Source of the DNA: Porphyra umbilicalis
Taxonomy: Eukaryota; Rhodophyta; Bangiophyceae; Bangiales; Bangiaceae
NCBI GenBank assembly: GCA_002049455.2
Contig: KV918930.1
Coordinates: forward strand, 1-64,000
Reading direction: 5' to 3'
DNA: 64,000 nucleotides
Shown here: in pieces, positions 1-64,000 of the stretch
Position numbering within the stretch: position 1 is the stretch's first letter
Layout of the letters: each line of letters starts with the position of its first letter
Program-made: the position numbers and the translations under genes
The notes under the pieces: model-generated
The model's database searches: none
What the model saw: only the letters and a program-made list of their open reading frames with translations
What the model was told of the DNA's origin: nothing

Positions 1-2
1 AT

Positions 3-2098
3 CAGGCCCTACCATGGGTATCGATTTTGGTCGTGGATATTTTCCGTCCGAACATCTTGGGACAGAGTATTTTCGCACTTTCGGAAACTCAACGTGAGTA
101 TTGGTATATGAAATATCCAAGGATGTGGGTATCTGATACTCACTCATCACATATAGACTTGGTGCGGGGCTACATTGCGAAATGGGGGACCACTTCTTGT
201 CGAGATCTGACCGGGACGATTTCTATAATTTTGGACATCATCGCAAGCGCTCGGCGAACGCGGGGATTGGTCGTGTTGACTGACTCAAGTGACAGCCTCG
301 TACCGTGAAGCCTTCGTGATGTGGCCCATCACTGTTGCCCTGACCATGTCAATGTAGCAAGACCCTCTGCAAAGATGGCTGTTGCACCGAACAAGTGCAG
401 AGAGTGGGGAATTGCGTCGAGGGCGCGCCGCAGCGTCCAAGGAAGAGTCTCGCCAGCGCGTCCAGGGGGGAGGCAGCCTTCATCAAATTCCCGAATGGTT
501 GGTCGCGTGAGGGGGGGACGGGTTATGTCGACGTCAGAACGTGATTCTCGGCCGGGAACGAGCCGAAGGCAATTCCAGGCATGTGCGTGCAATACCCTGG
601 ACTTCAAGGCGGTGGCTCGCTCGGCGACGCATCGACACCGGGCACTCGGGCCGGCTCCATAGCCACGAGCGCGTGCGGAGGCACTTACAGCCACGTTGCC
701 GTGGCGGGGGGTGCGTAAAGCGGGGAGACGGGTGCCGCCGCCGCCACCGCAGCGGCGGCGGCCCACCGGCGTCGAGCGATGCCCACGGGAGGGGCCGTCA
801 CTCCGCCGCGCAGCACAGCTGCGCACGGCGGACGGGGCGGTCGACACGGCGCACAGACGGGCGGGTGGGACCGACCGCGCGCGACGAGGCGCCTCTAACC
901 GCGCCACCTGACGGCGTCAGAAACCGCTCAAGAGCCGCCGCAGCAAAATCTGGCGCGCAGCCACGATTATTGGCGGGTCCTCATGGGCGTGTAGAACCCC
1001 GACAATCTCTGCGCGTGGTTTCCGGGCGCCACTCTGGTCGGTGGGGGGGGGCAAAGGGGCAGGGGCCGTCCGGGCCCTGTGTCTTCTGTGGCTGGACAGT
1101 CCTTCTCAGCTACGTAACTCCATTCGCTGCTAGCTTCATTGCAAGTCTTTGAATGCTGACGCGCCTCAGATCACTGAGGACTCGAATGCAAACTGCTTCC
1201 TATGTGTTGGAGTGCAAGTCTCCTGATCTAAGTACATGTGTGCATCACTACACTTTGAGAGAATCCTGTCCTAAAGGCCGAAAAAATGAGCCATCTGTTG
1301 AACAAGGGGGTGGAGAGGTCGACCGCTCGAAAGACAGTTGTCAGGGCTGCTGACCAGGCCGGGCAGACAGAGGCCATAAACACTAGCAGGACAATGAAAT
1401 GGACCCGAGAAAGAAGGAGCAACACGCACTTTCGGAAAGAGGCCACTGCGCAGACCCGAGCATAAAGAAAGGAGGTGACAGCTGCCGGTGAGCGACCTGC
1501 GGGCAAGCCAGCCGCGGCTTCCGGGCGACAGGCACCACCCGAGATCCAGCAATCAAACTTGCGGATGGCACCCACTTGTTTGTGCATGACAATTGGCGCT
1601 CAGTCTGCTTGAGCTCACGCGACATACCGTACCGCAGCCTCAGCACATTGTTCGTGTCCTGCTGCGGAGCATGACGGGTACACAGCAGTGCGGACCTGAT
1701 TAAGTTTTTCACGCTGACGTCCCAGGCGTGCCTGGTCAAACTGATGTTGGACATATCTCGCGGAGGGAGCCGTAATAGCATTCCGAGCTTTGATTGGCCG
1801 AGCTGAGTGTCTCACAGAGCTGTACTCTGATGCGGCCACTTTCTAAGCCCCAGTTTCGAGCGATTCGCATGACCAGAACAGCAAGGATGTTCGCAGCTCC
1901 GCGGCGCATTGATCTGTAGAACTGTAAGCTTCTGCTTACACGAGAGATACTCATTTCTGGATGTCGCATGAGTATTTCCTTGTATGCGTTCCCAATCGTG
2001 GGTGTAATCGCCCACATGCTACTGGCTTTTGAGTATGGGTGCCGACACCTAAATACTCATGGGTATATTCAATCAACAAATACCCATGATAGGGCCTG
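3..2098. mobile_element. Non-autonomous hAT-like DNA transposon
   Basis: The left end reads CAGGCCCTACCATGGGTAT (from 3) and the right end reads ATACCCATGATAGGGCCTG (to 2098), which is the same sequence inverted with one mismatch. CAGG-type termini fit hAT elements. hAT transposons make 8-bp target duplications: the 8 bases after the right end are GAACTCAT, and the two bases available before the left end are AT, which agrees but is weak because the window starts there. Short GAGTAT and GGGTAT words repeat just inside both ends (90-160 and 1940-2070), like subterminal transposase-binding sites. No transposase was recognised inside. A GC-rich segment at 330-1100 has open frames on both strands without a recognisable family, so I call none. 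Confidence 0.6.
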
Positions 2099-3345
2099 GA
2101 ACTCATGGCCACGAAAGGACAGGGAAATATCTCGGAAAATGGAGGGCCATGTATCGGACGGACGCGCCAAGCGTCGCGCCGTTCCCTATTTCCCATTCCG
2201 TTGCATTGTCATCCCCGCACCGCGTCGTCGCCGCTGCTGCTGTTGTCGCCCCAGCCCCCCACCCAACAGCACTCCGCCCCTCCTCCCTATTGAAGTTTCC
2301 GCTTCACTCGCTCCTGGCCACGCGAGCATCTGCCTCCTATCCTGCTAGCCTTGGGGAGCATCGCTCCGCGGTTGTGCAACTCGGTCGCTCGGCCTGCACG
2401 CTCCTGGGTCTACACGAGGATGGGTGGGAGTGGGGAGGTGTGAGTGATGGACTGGCCTGTCGGCGCTGGCGCCGCTGCCTCCGCGGCCCCGAGGTTCTCG
2501 GAAGTTGCGGTGGGAGCGTCAGAGGTGGGACCCACTCGGGAGGCGGCCAAATGGCCGCCGAAAATGACATAGACTGCCGTCCTCACCTTCAGCGCGGCGG
2601 GAACGCAGCCAGGGGAGTGGATAAATGATCAGCGCTTGTGCAATGCATGCGGGTGTGTGGAAGGGAGGTGCGGTGGCGGTGACGGCAGACAGCAGTGGTC
2701 AGGTTGGGCTCTCTCGTAGTTTTTCACCTCCGGGGACGCGGTGACAGTCCTCAGGCAATCGGTGGAGGTTACAGTGGCGGACCAGCTGGAGTGGAGCCCC
2801 CATCAGGAGCGAGTGTCGAAAAAGAAACCCCAGCCATGAACAGGCGAGAGTCTGACGGCGTCGTCAGGCTGTTTACAGTACACGATGCGTGCCAGATGCA
2901 ACGCCAATTTTATTACACAGACAGCTGGATGCCATGTATGTGTGCGTATACGAACTGACAGGGGCGCTCTGCAGATGGACGAGGCGACGCGTGGGCTGCT
3001 TCCAGTACTATGTTATGCGGCCCTGTAGGTCGGGGTACGTCATGTATGGACAACTATGGGGACATGTGAACTTTGGAAATGCTGCTGCTGTCTTGCTAGC
3101 GAGCATATTTCTGCACGAAGGTGGCTGTCAGTATGGGGAGCAGTCAATCACTGCCAGCGCCGGAATATTCGGAGGGTGCTCTGCCAGCGATGGGCGCCTG
3201 TGCTCACCCGCCATGGAACTCCGGGGCGTCAGGCCAGGCTGAGGTTGCACCAAGCGGCAGCAGACGGGCGGGAACGGCAGCAGCCCGTTGCTGTTGTGCT
3301 GAAGTCCATGCCTCAGCGCGACGGCGCCAATGCCGCTAGTGCCAG
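2099..3345. other. No recognisable gene
   Basis: The stretch between the hAT-like element and the 5' LTR has several open frames of 60-190 codons on both strands. None has a recognisable family, and none stands out by composition. A C-rich tract lies around 2240-2300. I see no supported gene. Confidence 0.5.
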
Positions 3346-3840
3346 TGTGGCGGTCGGGGGTCCCCAGTTGGAAGGGGCGTGGCCCCTCAGCTGTGGACAG
3401 CACACCCCGGGGGCCGTCCCAAATATCCCGATCCGGGCCAGCAAGGGAATGACCTGTCCAGATCTCGGGGAGATTGGATTCAGTCGGGGGCGGGGCTTTT
3501 CCCAAGTGGTTTTCCCAGCCCCCCTACTACTTGTTTGAACTTTTCGCTTTGGAGGGATTTATCTGTTTAGCGCATTTGGGGTGGCTACTTTGGCCACCGG
3601 CGTTCGGTTTGGGAGGGGTTTATTGACAGCGGGGACGCCGTCCCCGTCGCCGTTTGATAAAACCAACTGTGCTTTGGACGACGATTCCCCCCTGGGCTTT
3701 GCCGTGATCCTCTCCCCGCACGAGGGGGAAGGCTGGGCTGTGGGTTGTTTTCCGGGGCAGTTCCTTCGACGGACTGAGCTGATCAAGAGGTCACTTCGGC
3801 TAGACGACGAACCAACGTGGTGGTGTCAAGAACCGCTACA
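3346..3840 (+). repeat. 5' LTR
   Basis: This 495-bp direct repeat starts TGTGGCGG and ends CCGCTACA, imperfect inverted termini typical of LTRs. It matches 12319-12816 almost throughout. The outer flanks GCCAG and GTGAG do not match, but moving each boundary two bases gives CAGTG on both outer sides, so the exact ends are uncertain by 2 bp. Confidence 0.9.
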
Positions 3841-3980
3841 TTTCTGGTGGAGCAGCAGGGGATTCCGGCCTTTGCCACGTCGTACTGGGTAGCCGGTTCC
3901 CCGATCGTCTGTTGGTTTGTGAGTTCAAGGCGACGTGGATCTCCGCGTCGGTCTGTCGTCGATTACCGTCCGGCCACTAC

Positions 3981-5760
3981 GATGGCGTCGCCGTCCGACA
4001 TCCCCAAGTCGAACGCGATCGCTAGCGGTATGCCGGCGGATACATCCGCGGTGACCCCAGCGGTCGCTACAACAGGGGGATCCGCGGCCGGATCAGGGAT
4101 TCCCTTCACTCCGCCTCGGCCATTGGCGGACCTCGTGGGCGAAACGGTTCGTCGGGTCCCACCGGGGGCCGGTGCCTTCCTCCCTCGACGTCACGACGAA
4201 CGGACGGGATTGGTGGATCAAGATCGTGATCCGGCGACGCCTTTAGCGATGGCCGATCTGGACACGGCGCTGTCGACGTTCCGCGAGTCGTTATTGGCCG
4301 ACGTTTCTCGGGTCATCGCGGCGAGCCCCGCGGGCTCTGCTCAAGATGCCCCCGTCGAGATTCTCCAGTGGACACGCGGAAGAGCCGCAGCAAAGGGAAG
4401 TCACGGCGTCATCGTAGTCCCTCGTCGTCATCGTCGTCTTCATCTTCCTCGCCATCGCCGGCGACAACCGACAACGACGACGACCACGTGGGGCGCAAGG
4501 TGGGGTCCGGCAAGTTGGCGGTCCTCGAGTGCCCGGACGATCGCTTCGCGGGCGTCCTGGACTACCGATCGTACCGCCTACGGAACCGTCACTCGACCTA
4601 CGGGGCGTCGCAGGCCCGCAAGATGGGACGGACGGCCAAGAATATGAAGTTCTCCTTCGGGGGGACCCCGATGTTCAACGGGAAGGAACCCCTCAAGGTC
4701 TTCTCGTGGCTCCGAAAGTTCGTCAAGGCCTGCGATGACAACGACGTGTCCGAGGGATGGGTTTGTACCTAATTCCCAACTTCCTCGCGGGCGACGCTGA
4801 GACGCGGTTCACCGGAACCTACCGGGGTCGGATATCGCGGGCGGACGGGGCTCGCTTGGATCCTTCCCGCGGCGGTCAATTGGCTGTTGTCGACCTACGC
4901 GGAGCCGCACGCTTTGGGTTGGCGCAGGACAAGTTTAGCCGGGCGCGCTCGTGGACAACGAGGGGTGGATGCCTTCGCGGCACGTCTACGGAGCCTCGCT
5001 GAGCTTTGCGGCAACATCCACTCCGAGGGGACGATGAAACAGCAGCTGATCCAAGGGTTACCGGAGTATCTACGGACGGATGCCTTCGTGTACAACTCGG
5101 CGCAACGAAGCTACCAGCAGTTGTCGACCTACGTGGCGGGGAAATATCGGGCCGCCAAGGACGTCATGGCGTTGGCCAACCGGGGGTCACCCGGGGGATC
5201 ATCGCGGAAGGGACAGACGTCGACGGGGCCCCGAGGCCTCTCGGTCAACCAACTCCACTCCTCGTGGGAGGAGGATGACACGGAAACGTACGACACGGTC
5301 GCGGTGCTGCCGTCGGGTACCCCGGGGTTCCGCACGGTTGGTGCATCGCCTTACCCTCGACGGGAGGCCCGACGGGTCCCCCGCTGTGCTACATGTGTTG
5401 GACGCGTGGGCACAGGGTGCCTGATTGCAAGATCTGACGGACAAGCAGAGGGACCTCGTGCGAGCCGCGAGGAACAACTTCCTGCGACAGAGGAACCGGG
5501 GGGCGGACCCCGCACAAGATCGCACGTCCGTCGTGGCCCTGCTGTGGGACGACCTGCTGGGCGGCGCGGAGCCGACGAAGACGGATGGGGGTGATGTCCC
5601 GCCCGTGGCAACCCCGCCAAGGGGCGCCGCGCGGCGGGAAACGCCTAGGGGGGGTGGCCTCGCCATCCCCCTCAATCCCCCCTGTCCGCCCCAACTCCCG
5701 GTTGCCCCCCGTCGTGTTACGTTTGCCTCCCGGGGGTAAGCGCGACGTGGCCCGTCCCGG
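3981..5760 (+). pseudogene. gag: gag region of the chromovirus (fossil)
   Basis: The region begins at an ATG opening a frame rich in P, A and T, followed by basic and serine-rich sequence and capsid-like stretches. A retroviral-type zinc knuckle (C-x2-C-x4-H-x4-C, starting CYMC) lies near 5390-5430. Position after the 5' LTR and the knuckle before the protease identify it as gag. It is broken, in several frames. Confidence 0.75.
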
Positions 5761-5833
5761 CCCGATGTCCCTGTCGTCGTGGGCGATTCCGCCCGCGGTT
5801 TAAGGGGACGCTGTTGCTGTTACGCAAGAGAAT

Positions 5834-8800
5834 TTGAGATCGGGGCCTCGTACCAGTTGGCGCCGTGGCGACCCCCACCCCACAAGGGCGGTGGTCGACA
5901 CGGGCGCCGGGCCCAGTGTGATCCGCGCGGATATGTTGCCCGAGGGGTGGAACGAGTACTCGTCGCGGGCGCCGCCCCGGACCCAAGTGAGTGACGCCTC
6001 GGGGCAGCTGCTCAAGGTGAACGCGGAGGTGTCCCTGACCATCTACGTCGGGGGGACCGCCATGGAGTAGACTTCCTCGTGGTCAAGTCGCTGTCGGTGC
6101 CGCTCATCCTCGGGTGGGACTTCCAGCGGAACTACGTGGACACCATCTCCCCCAAGACGCAGACGATCAAGTGGGACGATGGCACTTCCACGGTGGCGGT
6201 GCGGAGTTGGACGGGGAATACGCGGCCCGCGCCCCCGCGCCGAGGAAACAAGCCGAGGGCCCAAGTTGGGGCTATCCGGCTTCGACAAGGGGTACCGTGG
6301 GTCCGCGGTGCATCCAGGCGGTCCAAGTGTGCTGCAGCGTCAAGGGGGTCCACCTAGTGCGGGAACGCCCCGTCCAAATGAGCCGGCGAAAGGTGCTGTT
6401 GCACAACGCCGTCGTGGAGTTCTCCCCCAACGCCCCGCGGTCCCTCTACTGACGAACATCGGGGATGTGCCGGTCACCTGACAAGGGGTATGTCATCGGA
6501 ACCGCGACGGCTACAATGGGCCGCTGCACGTCGTCGCGGAGAGGAGGAACCGGGGCGGTCCTAACGATGGGGGGGACCCCGTGGCAAGCCCGGGAGGAGT
6601 CAAGACGGGCCCAAGCCGAGGAGGGGATCGACGAGGGACAACCCCGCCTCACCCGCCGGACAAGACGTATCCAAGCCGGAGGTCACTGGGAGGGTCCCCG
6701 ACACGCTTCGTGGTGACGTGGACGACCTCCTCGAGGATACAAGGCGTCTGGGCGGGGCAACTCGGCAAGGTCGACGTCACCCCGCATCGGATCGAGGTGA
6801 CCCCCGGGGCACGCCCACGGCGGGCCCAACCTTATCGGGCGAGCCATGCCTCGCGGGACGTCATCGCCAAGGAGGTGCAACGACAGCGGGACCTCGGGGT
6901 CATCGAGCCCTCGAGCGCGGAGTGGGCCTTCCCCGTGGTCCTGGTGCCCAAACCCGACGGGACGATGCGGTTTGCGTGGACTAACGGCAGCTCAACGAGG
7001 TGACGGTACGGGACGTGTATCCGCTACCCCGCATGGACGACTGCATCGACTTCCTCGGGGACGCCAAGGTGTTCTCTACGCTCGACTGCAACTCGGGGTA
7101 TTGGCAGATCCCCGTGGCGGACGAGGACCGGACAAGACGACCTTCGTTTGCACGAGGGGGCCTACCGCTACATCCGCTTCCCTTCGGGCTGTCCAATGCC
7201 CGGCGACCTTCCAACGGGCCATCGATATGATCCTCGGGGGACTTAAGTGGAAGAGCTGCCTCGTGTACCTCGACGAAATCATCGTCTTCTCGCAGACGGC
7301 GGGGGAACACGTGGAACACCTACGGGAGGTTTTCGCGGCGCTCCGTGGCGCGGGCGTCTCCCTCAAGGCTAAGAAGTGCCACTTGTTCCAAGAGGAGGTG
7401 GAGTATTTGGGCCATATCGTGGGCCGGGGGCAATTGAAGGTGCAGGACAAGAATATCCGCGGGCTCAAGGAGGCGTCTCCCCCGCGGTGCAAGAAGGACC
7501 TGCGCAGCTTCCTCGGGATGTGTAACGTCTATCGGAGGTTCGTCAAAGACTACGCCCAAGTGGCACGGCCGCTGGCCGCGATGACGAGTTCCAAGAGGCC
7601 CGATCGGTGGGGGACGTTGTCGGACGAGGCGTTGGGGGCGTTCGAGGAGCTCAAGAGGCGGCTCACGGAGGCACCCATCCTCGCCCTACCGCGGCGACAC
7701 GGGTCTACACGCTGGACACGGACGCAAGTGCGGGGCAGGTCGGCGCAGTCCTACTACAGGAACAACCCGACAAGTCCACGCAACCCGTGGGCTATTGGAG
7801 TCGCTCCCTCAACGCGGCGGAGCGGAACTACAGCACGACGGAGCGAGAGTGCCTCGCGGTGGTATGGGCATCCCTTCTCCTTCGTCCCTACGTCGAGGGG
7901 ACCCGCTTACGGTGCGCACGGACCACGCGGCGCTCAAGTGGATGCTGCATATGGACGGGGCCCACGGGAGGCTGGCGCGGTGGCGGTTGCGACTGGCGGA
8001 GTTCGACTACGTGGTACAGACGCGCCCCGGGGCGTCACACCACGCGGCGGACACGATGTCACGCATCTCAACACCCGCGGGGGACGACGGGCCGATACCC
8101 GACGCGGTACCCTGTTTGGCCTTACCCAACTAGTCGGCGGCGTGGCAACTGCCACCGCAGACGGAGGCAGGGGATCTGTCCCCCCTGACGCTCGCGGAGT
8201 CCTCGAGGGGCAGGCGGAGGACGGCCGGTGCAAGGAGGTTCGGGCAGCCATGGACGGCAACGACAAGTCCCGGTTCCGCGAGGATCCGAACGGCCTGTTG
8301 GTCCGCACCGCACCGCTGGACGGAGCCACGCAAGTCTACGTGCCGACCCACATGCGCTACGGGGTGATCATGCGGGAGCACTACCCCCCGCAAGCCGGAC
8401 ATCCGGGGGCCAACAAGATGTACACGTCGATGCGACGATGATTTTATTGGGAGTGTATGGTGGTGGACGTCTACGCCTTCGTGGCGAACTGCGTGCAGTG
8501 CGCGCGGAACAGCGTCCGCAAGCGACGGAAGACGAACTACCTCAAGACATTGCCCCCGACGGAGCCGCTTACGGACCTGTGTATGGACCTGCTCGGTCCC
8601 CTCCCCCGAACCGAGGCGGGGAACGAACACCTGTTGGTCATCGTGGATCGCTTCTCCAAGATGACGCGGGCCATCCCCCTTCAGCGGATCGACGCGGAAT
8701 CCATCGCGGCGGCCTTTTTGGACTACTGGGTGGCGGCATATGGACCCCCGGCGACGGTGTTGTCCGACAATGGCCCCCAGTTCCGTTCCACGTACTTCCA

Positions 8801-9691
8801 AGGGGTCTGCTCATACTCGGGATCGCCAATCGGTACTCCACGACGTATCACCCGCAGACGAACGGCCAAGTGGAACGGTACAACCGGACCATCGTGGGAC
8901 AACTGCGGACGTACGTCGAGGATCATCAAGACCGATGGGACGACCTGGTGTCGATGCTAACGCTGGCCTACAACAGTCGGCCGCAGCAGAGCACCGGGGT
9001 GGCGCCGCTCGAGTTCGTCACACCCGAGCGGGTACGGAGCCTCTCCGTGGAGCGCATGGTCAGTTCCCCGGCACCCGAGGAGACGGACGGTAGCCCGCGG
9101 GGTGTCCGGGAGGCCATCCGAGCGCGGCTACGCAACCTCATCCACGAGGTGCGGCGGTCCCTCGCGGTGGCACAGCGGCGGTACAAGAGGAGCTACGACG
9201 CCCGCGTGAGGCCGGTCAACAAGGACATCCAAGCGGGGGACTGGGTGTTCGTCGATGGTCACGCGCGGACCAAGCACAAGCTCGGGACCTGCGCGGCCGG
9301 ACCGTACAAGGTGTTGTCCCGCGGGGAGGGCACGTTCTCGCTGGACATCGGCGGGTACCCTGAGACGGTAAGCAGCGACCACGTGACGGCGGCGCCGGGC
9401 CCGCCGGGAGATCCGCAGACGCTCCTGCAGAACCTCGGGGTGCCCCAAGATATCGTGGTCCCCGAGGGGCATCAACACACGGGAAAGGAGTTCGTCTGGG
9501 TGGCCTTCGTGGGCCACGAAGTCGCGGACGACGGCACGCTACGCCTGTGGACCCGCTGGTGGGGGTACCACCCCGAGGAGGACACCCTCGAGTTGGCCAG
9601 TCGGTTCGACAAACGTAAAGTGCACCAGTATATGCGGCGGGTGGGCCTACGAGTCGAAGAAGCGGTGGCGGTCGTCGACTTTTTCGCCTAA
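5834..9691 (+). pseudogene. pol: pol region: protease, RT, RNase H, integrase, chromodomain (fossil)
   Basis: Recognisable parts in order are: an aspartic protease motif VVDTGAG near 5890; the RT N-terminal block (VVLVPKPDG near 6940); the RT block STLDCNSGYWQI near 7080; the YLDE box near 7265; RNase H (YTLDTDAS near 7710, TERECLAVVW near 7840); the integrase zinc-binding and core region (about 8400-9030, including VLSDNGPQF near 8760 and YHPQTNGQVERYNR near 8850); a GPYKVL module near 9300; and a chromodomain-like tail (WTRWWGYHPEEDTLEL near 9550). The order is that of chromovirus pol. The region is broken in many places. Confidence 0.85.
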
Positions 9692-10133
9692 GGTATTTTC
9701 CCTCGGGGGACACGTGGTTTTCAAGTTTTGAATCGTGGCGGATTTTCGGCCCACGACACGTGTCTCGTTGGGGGCCACGTGGCCGCGGTGGCGACCGTCG
9801 CCGCCGCGCGGCGGCGCGACAGTCCGTTCCATGGTCACGGCGTCGGGCCAAGTCTATCTGGCATCGTGGACGTGCCCGGAGGGGGCGGTAGGTGATGGCA
9901 GACCCGTGTGGACGGGCGGGGCTGCAAATTTCAAGGCGGCATCGCGTGGGGATCCGGTTCGAAGGAGCAGGGGGCGCTCTCGTGGGTGGTACGCAAACGA
10001 CCTGCGTGGGGTTTATTGGCCGCTGACAGGCCGACCGGCACCGTCGACGCGACGACACCCCCTACACGATGGACTACTACTACGGCCCCCGTGGGGCGAT
10101 CACCTCCCTCCCGCCGTGGTCCGCTCTCCCTGT

Positions 10134-11887
10134 TCAACGCTGCCCCGACGAGGGCCCAGCCCACCCGTGGCCGGACGGACCACGCGAGCGTTGCGCGGGC
10201 GGCTCCTCGCGGTAGGCGTCGCGGTCATGCTGGTGCTGCTGGCGACGGCTTGCCCCGCCGGCGGCAACCCCGGTCTCACGAAGGAGGGCCGCGCGGAAGC
10301 CACGTCGGCCCACGAGTTGAAGCAGCTCCTCCACTTGGCGGGGCGGAACCGCGGGGTTGTCGCGGGCCCACTGCCCGATCGACTCGCTAAGGGACACCAC
10401 GGTGTGACACAAGCCGGCCATCAAGGTCCCCGTCGTGTAGCCGCGGAGCTCCCCGGGGTCGCAAGCGACAACACGCGCCAACCCCTGCGGGACGCGGTCC
10501 GAGGGCACGTGGTCCAGCGAGTCGAAGGTAGCGTCGGGGATGTCACGGTGCTCCACGGGGTCGAACGAGACGATGTGGCTCCCCGAGGAATGGCCCGCGG
10601 AGGGGGGCGCCAACACGACAGGCTGCGGGGGACCCGGGATGGACGAGCCCGCGGCGGTGGTCACCACGGAGGAACCAGGCGGGGCGGCTCCACCCCCGGG
10701 GTAACGCGGCCTACGAGCAGCCGAGACGGCGGCGGACCAACCCCCACGAGCGAAACCGTACCCGCGTGCCTCGAGGATGTCCGCGGAGTATGGCACGTCG
10801 AAGGGGCGGAGATCCTCGGCGACCTTGGCGCGCGTCCCCTCGTCACCCACCTCGAGGTCGGCCCAGATCCAGCTTCGCGGTCACGACGTTCGCAGCTGCG
10901 GGCACGGAGGCGCTGACGGAACGCCTCCGTGTCGGGGAGCTGGTCCGCGAGGTCCAGCAACGCCTCGAGGGTGGCGGTCGCCTCCGCGTCGGGGCCCTCG
11001 GCACGGGAGCAGATGTTGGCCGGCCCCAAGGAACGGATCCAGTCGACCAACCGCGGAGGGAAGCGCCACAAGACCCGACGGGTGCGGAACGTCTCGAGGA
11101 GGACGACGGCGGCCCCGAGGGCCCACTCGCTGCGGAAGATGGCCCACGAGGCGCGTCGCCCCGCGTAGAGGTCGTCCGTGGAGTACGTGTGGACCCACGG
11201 GAGCTCCGCCATGCACCCGTATGGGACCTCAACCCCGGACCACCACGCGGGGGTCGGCAAGTAGAAGCGCGACCGCGACGACGACGCGCAGCTGGAGTAT
11301 TCCGCTTGATGCCAGCCCACGAGGTGGCCGGTGAGCCCACCTCGGTGGTTGCGGGCCGTCGTCAACTGGACCGTCGTGGGACCTCCAAGTCGGCCCCCTC
11401 GAGGTAGGGCGGTGGCGTCAAGATGTAGTCGAAGGTCGGCACCAACGGCGGGTCCGCGGGGGCGTCGTCCATGAACCCGAGGTACGACCGGCAGTAGCCC
11501 ACCTCGCGGCGACGCCGCACCACGGTGATCGACGAGGCTCGGTCGTCCAGGGACGGCACGAGGGCGTGCGGCATCGCGGTGATCTGCTTCACGAACGGGT
11601 TGGCGGGGCGTACCGAGTCGATCCCTCGGAACGTCGCGTGGGCCAGCGTCCCAGCCACGTCCGGGCGCGCCTCCTCGCGCGCCCACGCCGGTGCCCACGT
11701 GGACGGATCGGTCAACACGGGCAGGGGGCCCACGCCGGTGCGGTACGCCATCTCCTCGTCGGCCATCGCGGTGGACGACGCGGACGCGGAGGGGGGGGGC
11801 GGCGGCCACCGGGTCCTCGGGAGGGGGGGGACGTGGGGGCAACCGCGGAGGAGGAGGGAGCGGGCCCACGGGGGCCGACAGGAGCAA
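10134..11887 (-). other. Antisense open frames between pol and 3' LTR
   Basis: Two long minus-strand frames (10661-11887 and 10134-10850), plus a shorter one beginning near 11765, cover most of the space between pol and the 3' LTR. Their translations are varied and protein-like rather than low-complexity (for example the stretches WWSGVEVPYGCMAELPWVH and LEALLDLADQLPDTEAFR), unlike shadow frames elsewhere in this element. I recognise no family. Extra antisense frames at this place are known in some plant Ty3/gypsy lineages. Function is unknown, and the region is broken like the rest of the element. Confidence 0.45.
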
Positions 11888-12318
11888 GAAGCGACGGGCA
11901 CCACGGAGGGGGAGTGGACGGCACGTCGTGGGGTGGGCGGAGGAACTATTCGGCGAACACCGCGTGGCAACGAGCGCGGAGGGTTACGTCGTGGGGTGGC
12001 GTGGAGGAGTCGTGGAGTCGCCTGTGTGGGTGAGACCGGGGTGTGCGTGTGGGCCCACGGGGAGGGGTGGGGCCGACGTGCGTCACGGGGGGTGTGGGGG
12101 CCGCGGGACACCCGTGCGGGCCGCACGCCACGCCACGCCGGTGTCGCGTGGGGCCAATCTCGTCCGCGGACCGACCTCGACAACCCCCCTGGGGCGAGGA
12201 TCGGGAGGGGGGGGTGGCGGTTGTGGCCGGCACCCGGCCAGGGGGCCGGGCTGGAACCCCCTCCTCAGAGGTCGTCGCGGGACGGGCAGGGACGCCACGT
12301 CACGCGCCGAGGGGGCTG

Positions 12319-12816
12319 TGTGGCGGTCGGGGGTCCCCAGTTGGAAGGGGCGTGGCCCCTCAGCTGTGGACAGCACACCCCCGGGGGGCCGCCCCAAAAT
12401 ATCCCGATCCGGGCCAGCAAGGGAATGACCTGTCCAGATATCGGGGAGATTGGATTCGGTCGGGGGCGGGGCTTTTCCCAAGTGGTTTTCCCAGCCCCCC
12501 TACTACTTGTTTGAACTTTTCGCTTTGGAGGGATTTATCTGTTTGGCGCATTTGGGGTGGCTACTTTGGCCGCCGGCGTTCGGTTTGGGAGGGGTTTATT
12601 GACAGCGGGGACGCCGTCCCCGTCGCCGTTTGATAAAACCAACTGTGCTTTGGACGACGATACCCCCCTGGGCTTTGCCGTGATCCTCTCCCCGCACGAG
12701 GGGGAAGGCTGGGCTGTGGGTTGTTTTCCGGGGCAGTTCCTCCGACGGACCGAGCTGATCAAGAGGTCACTTCGGCCAGACGACGAACCAACGTGGTGGT
12801 GCCAAGAACCGCTACA
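12319..12816 (+). repeat. 3' LTR
   Basis: This is the 498-bp direct partner of 3346-3840, with the same TGTGGCGG start and CCGCTACA end. By eye it differs at roughly nine bases plus a few short indels in C/G runs. Confidence 0.9.
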
Positions 12817-13226
12817 GTGAGGCTTTGTCTTGACGGTGAGCTCATGAGAACGTGATCGACCCGAAAATGACATCTACAGTCGTTCCACAAAAAACCTAGC
12901 ACTGGGCTGAGACCAATAGTGGCACTCAGATGTTCTATATGTGGAGTCAACCTCGCTCCAAACGTCCGACGTGTCACGAACTGATCTCAAAGTCGCTTCC
13001 TTGCGCAAAAGATGTTGTGTGCTGAAGCACACAGACAGCACATAACAGCAATGAGCCCTGCATCGCCTTCTCTGGCCCAACAGAACGTACAGCCCGGTCC
13101 ATCCATCGATTGAACTGCTCGACCAGTGGGTGGCGTGCTATGGGTCGCACGTCGCGTTCGAGCTGTTCGACCCAGCGAGGGGCCGGCCCGTCGACCAATC
13201 TAGTTGACTGCCAAGTGCGAGGTCGA
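12817..13226. other. Spacer, no recognisable gene
   Basis: Moderate-GC sequence lies between the 3' LTR and the inverted-repeat element. A 74-codon minus frame at 12974-13198 has no recognisable family. Confidence 0.4.
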
Positions 13227-13883
13227 CAGTGACCAGCAGATCTCCGCTTTCATACCTTTTAGGGATCATGACAAGTCCACTGCAACATCATCAGGAATCA
13301 CAGCATGCTTTGATTGTATTTTGATAACTGAACGGTGGCCCTACGGTCGAGATCACAGGCCCGTTCTCGGTTGCTCGAAATTGCTTGATGAAAGTTGTGA
13401 CGCGCCGGAATCAGATATCCAACGGACGACGCCGTCGACGATCCAGACCACGACGGGACATCGATCCGCCCCCCTCCCCCCCCCCCCCCCCTCCCCCCCC
13501 CCCCCCCACCCCCTTCTCCCCTCTTCCCCCCCCCCCTCTCCTCCCTCCTCCCCCTGCCACGTTGACGCCGCCCTCAGCCACCGTTGCCTTCGCCTCCGCC
13601 TGCTTCCCCCGCCTAAGCGTCGACCCGATATGTTCCCTCTCTCTTCGTGCAACCTTCGCTTGTTCCTCTGCATTTTTAGTTAGTTGTCTTGCTTTCTCTG
13701 ATGGCTGGCACTCTTTGTGGCCGTGGGAAGTAAACTGTTGTTGTCCTCTCCCCGTTCTTGGACGCATGATCTTCGCGCTTCAGATCTCAACCCACAGGCC
13801 CAGCGACTGCATGTACTGCATCGTAGTCGGCAACGTTAGTATTGCAGTATGCCCAATTTTGGCCGATCCGAACAGGAACACAA
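13227..13883 (+). repeat. Left inverted arm
   Basis: Inverted counterpart of 16290-16934. It contains a long C-rich run at about 13465-13545 that is mirrored as a G-rich run in the other arm. Confidence 0.8.
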
Positions 13884-14749
13884 GTGCATCGAACAATTAT
13901 GCAGTTCATAACTTAATGAATATTTGTCATGCCGATCTTTCAGTGACCTATGAGACGTCGCGTCGAAGACCTAAAATCGGCCGTTGACGCATCATGACGG
14001 AGGGTTTTCAAACCTTTGACATCTTGCTCGCATTTCATTCCAACGGCTGTCCTATTTGCAGCGCGGCGCATGGTAATCCGGTCCTCTGTTCCCCTCGTAG
14101 TTCTCAATGGGAGCGTGCTCAGACATAATTGTCTTGCACGCTGGGAGTCATAATCCGCATCACAGGGCATCTTGGGCCAAAGGGGCCGATACGGACGCAG
14201 TCCACAGAAATTTGACCGAGTCTTGTCCGGGTCCAGGCTGAGAAGCAAGGAAACTGGCCGCAAACTCCGGGAAGCGCTGGGAAACGGGGCGCGTCTCTGG
14301 TGTGTCCTGGCTTCGACAATCGGCAGAGGGGCACATATGCGATCGATCCCAGCCGTGTTCTGGTGCCTCTCAAGAGACGTTCTGCCACCCGATCTTTCCC
14401 ATTGCCGCCACCCGCTTTCCCCCCCCACGGCCCCACTCTGCAACACCTTCCCTTGCTTCTTTCCTCATTTTCATGCATCCATGAAGAAGAGCGCAGATTA
14501 CATACCCTCACTGAGTGCTGTGTTGGGTCGCCATTGGGGCTGACCAGGATTTTTTTTTTTCTTTGAAGACCGTCTTGTGGGCACGGGAACACGTTCTCTA
14601 TGCGAAAAATATGCCTAAGTTGCTGATGGAGCATGGACGAGCTTCGGCGAGCGCCGCTGCCGACCGGTCGACATCTGCCCACACCCGCTACGCCGCATCA
14701 ACGGTCAGTGACAACTTTGTCCACAGCGCATCGCGGCCAGAGCAAGAAT

Positions 14750-16150
14750 AAAAGGGGGGCGGGGGGTCTTCGTCGGAGGGAGCGGCGTCGTCGTGGGGGG
14801 GGGGGGGTCGTCGTGGGCGGGTGAGGCGTCGTCATTGGCGAGGGGGCCGTCGTCGAGGGCGGGGGGGGCGTCGTTGTGAGGGGGGCGGCGTCGTGGGGCG
14901 GGCGTCGTCTTGGGCGGAAGGAGCGTCGTTGCGGGCGTCATCGTGGGTGGGGGGGGCGTCGTCGTGGGCGGGAGGAGCGTCGTCGTGGGCGTCGTCGAGC
15001 GCGTTGTCGAGGGCGGGAGGGGCATTGTCTTGGGCGGGAGGGGCAGCGTCGTCGGCGCGAGGGGCATCGTCGTTAGCGTTGTCGTGAGCGGGACGGGCAT
15101 CGTCGTTGGCTGGGGGGGCGTCGTTGCGGGCGTCGTCGTGGGAGGAGGTCCGTCGTTGAGGGCGTGTAGGGCGTCGTCGTGGGCGGGGGGGTGTCGTCGT
15201 AAGTGTCATCGTGGGCAGGCCGGGGGTCGTCGTGGGCGTCGTCGTGGGCGAAAGGGGGGTCAAAGTAGGCTGGGGAGGCGTCATCGTGAGCGGGTGGGGC
15301 GTCTTCGTGGGCGTCCTCGTTGGCGTGTTTGCAGTCGTCGTGAGCGTCGTCGTGAGCGTCGTCGTGGGCGGGGGGGGTGTCGTCGCGCGCGTCATCGTGA
15401 GCGGGGGGGGCGTCGTCGTGTGCGTCATCGTGGGAGGGGGGCTCGTCATCGTTGGCGGGTAGGGTGTCGTCGTAGGCGAGTAGGGCGACGTCGTGGAAGT
15501 TGAGGGTGAGCGGAGCGTCGTCGTGGGCGGGTGAGGCGTCGTCACGGGTGACGAGGCCGTCTTCCAGGGCGGGGCGGGGGGTCGTCATGGCAGGGGGGTC
15601 GTCGTAGGCAGGGGGGGCGTCGTCGTGGGCTGGTGGGGCGACGTCGTGGGCATGCTTGCGGGCGAGTTGGGCGTCGTCGTGAGCGTCGTTGTGGGCAGGT
15701 AGGGCGTCGTCGTGGGCGTCGTCGTGGGCGGGTGGGGCGTCGTCGCGGGCGAGGGGGCCGTCATCACGGGCGGGGGGGGGTCGTCGTGGGTGGGGCGTCG
15801 TCGTGGGCGGAAGAGGAGTCGTCGTGAGCGGCACCGGGGGCTGGGGGAGCGTCGTCGTGGACGTCGTCGTGGGAGGGGGAGCCGTCCGCGTGGGCGGGTA
15901 GGGCGTCGTCGTAGGCGGGTAGGGCATCTTCGTGGGCGTTGTCGTGGGCGAGCGGGGTGTCGTCGTGAGCGTCTTCGTGGGCGAGAGGGCGTCTTCTTGA
16001 GCGGAGGGGGCGTTTTCCAGGGCGGCGGGGACGTCGTCGTGCGCGGGAGGGGCGACGTCGTGCGCGAGGGGGGCGTCATCGGGGGCGGGGGGGGCATCGT
16101 CGTGGGGCGGGGGGGGCGTCGTCGTGGGGCGGGGGGGGCGTCGTTGTGAG
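14750..16150. repeat. G-rich minisatellite, 12/21-bp units
   Basis: The stretch is built from variants of GTCGTCGTGGGCGGGNGGGGC (21 bp) mixed with shorter GTCGTCGTGGGC units (12 bp). Because unit lengths are multiples of three, a minus-strand frame (15073-16191) stays open and reads as repeats of APPAHDD and AHDD. I treat this as a minisatellite, not a gene, because no other coding sign is present. Confidence 0.85.
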
Positions 16151-16289
16151 GCCGTCGTCGTCGGCGATGATGGTACACTGCCTTGCGTCAAAAACTCACC
16201 TGCGTTTGGCCGGACAACAAAAAAATTGAAGAGAAAATGACGACTTACGTGAAAGTGTGCAATTTATATTTGAAAGTGAGAGTACTCCT

Positions 16290-16934
16290 TGTGCTCGTGT
16301 TCCTGTTCGGATCGGCCAAAATTGGGCATCCTGCAATACAATGCCGAGAGGAACAGTCTTTGAAAGAGCACAGCGCGCATGCGGCCTCCGACAAGCAGGG
16401 TGAGGCGACAAGTGGACAAAGGCATGTTTTTTCTTTAGACATCTTAAAAGCAGACGGCAGATGATCCGCACCACACGGAGGGTAGCAACAGCCTAAATCG
16501 GCAGAAGGAGGGCGTGGGGGCTCGGCGGTGGCAACAGAGGCTACTGCAGCGTCACCATGGCAGGGAGAACGGCGGGGGAGGGGTGGAGGAGGGGGGTGGG
16601 GGGGGGGGTGGCGGGGGAGGAGGGGAATGGGGGGGGGGAGGAGGGCTGGGGGGGGGGGGGGGCAAGGAGGGGGGGGGGGGCGGGGAGGGGGGCGGATCGA
16701 TGTCCCGTCGTGGTCTGGATCGTCGACGGCGTCGTCCGGTGGATATCCGATTCCGGCGCGTCACAACTTTCATCAAGCAATTTCGAGCAACCGAGAACGG
16801 GCCTGTGATCCCGACCGTCGGGCCACCGTTAAGTGATCAAAATACAATCAGAGCAAGCTGTGATTCCTGATGACGTTGCAATGGACTTGTCATGATCCCT
16901 AAATGGTACGAAAGCGGAGATCTGCTGGTCACTG
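16290..16934 (-). repeat. Right inverted arm
   Basis: Inverted counterpart of 13227-13883, with the G-rich run at about 16590-16690. Similarity stops abruptly at 16934/13227. Confidence 0.8.
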
Positions 16935-18049
16935 TGGTATTAATAGCGTTAGTTCAATTACCAGTGTTTTGAGACCGACCGTAGCCAAGCAATAAAGCGA
17001 GTTCTATCGCCGTCGCGGCGAGGAAGAAGACCTTTTGTTGAAGGGCATCCGATGGGGAGCCGGGTGGCCCCCAAGACGGCGACCCCGGACCCACGGTGGT
17101 TTAATACAAGCAACGGCACTGGTCGATCGACCATCCGATCAATCGATCGTAATGAGTGCCGGCAGACAAATAAGACAGGCAAGCAAACAAACAATAAAAA
17201 ATAAACAATGCGGAAGTAACCCCCCAAAGGGCGTGCCACAAGCCGAGTCCCACAAATTCGTGGATTCAGCCAGTCAAGGGGGCTACTCGTGGCTAATTGC
17301 CAATTGTGGGCAGAGATATGCTACATACCTCCAACGCAATATTCGAACCGTCCCGGTGAGATCCGAGAATGGTGGAATCCGATTGGGCAATCGCGGACTC
17401 TTACGGGCCCGCGCGGGCGTAACTGCCCGGGCGGCGGGAGTCGCAAAGGGGCGCGCCGCTCAGTCCCGATTGGGGGGAGGTGGCGGTTCGCCGGCGTCGG
17501 CCGCGACCGTCCGATCACGCACGCGCGTGCGTGCGTGGCGGGCAGGTTGATCTGCGGGTCAGCTCGACGCTTACGCGTAGGCGTGCCGGCGCGGGCGGTT
17601 CCACGCGTGTGGGTACGTTGGTGCGAGGGCGGGCGCGGGTGCCAGGGTTAAGACCCATGTTCGCGGCGGCGCGTCGAGCAGCACGTGCTGGGGTGACCAT
17701 CGTCGGTGCCGTGTGGCGCCAGCTTCGTCGGGGTTTGACAACCCCGGCGAGAAGGCGAAAGCCGGGACGCGGGTGCTTGTTGCCGAGGGGAAGGGGGGGG
17801 GGGGGGTGCGTACCCTGCGGCCGGTTACCGCCGTGTCTTGTGCGGGTCTGCGTTTGTCGGCACGGGGCCATCCCGTGTCATCGTGCTCGCGCACAGGTTG
17901 AGGCCTAACGGCAAAGCTTGAGTTGGGGTGCACTACCGCGAGGTGGCCAACCGCGAGGTTAAGGACCCGGCGAGTGTGGGGGGGGGGGGGGGGGGGGGCG
18001 GGCGAAGCGGCCGGGCGCGACGTGACCGGCGGCGGCGGCGCGCCACAGC
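16935..18049. other. No recognisable gene
   Basis: Mixed-composition sequence lies between the inverted-repeat element and the minisatellite cluster. Frames on both strands (for example 17571-18440 minus) overlap heavily and have no recognisable domain. There is a G run at 17798-17815 and another at 17978-17997. Confidence 0.4.
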
Positions 18050-18370
18050 GGCAAAGGTGGCAAGACGCAAGGGCGGAAAGGGCGGCAAGGGCGGCAAGGG
18101 CGGCAAGGGCGGCAAGGGCGGCAAGGGCGGCAAGGCGCAAGGACGGCAAGGTCGGCAAGGGCGGCAAGGCGCAAGGACGGCAAGGTCGGAAACGCGGGCG
18201 TCGCGCCCGGTGGCCAAGCGCGGCGGCGGCAAGGGTGGCACGCCCGGCTGTGCGGGCGGTGCGCCCGTTGGCCAAGCGAGGCGGCGGAAAGGGTGGCACG
18301 CCCGGCTGTGCGTGCGGCGCGCCCGTTGGCCAAGCGCGGCGGCGGCAAGGGCTTCGGCGCCGGTGATTTG
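18050..18370. repeat. Minisatellites: 9-bp then 57-bp units
   Basis: About 18060-18190 is a tandem array of GGCGGCAAG-type 9-mers with ACGGCAAGGTC variants. About 18200-18350 has three copies of a 57-bp unit containing GTTGGCCAAGCGNGGCGGCGG. Both keep open frames only because their periods are multiples of three. Confidence 0.8.
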
Positions 18371-18497
18371 CCTTGCGGCGCGGGCGGTTTTTGCCTTGCG
18401 GCGAGGGTGACAACGGCCGGCGACGCGGGCGATTTGCCATGCGGCGCAGGCAAGGGCGGCACTGGCCTGCGACGCGGGCGGTTCGCCTGGCGGCGCG

Positions 18498-18965
18498 GTT
18501 GACGACAGCTGTTGGCGCGGGCGATTCGCCTTACAGCGCGGGCGGTTCGCCTTGCGGCGTGGGCAAGGGTGGCAACGGCCGGCGACGCGGGCGATTCGCC
18601 TTGCGGCGCGGGCGTCGAGGGCCGGCAATGGCCTGCGACGCGGGCGGTTCGCCTGGCGGCGCGGTTGACGACAGCCGTTGGCGCGGGCGATTCGCCTTAC
18701 AGCGCGGGCGGTTCGCCTTGCGGCGTGGGCAGGGGTGGCAACGGCCGGCGACGCGGGCGATTCGCCTTGCGGCGCGGGCGTCGAGGGCCGGCATTGGCCT
18801 GCGATGCGGGCGGTTCGCCTGGCGGCGCGGTTGACGACAGCCGTTGGCGCGGGCGATTCGCCTTACAGCGCGGGCGGTTCGCCTTGCGGCGCGGGCAAGG
18901 GTGGCAACGGCCGGCGACGTGGGCGATTCGCCTTGCGGCGCGGGCGTCGAGGGCCGGCAACACGG
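18498..18965. repeat. 166-bp tandem repeat
   Basis: Copies beginning GTTGACGACAG start at 18498, 18664 and 18830, exactly 166 bp apart. The third is incomplete, and degenerate fragments extend upstream to about 18380. Copies are nearly identical. Each contains internal repeats of GCGGGCGATTCGCCTT and related words. Confidence 0.9.
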
Positions 18966-19352
18966 GCAAGGGCGGCAACGGCCGGCGGCGCGGCGCACGT
19001 GGCTCACGCCGTTGCGGGTGACGGACCCGATGTCGTTTGGTCCACCGACCCGGAGATGTTTGTTCGCCTCAGCCTCGCGGCTCGTTCTACGCGCACGTTG
19101 GCCCGACCGAGGTGGTCGATGGGATCTTGGTCATTGATGACCAGAGTCCGTACGACATTTGCGTCCGCAACCGCGCTCGCGCGCACACTCGGCGTATCAC
19201 TTCGCAGTTTCCTGTCAGTCATCATAGCAATGAAGGAAGTGGCATGCCAGCATGGCTCATGGTGTGGGATTTGCATCCCTTGAGTCTGCTGATAAAAGCA
19301 CTTCGTACTCGACACATGCACGTATGGCAGTAGCGTACCAACTGGTGTTGCT

Positions 19353-20290
19353 CTATTGTGGTATTACCACGGTTGCTTCCTCTGTGGTTGTTACCAAGCG
19401 TCGAAGGACTGAGTCCAAGTGTTGCACCGGAGGTACCAGAAACCCGTTGGGGAGCACTGGTACAGGGGGATCGCTCCCGATCAGTGTCACCTGCGCCGAT
19501 TTCGGCCACACATATGTGTACGGGCCGTAGACACGGTTCAGCCGAGAGAAATGCCGCAAGGCAAGTTGGGGGTCATACGCAAAGTTGCGCGTCATGGACG
19601 GCAGAGTGGACTTGAGCCACGCGACAGAAATTACTTCCTTAATTGCGGCGGCTGTACTTGAATCGGTCCACGAGACGTTGGCATGGATAACTCCGTCACC
19701 GGTGACATGGACATGTTGGATAGTGGGTATCCACGTGGAGTCCGTGATGATGTTGGCCACGGTTGTGAGCCCGGCCTGTCGGCGACTTCGTCGCGTTGGC
19801 GTTTGCCACTCGTACCCCGGTACCTGCTTCTTCTTCTGTCGAAGGAAACGCACCACCAGGTTGCGGGGGAGGTTCTCCAGGGGTTCCCAGGTGTCGTCCT
19901 TCGACCTGTAGTCGAACCAGCGCACCTTAGCGCTATAGCTGTCACCCGTCTGGCGTAAGCCTAGGAGTTTGTCGATCACATACTCATCGGCAGTTGCCGG
20001 GGGTGACTTGCGTTGGTCTAGACCATCTAGCAGGGGTGTGGAAGCGTGTCCGTCGTCGTTGGACGAGGAGCTGGGGTGACATGGTCACTGCTGACGCGTT
20101 TCTCCTCGCCGTCAATGTCAATGACAAACGTGGAGGCGTCCGCGTCTGCGTCAATGACCACGAAGGGTCCGATGGCTCTGCTTTGCAGCTTGTTTCAGAA
20201 AATCTCGCACACGCTCACGTCCCGACTACAATCGTCCCAAAAGGAGCCTGTTTTGAGCGTAAGTCCTTCGTGAGCGAAACTGCCGTTCGA
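19353..20290 (-). pseudogene. Chromovirus pol tail fragment (fossil)
   Basis: On the minus strand, near 20200-20080, there is an integrase C-terminal GPF/GPY-type module ending SSDHVTPAPRP, close to the same module of the element at 3346-12816 (SSDHVTAAPGPP). Further along, 19985-19810 encodes a chromodomain (EYVIDKLLGLRQ, then VRWFDYRSKDDTWEPLENLP), followed by about 140 residues of unknown sequence to a stop at 19353. Upstream RT and integrase core are not seen, so only the 3' part of a pol region remains. It is broken and belongs to a different, more diverged chromovirus lineage than the full element. Confidence 0.7.
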
Positions 20291-20299
20291 GGCAGATTT

Positions 20300-21560
20300 A
20301 TACAAATGAAGCAGCCGTGATTGAAACGCAGCGCTCTCATTGGTTCACACGCGTGCGTGCACGCTGAGAGCCCGTCGTCAAGACTGGGCCTAAGGTCTCG
20401 AGTGCAGTGTGCCATGAACATTTGCCCGCAGCCGTCCGGGAAGGTGGCTATTGCGGCGTTCGGCTCGTCGCGACTTCATTGGCTGAACGCGAATGTCCGA
20501 CTCCAAAATTTGCGCCTCGCTTACGCCCTCTCCACGGCACTGTGAGATGGAATACTATCTTCGAGAACATCTGCTGGATCATCACTTTGAGATCTATAAA
20601 AGGTTATCTCCTGGATTTATGGTCAAACATTTCCGAAGACGGTGGCACAGACCGCCCTGGGATTGCTTGGAGCGAATCCCGAAGACAGTCTGGAAGCGGG
20701 TCGTGCAATCATTCCGGGAGCAATTTTGCGGATCGTGTCATGACGACTGCGAGACGACAGCGGGATCGTTGCGAGAATCGTTCTAGAGACTGACCTCGAC
20801 AATAGTCCAGAGACATTTTTCCATCAACTGCTTTACTACACAGGTTGCGCAATCGTTTTGCTGATGATGGTTCGGAGAAAAGGACACAGTATTTTCCCTA
20901 AACCTGTTCTTCAGGACAGACCGCTCACTGGGACTTGAGGATCATCCAGAGGCCTGTCAGTGCGCTTGTCTCCGGCTCTATCTTTTTGTACATTCCGTGG
21001 GATGGCTCGCTGACTAACCCAGGAAGCCATTCTGATTGACCTTCTGCTGATACAGACTGAAGAGCGAACTGGGAGCTCGTCCCGCATTCATTCGCGGGAC
21101 ATTTATTATGCGACTATCGTGACACCCTGTCTGTAAGACAGACATAAAAACGATCCTCATCATTGTTCGTTGGGTAATGTGCCAGCACGATTCCCAGTCC
21201 GTCTGAAAGATATACATCAATGTTTGTTCTGGAACCTATCGGGCTGCTCTATTTATTGCACCTGCTCATGAACTGTCTGCCAGAAAAACTGTATGATAGT
21301 TCTGTTGCTCATCTGTTCGTTCATCTGTCAAACACGCTGATTTTCTGCTCTGCAACCAGTCTCAGAGACTGTCTTCGAGAAAGAAGCAAAGACGTGATGG
21401 GGTATAGTGCTTCGCTTCATCTACTACGTTGTTCTACGAGACTGTCTACGGGGCAATGAGAAAGAATAAGTCAATTAGAATAATAAACGCATAGAGAGAT
21501 AAAAAACAAATAAAATGGAGTAGAAACAGCAACCCCTCAAGCATGTGATAATCACTCGGG
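20300..21560. other. No recognisable gene
   Basis: Moderate-GC sequence with only short frames. The T-rich and A-rich stretch 21460-21530 lies just downstream of the orphan minus-strand frame and could be its 3' flank. No repeats or termini were identified. Confidence 0.4.
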
Positions 21561-21565
21561 TGGTT

Positions 21566-22321
21566 CTAGTCCGCCTCTTCATCAGCAAAAAGGTTGAACT
21601 GAGAAGCCGCAAAATCCTGGAGTTCGCCGCAGGTGCACTGGACGACTGCATTGCGTACGTCTGCGCTGTCCGGCCGGAAGAGCTTAGGCATCTCGTTCTT
21701 CTTAATGTAGCTCTTGATGTGGTGTGCTCCCGCAGCCCGAGTCCCAGCGGTGATGTCCCCGGGGTCGACGCATAAAAACTCACCAATAATAGAGGCAGCA
21801 GTCGCCTTCAAGTTGAGGAAGCACGTGGCCCTGGCGGCAGAGTCGTCCAGTACCAGCTGGTATCGAGTAACCTGGTCCGAGACAGCCGCACTGGCTGGGG
21901 CGAGCTGGTCTTCATTATCGACTTGCACTTGAAGAGGCTGAATCGTCGCCTGCGGTACACCAGCGTCCAAGTAGACGCCAATCTCGCGGTAGATCATCAG
22001 ACGCGTAGCGCTTCGTCTGCGGTTACAAACGTTACGCAGCTTTCTGTTCAGGGCCACCTTGTACTCCTTCTTTTTCCCAATGCTACCGGCCACCGTAAAT
22101 TCGATCTTGGACACGGCCTTGTCGACAGCCCGCTCCATGGCGATACGAAGGAATTTTGCTCTGTCCCTCTTGGGCCCTTCAAAGTGGCCTTTCGGGGAGA
22201 TCCACGTCAGACAGTCATGCATTGGGGCGTCTTGGTGGTTTCCAATACGTCCAGCGTCCACCTTGTTCTGCAAAATAGCACGCACCATGTTCTGTCCGTA
22301 CCGAGCAAACTCAGAGCACAC
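21566..22321 (-). CDS. Hypothetical protein, possibly a 3' exon
   Basis: The open frame encodes up to 251 residues; the first ATG in frame gives about 238 (from 22279, MVRAILQNKV). The translation is varied and balanced, with a basic stretch (KLRNVCNRRRSATRL) in the middle and an acidic end (NLFADEEAD). I recognise no family. Just upstream on the minus strand, a pyrimidine-rich TTCTTTCTTCAG at about 22335 looks like a 3' splice site, so this may be the last exon of a longer gene whose earlier exons I cannot place. It lies in transposon-rich surroundings and could be part of an unrecognised mobile element. Confidence 0.45.
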   Translation of the reverse strand: MCSEFARYGQNMVRAILQNKVDAGRIGNHQDAPMHDCLTWISPKGHFEGPKRDRAKFLRIAMERAVDKAVSKIEFTVAGSIGKKKEYKVALNRKLRNVCNRRRSATRLMIYREIGVYLDAGVPQATIQPLQVQVDNEDQLAPASAAVSDQVTRYQLVLDDSAARATCFLNLKATAASIIGEFLCVDPGDITAGTRAAGAHHIKSYIKKNEMPKLFRPDSADVRNAVVQCTCGELQDFAASQFNLFADEEAD

Positions 22322-22339
22322 AGCCGACTGAAGAAAGAA

Positions 22340-23459
22340 GTAGGAAATGGAAATCAGTAGCTGAAGACGTCAGATGCCGTACTGAGGGACCCTCGACAGA
22401 CACTTCCTGTCAACATAGACACGACATGAAAGGAGCTCACGCATGCATCTCTAATCTCTGAGGAGACCCAATTGTGCTAAACGTACTCTATGTTGGGACC
22501 ATAGTTCTTTTCCAAGGAGGTCGTCCTTGCGGCGGAGGCCCGCTCCGCCGTGGATCCCGGTGTTGACGACCGACACTTCGCTTCCCGACATCGTGATCCG
22601 GCAGACCAAGCCTGTATCAGAACTCGCCCAACAGCGAAAGGCTGTGCAGTAGTCGGTCGTCGCCCGCTGGGCGGCAAGCAAGTGTCACGAACGGGCAGCG
22701 GGGAAAAGCTGTCCAGCGTGCCCCTTCGCAGGCGCAGCCTCTCCCGGAGCAGCCCCCGTGGGTACGACAGACCGTTAACCGCACCTGTAGGCAACGGACA
22801 AGTACCCTCTCTGCAGTCGTCTTTTGTCGCCCGCAGCAGTCCCTGCACGTTTCTTGCTGAAGTGCGTGGCAACCAGTCGTCGAGCGGTAGGCGTCACAGG
22901 TCTAGACGCTGGCACAACCAAACAAAGTGCGGCACAGACCGTCATCGTGCGGCAGTCAACCGTCGTTGACCGTGGGTACCGCCGCGCAGCACAATACAAG
23001 GCCCAGAAACAAGAGGACCCAGGCGTGACACAGATTGTTCACGTCTCTGCAGTAGTAAGGCGTCCTCAGCAGAGCTCCGAGCACATGTCATGGAGAAGCA
23101 CACGGCAAAGAGCCGTCACGTGGAGTACCGCACAGGTCCCAGAAGTGTCACCGTCGGTCACCACCAAGTGCTAAGCAGGCCGTCGTCGAGAATCACAGGC
23201 GCGGGAGCGCTCTCAACAGACCGTGGTCGCGTAAAAGATGTCCAGGCTCGTTCTCACGAGCATGAACGAGCAGCACAGGCACCAACCGTCACACAAGAAG
23301 CCAATCGCGACGCAAATCGTCAACGTCTTCACGATCCTCCGAGGTCGGCAGCGGAGATCCCAGACCGCCTTGTGGTTGTCGGTGGAGCACAGGAAACCAG
23401 AGTAGCGTCACATGGATACTCGAACGTTCACATATATTACACAGATCCAGAAATTCGGC
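22340..23459. other. No recognisable gene
   Basis: Moderately GC-rich stretch leading into the satellite. A minus frame at 22451-22681 and a plus frame at 23090-23767 (which runs into the satellite) have no recognisable family. Confidence 0.4.
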
Positions 23460-26400
23460 GCGAAAGAGAAGGAGAGCACAACCCAAAGGGTGCGTCAACC
23501 CCAGAAAACCGGGCGGCGCGCACAACCAAAAGCGTGCGCACGACAGGGGAGCACGACCCAGAAGGGTGCTCCACCCAGCAACCCGACACGCCGCACAAGA
23601 GAAAGTGGGCACTAAAGAAAAAGGGGCGCAAAACCCAACGGGTGCGTCAAACCCGGGACACGGCGCGGTGCGCACAACAAAAGACGTGCGAGCGACAAGG
23701 GAGCGCGACTGAAAAGTGTGCTTCACCCAGAAACCCGACGCGCCGCACGACAACAAGTGGGCGCTAAAACGACGGGGCGCACAACCCAAAGCAAGCGTCA
23801 ACGCCGGAAAACTGGGCGGGGCGCACAACCAAAAGCGTGCGCGCGACTGGGGAGCACGACCTAGATGGGTGCTTTACCCAGCAACCCGACACGCCGCACA
23901 AGAGAAAGTGGGCACTAAAGAAAGAGGGGCGCACAACCCAACGGGTGCGTCAAACCCGGAACACGGCTCGGTGCGCACAACCAAAGGCGTGTGCACGACA
24001 GGAGTGCACGACCAAAAAGTGTGCATCACCCAGAAACCCGACGCGCCGCACGACAACAAGTGGGCGCTAAAACGACGGGGCGCACAACCCAGAGCAAGCG
24101 TCAACCCCAGAAAACCGGGCGGCGCGCACAACCAAAAGCGTGCGCACGACAGGGGAGCACGACCCAGATGGGTGCTTTACCCAGCAACCCGACACGTCGC
24201 ACAAGAGAAACTGGGCACTAAAGAAAAAGGGGCGCACAACCCAACGGGTGCGTCAAACCAGGGACACGGCGCGGTGCGCACAACCAAAGGCGTGCGAACG
24301 ACAAGGGAGCACGACCGAAAAGGTGGTTCAACCAGAAACCCGACGCGCCGCACGAAAACAAGTGGGCGCTAAAACGACGGGGCGCACAACCCAAAGCAAG
24401 CGTCAACGCCAGAAGTCTGGGCGGGGCGCACAACCAAAAGCGTGCGCGCGACTGGGGAGCACGACCCAGATGGGTGCTTCACCCAGCAACCCGACACGCC
24501 GCACAAGAGAAAGTGGGCACTAAAGAAAGAGGGGCGCACAACCCAACGGGTGCGTCAAACCCGGAACACGGCACGGTGCGCACAACCAAAGGCGTGTGCA
24601 CGACAGGAGTGCACGACCAAAAAGTGTGCATCACCCAGAAACCCGACGCGCCGCACGACAACAAGTGGGCGCTAAAACGACGGGGCGCACAACCCAGAGC
24701 AAGCGTCAACCCCAGAAAACCGGGCGGCGCGCACAACCAAAAGCGTGCGCACGACAGGGGAGCACGACCCAGAAGGGTGCTTCACCCAGCAACCCGACAC
24801 GTCGCACAAGAGAAACTGGGCACTAAAGAAAAAGGGGCGCACAACCCAACGGGTGCGTCAAACCCGGGACACGGCGCGGTGCGCACAACCAAAGGCGTGC
24901 GAACGACAAGGGAGCACGACCGAAAAGGTGGTTCAACCAGAAACCCGACGCGCCGCACGAAAACAAGTGGGCGCTAAAACGACGGGGCGCACAACCCAAA
25001 GCAAGCGTCAACGCCAGAAGTCTGGGCGGGGCGCACAACCAAAAGCGTGCGCGCGACTGGGGAGCACGACCCAGATGGGTGCTTCACCCAGCAACCCGAC
25101 ACGCCGCACAAGAGAAAGTGGGCACTAAAGAAAGAGGGGCGCACAACCCAACGGGTGCGTCAGACCCGGAACACGGTACGGTGCGCACAACCAAAGGCGT
25201 GTGCACGACAGGAGTGCACGACCAAAAAGTGTGCATCACCCAGAAACCCGACGCGCCGCACGACAACAAGGGGGCGCTAAAACGACGGGGCGCACAACCC
25301 AAAGCAAGCGTCAACGCCAGAAAACTGGGCGGGGCGCACAACCAAAAGCGTGCGCGCGACTGGGGAGCACGACCCAGATGGGTGCTTTACCCAGCAACCC
25401 GACACGCCGCACAAGAGAAAGTGGGCACTAAAGAAAGAGGGGCGCACAACCCAACGGGTGCCTCGAACCCAGAACACGGGGCGGCGCGCACAACCAAAGA
25501 TGTGTGCCCGACTGGGGAGCACGACCAAAAAGAGTGCTTCATTCAGAAACCCGACGCGCCGCACGACAACAAGTGGGCGCTAAAACGACGGGGCGCACAA
25601 CCCAGAGCAAGCGTCAACCCCAGAAAACCGGGCGGCGCGCACAACCAAAAGCGTGCGCACGACAGGGGAGCACGACCCAGATGGGTGCTTTACCCAGCAA
25701 CCCGACACGTCGCACAAGAGAAACTGGGCACTAAAGAAAAAGGGGCGCACAACCCAACGGGTGCGTCAAACCAGGGACACGGCGCGGTGCGCACAACCAA
25801 AGGCGTGCGAACGACAAGGGAGCACGACCGAAAAGGTGGTTCAACCAGAAACCCGACGCGCCGCACGAAAACAAGTGGGCGCTAAAACGACGGGGCGCAC
25901 AACCCAAAGCAAGCGTCAACGCCAGAAGTCTGGGCGGGGCGCACAACCAAAAGCGTGCGCGCGACTGGGGAGCACGACCCAGATGGGTGCTTCACCCAGC
26001 AACCCGACACGCCGCACAAGAGAAAGTGGGCACTAAAGAAAGAGGGGCGCACAACCCAACGGGTGCGTCAAACCCGGAACACGGCTCGGTGCGCACAACC
26101 AAAGGCGTGTGCACGACAGGAGTGCACGACCAAAAAGTGTGCATCACCCAGAAACCCGACGCGCCGCACGACAACAAGTGGGCGCTAAAACGACGGGGCG
26201 CACAACCCAGAGCAAGCGTCAACCCCAGAAAACCGGGCGGCGCGCACAACCAAAAGCGTGCGCACGACAGGAGAGCACGACCCAGAAGGGTGCTTCACCC
26301 AGCAACCCGACACGTCGCACAAGAGAAACTGGGCACTAAAGAAAAAGGGGCGCACAACCCAACGGGTGCGTCAAACCCGGGACACGGCGCGGTGCGCACA

Positions 26401-27690
26401 ACCGAAGGCGTGCGAACGACAAGGGAGCACGACCGAAAAGGTGGTTCAACCAGAAACCCGACGCGCCGCACGAAAACAAGTGGGCGCTAAAACGACGGGG
26501 CGCACAACCCAAAGCAAGCGTCAACGCCAGAAGTCTGGGCGGGGCGCACAACCAAAAGCGTGCGCGCGACTGGGGAGCACGACCCAGATGGGTGCTTCAC
26601 CCAGCAACCCGACACGCCGCACAAGAGAAAGTGGGCACTAAAGAAAGAGGGGCGCACAACCCAACGGGTGCGTCAGACCCGGAACACGGTACGGTGCGCA
26701 CAACCAAAGGCGTGTGCACGACAGGAGTGCACGACCAAAAAGTGTGCATCACCCAGAAACCCGACGCGCCGCACGACAACAAGGGGGCGCTAAAACGACG
26801 GGGCGCACAACCCAAAGCAAGCGTCAACGCCAGAAAACTGGGCGGGGCGCACAACCAAAAGCGTGCGCGCGACTGGGGAGCACGACCCAGAAGGGTGCTT
26901 CACCCAGCAACCCGACACGCCGCACGAGAGAAAGTGGGCACTAAAGAAAAAGGGGCGCCTACCCCAACGGGTGCCTCGAACCCAGAACACGGGGCGGCGC
27001 GCACAACCAAAGATGTGTGCCCGACTGGGGAGCACGACCAAAAAGAGTGCTTCATTCAGAAACCCGACGCGCCGCACGACAACAAGTGGGCGCTAAAACG
27101 ACGGGGCGCACAACCCAGAGCAAGCGTCAACCCCAGAAAACCGGGCGGCGCGCACAACCAAAAGCGTGCGCACGACAGGGGAGCACGACCCAGATGGGTG
27201 CTTTACCCAGCAACCCGACACGTCGCACAAGAGAAACTGGGCACTAAAGAAAAAGGGGCGCACAACCCAACGGGTGCGTCAAATCAGGGACACGGCGCGG
27301 TGCGCACAACCAAAGGCGTGCGAACGACAAGGGAGCACGACCGAAAAGGTGGTTCAACCAGAAACCCGACGCGCCGCACGAAAACAAGTGGGCGCTAAAA
27401 CGACGGGGCGCACAACCCAAAGCAAGTGTCAACCCCAGAAAACCGGGCGGGGCGCACAACCAAAAGCGTGCGCACGACAGGGGAGCACGACCCAGAAGGG
27501 TGCTTCACCGAGCAACCCGACACGCCGCACAAGAGAAAGTGGGCACAAAAGAGAAAGGGGCGCACAACCCGACGGGTGCGTTAAACCCGGAACACGGGGC
27601 GGCGCGCACAACCAAAGGTGTGTGCCCGACAAGGGAGCACGACCGTTAGGGTGCTTCACCAAGAAACCCGACACACGGGAGCTCTAAGGG
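23460..27690. repeat. Satellite array, ~151-bp monomers with higher-order structure
   Basis: About 28 tandem monomers of ~151 bp contain GCACAACCNAAAGCGTGCG, GGGAGCACGACC and CCCGACRCGCCGCACRA. Two monomer types alternate, one with GAGAAAGTGGGCACTAAAGA, the other with CAACAAGTGGGCGCTAAAAC, giving a ~302-bp dimer. Larger periods are visible: matching blocks recur 605 bp apart (24140 and 24745) and 1513 bp apart (24140 and 25653; 25350 and 26863), that is four and ten monomers. The first units (23460-23700) and the last (27540-27690) are more diverged, as at array edges. The array has almost no stops in any frame, so its many long open frames are not genes. It could be a centromeric, pericentromeric or interspersed satellite. 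Confidence 0.95.
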
Positions 27691-29640
27691 AGCACAGCCA
27701 GGGGGCGTGCGTCACCTCCGGTGCGGGCCGCAGTGCGAGGCGCACCGCAGGTGCGGTGTGCCGCCGGCCCCGTGAAGGAGACGCGTTCGAGGAAGACAGG
27801 CTTTCGACGTGCGAAAAGACCGGAATGAGTGGTGTTCCCGCACGGCTCAGCCGCAGCGGGTCGCTCGTTCGATCTTAACCCCGATCGGGTACCCGGTCGG
27901 GTAGCCTGCCCAGCAATCTGAATGTTCCAATTTGCGGCGGCGGTGCTTCCATGATCCGTGATCGCAAGTTCGACTGATCGCACAGATCGAGCCGCTCCCC
28001 TCCGGACAGCTGTCGAAATCAACTACCATTGGCAAAAGATCCGGTAAAAGTGTGTCCAACAGAAATACAATAATGACTGTCAACTGCGCCCATTCGAGAC
28101 GTGACACCCCTGGAAGCCTGACATTGCCGTGTTCAGGCATGCTGCACCTATCATCGATGGATGTAGCCCCCAAAGAAAATCGCTCCGAAGCTCTTCACAT
28201 GTTTATTTGTGCGAGCATGCGGCGAAGTCCAGCGCCCGCGCTGCGCGCCTCGACGATCTTTGGATTCAACGGAGCGCTCGATCACCATGGCGGCACGTCT
28301 CCGTGAGGGCACATTACAACTGTGCGACAACCGTGCGACAATCACGGTCTGGACGAGGGCCACGTTCGCAAAGGTCTCCCATATAGATCTCGCTTCGCCC
28401 CTCGGATGAGGTACTGACGTCACCGTTGGTTACTAATGCTTGCCGCACGCCACATGCTCGGACCCGTGTGGGCGTTCTCTGACGATGACGTGGAGTAAAC
28501 GGTCTGTTTTGCCCGCTTGAGTCGACGTGAACGAGCCTGGATGTGTGAGGGGCACTATGTTTCGCCTGACAGTCACTCCCAGATCTCGAACCATTCATCT
28601 CAGCGCCGCCACGAGCGTTAGGCAACGAAGCGCATGAGGTTCCAGGGGCGCTCACATGAGCAAACGCTTGTCCCACAGAGTGACGAGGCACAGGCACAGG
28701 CTCATCACTCTCAAAAGAAAATTAAGCGCACGCACGAGGTCCACGCTTCCGTGTCTTTGACCCATTCATGCCCATAGCTCCGATCAATAGACTTCCTCTC
28801 TTTGACAGTGCCAGGAACTGGACGACGGACGGGCTCGACTCATGCGGCGGAAGGGGGTACAGGGAGCAGCCAACGACCTGAGCACTTCAAGATATTGCTT
28901 ACAGCTGAAGTGAGGGTCCTCTCGGACCCGTCTGGTGCCAGGCACGTTTGGTACACCTATCCGCAGGACGTGCGCCAGAGCTGTCGAGCTGATCGTCTTC
29001 CGATGAGCCCACCTGAATGGGTTCAAGACCGCCCTCCTAAACGTTATGCCCTGCATGTCCAGAAGTCAAGTTAAACGGATCGTCCCAGGGGCTGTCCGTC
29101 AAACCGTCCGACGGACCGTTTGCCGATTGGTTGTGGTTGGTTCTGAGGACCGTCTGAAAGAACCTTCCGCTGGGCCATGTCATAAGTGTCTGAGAATCAG
29201 CAAGAGTCGATCCATCCTGTTAATTCCCGATGACCATCGTGTTGATGGTCCCATACGCAACTGGGGACAGTCTGCGTGTCTGTTCAAACATCTGTTGTCA
29301 ACAATCCTGGAACCGATATAGGACAATCTGGCGAACGGTCCTTCAGAAAATTCGATTTCGGGGTCAGAATTCCCTGGACTTTAGTACAGGGTACTATACG
29401 CACCCGCACGTTGAAAAATAAGTTGCCTTTTCCAGTGCACGTTGCGGGAGTACTTGACCAAAACCGTCCCGGGCGGGCCTTTTTGCGTCCTACGTTGTCC
29501 GGCGACGTCCCCAGTTTGTCTCTTGACTATGGAAAGAAGCGCACAGGTCCGCCCGACCATCGTACGAGTTTTCTCGAGGTGGCGACGTCTTCATCGTCCG
29601 TACGGTCCGCGGGAGTAGATCGTGGTTAAAAAGGTACGTG
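27691..29640. other. No recognisable gene
   Basis: Moderate-GC sequence with only short, overlapping frames. I found no domain, terminal repeat or tandem array. Confidence 0.4.
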
Positions 29641-30682
29641 AGGGCAAGTGCGGTGTTTGCGGGGTCGTGAGGGCGGGTTGACGGTGGCGGATGTGGGCAC
29701 GCTCGCGTAAGTTTTTGGGACTTGCCGAAAAGGTGGCTTCAGAGGCCCGAGAGAGCGCTTTCCTTTCAAACGTTCGAATGGGGGGGTTGAGTGGTCGCAC
29801 ATCGCGTGGCTGCTCGAGCATTTGCGGCCGTTCCCGTTGCCCGTGGTCGACTGGATCGGGGAGGTGGCGGCCCCCGACGGAGCATGGGCGTTGCAGGGTG
29901 TAGGGGCTGGAGACAGAGCTGCGTGTCTTTTGTGGGTACGTTGATGATGGGGAGCCGGTCGGGGTGCGAGGGTGCTCGGTGGTGGGGGGTGGGGGCGGTG
30001 TGGGACGGGAGGCGGCGGGGATGGCGACGTGTTGGGCGCTGCGCCGGTGACGCCGCCACACCCTCTGAGCGAGACGGCGACGGCGGGCGGCGGGGGCCAG
30101 GCACCGGCGGCGGTGTGGGGGCGCTGTGGTTGTGGTCGACGTGGACCGCATGTCATCGGTCGTGAAACGTGGAGAGGGGGGAGTGAGGGCGAGTGTGGCC
30201 GGGGGCGGCGACGACGGAGACGTGTCGGCTGCCGCGGCGGCGACGCCACACCCGCCATACGAGGCGGCGGCGGCCGGGGCGGCGGGTCAAGTGGAGACTA
30301 CCAGCTCCGCACGTCATCCGCCATGCACGGCGGCGCTGGAGGTGAGGGGGGGGAGTGCGGCCGGAGGCGGCGGCGGCGGCGACGTGTCGGCCGCCGCGCT
30401 GGTGACGCCGTCACCCGCTGAGCGAGGCGGCGGCGGCCGAGGCGGCGAGACGACCGGCTTGTGGTGGGCCATGCCGCCCGTCCATTCTTTTCGCGGCCGC
30501 CCAGCCGTGCGCCGTGTCCTGCGCGCGGCACACCCGCGTGCGGTGGGTGGGGGCGGCGGCCACCGCCGCTGCAGGCGTTGCCGCCGCACCTGCCGCCGAC
30601 GCGGCGGTGGGCGGTGGACGACCACGCGTGGGACGCGCGCCCGCATGCAGGGGCGACCGGCGGCCGCGGCGGTGGCAGCGGT

Positions 30683-30713
<31 letters not shown>

Positions 30714-31480
30714 GCGGCGACGGCGGCGGCGGTTGAGGCCCCCGCAGTGGCGGCGCGTGGGCGCCGTCCATCTGCCGCCACGCGCAGCTGCCGCAGTCGG
30801 ATGCGCGACCGCCGCTGCCGTAGGGGCTACTCGGCCACCCCCGCGGCGACAGCGGCGTCGCTGCCGCCGCCGCCCGTCGCGTGGCGGCCGTCGGAGCGGT
30901 CACGCAGGATCGCCGCGGCGGCGCCCAGCCGGCGGGCGTCCCCGCCACCGCCCGCGGTGGGGCACCTTCGGATCATGCACGGCAGCGGCGGCGCTGGCTT
31001 CGGCCTCCCCACTCAATGGCGTGGGGTCCCGCCGGGATTGGGGCACGTCCGACCCTGCCCCCCGCCGCTGCTGGTCCTCGCCCCCACCAGCGGGTGCCCC
31101 CCGTCGACGCTGCGCGTTTGCGCGCGTGGGGGTGGCCTGTGGCGGCCGCCCCGATGGTCGCCGGTATCGCATCGTCGGCCCCCCCCCCGCCCCTCGTGGC
31201 AGCAGCGGCGGGTACGCGGCGGCCGGCCCGTCAGCCGATGGGGCAGGGGCCCCGGTCAGGCGCACCCCGAGCCGCCTCCCGCACTGAGGCGCGCAGCGTG
31301 TGAGCGCCGGAGCCGCGGTAGCGGCGCGTCGCCGCCGCCGCGCACGCGCGGACGCGCCGCCGACGGCGGCTCAGTCGGGGCGCGGCGGCGCGGCGGGCGT
31401 CGGCGCCGAGCGGCACGTCGCTGCGGGGGATGCGAGGCTTACTGCTTGAACCACGTGAGTGGGAACGAGTGAAGACGGGA
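29641..31480. other. GC-rich region with diverged tandem copies, gene uncertain
   Basis: At about 30020, 30215 and 30380 the words GACGTGTYGG and GTGACGCCG recur in a context of GCGGCGGCGG. The second and third copies are about 163 bp apart and also share the upstream GGGGGGAGTG stretch. Long frames run on both strands (for example plus 30126-31472), but all are Ala/Gly/Pro/Arg low complexity, so I do not call a gene. A genuine low-complexity host gene cannot be excluded. Confidence 0.4.
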
Positions 31481-31792
31481 TGGGGGGGGAGTCGACACCC
31501 GCCGCGGTCGCCCCGCTGGTCCGCCGTCCCACGAACGTGGTCACCGCGGCGGAAATGGCGTCAGGGTGATTGTACGGGGCTCCCATGGTGGCAGCCCTTT
31601 AATGTGGGTGAGAATGGGGTGGAAAAAATACATGGAGGCTCTGTTGGCGTGGCGAGACAATGGCGAGGTGTAGGTAGCCTTGTGTCTGAGCGGCGTTGCC
31701 CACTTGTCAGAGCACATCCTCAAGAGATGGTCGTGACTCTCTGGTCTATCTTTCGTCGTGTGAAAATGGTTTTGTCGTTTCGCAAGTCCAGG

Positions 31793-31822
31793 GTGTTTTC
31801 GCGAACGCGCTTTCAGTTATTT
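31793..31822 (+). promoter_or_regulatory. 30-bp motif shared with 37083-37112 (E2F-like core)
   Basis: The motif contains TTTCGCGAACGCG and ends TTTCAGTTATTT. It matches the minus strand at 37083-37112 at 26 of 30 positions. The TTTCGCG core resembles E2F/DP sites. It lies 763 bp upstream of the AMBRA1-like ATG, on the coding strand. Confidence 0.4.
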
Positions 31823-32584
31823 AAGGAAGCAGCTCCGTCACGGTGTGGGGGGCCATACTGTAGTTGTGCGCAGCCGTTCTGTAATTACTGTACGCTTTCC
31901 TGCCTGGGCCCGTTCGGTTCTCCACGCTCTCCGCAGTCGTCTCGCGCCATGTGCCGCGTCCAGTAGTGTACTCGCAGCACCCCTGCTTCGTCGCTTGCGT
32001 CTGCGAGGCGCTTTCTCGTGCACGCGACGCTGCCATCTCGTCCGCGAACCCGCCCTTGTTTGGACCACTACGCAGGGCCGTCGGAGGGGGTTGACACGAC
32101 GGAGATCGTGGCGGTGACGAGGAATAGCAGCACAGCACGGGCACCGGGCATTTGCGGCGCGTGGACGGCGGGGGTCGAGGGGTCCAGTGTCTTGTCGCAT
32201 CTGGCTCCATCCATTGCCACCCTCGACGCGTTTGCGATAGGACTACCGTAGTGCCGTTGAGTCTGTCATTGGGCTGAACGTTTGACGCTTTTGTTGGTTT
32301 CTTGCTGGTCTCGTGCACACGACTGCGGGTTGGGTGATTGGCGGTTCGGTCATCGGCCATAGTTCGTCGATATTCTTACCTACCTTGTCGTCGTCGTGGT
32401 GCGGGAGGTGCGTCTCTCGTGCGGCGGACTCTCCGCGCCACCGCCACCGGCACGGGTCATCCCCCGTTGAGGGTGGCGTCGGTGGGCGTTGGGCAGGGCC
32501 TGCCGTCGATTGATGGGCGCATCCGTCACCCGCAGCGGTATCACGGGTGGCAAACACCCCGGGGGCGAAGGCGGCGGTGAGGCC

Positions 32585-35209
32585 ATGGACACGAGCGGCT
32601 CATCGGATCTGGCGGCGGCGCGGCCGGCCGCTGGCGGGTCTGCGGCGACCGCGGCCGCGGCTGCCGTAGGCGGGGGCGGCGCAGTGGCCGTGGTGGCCCA
32701 TGCGGCGGTGGCCTCGTGGGTCCCCGGCTCGGGGGGCGTGCCGGGCTATGTGGAGCCGGACAATGAGGAGGATGAGGACCTCAACGATGACCCCGACGAC
32801 TTTTCGTCAGAGAGCTTTGGTTCAGATGGCAGCTTGGACGTGAATGACGGGATGGACGAGCAGTCGCCCGACGCCCGGGCTGGCGGCGGCGCGTGGGACA
32901 GCGACGTTCCGGCTGCCTCATTTGCGGTACCACTGCAACGAGCGGACGGGGTGCTAATGGGGAGCTACCACCCCACTGGGGCGTCGGCGGCAGCCGCCGT
33001 TGGTCTCCCCGGCGTCCCTAGCGTCGGCGACCGCGACCCCACGTGGCCGTCGCATGACCTCAGCTTCCAACGGTGGGAGGGAAGCTCCCGCCGCGCGCTG
33101 GTCGCACAGCCCCCCTCCCCCTCCTCCCTCATCCCGCGCCCGTCATCGCGGCTGCCCGCGACTCTGCCGCTGCCTCTTGAGATGCCGTCGGTCGCCGCGC
33201 TGCACCCCGCGCTGGCGCTCGTGCGGCAAAGAGAGATCCTCGCCGTCTCGGGCGACCGTGCGTCCAGCCGCTCCCGCGTGCTGCGCTTCGCGGAAGCGGG
33301 CTCCCTCTCCCGCCTCGGCCCCGGCCGGTACTTACCGCTCGGGCGAGAAGCGCATCAGGTGCGGTCGACCATATCCATTGCGTTTGCGGCCGACGGCAGC
33401 CGCTTTGCGTCGACGCACGGGGACCACTCGGTCAAGGTGTTTGATTATCCGTCAGGGCACCTCCTGACCTGCCTCGAAGGCCACCCGCGCACGCCGTGGA
33501 CAGTGCGCTTCCACCCGCGGCGGCGGGACATCCTTGCGTCGGGCTGCCTTGGCCACGAGTGTCGGGTGTGGAACGCCGAGTCAGGCGTATGCCTGCGCAC
33601 GCACGCTTTTCATGCGGGCATATCATGCGTGTCATTCCACCCTGACGGCGATGTGCTTGCCGTAACTGCCGGTCGCTGCCTGCTGCTGTGGCAGTATGCG
33701 ATCCCGGACGCGGTGCCCGTGTCGGTGATGGAGGCGCAGCACCCGTTCCACATGGTCGACTTTCATCCCGACGGGGAGTTGCTGATTGTTGGGCAGAAGA
33801 ATCGGCAGCAGCGAACACTCGACTCGCAGTTCACACTCAAGCTCATCCTACACCGGTTTTCGCGTCACGGCCATCCGCTGGCAACGGTGCCAGAGCCGGT
33901 CGGACACGGGCAGTTCCACTCGCGGTATGCACCGGAGGCGGTCGGTGCTTCAGTGGTAGCGGGCCGCGCCCCCGCCGGTGCGGCCGGCGGCTCTGCCGCC
34001 GCCCCCGCCTCGGTGGTGTGGGCGGGCGCCGCCGCTGCCGCGGCGGGCAACGCAGGTGCTGGTACCGCTGCCGCAGGCGCGCTGGCCGCCGCGGACGACC
34101 TGGCCAACGTAGTCGCCGACGCGAGCCGCTCCGGTCCGGGCATGACCGTTGCGGTCTCATCAGTCGACGTCATGTCTTGGCTTGGCCCGGCCGTGCTGAC
34201 CTTCCCCCGGGCGGTAGCGTACAACGACGCCGGGGTGGACTTTTCGCCGTGCGGCACAATGCTCGCTGCGTGCATTCCACCCCACACCGAGGATGCTGCC
34301 GCCGACTGCCTCGCGCTTCGCAGCAGCGGCGTGGCCGCGCCTGCCGCTGCCACCGGCGGCGCGTCTGAATTTCAAATCGCCATCATTTCCCTCCGCCCGT
34401 CCTCCCTGGGCGTCTGCACGTGTGCGGCGCCGTTGGATGTTGGGCACGTCACAGCGTTGACAAACCTCAAGTTCTCCCCAACGTCGGCACATCTTCTGGC
34501 AGGCTTTTCCTTCCGGCCGAACAACCCGATCCTTCGTCAGGCCGTTTCGGCCAGCAATGCCGTGGCGGCTGCGGCGGTCGCTGCGGCCGTGGCAGGGGGT
34601 GGGGTACCTGGCGGGCCGGGTGGTGGCGGCGGTGGTGGCGGCGGTGGTGGTGGTGGTGACGCTGGTGGGGGTGGCGGCGGTGTTGGTGGTGGGTTTGCGC
34701 CCGACGCCGCACTGGCGGCCTTTTTTGCCGCTGGCCCCGCCGCCGCCGCGGCGTCAGGCGCCGGCGGCGGCGGTGCTCCTACGGCGGGCAGTGGTCCCCA
34801 ATCTGCCGGTGCTGGCGGCGATGCTCTTCCCCCCGCCGGCGGGTCGGTGGGGGCCCCACCGGCCTTCCCCGCCGAAGAGCCTGGCGCGGACGGCGGACAA
34901 GAGCCGCTCGGCGCACTCGTGGCCAGCAGCGTTCCAGTCGTGGACCTTTACGACGTTGCCGCCGCCTTGCGGCTGGTGCACAGCATCTCGGCGGACGTGG
35001 TTGTTGGCGACGACCGGGGTGTCAGCGACGAGATCAATTGCGCGGTGTTCGCGCCGCGCTCGGGTGCCGCCGAGGCGGTCATTTATGGCACCCAAAGGGG
35101 GCGCATCCGCGTGTTTGGGGGGTCCGCCCCGCCCCGGCCGCGACACGCGGGTGACGCTGCGTCCATGGATGGCGGGTACGAGGACGACATGCGGGCAGCA
35201 TCGGTTTGA
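32585..35209 (+). CDS. AMBRA1-like WD40 protein
   Basis: A single 874-codon frame from an ATG in good context (GCCATGG). An upstream in-frame ATG at 32513 is possible. Residues ~259-402 form WD40 blades with the signature of AMBRA1/DCAF3: GHPRTPWTVRFHPRRRDIL followed by ASGCLGHECRVWN, then SCVSFHPDGDVLAVTAG, LLLWQY and DFHPDGELLIVG. A Gly/Ala-rich disordered stretch (about 660-790) separates these from a C-terminal blade-like block at ~815-850 (DEINCAVFAP, VIYGTQRGRIRVFGG). AMBRA1 proteins are known to have a WD40 propeller split by a long disordered insert, and this layout agrees. AMBRA1 is a substrate receptor of CUL4-DDB1 ubiquitin ligase and a regulator of autophagy and cyclin D turnover in animals; function here is inferred. 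The N-terminus (1-250) is Ala/Ser/Pro-rich with an acidic patch. No intron is evident. Confidence 0.8.
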   Translation: MDTSGSSDLAAARPAAGGSAATAAAAAVGGGGAVAVVAHAAVASWVPGSGGVPGYVEPDNEEDEDLNDDPDDFSSESFGSDGSLDVNDGMDEQSPDARAGGGAWDSDVPAASFAVPLQRADGVLMGSYHPTGASAAAAVGLPGVPSVGDRDPTWPSHDLSFQRWEGSSRRALVAQPPSPSSLIPRPSSRLPATLPLPLEMPSVAALHPALALVRQREILAVSGDRASSRSRVLRFAEAGSLSRLGPGRYLPLGREAHQVRSTISIAFAADGSRFASTHGDHSVKVFDYPSGHLLTCLEGHPRTPWTVRFHPRRRDILASGCLGHECRVWNAESGVCLRTHAFHAGISCVSFHPDGDVLAVTAGRCLLLWQYAIPDAVPVSVMEAQHPFHMVDFHPDGELLIVGQKNRQQRTLDSQFTLKLILHRFSRHGHPLATVPEPVGHGQFHSRYAPEAVGASVVAGRAPAGAAGGSAAAPASVVWAGAAAAAAGNAGAGTAAAGALAAADDLANVVADASRSGPGMTVAVSSVDVMSWLGPAVLTFPRAVAYNDAGVDFSPCGTMLAACIPPHTEDAAADCLALRSSGVAAPAAATGGASEFQIAIISLRPSSLGVCTCAAPLDVGHVTALTNLKFSPTSAHLLAGFSFRPNNPILRQAVSASNAVAAAAVAAAVAGGGVPGGPGGGGGGGGGGGGGDAGGGGGGVGGGFAPDAALAAFFAAGPAAAAASGAGGGGAPTAGSGPQSAGAGGDALPPAGGSVGAPPAFPAEEPGADGGQEPLGALVASSVPVVDLYDVAAALRLVHSISADVVVGDDRGVSDEINCAVFAPRSGAAEAVIYGTQRGRIRVFGGSAPPRPRHAGDAASMDGGYEDDMRAASV

Positions 35210-36107
35210 GTACAACGGGGTTTGTTGGCGGGGTGGTTCGGTGTCATTGCTCTCGCCGAAGAGAGCGGCGGGGGTGGCACGTGTCTGCTCCGGTTGCAAC
35301 TCTGATAGGGAAAATGATCCTCGCCTTTCTTTTATCTGCCAGACCTTGGTAGCTCTTTGTCGTCACCACCGCGCAATAGCTTCTGCTACGCCTGGGGAGA
35401 GACAATCTCCCAATCGAGCCGACGTTATTGTTTCCGCCTTCGACCTGACTACGACGACTCCTACTGTTGGAAGCAGTCTCACTCGCGGCTCTGCTGCATG
35501 GATGGACGGGGAGAACGCGGATGACGATGGTGACTGGGGCCTGCTCCCGACTGGCCCCGTGGTTTTTTTTTCTCGGCATGTTCCACTGCACGATTGTCAT
35601 TATCGTCGTTGTCTGGTCCTCAGTCTTCTGTTTTCCCCTAGTCGGTTTTCGGATTGTTCTCCACCACAAGACTCTTTTTCCTGTTGTCCGCCAATCGGGC
35701 TCATAATTGTCCTCCACCGCAACACCATGACCTGTTCTTCAACCCAGAGAAGGTTGCAGAGCAGGTGAAACAACCACCGTATCGACACCCGTAGACACTT
35801 CGTGAGACGGACATCATCGTTGCCGTGAGTGGTTAAGCAACTACTCCCCGCAGTGTCGAGCGAGCGGCCATAAACAAGAGTTTGCTCGCTGTCATTCAAG
35901 AGTCAACACCGGCACGCACCTACCTTACGCCGCTACTGACGCCGAGAACACCAAAAAGGACACGGCCATAGCACCTTCCAACCTACGGTGCGGCCAACAT
36001 CCGCCGACACGCAGCCCTTCCCGCTTCCAGTCCAATCTCACTCCATACATGGAAGGCACACCACCGGACGGCCCCGTTCATGGGTCTACCGTGCCCCCAC
36101 ACAACCG
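35210..36107. other. Intergenic region
   Basis: This lies between the 3' end of the AMBRA1-like gene and the 3' end of the convergent minus-strand coiled-coil gene. It is moderately AT-rich, with T-runs near 35565 and no recognisable gene. Confidence 0.5.
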
Positions 36108-36854
36108 TCATCCTCCCCTGCCACCACCACCCCCAACAGCTCCCTCTTCCCGCCCCTCTGCAAGTCGCATAAACAAATAATCGGTCGTGCGCCGCAGCGA
36201 CGCCACCTCTGCACGCAGCGCGCGACGGCGGCGGGACGCGGCGCTACCGCCCTTGCCGCCATCCCCCGACCCACCGCCGCTGCCGAACCAGGACGCCCAC
36301 CCCCCAGCGACGCCGCCCCCTCCCCCAACCTCCTTGGCCGCCTCCTTGGCGCCCCCGCAGGTGGCCACGACGAGCACGTCGCGCAGGACGTCGAGGTGCC
36401 GCTCCAGCGCGCGCACGCGCACCTCAAGAATCCCACACCTGCACGCGTCGCCCGCACAAGGCACACTGTCGCCGCCGCTGTCGCTGCCGCCGCCGCCGCC
36501 GCCGCCGCCACCGACGTCGTCCAGTGCTGCGGGCCGGTCGTGGGAACTATACTGAAGGGCGGGGGAGGACGGAGCCGACAGAGTCGGCAGGTCATCCGAC
36601 GCACGGCTGCGCGAGCCAAACGTCGCGCCGCGGCGGAGGCGGGGCCGCCGTACCCCGCCAGCAGTGGCGGGGGCGGCGGCAATAGCAATAGTCGGCCTGA
36701 CGTTGCCGTCCTGGCCCGCACCGCCACCGCCGCCAACGCCGCTGCTGCCCACCGCGCCGCCGGGGGGGTCCAGCTGCATGGACGGCCGAGCCGCGAACGA
36801 GGCGCCCCGCCGCAGAGGCGGGCGAGAGCCGGGGAGGTGTGGGCCGTGGGACAT
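36108..36854 (-). CDS. Small coiled-coil protein, host gene
   Basis: A 248-residue frame starts at MSHGPHLPGSRPP. Its codons end almost uniformly in G or C where the protein is structured (around 36330-36430), which favours this strand over the plus-strand frame across it. The N-terminal half is disordered (RRGASFAAR, RRGATFGSRSR, SAPSSPALQYSS: possible phosphorylation-type repeats). After a poly-Gly stretch come two helical, leucine-rich segments, GILEVRVRALERHLDVLRDV (~residues 140-170) and RRRRALRAEVASLRRTTDYL (~205-230). No known family is recognised. It is convergent with the AMBRA1-like gene. The 30-bp motif seen 763 bp upstream of that gene lies 229 bp upstream here, in the same sense relative to the gene. 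Confidence 0.55.
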   Translation of the reverse strand: MSHGPHLPGSRPPLRRGASFAARPSMQLDPPGGAVGSSGVGGGGGAGQDGNVRPTIAIAAAPATAGGVRRPRLRRGATFGSRSRASDDLPTLSAPSSPALQYSSHDRPAALDDVGGGGGGGGGSDSGGDSVPCAGDACRCGILEVRVRALERHLDVLRDVLVVATCGGAKEAAKEVGGGGGVAGGWASWFGSGGGSGDGGKGGSAASRRRRALRAEVASLRRTTDYLFMRLAEGREEGAVGGGGGRGG

Positions 36855-37082
36855 GGTGCAGGCAGGAACGGGGGGGAGGGGGTCGAGAGCGGGCCGGAGT
36901 TCCGGGCAGGGGAGACCACGCAAGGCGCCGGCCCGGTTGCCGAGGGGGCGTGCGAGGCGTGGCGGATGGGGGGTCGGCGGTTGTGGGCGCCGGGGCGGCG
37001 ACCACGGCGCAGTGCGAGCATATGCCCGTGCACGAGAACTGACAGCCCTGGCCCGAACTGGCTTAGCTATTTGACACGCTCA

Positions 37083-37112
37083 AAGTAACTGAAAACGCGT
37101 TCGCGGAAATAC
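37083..37112 (-). promoter_or_regulatory. 30-bp motif shared with 31793-31822
   Basis: On the minus strand it contains TTTCCGCGAACGCG and ends TTTCAGTTACTT. It matches 31793-31822 at 26 of 30 positions and lies 229 bp upstream of the coiled-coil gene start. It may be a shared promoter element or a pair of old inverted repeat ends. Confidence 0.4.
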
Positions 37113-37191
37113 GCTGAACTGGTTCACAGCATACGAAGCAGCCCGACGACGAGCCCACGCGACCGACCCCCCTCGAGCGGCCGAGCGTTTA

Positions 37192-37219
37192 GGGCAATCC
37201 CAACAACGTCGGCCCCATC
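37192..37219 (+). repeat. Element A left terminal inverted repeat
   Basis: Matches 46667-46694 in inverted orientation with one mismatch. TSD TTA lies immediately outside. Similarity to the right end of element B continues inward for about 200 bp (for example AAACGTGTCTC followed by TATTAAGGAAAT). Confidence 0.9.
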
Positions 37220-37727
37220 TCATATTCGTTACACGTTGTGCCACGAAGCAGAAACGTGTCTCTTTATTAAGGAAATGGGGCCACTGGGCATTTCTGTCAA
37301 CGTGATCGACCCCATTCTGGCCTTCAATGGTCATGATGGAATCCTGGAAGTACGAGACAACTCCGAAGCGCAAAAATGGGGCGGGCGTTGGACCTGCCCC
37401 ATTCGTGAAGCGAAATGGGGCAGGTCCGGCGTCGGCCCCAATGCGTTCTGTGCTCTCATTGGTGGAGTGTAACCAAACATGTATTACTATATATTGGTTG
37501 AGCGCGCAACGTGTGTTGGGATGATCTTGACCAGTTTTGAAAGATAATGGCGCGGACCTGCACTCTTTGGCGATGAGGCCCGACCTCAGCATTCGAGAGC
37601 GGTCCAAAAGCTTTCGTCCATTGAACCAGGCTGATAGCGCAGGTGGTTGGCGTCTCGTGATTCGATTCCGACGCAGGCCGTCATTGTGGGCCGCGTGGGA
37701 CGGGATCGTCAGAAATATCGACACGCC

Positions 37728-38575
37728 GAACGGGAGTCGCTCCCGTTCACCCTTCAGTTCGGGGGCGTTGCCCCGAACGGGAGTTTCTCCCGTTCTAGAC
37801 GAGTTCGGGGTAGCCGAGGTCCCGGTCACGAGGGTCTATGGCATCAACTTACATTTTCGCGTAGGAAGCGTGTCAATTCTACCAGTTCTGGACCGGAAGT
37901 ATCGATGGATCTTCAAGTACACTTCGAGCGCTGAGGTGCGACGTCTCCTTCGACCCTCGATCATCTGACGTTGCTTCGCGGCGGTTCCTACTCGTGGGGC
38001 GACGACGAGCACGAGGGGGGGGTGCATCGTGAGGCAAACTCTGCTGCTCACAGCTGTATTGACTACACATTGAACGGTTTTTCGGGATGCTCTTAGCCCT
38101 GAACCCTTCGGCAGGGAAGGTACGGCTTTTGATATGGTGATGGGCTGTCGCGCCTGCTGAGACCAAGTCTGTGCCCGACGCAATCGGATCGCACGAAGAA
38201 GATGAGTCGCACCTGTGGTCGCGACGACGGCGAGTCGGAGAAATTGCAATGCCAACCGAGCTGTAAATGTACTGATATAGATGAAACTCCGAGCCCCGGG
38301 TGATAAGATCCAGTTGTAGACCTCGCAGAAGCATGGTTATGTCCATCCTACACGACCAAGCCAGCCTATTGGCCTGCATTAGCTGAGATTTCAAAAATGT
38401 CATCGAGACTATCTCACGACTGCAAGCGTTTTGGTCAGAGCCTGGCATCGATTGTCCCGAACGGGAGTTTCTCCCGTTCTTGCTTCCGTTTGCGAACGGG
38501 AGGGAGAACGGGAGTCGCTCCCGTTCGGACTGCCTCCGAACGGGACCCCCGTTCGGCCTCCCGTTCTAGATGCAG
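37728..38575. repeat. Two clusters of perfect short hairpins
   Basis: The palindrome GAACGGGAG-3 nt-CTCCCGTTC occurs at 37728-37748 (loop TCG), 37775-37795 (loop TTT), 38459-38479 (loop TTT) and 38506-38526 (loop TCG). Related hairpins flank them: TTCGGGG with CCCCGAA at 37758-37777, and CCGAACGGG with CCCGTTCGG at 38537-38557. Intervening sequence is not repetitive. They lie in the leader of element A upstream of the transposase and could be a nested palindromic element or structured RNA/protein sites. Confidence 0.75.
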
Positions 38576-38727
38576 TCTTTGTGACGATCGGACATGTGGC
38601 TCAGGCAGGCGTGGAGTGGGACTCTCTCTCGCCTCGTGACCCCCGATCTGGGCTCTTGAGGGCCTGTTGGCGTGGGGACGATGGATGGTTCGCGTGGCGC
38701 CATCACGACCATGCGGTCGTTAGGTTG

Positions 38728-39185
38728 TGGCGGGCCGCCCACCACTGATACAGCGCCACTGAGGGGGGGGGCGGCGGTTGAACGAGATCGCGCGGGCGGC
38801 CTGGTCCCACACCCACACAGATATTTTGAGGTGGCAGGCCGCCCCACACTGCGTCAGAGCCTCTGGAGGGGGGGGGGGGGTCGGAGGGGATCGCGCGTGG
38901 CCCCTGGGCGGGCACCCGCACAGAGATTTGCATGTGGCAGGCGGTGCGCCACCGCACCCAGAGCTATTTGAGAGGGGGGGGGGGGGTGGCCGGCGGCCGC
39001 GGGTCGCCTCCTGGCTCGTGCGCGGCCCAATCGGGGAGGTTGGTGGTCCGCCACCACCCACAGTGCCTTTCAGTGGGGGTGCGGCGGTCGATCCTGGACC
39101 ACGCGGTGCCTCGTTGGCTCCCGCGCATCCTTTTCGGGGGTGGGGGTGGTCCACCACTGCGCACAGTGCCTTTTGAGAGGGGGGG
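38728..39185. repeat. ~104-bp tandem repeat, about 4.5 copies
   Basis: Units starting TGGCGGGCCGCC / TGGCAGGCCGCC begin near 38728, 38832, 38935, 39041 and 39144. Each holds a G run of 8-13 bases and a CACAGA/CACAGT word. Copies are diverged. The array sits ~300 bp upstream of the transposase start. Confidence 0.8.
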
Positions 39186-39497
39186 GCTCGGTCCGTCGCT
39201 CCTCAGTCCGCGCTGCCGCACCGTGCACACACCCGACCCATCGACGTCGCGCCCATCGTTGTGACGCGTCCGGCCATTACCTGCATCGTCGGCCCCCCGC
39301 TACTCTGTTGCCCTGTTCCTCGTCCACGACGTGCCCGCTTCGCCCGCACGTTCCCTGTCGTCGGCTTGAGACGCACGATCCGCGCACCCGCCTCACTTTC
39401 TTTGATACCCCACCATGTTTACGACCCCTATCCTTGTGTCCCGTGCTCCACCACCATCTGCCCGCGCTCGCCCGCGACCCTCCCCTCCGCTGCTGGC

Positions 39498-41030
39498 ATG
39501 GAAGCTGCCGAGACGGGGCTGTCCAGCGCTGCCTCTCTCCTGGCCAAGGAAGATGGCGCCGTCGTTTGCGCTGCGGTGCAATCCCACATGGGCCTGCTGA
39601 TGCTGATTCGACGACGGTCGCGCGCCGCCCGCGGACACCGCCGTCGCCACTACCGCGGTTCTGTTCCTGGGCGTCGGCCCAACAAGCGGCGTGACTTTGC
39701 CGCTGGCCTGTTCAAAATCCAGCGGGACTACTTCGGGGTCAACGCGGAGCCGCCGATCTACGACGACCGTGATTTCGAGACGCGCTTCCGTGTGCCGCGC
39801 AGTGTGCTTCGGCGCATCTACCTGGCCGTCAAGGACGAGCCGTTCTTCCAGCTGCGCATGAACGCGACGGGTCACCTGCAGGCGCACCCGCTGCAAAAGG
39901 TCGTGGCCGCCTTCCGCGTCATCGCGTACGGCGAGGCGGCCGACCGGTCGGACGAGTACGTGCGCCTTTCTCGCTCGACCGTGGCGCAGGCGACGAAGCT
40001 TCTCCTAGAATTCATCATGCGGCGGTGGGCATCGACCTACCTACGCCGTCCCAACCAGTCGGAGCTCAAGGCTATGATGGCGCGCAACGCAGAGCGCGGC
40101 TTTCCCGGCTGTATGGGCTCGCTGGACTGTACCCACTGGGAGTGGCATCAGTGCCCGACGGGCATGGCGGGCGCGTACCAGAGCCGGAAGGGCTCGCGCG
40201 GCGTTGTCGTCGAGGCTGTATGCGACGAGGACCTGTGGATTTGGCACCTGTTTGTCGGTGCTCCCGGCAGTTTGAACGACATCAACGTTTTGAACCAGTC
40301 GTCTCTCTACCTAGACGTCACGGCAGGCCGGTGGCCGCCGCGGGGCGTGACGTTTACCGTGAATGGGACCACCCGCACGCTACCTTACTACCTTGTCGAC
40401 GGCATCTACCCTCGCTACGCGTTCCTAGTGTCCCCACACCCCATGCATATGACCGACGAGGACAAGACGTTCAACCGGCTGCAGAAGGCCATTCGCAAGG
40501 ACGTTGAGCGGCTGTTTGGCGTTCTGACACAGCGTTTTCACATCACCTTGCACCCAGGACGGTACCGCTCCGTGAAGCAGCTGATCACCACGTACAAGGC
40601 GGTCTGTATTTTGCACAACATGTGCGTGGAGAGCCGTCCAGATTGCTTTTTGAGCCGCCGCAGAGGGGCAGGGGGGACTAACGAGGGAGGGGGTGCGGGT
40701 GGTGAGGGTGAGGGTCCTGCAGGCGCGGCTGCTGCCGCCGCGGGGGGTCATGATGGAAACGACGGTGGGGCGGAGGATGGTGGCGCTACTGCCGCCGGGG
40801 GACCTGCGCCTGGCGGCGGCGGCGCCGCCGGCCCGGCCGACGCTGTCGATGCTGCTAACCCGCCCCCCGCATTGAACGCTGTGGGGCAGCCGCCCGCGGG
40901 CGGCATGTTTGCTGTCTTTGATGCTTGGGGCGAGACTCGCAACCCCACCGAACACGCTCAACTCCGTGCCGACCTGACGGCGCACGTGTGGAGCGACCGC
41001 GGCGAGCTGCTGGCCCCCTATGTTTTCTAG
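39498..41030 (+). CDS. PIF/Harbinger DDE transposase (element A)
   Basis: An intact 510-residue transposase of the plant PIF/Harbinger nuclease family (DDE_Tnp_4/Plant_tran type), which cuts and rejoins transposon ends in the nucleus together with its SANT-type partner. The catalytic triad is visible: D210 in GSLDCTHWEW, D261 in GSLNDINVL and E337 in KDVERLFGVL. The start MEAAETGLSS is supported by element B, whose copy begins MDGKEEEFSATATLLAEDDG at the same place. Basic stretch RRHYRGSVPGRRPNKRRDF at ~48-70 could be a nuclear signal. After the nuclease domain (about 80-400) comes a Gly/Ala/Pro-rich disordered linker, then a conserved tail (FDAWGETRNPTEHAQLRADL) also present in B. It converges on the SANT gene. 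Its 3' end is followed by the double T-tract at 41051. It looks functional. Confidence 0.93.
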   Translation: MEAAETGLSSAASLLAKEDGAVVCAAVQSHMGLLMLIRRRSRAARGHRRRHYRGSVPGRRPNKRRDFAAGLFKIQRDYFGVNAEPPIYDDRDFETRFRVPRSVLRRIYLAVKDEPFFQLRMNATGHLQAHPLQKVVAAFRVIAYGEAADRSDEYVRLSRSTVAQATKLLLEFIMRRWASTYLRRPNQSELKAMMARNAERGFPGCMGSLDCTHWEWHQCPTGMAGAYQSRKGSRGVVVEAVCDEDLWIWHLFVGAPGSLNDINVLNQSSLYLDVTAGRWPPRGVTFTVNGTTRTLPYYLVDGIYPRYAFLVSPHPMHMTDEDKTFNRLQKAIRKDVERLFGVLTQRFHITLHPGRYRSVKQLITTYKAVCILHNMCVESRPDCFLSRRRGAGGTNEGGGAGGEGEGPAGAAAAAAGGHDGNDGGAEDGGATAAGGPAPGGGGAAGPADAVDAANPPPALNAVGQPPAGGMFAVFDAWGETRNPTEHAQLRADLTAHVWSDRGELLAPYVF

Positions 41031-41050
41031 AGCAGCTGTATGGTTACACA

Positions 41051-41090
41051 AAGGTTTTTTTTTCCCCATTGGGCAGGGTTTTTTTTTCCT
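41051..41090 (+). terminator. Double T-tract motif after transposase A
   Basis: The sense strand reads GGTTTTTTTTTCCCC, a short spacer, then CAGGGTTTTTTTTTCC, starting 20 bp after the stop codon. The same motif follows all four transposon genes in this window. A role in transcript end formation is inference. Confidence 0.6.
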
Positions 41091-42510
41091 TGACATGGTA
41101 GTCCATTGTGTGTCCCGGTAGGTCTGAGCCAGTTGGAACGCACGCGCGCGGATCCGGAAAAACGGAACAGGACAAGCAGTCGCCCGCGGGCGGCGTGCAC
41201 AGAGATGCGATGGTCGCACGCGGGAGCGGTTGGCCGCGCGGAGGGGCGCCAACAGGCGGCGCTGGTGGTGCCGGCCGACCCGCACGTGCCGCCGCCAGTC
41301 GCCACCGAAGGGCCGGCTGCGACCGTGAGGAGAGGCGCAGAGCGCCGCGCTCCCGTCGGCGGTGCCCGGGGAGCCAACGACGCACCGATGGCAGCTGGGG
41401 CCACCGGCTCCTGGGAGGACGCGCCGGCGCTCGCGGCCAGGGGCAGCGCGCACGACGACACGCAGCCGCTCGCGGGCGGCGGCGGGCTCTGCTCTGACGA
41501 GCTGCTGGCCTTGGGAACGACGGGCCAACAGCAGCGTGGTCTTCGACAAAGACACGGAAACCTTCGGCGGCAGGCCACTGACGCTTTGGGTTTTTACAAA
41601 GAGAACGGGTGTTCATTGGCTGCACGACACTAATTTTAATAAACTTTTTGTTGAAGCTTGGAACTACAGTCGGATCTGTCCTAGTATAGACGAAATCACA
41701 ATCCAAAACGCCGGAAATGCCGGCGTTCGACCAATGAGCACAAAACAGCTGAATACTATATTTGCTTTTCAGCCGTACTCTCGATGAAACACCTTCGCTG
41801 TTGTCGGTGGGGCCGTCCACCGCGATGGCTTCGCGGTGGCTTCGCAACGCTGGAAACGGCCCCCGGGGGCCCTGTCCCGAGAAGGCCGCTGCGGCCACAG
41901 CCGCCGCGGCTGCCCTCCTGCTGCGCCACAGCGCCGCCGTCCCTGCCGCCAGCCGCGGCCGCCGCCCCTCTCCGCAGGCGAGGGTGGGCGACAGCGGGGG
42001 TGGCGTCAGCGGCAGGGGCGCCGGCGGCGGCGGCAGAGGTGTTGGCGGTCGCGGCGGTGGCCGCCGCCTTACCGAGGAGCTGCGGCGCCTGCTGCGCCTG
42101 CGGCGCCCCGCCCTGACGCGCCGCCTGCATCACATTGATGTCAAGCGGCAAGCGGCGGGGCGCGCGTGTAGCCGCCGCTCCCTCGGCGTCGTGCGTCGGC
42201 GCGGAGCCGAGGAGCGGCACGCGGCGCGGCGGCAGCGCATCGCGCTCCAGCGGGGCGGGGCGCATCGCTCGCCGCCGGGAAGCAGCGCAGGTCCACACCG
42301 CGCGTTACCCCACGCGCCGCGCCCTGGTCGGCCGCTGCGACGGAGATGTGCGCGCATGTCGCGCGCGCGGGGGGGGGGCCGCGTGTCTAGCTGGTGCGGA
42401 GGATGCGACTCGGGCCGGAAAAGAATGCGGGGGGTGCGGGGGGTCATAGGCAAGCGCTGCGCGCCAGGTCCTTTTCATTCCGCACGTGGGCAAGCAATGA
42501 TACTTGTGTA
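41091..42510. other. Inter-gene interval of element A
   Basis: 1.4 kb between the two T-tract motifs. 41100-41580 is GC-rich with several overlapping frames. 41585-41820 is AT-rich with CCAATGAG. From 41824 an ATG opens a plus frame to 42511 of Ala/Arg/Gly-rich sequence (MASRWLRNAGNGPRG) without recognisable family; an overlapping minus frame (41756-42298) is similarly open. This is the position where element B carries its histone gene. I cannot say which frame, if any, is coding. Confidence 0.4.
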
Positions 42511-42547
42511 GGAAAAAAAAAACCCTGCCCAACGGGGAAAAAAAACC
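42511..42547 (-). terminator. Double T-tract motif after SANT gene A
   Basis: On the minus strand it reads GGTTTTTTTTCCCC, a short spacer, then CAGGGTTTTTTTTTTCC, about 64 bp after the SANT stop codon. Its core GTTGGGCAGGG nearly matches the motif after transposase A (ATTGGGCAGGG). Confidence 0.6.
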
Positions 42548-42610
42548 TATGTCATACTCAACATACACACGCAACACGTCGCACACAAAGGCAACAAACT
42601 ACAGGTCCCT

Positions 42611-44062
42611 CTACTCGGAATCATCGCTGTCGTCCAGCGACTCGCTGTCCTCGTCCAGGTTGCGAGTCGTGTTCGGGCTGCGCGCAAGCTGAGCCGCTGC
42701 TGCCTGCCGCTTGGTCTCCAGCGACCGACGGCCAGCGCCAGTCTTGGCGTGTTGACGCACGCGGGCCGGCGCAGCCTTGGCCGCCGCCGCCGCCGCCAGA
42801 GCAGAGGCTGATGTACCATCAGCACCCAAAGGCGCCGCCAGCGCTCCTCGCCCCGGCGGCGCCCGCGCTCCGGCGGCAGGGCCGGCAGCCGCCCGCACCG
42901 TCCCCGTCGAGTTATCAACACCCAGACCGGCGACGCCGTCGCCCACACCGCCGATAGAGTCGTCAGTCCCCTCACCCCCTCCCACGTCAATAGCAGACGA
43001 GCTCGCCACACCCGCACGCTCCAGCATCTTCTGCGTAATGGCTAAACGGTAACGAGCCGCCTCAGGGGTGTGCCGCATCAGCGGCGAATCAAAAAAGCAA
43101 AGGGCAGTGCGCTCGTGCTGCGCGTCGGTGAGCTTGTGGAGAGCTTCAGTGCTGGCCTTGACCTGAGCGTCCATCTGCACGTCCTCTTGGCGCTGCATCT
43201 TGGCCGCCTTGATGCCGACAGGCCGACCCTGAAAGCCGCCGTTGCGTCGGCTGCGGCCGCTACCGCTGCCGCTGCCACTCTCCTCCTCGTCAGACGACGT
43301 GTCGCCCATAATGTCCATGCCCGAGGCGTCACCGCCGTTGGCGGCGCCGCTAAACTTGTCGCTCTGCCGCAGGACGCGCCAGCACGCGACCCACTTGCAG
43401 TGCGCGACTTTGGCCTTGCGCTTGCGCGTCTTGTTGTCGACCTTGTCCTGGTTGCGGTCCGCTCGGATCGCGTCGTAAACGTCCAGCGAGCAATAGCGCG
43501 CCACAGCGCCGCTGATGAAGTCCTCCTCCGTCGGGTTGCCAGTGGTCGGCATGGCCTTAACAGCCAGGTAGTGCGACGTGAAGGCGCTCACACCCGCCCG
43601 AATGCGCTTAAACTGCTTCTCCAGCGCACTTGGAAGGCGCTCCACTCTCATCGGCCCCTTCCTCCGCACTTTCTTACCCCACACCTTGTGCGCCGTCGCC
43701 CATAGGTTGTCCTTGGTCCGGGCAGTCCCCTTCACCGCGTCGCTCGTCACCTCCAGGTACGCCTCACAGAGGGGCACACGGTCGGCGTCCGTCCACTCCA
43801 GAGCAGACCCCATCCTCTTGGGCAGCGAATACGTCACAGCCGATAGAGAGGCGGCGGGTGGGCAGGGAACAGCTGGGGCGGCCGCCGAGGTACAGGGACG
43901 AGCTGGTAGGTCGGGTCGACAGAGGGATGGTTCCCCTGCAAGACGTACACCGGACGGCTCAGGGGCTCTGCCGACGTCAGCTGCCGCAACGGCTGCGACG
44001 GCGCGGGCCACCAGGTCCACGGCGAGCAGGTGCTCCGTGTGGGCGTCTGGGTCAGCACCCAC
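42611..44062 (-). CDS. SANT/NAM-associated DNA-binding protein (Harbinger second gene, element A)
   Basis: A 483-codon frame. The open frame has no ATG before its conserved N-terminal stretch (VGADPDAHTEHLLAVDLVARA), so it must begin at GTG, be spliced to an upstream exon, or be entered from the overlapping proline-rich frame. Residues ~88-160 form a SANT/Myb-like domain (LEWTDADRVPLCEAYLEV, W121, ALEKQFKRIRAGVSAFTSHY). ~165-235 carry TTGNPTEEDFISGAVARY and a basic KRKAKVAHCKWVACWRVLR. A later block (ALCFFDSPLMRHTPEAARY, ~330-350) resembles the NAM-associated C-terminal domain, and the end is acidic. In PIF/Harbinger elements this partner binds the transposon ends and brings the transposase into the nucleus. 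The frame is intact here, while element B's copy has a stop. Confidence 0.85.
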   Translation of the reverse strand: MGADPDAHTEHLLAVDLVARAVAAVAAADVGRAPEPSGVRLAGEPSLCRPDLPARPCTSAAAPAVPCPPAASLSAVTYSLPKRMGSALEWTDADRVPLCEAYLEVTSDAVKGTARTKDNLWATAHKVWGKKVRRKGPMRVERLPSALEKQFKRIRAGVSAFTSHYLAVKAMPTTGNPTEEDFISGAVARYCSLDVYDAIRADRNQDKVDNKTRKRKAKVAHCKWVACWRVLRQSDKFSGAANGGDASGMDIMGDTSSDEEESGSGSGSGRSRRNGGFQGRPVGIKAAKMQRQEDVQMDAQVKASTEALHKLTDAQHERTALCFFDSPLMRHTPEAARYRLAITQKMLERAGVASSSAIDVGGGEGTDDSIGGVGDGVAGLGVDNSTGTVRAAAGPAAGARAPPGRGALAAPLGADGTSASALAAAAAAKAAPARVRQHAKTGAGRRSLETKRQAAAAQLARSPNTTRNLDEDSESLDDSDDSE

Positions 44063-44964
44063 TGCAGCTCTTGCGTGTCGCCGAGATCTCCGTACTGGTC
44101 GACCCGCCAGGGCGAGGGGGTATCAGGCGCGCGCCAAAGAGGCGCCGGTCGTGAAGCCTCCCAGGTTGGGACTTGGTCGTCGCCCCACGCCTCGCAGGAG
44201 GGAGCCCACCTCCAACTCGGAGGGGGGCCCGCCGGACGACGGGGCAGGGTGCACGGGCGGTCCCAGCCGTCGCCCCTTGGCGAGCTCCAGTCGCCCTGTG
44301 GCGGGCCAGGCGGTGGGCCCCACAGCTGGCGCGGCGGGCTGCGCGGGCGTGAGTTGTCCCGGCCGCCCCTGAAATGGGGCGGACCTCTTGGCGGGCTTAG
44401 GGGAAGACCCGGCGTCGGAGGCCGCGGCGGGCCGGGAGGACCACCAGCCGGCGGGCGCCGAGCGCTCCCACGAACGTCGTTGGGGGAGAATGGCGGGCCC
44501 CTTGTCGGCCGGGGAGGGGCGCCCAAGGGCGGCCGAGGGGGGCTCGGTCGTCGCCAGCCGTCGTTGTCGCCACCGCCACGCGGACCCGCACGCACAGGGC
44601 CAGGAGGGCCGCCGCCAGCACCGCGGTCGTCCCAATCGCCGCGGTAGCGCACGTTCCGCCGTTGCTGCTCACAGTCGTCGCGCTCGCCATGTCGGCGGCC
44701 GCGACCGAGAGGGGAGTGATGCCGCTTAAAAAGCCGGGGTCGCCCGCCCTCTGGAGCAGCACCAAAGCCGGGGGGCGGGCGATGCCCACCCGGCGCCCCG
44801 TGCCGCATGGGCGGAGGAGGGGAAGGAGGGGGAGGCGGGGGAATGTGCCGGTGCTCACAAGCGTCCTTGCAGGGTCTTGGAGGGGGAGGCGGGCACCAGG
44901 TACCGTTACGCTTCCGCTGCGTGCGCCGCCGCAGGGAGTCGTTGGCGCCCTTCCCGCGCGTCAT
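43834..44964 (-). CDS. Proline-rich frame overlapping the SANT gene (element A)
   Basis: An ATG at 44964 opens MTRGKGANDSLRRRTQRKRNG, followed by ~280 residues of Pro/Gly/Arg-rich sequence, ending in PPPLYRL. Element B has the same start (MTRVKGAGDTRRRRAQRLRNG at 48375) and the same ending style (PPPPYRQ), so the frame is probably real and marks the true start of the gene. It overlaps the SANT frame for 229 bp, with the SANT frame in the -1 register, in both elements. It may be an N-terminal exon spliced to the SANT frame, a separate protein, or the upstream half of a frameshifted product. Confidence 0.55.
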   Translation of the reverse strand: MTRGKGANDSLRRRTQRKRNGTWCPPPPPRPCKDACEHRHIPPPPPPSPPPPMRHGAPGGHRPPPGFGAAPEGGRPRLFKRHHSPLGRGRRHGERDDCEQQRRNVRYRGDWDDRGAGGGPPGPVRAGPRGGGDNDGWRRPSPPRPPLGAPPRPTRGPPFSPNDVRGSARRPPAGGPPGPPRPPTPGLPLSPPRGPPHFRGGRDNSRPRSPPRQLWGPPPGPPQGDWSSPRGDGWDRPCTLPRRPAGPPPSWRWAPSCEAWGDDQVPTWEASRPAPLWRAPDTPSPWRVDQYGDLGDTQELQWVLTQTPTRSTCSPWTWWPAPSQPLRQLTSAEPLSRPVYVLQGNHPSVDPTYQLVPVPRRPPQLFPAHPPPLYRL

Positions 44965-46666
44965 GCTCAGGAGCGCGGGCGTCGCAAAGGCGGGCAAGAC
45001 GGTCAGCGCGGGCTAAAGAAGCCGCGCGAGTGGGGTACGGAGGCGGGCGCCGCGGCGTCGGCGGTGGATGGTGCGCACACACACGGCACGCGGCGGACCC
45101 GCGCGCGGGAGCCACCACAGCGCCCCCAAAGGGGGCGCCTGCGACGGCGGGCGACCGTTGGCTGCAGGCCTGCGCCCGTACACGCAGCGCGAAAACGAGT
45201 CGGGTTGGGGCCACGCGCGGCACCCCACAGCATGCCCCCTCTGCGTGCCTGGGTGGGAGGGCGACGGCGTGGGCCCCGCCCGTCCTCGCCGGCACGAGGC
45301 CAAAAGGCGTCGAGCGTAGGGCTCGCGCGCGGGGACAGCGTGACAGGTCCCCCAACACGTCGCCCCGCACGGCACGCGACCGCCTGTCGGCCCCCTCGTA
45401 CTGTTCACGCTGGGAGGCGCTTATCGGAGGACCCACGTGTCGGCACTGGGCGCGCCTGACGAACGGGTACGTGGCGCACGCGCGTGACCAGGCCCGCCCG
45501 GGCCCGACCTAGCCACAAAAAAAGGCTGCGCCCGCCGGACACGTGCAGGGAACCTGGTGGGGGTCCTCCCATGCATCGCCTGGCGAGGCGGGGTACACCC
45601 TCGCTGGCGCGCCCGAGCTCACAATGCCTGTTCATTGGACCGCGCACGATCAGGGAACGGACGCTAGGGCCATGGCAGCCATCATCGGTGTCCGCCCACG
45701 CAATGCAGTAAGCCGACAGACGTGTGTGTGAGGCCCAAATCACGATCACGCGACGGTCAAGCGAAGCCACTCATCGCTGCACAACGCTCACTCATCTCTC
45801 ACCCAGTGTCACACCTGCCCGCCACACCATCCGTTTGAGACGAGCGGCGTCCAATCACGTTCACTGCAAAACTGATGGCGGAGCCAGTCCCGCCCAGATC
45901 GCGTCCAGATCGCGACATAACATTTTGAAAATACCTGGACTGAGCGAAAGACATTTTGAGGCCGGCGCACGGCCTGGAATTTTTGCATTTACAGCCAATC
46001 AAAGAGCGCCTCTTCCGTCCGCTGACCGGAGAGTCTGACCCGAGAGCGGCTCAGGGCATTCGATTCTACAAGCTTGCACTCCCGAGAGATGGTACACGGG
46101 CGATGCACGCTGTTTGGCAGGACCACTCTGCGGTGCGAAGAGTGCCTTGATCTGCTCGCGCAGGTGATTGTCCACCAGACTAGCCCAGATCGCGGGTGTC
46201 GCGCCTAGTGCAACTCGGGTCGTCCCCTGTGTCAGGCGTTGATATCAAAAATTCTTGCTCGTGGAGCCGTGGCACTGCCAGGTGTCGTCGCATTCACCCC
46301 ATGTTATTGCGTGTTGAGCCCGATTCTGGTCGTATTGGGCCTCATTCGCAAGCTGTGCTTCAATCCCTTATCGCGTGGCATGCCCGAATCCATTTTCGAA
46401 TGAATCTAATGACTGTCTCTGCACGATCTACAATCGGTTTCGGACACATCAGCCATCGTCGTTTAGCTAGTCCCCTGCAATACGAGGCGAGGTCAGATTG
46501 GGGCCCCGTCGGACCCACCAACGTAGACCCTATCGTTCAATCGGCCAGAGGGCATTCGATGGTCCATGTGACAAAGTCCATCGCGACGTTTGGGATATGG
46601 GGCCCCCAGGATGGTCTTTCCATTCAGGGACCCACACGTTGCACCTCCAGATGGGGTTAAATGGAA
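44965..46666. other. SANT-side flank of element A
   Basis: 5' leader and subterminal region of the SANT gene. 45000-45520 is GC-rich with overlapping frames but no recognisable domain. 45700-46500 is moderate-GC with nothing identified. The last ~200 bp match the left subterminal region of element B in inverted orientation. Confidence 0.5.
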
Positions 46667-46694
46667 GATGGGGCCGACGTTGCTGGGATTGCCC
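46667..46694 (-). repeat. Element A right terminal inverted repeat
   Basis: Inverted partner of 37192-37219. The TSD TTA follows at 46695-46697. Confidence 0.9.
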
Positions 46695-46697
46695 TTA

Positions 46698-46754
46698 CGG
46701 CAAGCAAGCCACCGCCAACAAGCACCGCCACCGCCGCCGCCCGCGCCGCCGCCG
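46698..46754. other. 57-bp host spacer between elements A and B
   Basis: This GC-rich remnant (CGGCAAGCAAGCC, then CCGCCGCCGCC runs) lies between the TTA duplication of A and the TCA duplication of B. It is likely the only host sequence left between the two insertions. After B the host sequence resumes at 60192 with a similar CCGCCGCGCC composition. Confidence 0.75.
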
Positions 46755-46757
46755 TCA

Positions 46758-46782
46758 GACCAAACCCTACAACGTCGATCCC
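46758..46782 (+). repeat. Element B left terminal inverted repeat
   Basis: Starts GACCAAACCCTACAACGTC; TSD TCA at 46755-46757. The next ~180 bp resemble the SANT-side end of element A (shared GAGGTGCAACGTGTGG and CTGGGGGCCC words). Confidence 0.85.
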
Positions 46783-48374
46783 ATTCTCCAATTGGGGAAT
46801 CTAGAGGTGCAACGTGTGGCACGCTGAATGAAAAGCCCATTCTGGGGGCCCTGTTTGGCGCCAGGCGCGATGAAGTTGGGTTGAAACGAGCCACGAGACC
46901 GTCCGAATGGGGTCATTATTGCTGCGTTGAGCACAGCCCCATTCTGCTACATCAAATTTGAGTGAAACCGAGGAAGCGCTAAAGGATCTCCATCGGTGCT
47001 TAAAGAAACAGAGCCACCGAAAATATGGCCTGAAAGCGTGTGAAGCAGTCGCGGTGAGATCGCCACGTCCCTATCAAGCGCCAGCTATGCCGCTACAATC
47101 GTCGAAACCGATGACAACGTCGAAGAAAAGGAAATTTAAAGGGACTACCGGGCCGACACCTGGCACGGCCACGACATAAACAGGGCATTAAAAACATGCG
47201 ACGGGCCCCGGGCACTGTGCGGTCTCCTCGTGTACAGTCTCTTCGTTGTCAATCGGATCTGTTCGGGGCACCCAAGAAGCGGTAGGCGGCTGGGCGGGCA
47301 AACAGGCCAACGGGCGACGTCACTTGAGCGATCCGCATCGTGCGGCAGGATCGTTGCGAGATGCCAACAGGTCAGATACATCGCCAGCGTTACTCTCGGG
47401 AGTTGTTTTCAAACCGCCTAGCCTGGGGGGAGGCGTTGTGATTGGCCGAAGCAGTAAATCAAACCAATCTGTCGCGCTGGATTGCATCACTTTTGCCAAA
47501 AACTGTACTTTTGGAATCTGGTCGACGCCACAAAATGTCCGTTTCGGTCCCACATGCCCAATGGTCGGTGTAACCTGGCCCGCGTCACCGGATGAGATCG
47601 TGCACGAGTGGGCCACTGAAGAGGGGGCGAAGCGCTTTGCGCAATTTGAGGACACAGTGACGGCACAGAACGGATGGCCAGTCAGTCACGTGACAAGCTC
47701 GTCATCCTTTGACGTTGGAACGTCCCCCGCGCTAACGCCCTCTCTGGCTCTGGAGGCGTGACGGCAGTCAGCGCCGCGATTCGTCAGGGGCCGCCTGGCG
47801 GCCTCTCAGCTCTCCGACGCAAGTCGCGCGGTCCCTCAGGCATCCGACGTGGCCCGCGCGGCCCCTCAGCCGCCCGATGGGGGCCGCGCGGCCTCTCAGC
47901 CGTCCGACGTGGCCCGCGCGGCCCCCCAGCCGTCCGACGTGGCCCGCGCGGCCCCCGGGCCGTCCTACGTGGGTGGCGTGCATGCGTGCGGTTCCCGCCT
48001 TCAAGCGGGTCGGCGTGAACAGGCTGTGGTGGCGGGTCCCACTGGCTCGTCCCTCCGGATCCGCCCAGATTGTGTTGCGCGGACAGTGGGGCGCTGTGGA
48101 CGTGCTCCACGTGTGTCGACCGCCTGCCTGCGCGCTGGTCGGTTCCCGTTGGTGTCATTTTTTCGTTTGCCTGGGCCCCTGCGAAGCGGGCCCGGCTGAG
48201 GGCTGGGCGCTCCCACGCCGTCGGACGGCAGGTGGGAGTGGGCGTGACGCGGCGACGCGCCTCCTTCCTGTGGCACGGACGCCGACGTGCTCTGTCGCCC
48301 GCGTCTCTTTCACCCTCACGCGCCGTGTGCGAGCCCGCCCTCACTCACCCTTTCCGCCCACCCCAGCCGCTCGC
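46783..48374. other. SANT-side flank of element B
   Basis: Subterminal and leader region upstream of the proline-rich/SANT gene. 46960-47760 is moderate-GC and I see no gene in it. 47789-47975 is a tandem repeat. 48000-48370 is GC-rich leader. Confidence 0.5.
47789..47975. repeat. 30-bp tandem repeat
   Basis: Five to six copies of a unit like CCGTCCGACGTGGCCCGCGC plus GGCCCCTCAG. The period of 30 keeps frames open. Confidence 0.85.
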
Positions 48375-49955
48375 ATGACGCGTGTTAAGGGCGCCGGGGA
48401 CACGCGACGGCGCCGTGCACAACGGCTCCGCAACGGTCGCCTGGCCGCCCCGCCCTCTCCACCCTCCCCGCCCTGCACCTGTACGGGGCCGTGCAACCAC
48501 GAAGCCGCCGACGGGCGCCCCCCCCCCCCCCCCCCCATCTCCTCCCCAACGGTGCGCGCTACCCCGCCGCTGCTCCCGCCCCCGGTCCTGTCGCTGTGTC
48601 GGTCCCTGTGACCACGGCGCATTGGACGCTCCCCCCCCCCCCCCGCAGCGGGCCATGCAGGCGCGGCTGCCATCCCGCCCTGACCCCCGCCCCCCTCCGT
48701 TGGGGCGGCGGGACAATCGCCCGCTTTTGGACGGCGGCCGGACTCCCGTACAAGAGCGCCGCGTTCGTGCACGGCTAGACGACGGGCGCGACGGCCATCC
48801 GCTCTCACCTGACGCACGGCGGTTTGAGCACCCGCACGTTGGTCGTGACTACCCCTGTTGGCCAAGCCCCCCGCGAGGGCCGGCGGGTCCCCCACAAGGC
48901 CCCCCTCGGTGAAGCCCCCCTCGCGGGCCGGCGGGTCCCCCACAAGGCCCCCCTCGGTGGGGCCCCCCTCGCGGGCCAACGGGTCCCCGACGAGTCCCCC
49001 CTCGGTGGAGCCCCCCTCGCGGGCCGGCGGGTACCCCTGTTGGCCAAGCCCCCCGCGAGGGCCGGCGGGTCCCCCACAAGGCCCCCCTCGGTGAAGCCCC
49101 CCTCGCGGGCCGGCGGGTCCCCCACAAGGCCCCCCTCGGTGGGGCCCCCCTCGCGGGCCAACGGGTCCCCGACAAGTCCCCCCTCGGTGGAGCCCCCCTC
49201 GCGGACCGGCGGGTCCCCCACAAGGCCCCCCTCGGTGGAGCCCCACTCGCGGGCCGGCGGGTCCCCCACAAGGCCCCCCTCGGTGGAGCCCCCCTCGCGG
49301 GCGGGCGGGTCCCCCACAAGGTCCTCCCCGGTGTAGCTCTGCTCGACGGCCGTTGGACGACCATCGGTGCCCGTACGGCGGCCCCCCCCCCTGTGACGGT
49401 CCCACCCCTGGGCACCCCCCACCAAGCACGTGGGATCCCGCCTTGCGGCCGCCGTCCATCCCTCCGACGCTCTGGATCGGCGCGTCACCCGCCAATCCGC
49501 ACGGCGGGCACGCCTACGAGTGGGCGCTGACGCCCGCAAAACAGCCGAGCACATCCTCGCCGTTGATCTTGTTGCCCGCGCCGCCGCCGCCGTTGCCGCA
49601 GCTAACGCCAGCAGAGGGGGCGCGGCAACCGCTGTTCGTCATCGGCGGCAACCAAGTCCCGCCCCAGCAGCAGACGACGCAGGCGGCGGCGCCCCAACCA
49701 CTTTACGCACTCGGCGGGGGCCAAGCCCCGCCTCCGCAGCAAACGACGCAGACGGCGGCGCCCCAACCCCTGTACGTACTCGTCGGGAGCCAAGCCCTGC
49801 CCCAGCAGCAGACTCCGCCGGACGCGGCGCCCCAACAACTGTTCGTTATCGGCGGGAGCCAAGCCCCGCCCCCGTCGTCGTATATGCTGGTGCCTGCTCG
49901 CGCCCAGCCTCCCTACCACGGTCTCCTTCACCCCCCGCCGCCGTACCGGCAGTAA
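48375..49955 (+). pseudogene. Proline-rich frame upstream of SANT gene (element B)
   Basis: It starts MTRVKGAGDTRRRRAQRLRNG, clearly homologous to the proline-rich frame of element A. The frame is interrupted near 48611 and again within the 48-bp repeat block. An open part at 49353-49955 has four ~23-codon repeats around QPLYVLVGSQALPQQQ and ends PPPPYRQ, overlapping the SANT frame in the -1 register as in A. Confidence 0.5.
48858..49330. repeat. 48-bp tandem repeat
   Basis: About ten units of the form TCGGTGNAGCCCCCCTCGCG, GGCCGGCGGGTCCCCCAC, AAGGCCCCCC. A larger duplication joins two blocks starting at 48851 and 49033 (182 bp apart). The 16-codon period would encode repeats like PPSVEPPSRAGGSPTR. 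Confidence 0.9.
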
Positions 49956-51226
49956 ACTACAACGTGCCGAAGTCGATGGGGTCTAGCCTAGGCTGGACTG
50001 ATGAGGACCGCGTGCCGCTGTGCCGCGCGTTTCTCGAGGTGAGCGGTGATCCGGTTATGGCTACCGGGCGGTCAAAGGACGAGCTGTGGGCGGCTGTGCA
50101 CAAGAAGTGGACGGACCTAATGGCCGAGAAGGGTCCTCTGCGCGTCAAGCGCAACGTGAGCGCGCTCGAGAAGCAGTTCAAGAATATTCGAAAGGGGGTG
50201 AGCACCTTTACCTCTCACTACCTGGCAGTCAAGAACATGCAAACTACTGGCAACTTGTCGGAGGAGGACATTATCAGTGCGGCCATTGCACGGTACTGCT
50301 CGCTGGACATCTACGAGGCCATCCGCAAAGACCGGGAGCAGGACAAGCGCAAGGGCAAGGCGGCAAAGCGGAAGGCAAAGCTCGCGCATTGCAAGTGGGT
50401 GGCATGCTAGCGCGTGCTGCGTACGTCGGACACGTCCAGCGGCGCTGCCAACACAACGGACGACCAGAGCGTGGACCCGGATGACTCGTCGGACGAGGAC
50501 GAAGACAGCGGCAGCACGAGCAGCCCCAGTGCGCGCAACAAGGGCTGCCAGCGCCGACCGTGTGGCATTAAGTCCACCAAGCTGATGAGGTCCGAGGACG
50601 CGGGTATGGAGAGGGAAGGCAAGGCGAACACGGCGGCTATTGACAAGCTGACGGCGGCGCAGCAAGAGCGCACCGCGCTGTGCTTTTTCGACTCCCCCGC
50701 AATGCGCAACACCCCGGAGGCGGCCAAGTATCGCCGAGCAGTGATGCAGAAGATGATGGCAAGTGCCGGCCTTGCGGAGAAACCTGCGCCGCCTGCCCCA
50801 CCAAAGCCTACCCCACCTAAGCCGGCCAAGACCAAACCTGCGACAGATATCCTCGTTGTCGAGGTCGACGACGGCGTGGCCGCCCTGGACGTCTCCTCCA
50901 TCCCTGCTGATGCGACTTCGTCGGCGCCGCCGGCGCCCGCCTCAACCGCCGGAGCCACCTCGCCGCCGGGGGAGGACCCACCGGCGGCGTCCGTGGCATC
51001 AGATACCACTGCAGCTGCCACGGCTCCGGCGGACAAGGCGGCGACGCCGGCGGCACAAGCAAAGCAGCGCAGCGGGGGGGGCGACCACCAGCGCCGCCGC
51101 AAGACGCAAGCCGCAGAGCAGCTGGCCGCCTCTGCGTCTCTCAACAAACCGCTCGAGACCACCCGCGGTCTCGAGCACAGCAGCGAGTCTGAAACGACGA
51201 CGACGACCACCACGGAGTCTGAGTAG
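49430..51226 (+). pseudogene. SANT/NAM-associated DNA-binding protein, element B copy with one stop
   Basis: Homologue of the SANT gene of element A. The conserved start region is VGADARKTAEHILAVDLVARA, the SANT domain is near 49990-50190 (LGWTDEDRVPLCRAFLEV) and the NAM-type block is ALCFFDSPAMRNTPEAAKYRRA. The frame is continuous except for an in-frame TAG at 50408-50410, exactly where element A has TGG (KWVAC-W-RVLR versus KWVAC-stop-RVLR). Before the SANT domain it has four ~69-bp repeats (49640-49930; RRxPSPAPAADxAGxGAP). As in A there is no convincing ATG for this frame. The single lesion suggests recent decay, suppression, or use of a truncated product. Confidence 0.85.
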
Positions 51227-51291
51227 CTTATCGAGTGTGTTGCTTTGTTCTTTGTGCCTCAGCTCCATGTGGCAGCAGTCCGATACCACGA

Positions 51292-51331
51292 AAGGTTTTT
51301 TTTTCATCCCTCTTGGGGTTTTTTTTTTCCT
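51292..51331 (+). terminator. Double T-tract motif after SANT gene B
   Basis: GGTTTTTTTTTCATCCC, then TTGGGGTTTTTTTTTTCC, 65 bp after the SANT stop. Fourth-copy comparison shows the T-tracts and flanking GG/CC conserved while the centre varies. Confidence 0.6.
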
Positions 51332-51734
51332 ACACTTGTGTTCACGCCCATCTCGGTGCACACTGTTGCCAGTGACGCAGCGCACGCATCGGGGCGGCGG
51401 CGTCAGAGCCATCCGCAGCCGCGTCCCCCACTAGCTTCACGCCGGGCGCGTCACAGAGTTGGTCCCGCCTGACCCACCATTGCCCGCCTCTCTCCCCTCC
51501 GCACGTCGCACCCCGTCCGCCTTGCCGTCGAAAGCGTTACCACACAACGGTGGCGCCAACAACGGCTGTTGCTGCAGCGGCGGCAGCCCACGCGGTCCTC
51601 GCCACCAGTACTACAGGAGGGCCCGACAGGGCGGTAAAAAAAGCTATTCCGCAGAACAGCTGTCTAAGGACCATCACCCCCCCCGCCTGTCCGCCCACAG
51701 AGCGGCTGCCGGCCGCCACGGCCGCTCCGCCTGG

Positions 51735-52180
51735 CGGCACCAGCCAGGCTGCCAGCCGTGCTGAGGGCACGCCGCCCAGGCAGGCTGCCCGCCGCGGGAG
51801 CGTGCCGCCCAGCCAGGGCGGCCGCCGCGGGAGGGCGCCGCCCAGCCAGGGCGGCCGCCACGGGAGCGCGCCACCTAGCGAGGCTGCCCGCCGTGCCGAT
51901 GGGGCGCCGCCCAGGCAGGGCGCCTGCCGCGGGACAGCACCAGCCAGCCTGGCTGCCCGCCGTGCCCGGGCGCGCCGCCCACCGAGGCTGCCCGCCGTGC
52001 CGGGGCGCGCCGCCTACCGAGGCTGCCCGCCGCGCGGGGGCGCGGCGCCCCGCCAGACTGTCCGCCGTGCCGCGAGCGCGCCACCCAGCCAGGGCGCCCG
52101 CCGCGAGAGCGCGCCGCCTAGCCGGGCTGGCCGCCGTTCTAAGGGCGCGCCACCCAGCGAGGGCGCCCGCGGTGCGGACC
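51735..52180. repeat. 33-bp tandem repeat in a basic low-complexity frame
   Basis: Roughly a dozen diverged units of GGCCGCCGCGGGAGCGCGCC plus GCCCAGCCAGGGC lie within an open plus frame 51550-52362 that reads as PPSQGGRRG-type repeats. I do not call it a gene. Confidence 0.7.
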
Positions 52181-52199
52181 GCCACCGTCGCCGACGGTT

Positions 52200-53257
52200 A
52201 CTGAGGCTGTCGCCGCGGGCGCGGCCGTGCGCCACCAACAGCACGCGTGCCGCATCGGAACGCGTTTGTGCCGCATCGGAACGCGTTTTGCTCGGCCAGC
52301 CTAGAATCCCAAAGATCGATCATCATTTATCAGCGTGGGCTTTCAACTTTGAACCAAACTGAATCCGCATTCTTCCAGCGCAACGCTTTTTATTTCGGGA
52401 GTGTTGGGATCAGTCGAACGATGCGGTAAATGAATGGCCCTGCATGACCCATGCCAGGCCTGTGTCGTGTGCACAGAGTTCAAAGTGCCAGAATACGTAC
52501 ATATCCCTACACATTTCATATCCTACTTTTCGAGCGGGGGGCACCAAGCAAGCATGTCGATGGTGCCCAGAATGGCAACGTTCATGCATCACTTATCGAA
52601 ATAAAGTACCACCCAACTAGATTCATTTCCAAATTTTGTGAGTTTGCTATTGCGTGTCTTGTGATCATGTTGTGTGCCTGTCGCATGCTCATTTCCGGAG
52701 TCTCGTGTGGATCCTGGCATCGCAAGAGATCCGTTATTTGACACCGAACTTGCATATCTTTTAAGCCGAACAGAAAGGGACGCAAGAGAACAGGCTGATG
52801 CTGGCATTACTCACTGTCCAATCGCATGCGAGAATCGTACGCTGTAGCCAATGGAGTGCGAAAATTCTAAAGCATACAGCTCCAGGGCAGGCCAAACAGG
52901 CAGGCTCCGCCACCCGTCCCCGCTGCGCCACGGGCCAACTAGGGCGGCGGCGCGGGGGAAATTTGATCCCCTGTACGCCGTCTGTCCTCGGTGCGGCCAC
53001 CACCGCCACCCTAAGTCGGGTGGCGCCATCGCCTCTCGCTGGCGGTCCCGACCCCACCGGTGGCCTCCCACCGACGCCATTCCCCTCCCCACCGCCACGC
53101 CCCGCACCCGCACGAACCTCTCCGTCGTGGCCACCGCCCTGCCGGCAAGTTCTCTGCTGCTACCCCGCCCCCGACGGCGGTACCCTCTGCGTCCGCGGTG
53201 CCTTTTGCCGCCGCACATTCGGGGGCGGCGGCGGCGCGCGCCTCCCTCCTCCCGACC
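52200..53257. other. Part of element B cargo interval, no recognisable gene
   Basis: 52260-52880 is AT-richer than its surroundings, with a duplicated GTGCCGCATCGGAACGCG near 52245. 52900-53250 is GC-rich. No terminal repeats of a nested element were found around it. Confidence 0.4.
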
Positions 53258-54466
53258 ATGGCGCCGGTGTTGAGGGCACCGGCGACGAGCGGCTCGGCGG
53301 CGGCGGCGGTGGCGGCGGTTGTGGCCGTCACGGCGCCGCAAGCGCCGCCCCAGGCGATGCCGTTGCCGGAGGTGCTGCTGCCGTCAGGCGCTGCTGCCGG
53401 CATCTCAACCGCCGACCCCGCATCGTCGTTGGCGGTGACGGCAGCGGCGGCGGCGGTACATTGTCAATTGGGGCGTACCCCCCCCCCACCCCCCCTGGCC
53501 GCACGTCCCATCGCGCGGGGGGCATTGTCGGGGTACCGTCCCCCCCCCCCACCTCCCCCGCCGCTCGCCGCTGCCATCACGTCGCGCCTCGCGGGGCGGC
53601 TGCCGGCCCACGTGGGCGCGTTTGTGCGCGCCGCGGCGGGGGCAGGGGAGGGGTGGCGCGTGGCCACCGCAAGCGCGGCGGTGGTGGCCGCCGCGCGCGA
53701 CAACGATGCGGCCATCCCCGGCCTCCGCCACGGTCTCGCGTGGGCAGGCGCCGGCGGACCCGCCGCCCACCGCGCCGCCGTCGACGGGGTGCAGGCGTCG
53801 GCGCTCGCGACGGTGGCGCGGCGCAGGGGGTGCGAGGGGCCGTTCCGCCCGGCGCCGCCGCGTCCGAGGCCCTGCCGACCCGGCAGCGGGGGGGGCGGGG
53901 GAGGGGGTGTCTTCTGCAGCGGCGATGGTTCTCGTGCCGCTCGTGGGTTGCGGGGGGGGGGTGGACCCCGCCCCCCCCCCCCGCCGCCCACGAACGGCAC
54001 GACTTGGGTGGCCGCCTCGGCGGCGATGGCGGCGGCGACCCCCCCCGGCGCCGGCAGCAGCACGACGGCTGCGCGCAAGACGGCGGCCGCCCGCCGCTGC
54101 ACCGGCCCGCCGACCGGCGCCGCTTGGACGGCCGTGCGGAAGGCGGCCGCAGCTAGCGCCGTGCCGCCGACCACGTCGCGGGGGAAGAGGCAGGTGGCAG
54201 GCCTGCCGGCGGAGCCGCCACCCCCAGCACGGCAGCCACTGCCCCCACCGCCCGTTGCGCCGTCGCCGCCGGCCGCCCGGCTCACTCGACGCTGGCCCGC
54301 TTTGACTTGGTGCCCCCGTAAGGGGGCGCTGACAAGGGTGGATGGGGGAGTCGACCTGTTTGTTCTTTTTTTTTCTTTTGCGAAAGTTTTCCCACTTTCT
54401 TTCCCGTCTCCATCCAGCACACGAACAAGGTCACTCGCAGCAGTGAATGACGGTAACAAACTATAG
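53258..54466 (+). CDS. Possible low-complexity protein next to the H3 gene
   Basis: An ATG in good context (ACCATGG) opens a 402-codon frame, MAPVLRAPATSGS. It is Ala/Pro/Gly-rich with one more normal stretch (LAAAITSRLAGRLPAHVGAF to ARDNDAAIPGLRHGLAWAGA, ~110-180). It ends 26 bp from the stop of the convergent histone H3 gene. A minus-strand frame of 331 codons covers the same place, so coding status is uncertain. No family recognised. Confidence 0.35.
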   Translation: MAPVLRAPATSGSAAAAVAAVVAVTAPQAPPQAMPLPEVLLPSGAAAGISTADPASSLAVTAAAAAVHCQLGRTPPPPPLAARPIARGALSGYRPPPPPPPPLAAAITSRLAGRLPAHVGAFVRAAAGAGEGWRVATASAAVVAAARDNDAAIPGLRHGLAWAGAGGPAAHRAAVDGVQASALATVARRRGCEGPFRPAPPRPRPCRPGSGGGGGGGVFCSGDGSRAARGLRGGGGPRPPPPPPTNGTTWVAASAAMAAATPPGAGSSTTAARKTAAARRCTGPPTGAAWTAVRKAAAASAVPPTTSRGKRQVAGLPAEPPPPARQPLPPPPVAPSPPAARLTRRWPALTWCPRKGALTRVDGGVDLFVLFFSFAKVFPLSFPSPSSTRTRSLAAVNDGNKL

Positions 54467-54492
54467 GCAGGCCCCTCAAAAACCAGATAAAT

Positions 54493-54900
54493 CTACGCCC
54501 GCTCACCGCGGATGCGGCGAGCAAGCTGAATGTCCTTCGACTTGACAGTGACGCGCTTCGCGTGGACAGCGCACGGTTGCGCGTCTTGAAAAAGCCCGAG
54601 GATGTACGCCTCGGCCGCCTCCTGCAGCGCGAGGATGGCGGACGCCTGGAAGCGCGGTGCGTTCGTGTACTTTTGCGCGACTTCGCGCACCAGTCGCTGA
54701 AAGGGGAGCTTGCTGAGCAGCAGCTCCCCCGAGCGCCTAAAATTGCGAATGTCGCGCAGGGCGACCGTGCCAGGCCGGTTGCGGCGCTTGACCGCGGGCT
54801 TGCTACCGGCCTTGGTCGCCCGCCGCGCGGCAGCCCGCGCCCGACCAGCCGGCGCCTTGCCGCCAGTAGACCGCCTTGCCGCTTGCTTCGTCCGCGCCAT
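54493..54900 (-). CDS. Histone H3 variant lacking K9, K27 motif, K56 and K79
   Basis: An intact 135-residue histone H3 ([20 protein letters not shown] to [14 protein letters not shown]), nearly the canonical length. The histone-fold core is well kept: [13 protein letters not shown] (alphaN), [13 protein letters not shown] (alpha1), [20 protein letters not shown] (alpha2), and [20 protein letters not shown] (loop 2/alpha3). Loop 1 is not lengthened (QKYTNAPRF), so it is not a typical CENP-A. K4, S10 and K14 are present, but T6 is A, K9 is R, the ARKS motif around K27 is absent (AAARRATK), K56 is R (NFRRSGELL) and K79 is T. C110 is kept. It would package DNA in nucleosomes that cannot be methylated at K9 or K27. 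It lies inside element B between its two convergent genes. The start is the only ATG with the H3 N-terminus. No histone 3' stem-loop was seen. Confidence 0.93.
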
Positions 54901-57211
54901 TGCGGCGGGAGGGAGGGGCAGTGGCAGGAGCAGATGAGGGCGGAGTTGGGGGCACACAACGAGGTGAGTGGGGAGTGAGGTGCGGTGGGCAGAGCCGTGC
55001 GCGGAGGCGAGAGCGTTGGTGCAAGCCTAGTCACAGTGGGCGCGGCAGGGGCAGGCGGTGACACGGTCCAAGGCTGGCGGGGGAACGGGGCGGGGGGGGG
55101 GGGGGGGTAGGCTGATGGGAGAAGCTGTGCGACAGGGCGACGCAGACAAGACTAGGATGGCCTCCTTCTTGTAGCAGCCATAGGCCTGCGGTTTAACCGT
55201 AGATCGCTTGCACGCCCAGCGCCTTCCACAGTCCCCCGGGGCAGGTCCCAAAGTCCATCGCGCCGCGAGCTGGATGCATCGAGGGAACCCTTTTCAGCGG
55301 GGTACTGAGCTCGCAGAGTCATGCAATCCCAGCGTCTTGGGCTTCCCGTAACTGTGTGGAAATGCTTGGTTGGCACCCTCAGCCGGACTGTTTTCATGCC
55401 GAAGTGCGCATTGAATCGGCAGACAAAGGGCTGCTGATCCGACGGGCTTCGACAGTCACCTCCTGTTGACGATGACGCCCCCCTCTGTGCGGCTCCCATG
55501 GCCTTGCCTCGTCCTGCGCACCACCGTCCACGCCCCCAGATCTCCGGCTCACGGCCTCACGACAACGCGTGCAGATCCGCACCTCCTGGCCTCAGAGCAA
55601 ACAGCGAATTTGTAGTGAACAAATGTCTGCAGGTCCCGTCCCGCTTCGTTTGCGCAGGGGCTCCTGCCCACGACCATCCATTGGATGCTGACGACTTGAA
55701 CAGCATCACCCGGACCAATGATGTGACTTAGAATCGTTATTAAGGGACTACGCTGAAGAAAGCCTTGCACTGATTTACCAAGCCAAGTGTGCTGATTGGT
55801 TCTTGATGTTATTGAAGCGATCACGGAAGGGGATCTACACTTGTGTCTTTGGGATCTGTTCAGACATGGACTCTTTTGACTGGACCGGGTCCGTCTCGGG
55901 GCACATTGGAAAACGCACATTTGGATTCGTACCCAGACCTGATTTTCGTAAAGACAAAAAGTTTTTTGATATTACGTGCAGGCAGAAATGTTTATTTATT
56001 AACGCAATTTCGGGCGGAAGGCGTTCCCTGCGGCCAAAGTGGTGTGGCCCACGAGCCTGACGCGCTGCCGCCCGCCCGACTTCGCAGAAGGTCGCAGGTG
56101 CGACCGCCTGCGACGCGTCCGCCTCCGCGGCGCGTCCCAGCTGATGGTGATGGACGGCGGCTGCGGCGGCCAGCGGCCCCTGTGGCGGGCGTCTACCTCT
56201 GTGGTACTGCTCTTGGCGACGGCGTCCGTCACGGCGGCCGCGGCTGCCGCCCCAAAGAGCCGCCGCCGCCGCCGCCGCCGCGGAACGACCGCTCGGAGCT
56301 GCCGCCCTCTGCGTCTACAACAACCGCCGCCGCTGACCGCCCCGCCGCCGCCATCGCGGCGCGGCGGCGGCCCACAGCTAACTGGGCACGGCGGTCGCGC
56401 CGTTGGCGCCGCGAACCGCGAACCGCACTGCCCCCCCCCCACCCGGCAGGCAGCCCACCGCCCCCACGACGCCATCCCCCGCACCGGCCGGCACCCACGA
56501 CCCCTTCCGCCGCACAACGGCACCGCCGCCAAAGATGCGCCGGCCGTCAGCGGCCTGGGAGCGGCGGGCTGGCCGTTGCGGCCGCCTGCCGCTCGCCGAA
56601 CCGCCCCACCGCCCGTGGAGAACGCGCCCCCCCCACGCCACGCCCACCGACGAACCGACCGCACGCCCGCCACTGCACCCAATACTCGCCCGCAACCCAC
56701 CGCACCAGGCCCCGCACCCGACACTCCCCCGCACTCCACCACGCCCACCACCGCGCCCGACTATCCCCCGCACCCCACCACGCCAGCTGCCGAACTGACG
56801 GCAGGCCCGCAACCGCGCGCTCCGCTCGCGCGCCGCGCCACACCCAGCTACCCGGCACCTCTGACAGCCCCTCTCTGCCCGCCGCCGCCGACACGGTGCC
56901 AGCCGGCACGGGCTGCTCCCGGCGGGCTGGCCGTGGCGGCCGCCCGCCGCCACCGAGCCGACGGCGTCCGACAGCGGCCCGGCCCTGTTTCAATGGCCGT
57001 TTCGGCCGTCTGCCGAACGCCGCGACCCACCCCCGCACCCGTCGGGCACCCCCACGCCCCGCAACGCCCACCGGCGCACCCGCCGACACACGCTAACTAT
57101 CCCCCACCGTGCGCTTGTTTGGCGACCGACACACCGCCCACTGCGGCGCCACTGAGGCCGGAGCCGGAGTCTCCCGCCGCTCCCGTAGACACGGTCGACG
57201 CAAGAATGTGT
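54901..57211. other. Rest of element B cargo interval
   Basis: 54960-55130 is the GC-rich 5' flank of the H3 gene, with a G run at 55090. 55130-56030 is moderate-GC with no recognisable gene. 56030-57110 is GC-rich with plus frames (for example 56039-57295) encoding Pro/Arg/Ala low complexity after a hydrophobic SVVLLLATASVTAAAAAA segment; no family recognised. Confidence 0.4.
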
Positions 57212-57252
57212 TGGAAAAAAAAATCCCTACCCAGCGGGGAAAAAAAAAACCG
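57212..57252 (-). terminator. Double T-tract motif after transposase B
   Basis: On the minus strand GGTTTTTTTTTCCCC, a short spacer, then TAGGGATTTTTTTTTCC, about 30 bp after the transposase stop; counterpart of 41051-41090. Confidence 0.6.
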
Positions 57253-57282
57253 TTGTATGCCTCCTCTATCATGTACTTCGTG

Positions 57283-58819
57283 TTACCCAATGTAAGGGGC
57301 AAGCAGATCGCCTCGGTCGCAGAAAATGCCCGCAGTCAGGTCGTCGCGCAGGCTCTCGCACTCCGCCGGGTTCTTTGTCTCAGCCCACGCGTCAAAATTG
57401 GCAGCCATACCGGCGGCGGGCGGGTGAGGGGCCGGATGCAGAGCAGGAGGTGCGTTGCCGGCGGCGTCGATGTTGCCCATTGCGGCCGCGACGCCGCCGG
57501 AGCCGTCGGCAGCGGCGCCGCCAGGTGCAGGTCCCCCGGCGGCAGCATCACCGACAGCATGCGCCCCACCACTCTGTCCATCCCCGCCATCCGACACGCC
57601 ACCGGCGTCGCCGCCTACGCCACAGTTAATTCCACCATCACCCCCCACCTCACAACGACGGCGGCTCAAAAAGGTGCTACGACGGCTCTTGACACACATG
57701 TTGTGCAAAATACATATGGCCTTGTGCGTTGTCACCAGCTGCGACACAGAGCGGTAGCGCCCAGGGTGGAGCGCAACATGAAAGCTCTTCATCAGGACGC
57801 CAAACAGGCGCTCCACGTCCTTGCGGATGGCCTCTTGGAGGCGGTTGAACGTCGTCTGCTCCTCGGTGGACGGCTTAGGGTGAGGCGAGATCAGGAAAGC
57901 AAAGCGCGGGTAAATCCCGTCGACGAGGTAGTAGGGAAGCGTCCGTGTGGCCATTTATCTTGTAGGGCTTGTTGCGCGGCGGCCACCGACCGCCAGTAAT
58001 GTCCAGGTAAAGCGGCGAGGTATGCATGACGTTGATGTCGTTCAGACTGCCAGGGGCCCCTACAAATAGGTGCCACACCCACAGGTCCTCGTCACAAACA
58101 GCTTCCACAACGATCCCACGCTTGCCCTTACGACTCTGATAGGCCCCCGCCATCCCCGTCTGACATTGGTGCCACTCCCAGTGACAACAGTCGAGGGAGC
58201 CGATACACCCGGGCATCCCCCGCTCCTTGTTCCGCTCCATGATCTGGTTCAGCTCGTCCTGGTTGGGTCGGCGCAAGTAGGTAGGTCCCCACCGCTTCAC
58301 AATGAAGTCCATCAGCAACTTGTTCGACGTCGCAATCATCGTCCGGGACAGCCGCACGTACTCGTCGGCTCGGTCGGCCGCCTCGCCGTAAGCGATAACA
58401 CGAAAAGCAGTCACCACCTTTCGTAGTGGGTGCGCTCGCAACTTGCCCGTGGCATTGATCCGCTGTTGAAAAAATGGCTCATCCTTGACCGCCATTTAGA
58501 CAGGCCGGAACACAGCGCGAGGGACACGGAACCGCGTCTCGAAGTCCCGCTCGTCGTAGATTGGCGGAAGACAACCGACACCAAAGTAGTCCCGTAGAAT
58601 GCCTTGCAAACCAGCCGAAAAGTCACGGCGCTTTTTGCCGCGGCGCCCGGTAGTAGAGCCGCGATACCTTCATTGTCGGGCAATGCGTTGGGCGCGCGCG
58701 CGTCGGCGTACAGCCATCAGCACGTTGACATGAGCTTGGACAACGGCAGCTACATCCGCGCCGTCGTCCTCAGCCAGCAAGGTCGCAGTGGCCGAAAACT
58801 CCTCCTCCTTGCCGTCCAT
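57283..58819 (-). pseudogene. PIF/Harbinger transposase, element B copy, broken
   Basis: Homologue of the element A transposase, starting MDGKEEEFSATATLLAEDDG at 58819. Catalytic residues are recognisable: D in GSLDCCHWEW, D in GSLNDINVM, E in KDVERLFGVL. Three lesions are visible: a TGA at 58670-58672, a TAA at 58496-58498 (where A has Tyr in RRIYLAVKDE), and a one-base frameshift near 57955 between KINGH and RTLPYYLVDG. The C-terminal linker and tail (FDAWAETKNPAE) match A. It is therefore not autonomous, and any movement of B would need a transposase in trans, for example from A. Confidence 0.88.
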
Positions 58820-60163
58820 AGCGAGAGCAGGGACACCGACGACCGGACCCCGTGGGGCGCAGGAAGCGGATGGGGAAAACAACAGGCGCGTGCAGTCCGG
58901 CGTCAAGAGGGAGGAGTGGGGGGGGGGGGAGGCGACCGATGCACGCAGCGCCCGTCCCGAGCGAGGTCGCGCAGGAGGAGGGAGCCAAGCGTGCAAGGAG
59001 GGGTGGAAGGGTGAGATGGAGATGCCGGCGCGCAAGATAGCGACCGGCGCGTGCCGATCGCATCCGGTCGGGGAGGACGGGCGAGTGGGATGGCAAACAC
59101 GAGCGATGCGGGCGGAGCGCGTGGTTGGTGGGATGGAGGAGGGGGCGCGTTGGCCGTGCTCGCGGGCGTGGTGGGTGGGCGAAAATCGGCGGCGGCGGGA
59201 TGGGCGTGACGACGGCGGTGAGAAAGGGTGGGCGTCCCGTGCCATCCCCTAAATGGCGTGTCCGGCCGACCACTGCGGACAGCCACCCCAGCACACCCCC
59301 CCACCGCTGATGCCCGCCGGAATGATTCCCCACCTCCCCTCCCAGGCACGCGCGTCGGGGTCCCCCCCCGCCGCCCCCCCCAGGCAGCGCTCGTGCGGGC
59401 CCCTGCCACTGACGCAGGGTGGCTCGGAGGCCACTCACTTCCAGATGGCACGGATCGCGGCTCCCGCCATCAAGGGGCGACCGTTCGGGCTCTAGCACCC
59501 CCTCAGGCAGCTCGCAGGGCGCCCCAATCGCTGTGGCACAGCGCCCGGCCCAATCTCGCCCCTCCGGGCGGCGCAGTCGACGGCCCCGGCCGCCCTCGCG
59601 CCACGACCTCCCTCCACGTGGGCCCCCAGGGAGGGCCAACGCAGGCACACCGCACCCGGCTTGACTGCCCCCCCCCTCTCAGATTGCCCTGTGAGCGATG
59701 CGTGGGAGGCACGCGGACGCAAAAATATCCGACGCGCTTCCATCTGAGCACGCCGTAACCGAAAAATCTCGCGAGAGCTGTCGGTCCGCTGTGGAGAGGA
59801 GTGGTCCACATCGATAATTTCTCGTTTCCGAAAGATATTGAAAAACCAAGGCTGATCGTGGGCCCACACGTTGCTCGCTTAAGCGTGCTATCTTTTGTAC
59901 TGTTTTGAATCGTTCGACCAATGAGAGAGCATAGAAGAATGGGGTCGGCTTGGGACCGACCCCATTTCCGGTCGGGGATGGGGTCGGTCCGGCACAGGCC
60001 CCATTTCTGAAACCAGCATATGCGTTGTACTTACGTCATTTGATTCTGTTAAAACGAAGCCTCAATGGGGTCGCAGACGTTGATGCGGGAGCGTTCCGGC
60101 CCAATTTCCTTAATATTGAGACACGTTTGCGCCACGTTGCGCCACGTTTCGCAAATATGACTT
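58820..60163. other. Transposase-side leader of element B
   Basis: Upstream region of the transposase gene. 58830-59500 is GC-rich with overlapping frames on both strands but no recognisable family. 59700-60163 is moderate-GC, and its last ~250 bp match the transposase-side end of element A. Confidence 0.5.
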
Positions 60164-60188
60164 GGGGCTGACGTTGCAGGGTTTGCTC
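60164..60188 (-). repeat. Element B right terminal inverted repeat
   Basis: Inverted partner of 46758-46782; ends GGGTTTGCTC followed by TSD TCA (60189-60191). Confidence 0.85.
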
Positions 60189-60191
60189 TCA

Positions 60192-61768
60192 CCGCCGCGC
60201 CTCCCCCCCCCAGCAACAAGCAGACGAATACCCTGGCACCACCAGGCCAGGCGTGCACAGTATTCATGCCGCCTCCGACGTTTTGGCTCGCCGCCTGCAA
60301 GCACCTCCAGTGCGTGTTGGGAAAAAAACAAAACGGATGGGCCACACAAGCAAGGCACACACGAGCGCAACACGAGAAAGCTTTGGAAGAAAAGAGACGG
60401 GCAGGTCAGTCTCGCCCCGCACCGATTTTGACGCCGCGCGCCCAAAGCCCCGCACCCGTTTCGTACACTGGTCTCGTACAGCAGCGACCCACGGTCAGCC
60501 ATCACACTGACACCAAGTCTGAACGGGGTATCCCCTTCGGCTGCCGCCCAAGCCGCTGCCGCATCTGGGCCGCCGCCGCCGCCGCCGTCTCCCCCCGCCC
60601 CCCTTCCCCCCAGACCGTCTTCGCGGCCGTCGCTGTCGGCCCGCCGCTCCCCCGCACCTCCATCCCCGGCCGACGCCGCCGGCCCGCCGTCGCACCCGTC
60701 CCGGTCGCCACGGCCGCGGCCGTTGCGCACCGCCGCCGCCGCCGCAGGTGGCCCGCCGCCGAGCGCCGCGCCGCCGTCCCCCGCCGGCGCGTGGGCGGCG
60801 GTGCGCACGCCCGCCAGCGGCGGCAGCAGCGACGGTGGGGACATGGTCCACAGCCGACCGCCGCCACCGCCACCCGCGCAGCCAGCACTTGTCGAAGTCG
60901 CGGTGATGGCGGGCGCGACGGCCACGGCAGCCGCTGCAGGGGAGTCGGCGGCGGCGCTGACGGCGCCGTTTCTCGCTCCCAACGGCGGCGGAGCTCGTCC
61001 CCCGTGAGACAGTGGCGGAGGCGAGGAGTGAGGGGGCGCCTCAGCGGGCGGGGCCGCCGTCATCGCTGCCGCCGCGTCGGCGCGGGGCGGGACGGCGGCA
61101 CCTCCGACCACGCCATATCGGGCGTGACGGGCGGTGCGGCGGCCGGCGGGGCGGGGCGTCGGTCGCCGCGGTCCGTGCAGGTGACGTGGAGGAGGACGGG
61201 CGCCACTGTGGCCACGGCGGGCACACCCACACGCGCGCGCGCGGGGGTGAGTGGGTCTGGTCGCCTCGTCGGCGCGGCGGCCGACCGCGCGCCGGCCGTG
61301 TTGGTCGCGGGCGGTCACGCACCGACGCGCGCGCGGGGGGTGTGTCGGGCGTGTGCGGCCGCCGCGTTGGTAACCCCGACGACAGCGGTGGTGCGGCCGT
61401 CGGCAGCTCCCGCCGGTCGTCCGGGAGCTCGCTCCTCCAGGACGATGAGACGCGAGCGTCTGCATGAAAATTCGAACAGAATGTGTCTTGGTTGTCCCGT
61501 GGAGCGCCATCGCCGGACTTAACCACAAAATACAGTCCAAGCGTCTGACCAGTTCGACGTTTCCGGGGGTCTAGACGCATCACCCTCATTCTGAGGCAGC
61601 TGACCCGGTCGTTCTACGAATCGCGACGTACGGCTTCCGTCTGACCGCGTCTGACATGCTACAGACGAGAAAAACTACAGAAACTGTTAGACGCGTGTTG
61701 CGCACCCAACCATATGCAGACGACCCGCTGCAGTGATCGATACACTGCGTACCGCCCGCAAAGGTTTG
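60192..61768. other. GC-rich host sequence, gene uncertain
   Basis: Right flank of element B. Long frames run on both strands (minus 60110-61540, plus 60266-61522). The minus frame has mostly Ala/Gly/Arg/Pro low complexity but also ordinary-looking protein (AEGDTPFRLGVSVMADRGSL, near 60510), and its last ~26 codons run into element B's end. I cannot decide which strand codes. 61550-61768 is moderate-GC without a gene. Confidence 0.35.
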
Positions 61769-61776
61769 CACACGGG

Positions 61777-64000
61777 CAGAGATGGGAGGTGATTTTTTTA
61801 TGATTTAAATCATGCTGATTTTAATGATTTAAGTCATTTACCCGGAGGGTCTCATGATTTAAATCACATGGGCATTCTCCTGCTTACACTGTTGAGACCT
61901 GACACTGACCGACGAGCAAGAGTCAAGCTCCCTTTCTACGTGTCGTCGTTCCGGATTGCAGGGCGCCGAGAGTCGCCGGACACGTTAGTCGACAAGATCA
62001 AGGAGCAGCTGTGTCTCATCGTGGGTGCCGCGGAGGAGTCGTGGCAGTCTTTCCACAACACAGGCTTTGTGACAGACTCTCCAAACGTCAACCGCAGCGC
62101 GCGGACTAAGCTTCTGTCAGCCGATGTGTTCTCCTTTGCGTACGGATGCACTGCGCACGCGTTAAGCAATCTCTGCCGCCATATCATCAAGATGCCAGCC
62201 GTTTTACGCTTCGTGTCCTTCTGCTCCGTGCTGGCCAAGTATTTCCACAATCACCACCTGCCCAGAGCCCACCTCATCAAGCAGCAGCAGACGGAGACGC
62301 CGCAGCCGCCAGCTCAGAAGCTGTCTACTCCAACGAGGTGGACCGGAACAGTCTGCCTGCTGACCAGTGTTCTCAAGAACCAAGGTTCGATCACAACGGT
62401 ACTGTTCAAGGCCAAGCAGAGGGTCATCGACATGGACTTCCCCCCCTCCCTTTTTGACTTGGTCATGGAGAACGACGACTGGGACAACGTGGCCCAATGG
62501 GAGCCCGCATTGTACACATTTTCGGCTATCATCAACTATCTACAGGCCGACACCACGCCCCTCTCTGGCGTCTACGCGTGCTTCCTGTCCCTGGAGGCAT
62601 ATTTGGTGCCGTCCAACTTTCCCTTGTCCATCCGTGACGAGATCAGAGGCTTCATCAAGCTGCGGTACGCTACCATCTTCTCTCCCGCCCACGTGCTCTC
62701 CTTCTACCCCGACCCGGTCTTCGTACCATTCCGCGAGATGTCGCGGGCATCGACCGTAAAGCCGTGCACAATGACGGATGCGGCGGTGTGCATGAAAGCG
62801 GCCAAGCGACTCGTGCGGACCGCCTCCGAGGAGGAGAAGGTCACTGTGGTTATGCAGGTGACACAATTATTTATGGGGTCTTTCCCATTTTTGCGGACAG
62901 GTGCGGTCGAGGAGTCATCTAGGGTGTCCCTGCGGCACGTGTGGTGGAGTTTGCACGCCGAGGGCGCTCCACCCGAGCTGCGAGCGGTGGCTGCCCAGAT
63001 GTTCTCCCTTGCACCCACGTCCGCAGCCGGGGAGCGCAGCTTCAATCAGCGCTCCCGCGTCCACAGCAAGACGCAAAACCGCCTGAGTGACGACCACGCG
63101 AACAAGACCCAGGCCATCATTTTCAGCAAGCGGCAGACTAGACGCTTCTACGGCAGTGTGCTTCTCCAGGCGCGCACCACGTGCGCGGAGGCCCACATGG
63201 TCGGTATGCTGCGCCGCAGCTGTCCAGATGGCAGTGGTGGTGGTGATGGAAACACCATTGCTGGTGGCAGTCAAGTCGATGGTGTGGGTGGTGCCAGTGG
63301 GGATGGTGTATTGGAGCAGGAGGTAGGTGAGGGCGAAGAAGAGGAGGCGCTGGCCGACGAGGATGTGGAGACTGTGGCTGGCGCGCAGGAGGCTGTTGCT
63401 CGTCTGATTGAGAAGGCTGAGGCAGAGAGCAAGTACACATAGGAATGGAAAATAATATCCCGTACTTCAGCTGAGCGCCGCGAAAACTTGCCGCGCGCTG
63501 GCGGGGACGCGTACTCCGATCACTGCGACGGTGTCCTCAGACAAATCGGACGCGTTTTGTGCTGGCTGGCGGCTATGTCATTGGCAACCGCTACGGACGA
63601 CAGCCACAACCACGACCACCACCAGCAACACCTCCGCCGCCGCCGCCGCCGCCGTCGCCGCTGCCCCTGAAGCCCGCCCCCCCCTCCCCCCCCCAGGCCT
63701 CTGCGGGCACAGCCGTGCCGTCGCCCAGCACAATCTCCCGCCCCCCAAACAGAAAGACAACTCTCACTTGGAGAGGTGCCGCCCAGGGGCTTTTGAATCC
63801 GTCACTTTTCATAGAATCTGAATATACTCCAGTTGCGCTGACATGCACTCAGATTTGAGTTTTTGATGATATCATGTATCTGGATTCGGATCTGACCTCG
63901 TCGGTCGGATTCAGGATCAGCATTATATTCGGATATGTTATCGCTCCGATTTCGATTATAATCTGTGTACCTAGAGTGAGAATATTCCGTCCGAGGACAC
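61777..64000 (+). mobile_element. hAT transposon, left end and transposase; right end outside window
   Basis: The left terminus reads CAGAGATGGGAGGTGATTTT, a hAT-type CAG(A/G)G end. It is followed by three copies of the palindrome-like TGATTTAAATCA / TGATTTAAGTCA (61800-61868), typical subterminal repeats of hAT elements. The transposase follows. No inverted CATCTCTG end or copy of the flanking CACACGGG (8 bp before the left end) occurs before the window ends, so the element probably continues. After the gene, 63600-63720 is C-rich, and 63870-63960 repeats the word TCGGAT. Confidence 0.7.
61868..63442 (+). CDS. hAT-family transposase (DUF659 type)
   Basis: An open frame of 524 residues. Residues ~75-120 (FVTDSPNVNRSARTKLLS and the following AHALSNLCRHIIKMP) match the DUF659 catalytic region of hAT-like transposases, with the Asp of VTDS as a likely catalytic residue. 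STPTRWTGTVCLLTSVLKN follows at ~155. Residues ~350-420 are the hAT C-terminal dimerisation domain (WWSLHAEGAPPELRAVA, APTSAAGERSFNQRSR, KTQNRLSDDHANKTQAIIFS). The acidic, Gly-rich tail ends at 63442. The frame starts only 91 bp from the transposon end and has no BED zinc finger or first catalytic segment, so the N-terminus is probably deleted, although the remaining frame has no stops. It is probably a deletion derivative. Confidence 0.85.
   Translation: MGILLLTLLRPDTDRRARVKLPFYVSSFRIAGRRESPDTLVDKIKEQLCLIVGAAEESWQSFHNTGFVTDSPNVNRSARTKLLSADVFSFAYGCTAHALSNLCRHIIKMPAVLRFVSFCSVLAKYFHNHHLPRAHLIKQQQTETPQPPAQKLSTPTRWTGTVCLLTSVLKNQGSITTVLFKAKQRVIDMDFPPSLFDLVMENDDWDNVAQWEPALYTFSAIINYLQADTTPLSGVYACFLSLEAYLVPSNFPLSIRDEIRGFIKLRYATIFSPAHVLSFYPDPVFVPFREMSRASTVKPCTMTDAAVCMKAAKRLVRTASEEEKVTVVMQVTQLFMGSFPFLRTGAVEESSRVSLRHVWWSLHAEGAPPELRAVAAQMFSLAPTSAAGERSFNQRSRVHSKTQNRLSDDHANKTQAIIFSKRQTRRFYGSVLLQARTTCAEAHMVGMLRRSCPDGSGGGDGNTIAGGSQVDGVGGASGDGVLEQEVGEGEEEEALADEDVETVAGAQEAVARLIEKAEAESKYT

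Follow-up and report, generated by a model that had tools for sequence, protein, structure and literature searches.

The histone H3 gene at positions 54493-54900 of the window is almost certainly a selected, functional gene of the PIF/Harbinger transposon in which it lies. The window is the whole stretch of DNA that was analysed, 64,000 nucleotides from the red alga Porphyra umbilicalis. The element in the window is a copy in decay, from a PIF/Harbinger lineage that has kept H3 as a working third gene between two convergent genes, for a transposase and a Myb-like protein. The original prediction that the element carries its own histone is upheld by the fixed place of the gene, its co-divergence with its neighbours and the constraint on it. 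As to its role, we put at about even the chance that nucleosomes built with this H3 would resist silencing methylation at K9 and K27. The features of the element are:

46755-46757, no strand: left target-site duplication TCA, read from the sequence
46758-60188, no strand: PIF/Harbinger element, subfamily A, 13,431 bp, with terminal inverted repeats (TIRs) and TCA duplication
46758-46777, plus strand: left terminal inverted repeat, 20 bp, from the TIR match
49430-51226, plus strand: Myb/SANT-like (NAM-associated) second gene, frame broken by a stop codon at 50408-50410
51734-52186, no strand: GC-rich, internally repetitive spacer with repeated self-similar matches, present in subfamily-A siblings
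54493-54900, minus strand: histone H3 gene, 135 aa, intact, with R9, R56 and T79 (Pfam, phmmer)
57283-58819, minus strand: Harbinger transposase (Plant_tran / DDE_Tnp_4), pieces in different frames, upstream limit placed by reference to where intact siblings start
60169-60188, minus strand: right terminal inverted repeat, 20 bp, from the TIR match
60189-60191, no strand: right target-site duplication TCA, read from the sequence

Translation of the minus strand at 54493-54900 gives an unbroken H3 frame of 135 residues, with the stop included in the interval; the plus strand of the same interval encodes no H3. The protein matches the Pfam Histone family (PF00125, E 4.9e-34) and, by phmmer, solved H3 chains across residues 1-135 (E 1.2e-47). 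The histone fold and H3 sequence are present over its whole length, and 75 of the 94 residues of the histone-fold part are shared with the host H3. The intact frame that had been predicted is present, with its strand corrected to minus.

The TIRs of the element match at 17 of 20 bases. Homology to a sibling element stops at 60188-60191, with the ending GGGTTTGCTC TCA, and the matching left end at 46758 stands behind a TCA. With up to three mismatches, the 17-bp core of the TIR is matched three times in the window, where shuffled sequence gives 0.16 matches on average. With at most one mismatch there are 119 matches in the genome, against 0 for a reversed-pattern control. Ten siblings were picked for having both ends match the TIR pattern; all ten carry identical 3-bp TNA duplications, and their TIRs are identical at 20/20 bases in nine elements and at 19/20 in one. 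The transposase of an intact sibling matches Plant_tran (E 3.6e-60) and DDE_Tnp_4 (E 1.2e-15), and the pieces in the window reach E 7.9e-32 and 1.1e-19. The element therefore has the Harbinger-type DDE transposase by which a PIF/Harbinger DNA transposon is recognised. The Myb-like gene of an intact sibling scores E 0.0065 for Myb_DNA-bind_4 and E 4.9e-5 for the NAM-associated domain, both below the Pfam cut-off. Siblings with longer open frames of the Myb-like and transposase genes are present in the genome. TIR statistics, sibling ends and transposase domains agree with the earlier reading of a PIF/Harbinger element with matching TIRs and a TCA duplication. Alignments of the element with six further copies of subfamily A stand at 92-96%. 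An assembly join, named earlier as a possible source of the arrangement, is excluded for the H3 region, as 54000-55500 is unbroken in all six of the other subfamily-A copies fetched with flanks.

Other features were recorded in and around the element. Internally repetitive GC-rich stretches lie at 51734-52186 and 49596-49872 and recur in siblings; they might be binding sites, because repeats are the targets of VANC proteins in VANDAL elements. Just outside the element, a 524-aa open frame at 61868-63442 contains a hAT dimerisation domain (PF05699, E 7.3e-6). At 39822-43960 the window holds a second Harbinger transposase-Myb pair, an H3-less sibling with no H3 between its genes.

A search of the 83.8-Mb genome gave 77 H3 matches, of which 76 were read (C132:199976 was left out). 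Full-length matches, or matches one residue short, number 42 of the 77 and are 72-100% identical to the window H3; 39 of these 42 Harbinger-type copies have no inner stop. The arrangement scored was that of a transposase 5' of the H3 on the same strand and a Myb-like gene 3' of it on the opposite strand. Both genes lie within 8 kb of the H3 in at least 24 of the 42 copies, a lower bound since a shorter transposase list was used for this count. Among the matches listed, 16 of the 42 have one neighbour gene only, and two (C29:279495 and C3:721247) have neither within 8 kb. Among the other 35 H3 matches, at least eight, decayed or partial ones, have such neighbours too. As a control, H4 has 2 loci and H2A 5 loci in the same genome, and each H4 locus divergently adjoins a canonical H3 on contig C17. 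It is therefore H3, and not histones in general, that has spread.

Convergent transposase-Myb pairs number at least 89 in the genome; the count covers the 150 transposase candidates that were scored, out of 740, and 123 of the 204 Myb matches. Among the matches listed, 27 pairs have an H3 between the genes and 62 have none; the gap has a median of 7,688 bp (4,246-10,284) in the former and of 3,000 bp (2,052-12,951) in the latter. The transposases of the 27 H3-bearing pairs, among the matches listed, are 76-100% identical to that of the window, and H3 appears from these sequences to be the cargo of one Harbinger group. With at least 27 pairs and at least 24 of 42 copies, the check first proposed comes out in favour: copies of this H3 sit between the paired genes of numerous Harbinger elements. 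In C173, C16 and C76, whose transposases stand at 92, 85 and 84%, no H3 match lies between the two neighbouring genes; H3 appears to be absent there by loss or decay, and it may be dispensable given these three cases. In each of four pairs compared from subfamily B the longest shared block spans 6-10 kb at 99.5-99.8% identity, and in four pairs from subfamily C it spans 3.8-6.4 kb at 96.8-97.5%. These blocks show that the H3-bearing Harbinger elements have been recently mobile. When further cargo genes were sought by tblastx, GC-rich repeats dominated the matches.

Beyond this genome, metagenome proteins include further H3 subfamilies. Of 35 metagenome-protein matches fetched, three are canonical H3s and 29 of the other 32 have arginine at position 9, as read by eye; the 32 include two P. 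umbilicalis records. Among the matches listed, P. umbilicalis is the sole red-algal species recognised by name. A scan of IMG/VR returned 90 pattern matches and no relative. An ordinary K9R gene outside any transposon was sought in the P. umbilicalis genome: the host H3s on C17 and C540 have lysine at position 9, and two of the 42 copies showed no transposase or Myb match within 8 kb. Caution is due with H3 matches in the P. umbilicalis genome, most of which are transposon genes.

Selection on the H3 is seen between subfamilies. With one or two representative copies per subfamily and bounded frames, its dN/dS (NG86) is 0.07-0.11 for A-B and A-C and 0.03 for B-C. Between subfamilies the transposase core gives 0.06-0.10 and the Myb-like gene 0.17-0.19. 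On these figures H3 is under a constraint close to that on the transposase core and tighter than that on the Myb-like gene. The dS is similar in all three genes, which have thus diverged together. An earlier reading, which had H3 under tighter constraint than the transposase, was withdrawn, as the values of 0.18-0.25 for the transposase and Myb-like gene came from frames with pre-start sequence and a shifted end.

Within subfamilies, 31 of the 39 copies (eight unassigned to A, B or C were left out) carry 107 distinct nonsynonymous and 38 synonymous changes, a ratio of 2.8 vs a mutational expectation of 2.66. The consensus H3s of A and C differ by 13 nonsynonymous and 49 synonymous changes. The within and between counts differ with a Fisher p of 1.9e-12 for changes that are not fully independent; a cruder count gives 107 : 53 within subfamilies vs 11 : 51 between. 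The copies thus drift after insertion, with constraint acting only on the jumping lineage. Drift within and constraint between subfamilies mark the H3 as belonging to the element, and not as a host gene or a passenger. It is kept by selection as such, a feature looked for in a transposon anti-silencing protein that is VANC-like in effect.

The window copy differs from the subfamily-A consensus by 11 nonsynonymous (T6A included) and 5 synonymous changes and is therefore itself drifting. Against the nearest full copy, C58, its dN/dS is 1.35. Identity between the window and C58 is 96.1% for the H3, 96.2% for the left spacer, 96.4% for the transposase, 97.1% for the Myb-like gene and 93.2% for the right spacer; the window H3 is thus as diverged as nearly all of the element around it. 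The original prediction of selection on the H3 is sustained by the between-subfamily dN/dS of 0.03-0.11. The reason it gave, an intact H3 beside decayed neighbours, was rejected, as the window copy drifts.

The residue alignment comprised 42 rows of at least 65% identity, with a Met start, no inner stop and at least 130 residues: 39 transposon copies and three host H3s, three stop-bearing full-length transposon copies being left out. Position 9 is arginine in 39/39 copies, with the codon CGG in all, which gives no sign of selection on position 9 specifically. Position 27 is arginine in 38/39 and tryptophan in one, in an alignment-dependent column, and position 56 is likewise arginine in 38/39 and tryptophan in one. 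Position 79 is threonine in 39/39, encoded by four synonymous codons. No lysine occurs at positions 18 and 23 among the 39 copies. Lysine is kept at positions 4, 14 and 122 (38/39 each) and at 64 and 115 (39/39). Positions 36 and 37 align as alanine and valine, but a lysine following valine lies two positions further towards the core, so that K36 may have been retained. Indels occur in the stretch 17-36, and the K27, K36 and K37 columns are therefore alignment-dependent. The three complete host H3s have lysine at each of these positions (3/3).

The tail opens MARTKQTAR, its first ten residues being those of the host tail except at position 9, and the ARKS/ARKT motifs with K9 and K27 are absent from the transposon H3, the K27 column depending on the alignment. 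In the window H3 the residues are as first reported: K9 is R, K56 is R and K79 is T, with K4, S10 and K14 kept. The reported loss of ARKS/K27 holds in part: K27 aligns to R, in a column that depends on the alignment of a stretch with indels. The GC-rich genome may favour the change from lysine to arginine.

The transposon H3 is changed at lysines whose marking is a frequent means of silencing transposons, and arginine at 9 and 27 cannot take lysine methyl groups. The transposon H3 would most likely join host H4 in nucleosomes, given that 75 of 94 residues of its histone-fold part are identical to the host H3. Chromatin built with it would escape the host silencing methyltransferases, which could not mark an H3 with arginine at positions 9 and 27; K4 and K14 could still carry active marks. 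Deposition may amount to a genome-wide dilution of host H3, or the Myb-like protein or the transposase may steer it to the element; no element-targeting domain was found in the transposon H3. The element DNA, or the whole nucleus, would become poorer in silencing marks, and new or freshly repaired element copies would remain transcribable long enough to transpose. Expression of the gene and a benefit to the element are both presumed in this scheme. The sequence itself shows that H3 was kept through subfamily divergence and recent jumps.

The evidence for silencing evasion includes arginine at 9 and 27 where the host has lysine in 3/3, and the keeping of K4 and K14 in 38/39. It draws further support from a second, Plavaka-linked H3 with Arg9, from published chromatin cargo and from the red alga Cyanidioschyzon merolae, for which H3K27me3 is described as lying mainly on repeats (PMC5405695, PMC13353863). 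Against it, K18, K23, K56 and K79 (and K37 in the alignment) are lost too, the R9 codon is invariant, the genome is GC-rich, K27 depends on the alignment, the H3 showed no domain that would target it to the element, and three close relatives show no H3 match.

Instead, the H3 could be a structural helper of transposition that opens or marks the element ends or steers the transposase/Myb complex, with the lost lysines incidental. Its co-divergence with the transposase and Myb-like genes and a constraint near that of the transposase core would fit such a role, as would the many fixed non-host residues besides 9 and 27, such as T79 with its four synonymous codons. Yet 62 of the at least 89 convergent pairs, among the matches listed and including one in the window, have no H3 between them, so that Harbinger elements as a rule can transpose without it. 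We regard this explanation as unlikely, if a serious one.

A decoy is less probable. Here the H3 would compete for H4, chaperones or silencing enzymes and weaken host silencing without entering the chromatin of the element. Mimicry of the host tail in the first ten residues, except at position 9, is in keeping with this, and many intact copies could yield a dose effect. However, the whole histone fold is conserved (75/94 vs host H3), which exceeds what a tail decoy needs, and the classic inhibitory change in histones is from lysine to methionine, not from lysine to arginine.

The many intact frames might also suggest host domestication, with the copies serving as an ordinary supply of H3 variant. 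This is very unlikely: copies drift neutrally after insertion, constraint is seen between subfamilies only, and the two of 42 copies that, among the matches listed, have no neighbour gene show no constraint as far as examined. A captured host variant hitch-hiking as a functionless passenger would account for the neutral drift of the window copy and other single copies, but is highly improbable against a between-subfamily dN/dS of 0.03-0.11 and 13 : 49 changes between subfamilies vs 107 : 38 inside them. That a transposon carries a centromeric (CENP-A-like) H3 is scarcely credible, for the sequence is a divergent H3 but the loop that joins its first two core helices is as long as in host H3 where CENP-A has a longer loop 1, its tail begins MARTKQTAR where that of CENP-A is divergent, and a different single match, C17:290760, is one residue longer in the loop and a better candidate. 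The latter is a single H3 variant on the same contig as two host H3-H4 pairs, and its slightly longer loop 1 makes it a candidate centromeric H3.

A second set of H3 genes is associated with Plavaka transposons. Nine matches form a divergent group (C83, C121, C1, C390, C61, C39, C150, C12:464318 and C2:451453), and the full protein of C83 has a tail longer by ~100 residues. A C2H2-finger gene lies 1.5-2 kb downstream of seven of the nine (8/12 rows for that gene), and behind it stands a Plavaka transposase (PF18759, E 5.7e-11 in C150). Of the nine Plavaka rows at 70% identity or above, six have a divergent H3 2.8-3.4 kb away. Two tails in this group, GRTKTPATRS and GRTKSPARRS, keep K4 and S10 and have arginine at 9. 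In a core tree the group of the Harbinger H3s with P0093 has a support of 94/94 and the Plavaka H3 group one of 97/99. A joint Harbinger-Plavaka clade is unsupported, at 58/72 in a tree with one mis-cut row (P0145) and at 32/9 without it, and a single clade of the Harbinger H3 and host H3 is not rejected (p-AU 0.093). These short core trees neither show nor reject a common origin of the Harbinger and Plavaka H3s; if the two lines were taken up independently, their shared Arg9 is convergent. We consider it plausible, with the odds somewhat against, that two superfamilies in one red alga encode H3s unmethylatable at 9 (and in Harbinger also at 27). The parasite would then bring nucleosomes of its own that resist silencing, a counter-defence that works through the histone and not through an enzyme.

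Other divergent H3s were also noted. A third group with the tail MARVKQ.. is present in C268, C281, C137 and C37, with arginine at position 9 in three and leucine in one. C240:95863 is a single divergent H3 with the tail MARTKNTARRTPPPP and arginine at position 9.

If silencing evasion is true, a transposon supplies the substrate itself with its silencing lysines replaced, which would be a new layer in the host-transposon arms race. The role of H3K9 and H3K27 at red-algal transposons becomes a testable question. No transposon-encoded histone was found in the openly readable literature that was searched. The word histone is absent from the main text of a review from 2026 on how plant transposons capture genes (PMC13317346).

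Chromatin genes besides the transposition genes have been described in other DNA transposons. A SET histone methyltransferase gene was reported in HarbingerS and MuDR elements of Phytophthora (Kojima and Jurka 2014, as cited in PMC12730594). As there described, the cargo is an enzyme that writes marks, whereas that of the Porphyra element is the histone that would bear them. SET-domain queries gave 79 and 90 matches in the present genome, many in frames of 500-1,400 codons. These far exceed the expectation for host genes and are possibly transposon-borne SET genes as in HarbingerS.

TET/JBP genes occur in many fungal DNA transposon superfamilies, including Harbinger and Plavaka (PMC12730594). 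There too, several superfamilies of one host group share a kind of gene, and the author suspects an escape from silencing; the protein in fungi is an enzyme acting on DNA methylation and no histone is involved in that account. The VANC anti-silencing proteins of VANDAL elements in Arabidopsis are likewise transposon-encoded and kept for the element's own spread (PMC5735166, PMC10398659). They bind sequence motifs of their own elements, unlike the Porphyra H3, which has no such domain and whose anti-silencing effect is putative. Viral H3 and H4 histones are also known (review PMC9145170); there too one core histone is encoded by a genetic parasite and is believed to assemble with those of the host. 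One viral H3 is described there as keeping all lysines except K79, whereas the Porphyra H3 loses 9 and 27 too. The transposon counter-defences described in these sources target either the marks themselves (TET/JBP, SET) or the way in which silencing is recruited (VANC). Chromatin cargo in DNA transposons is already known, and the core histone as cargo is the new part.
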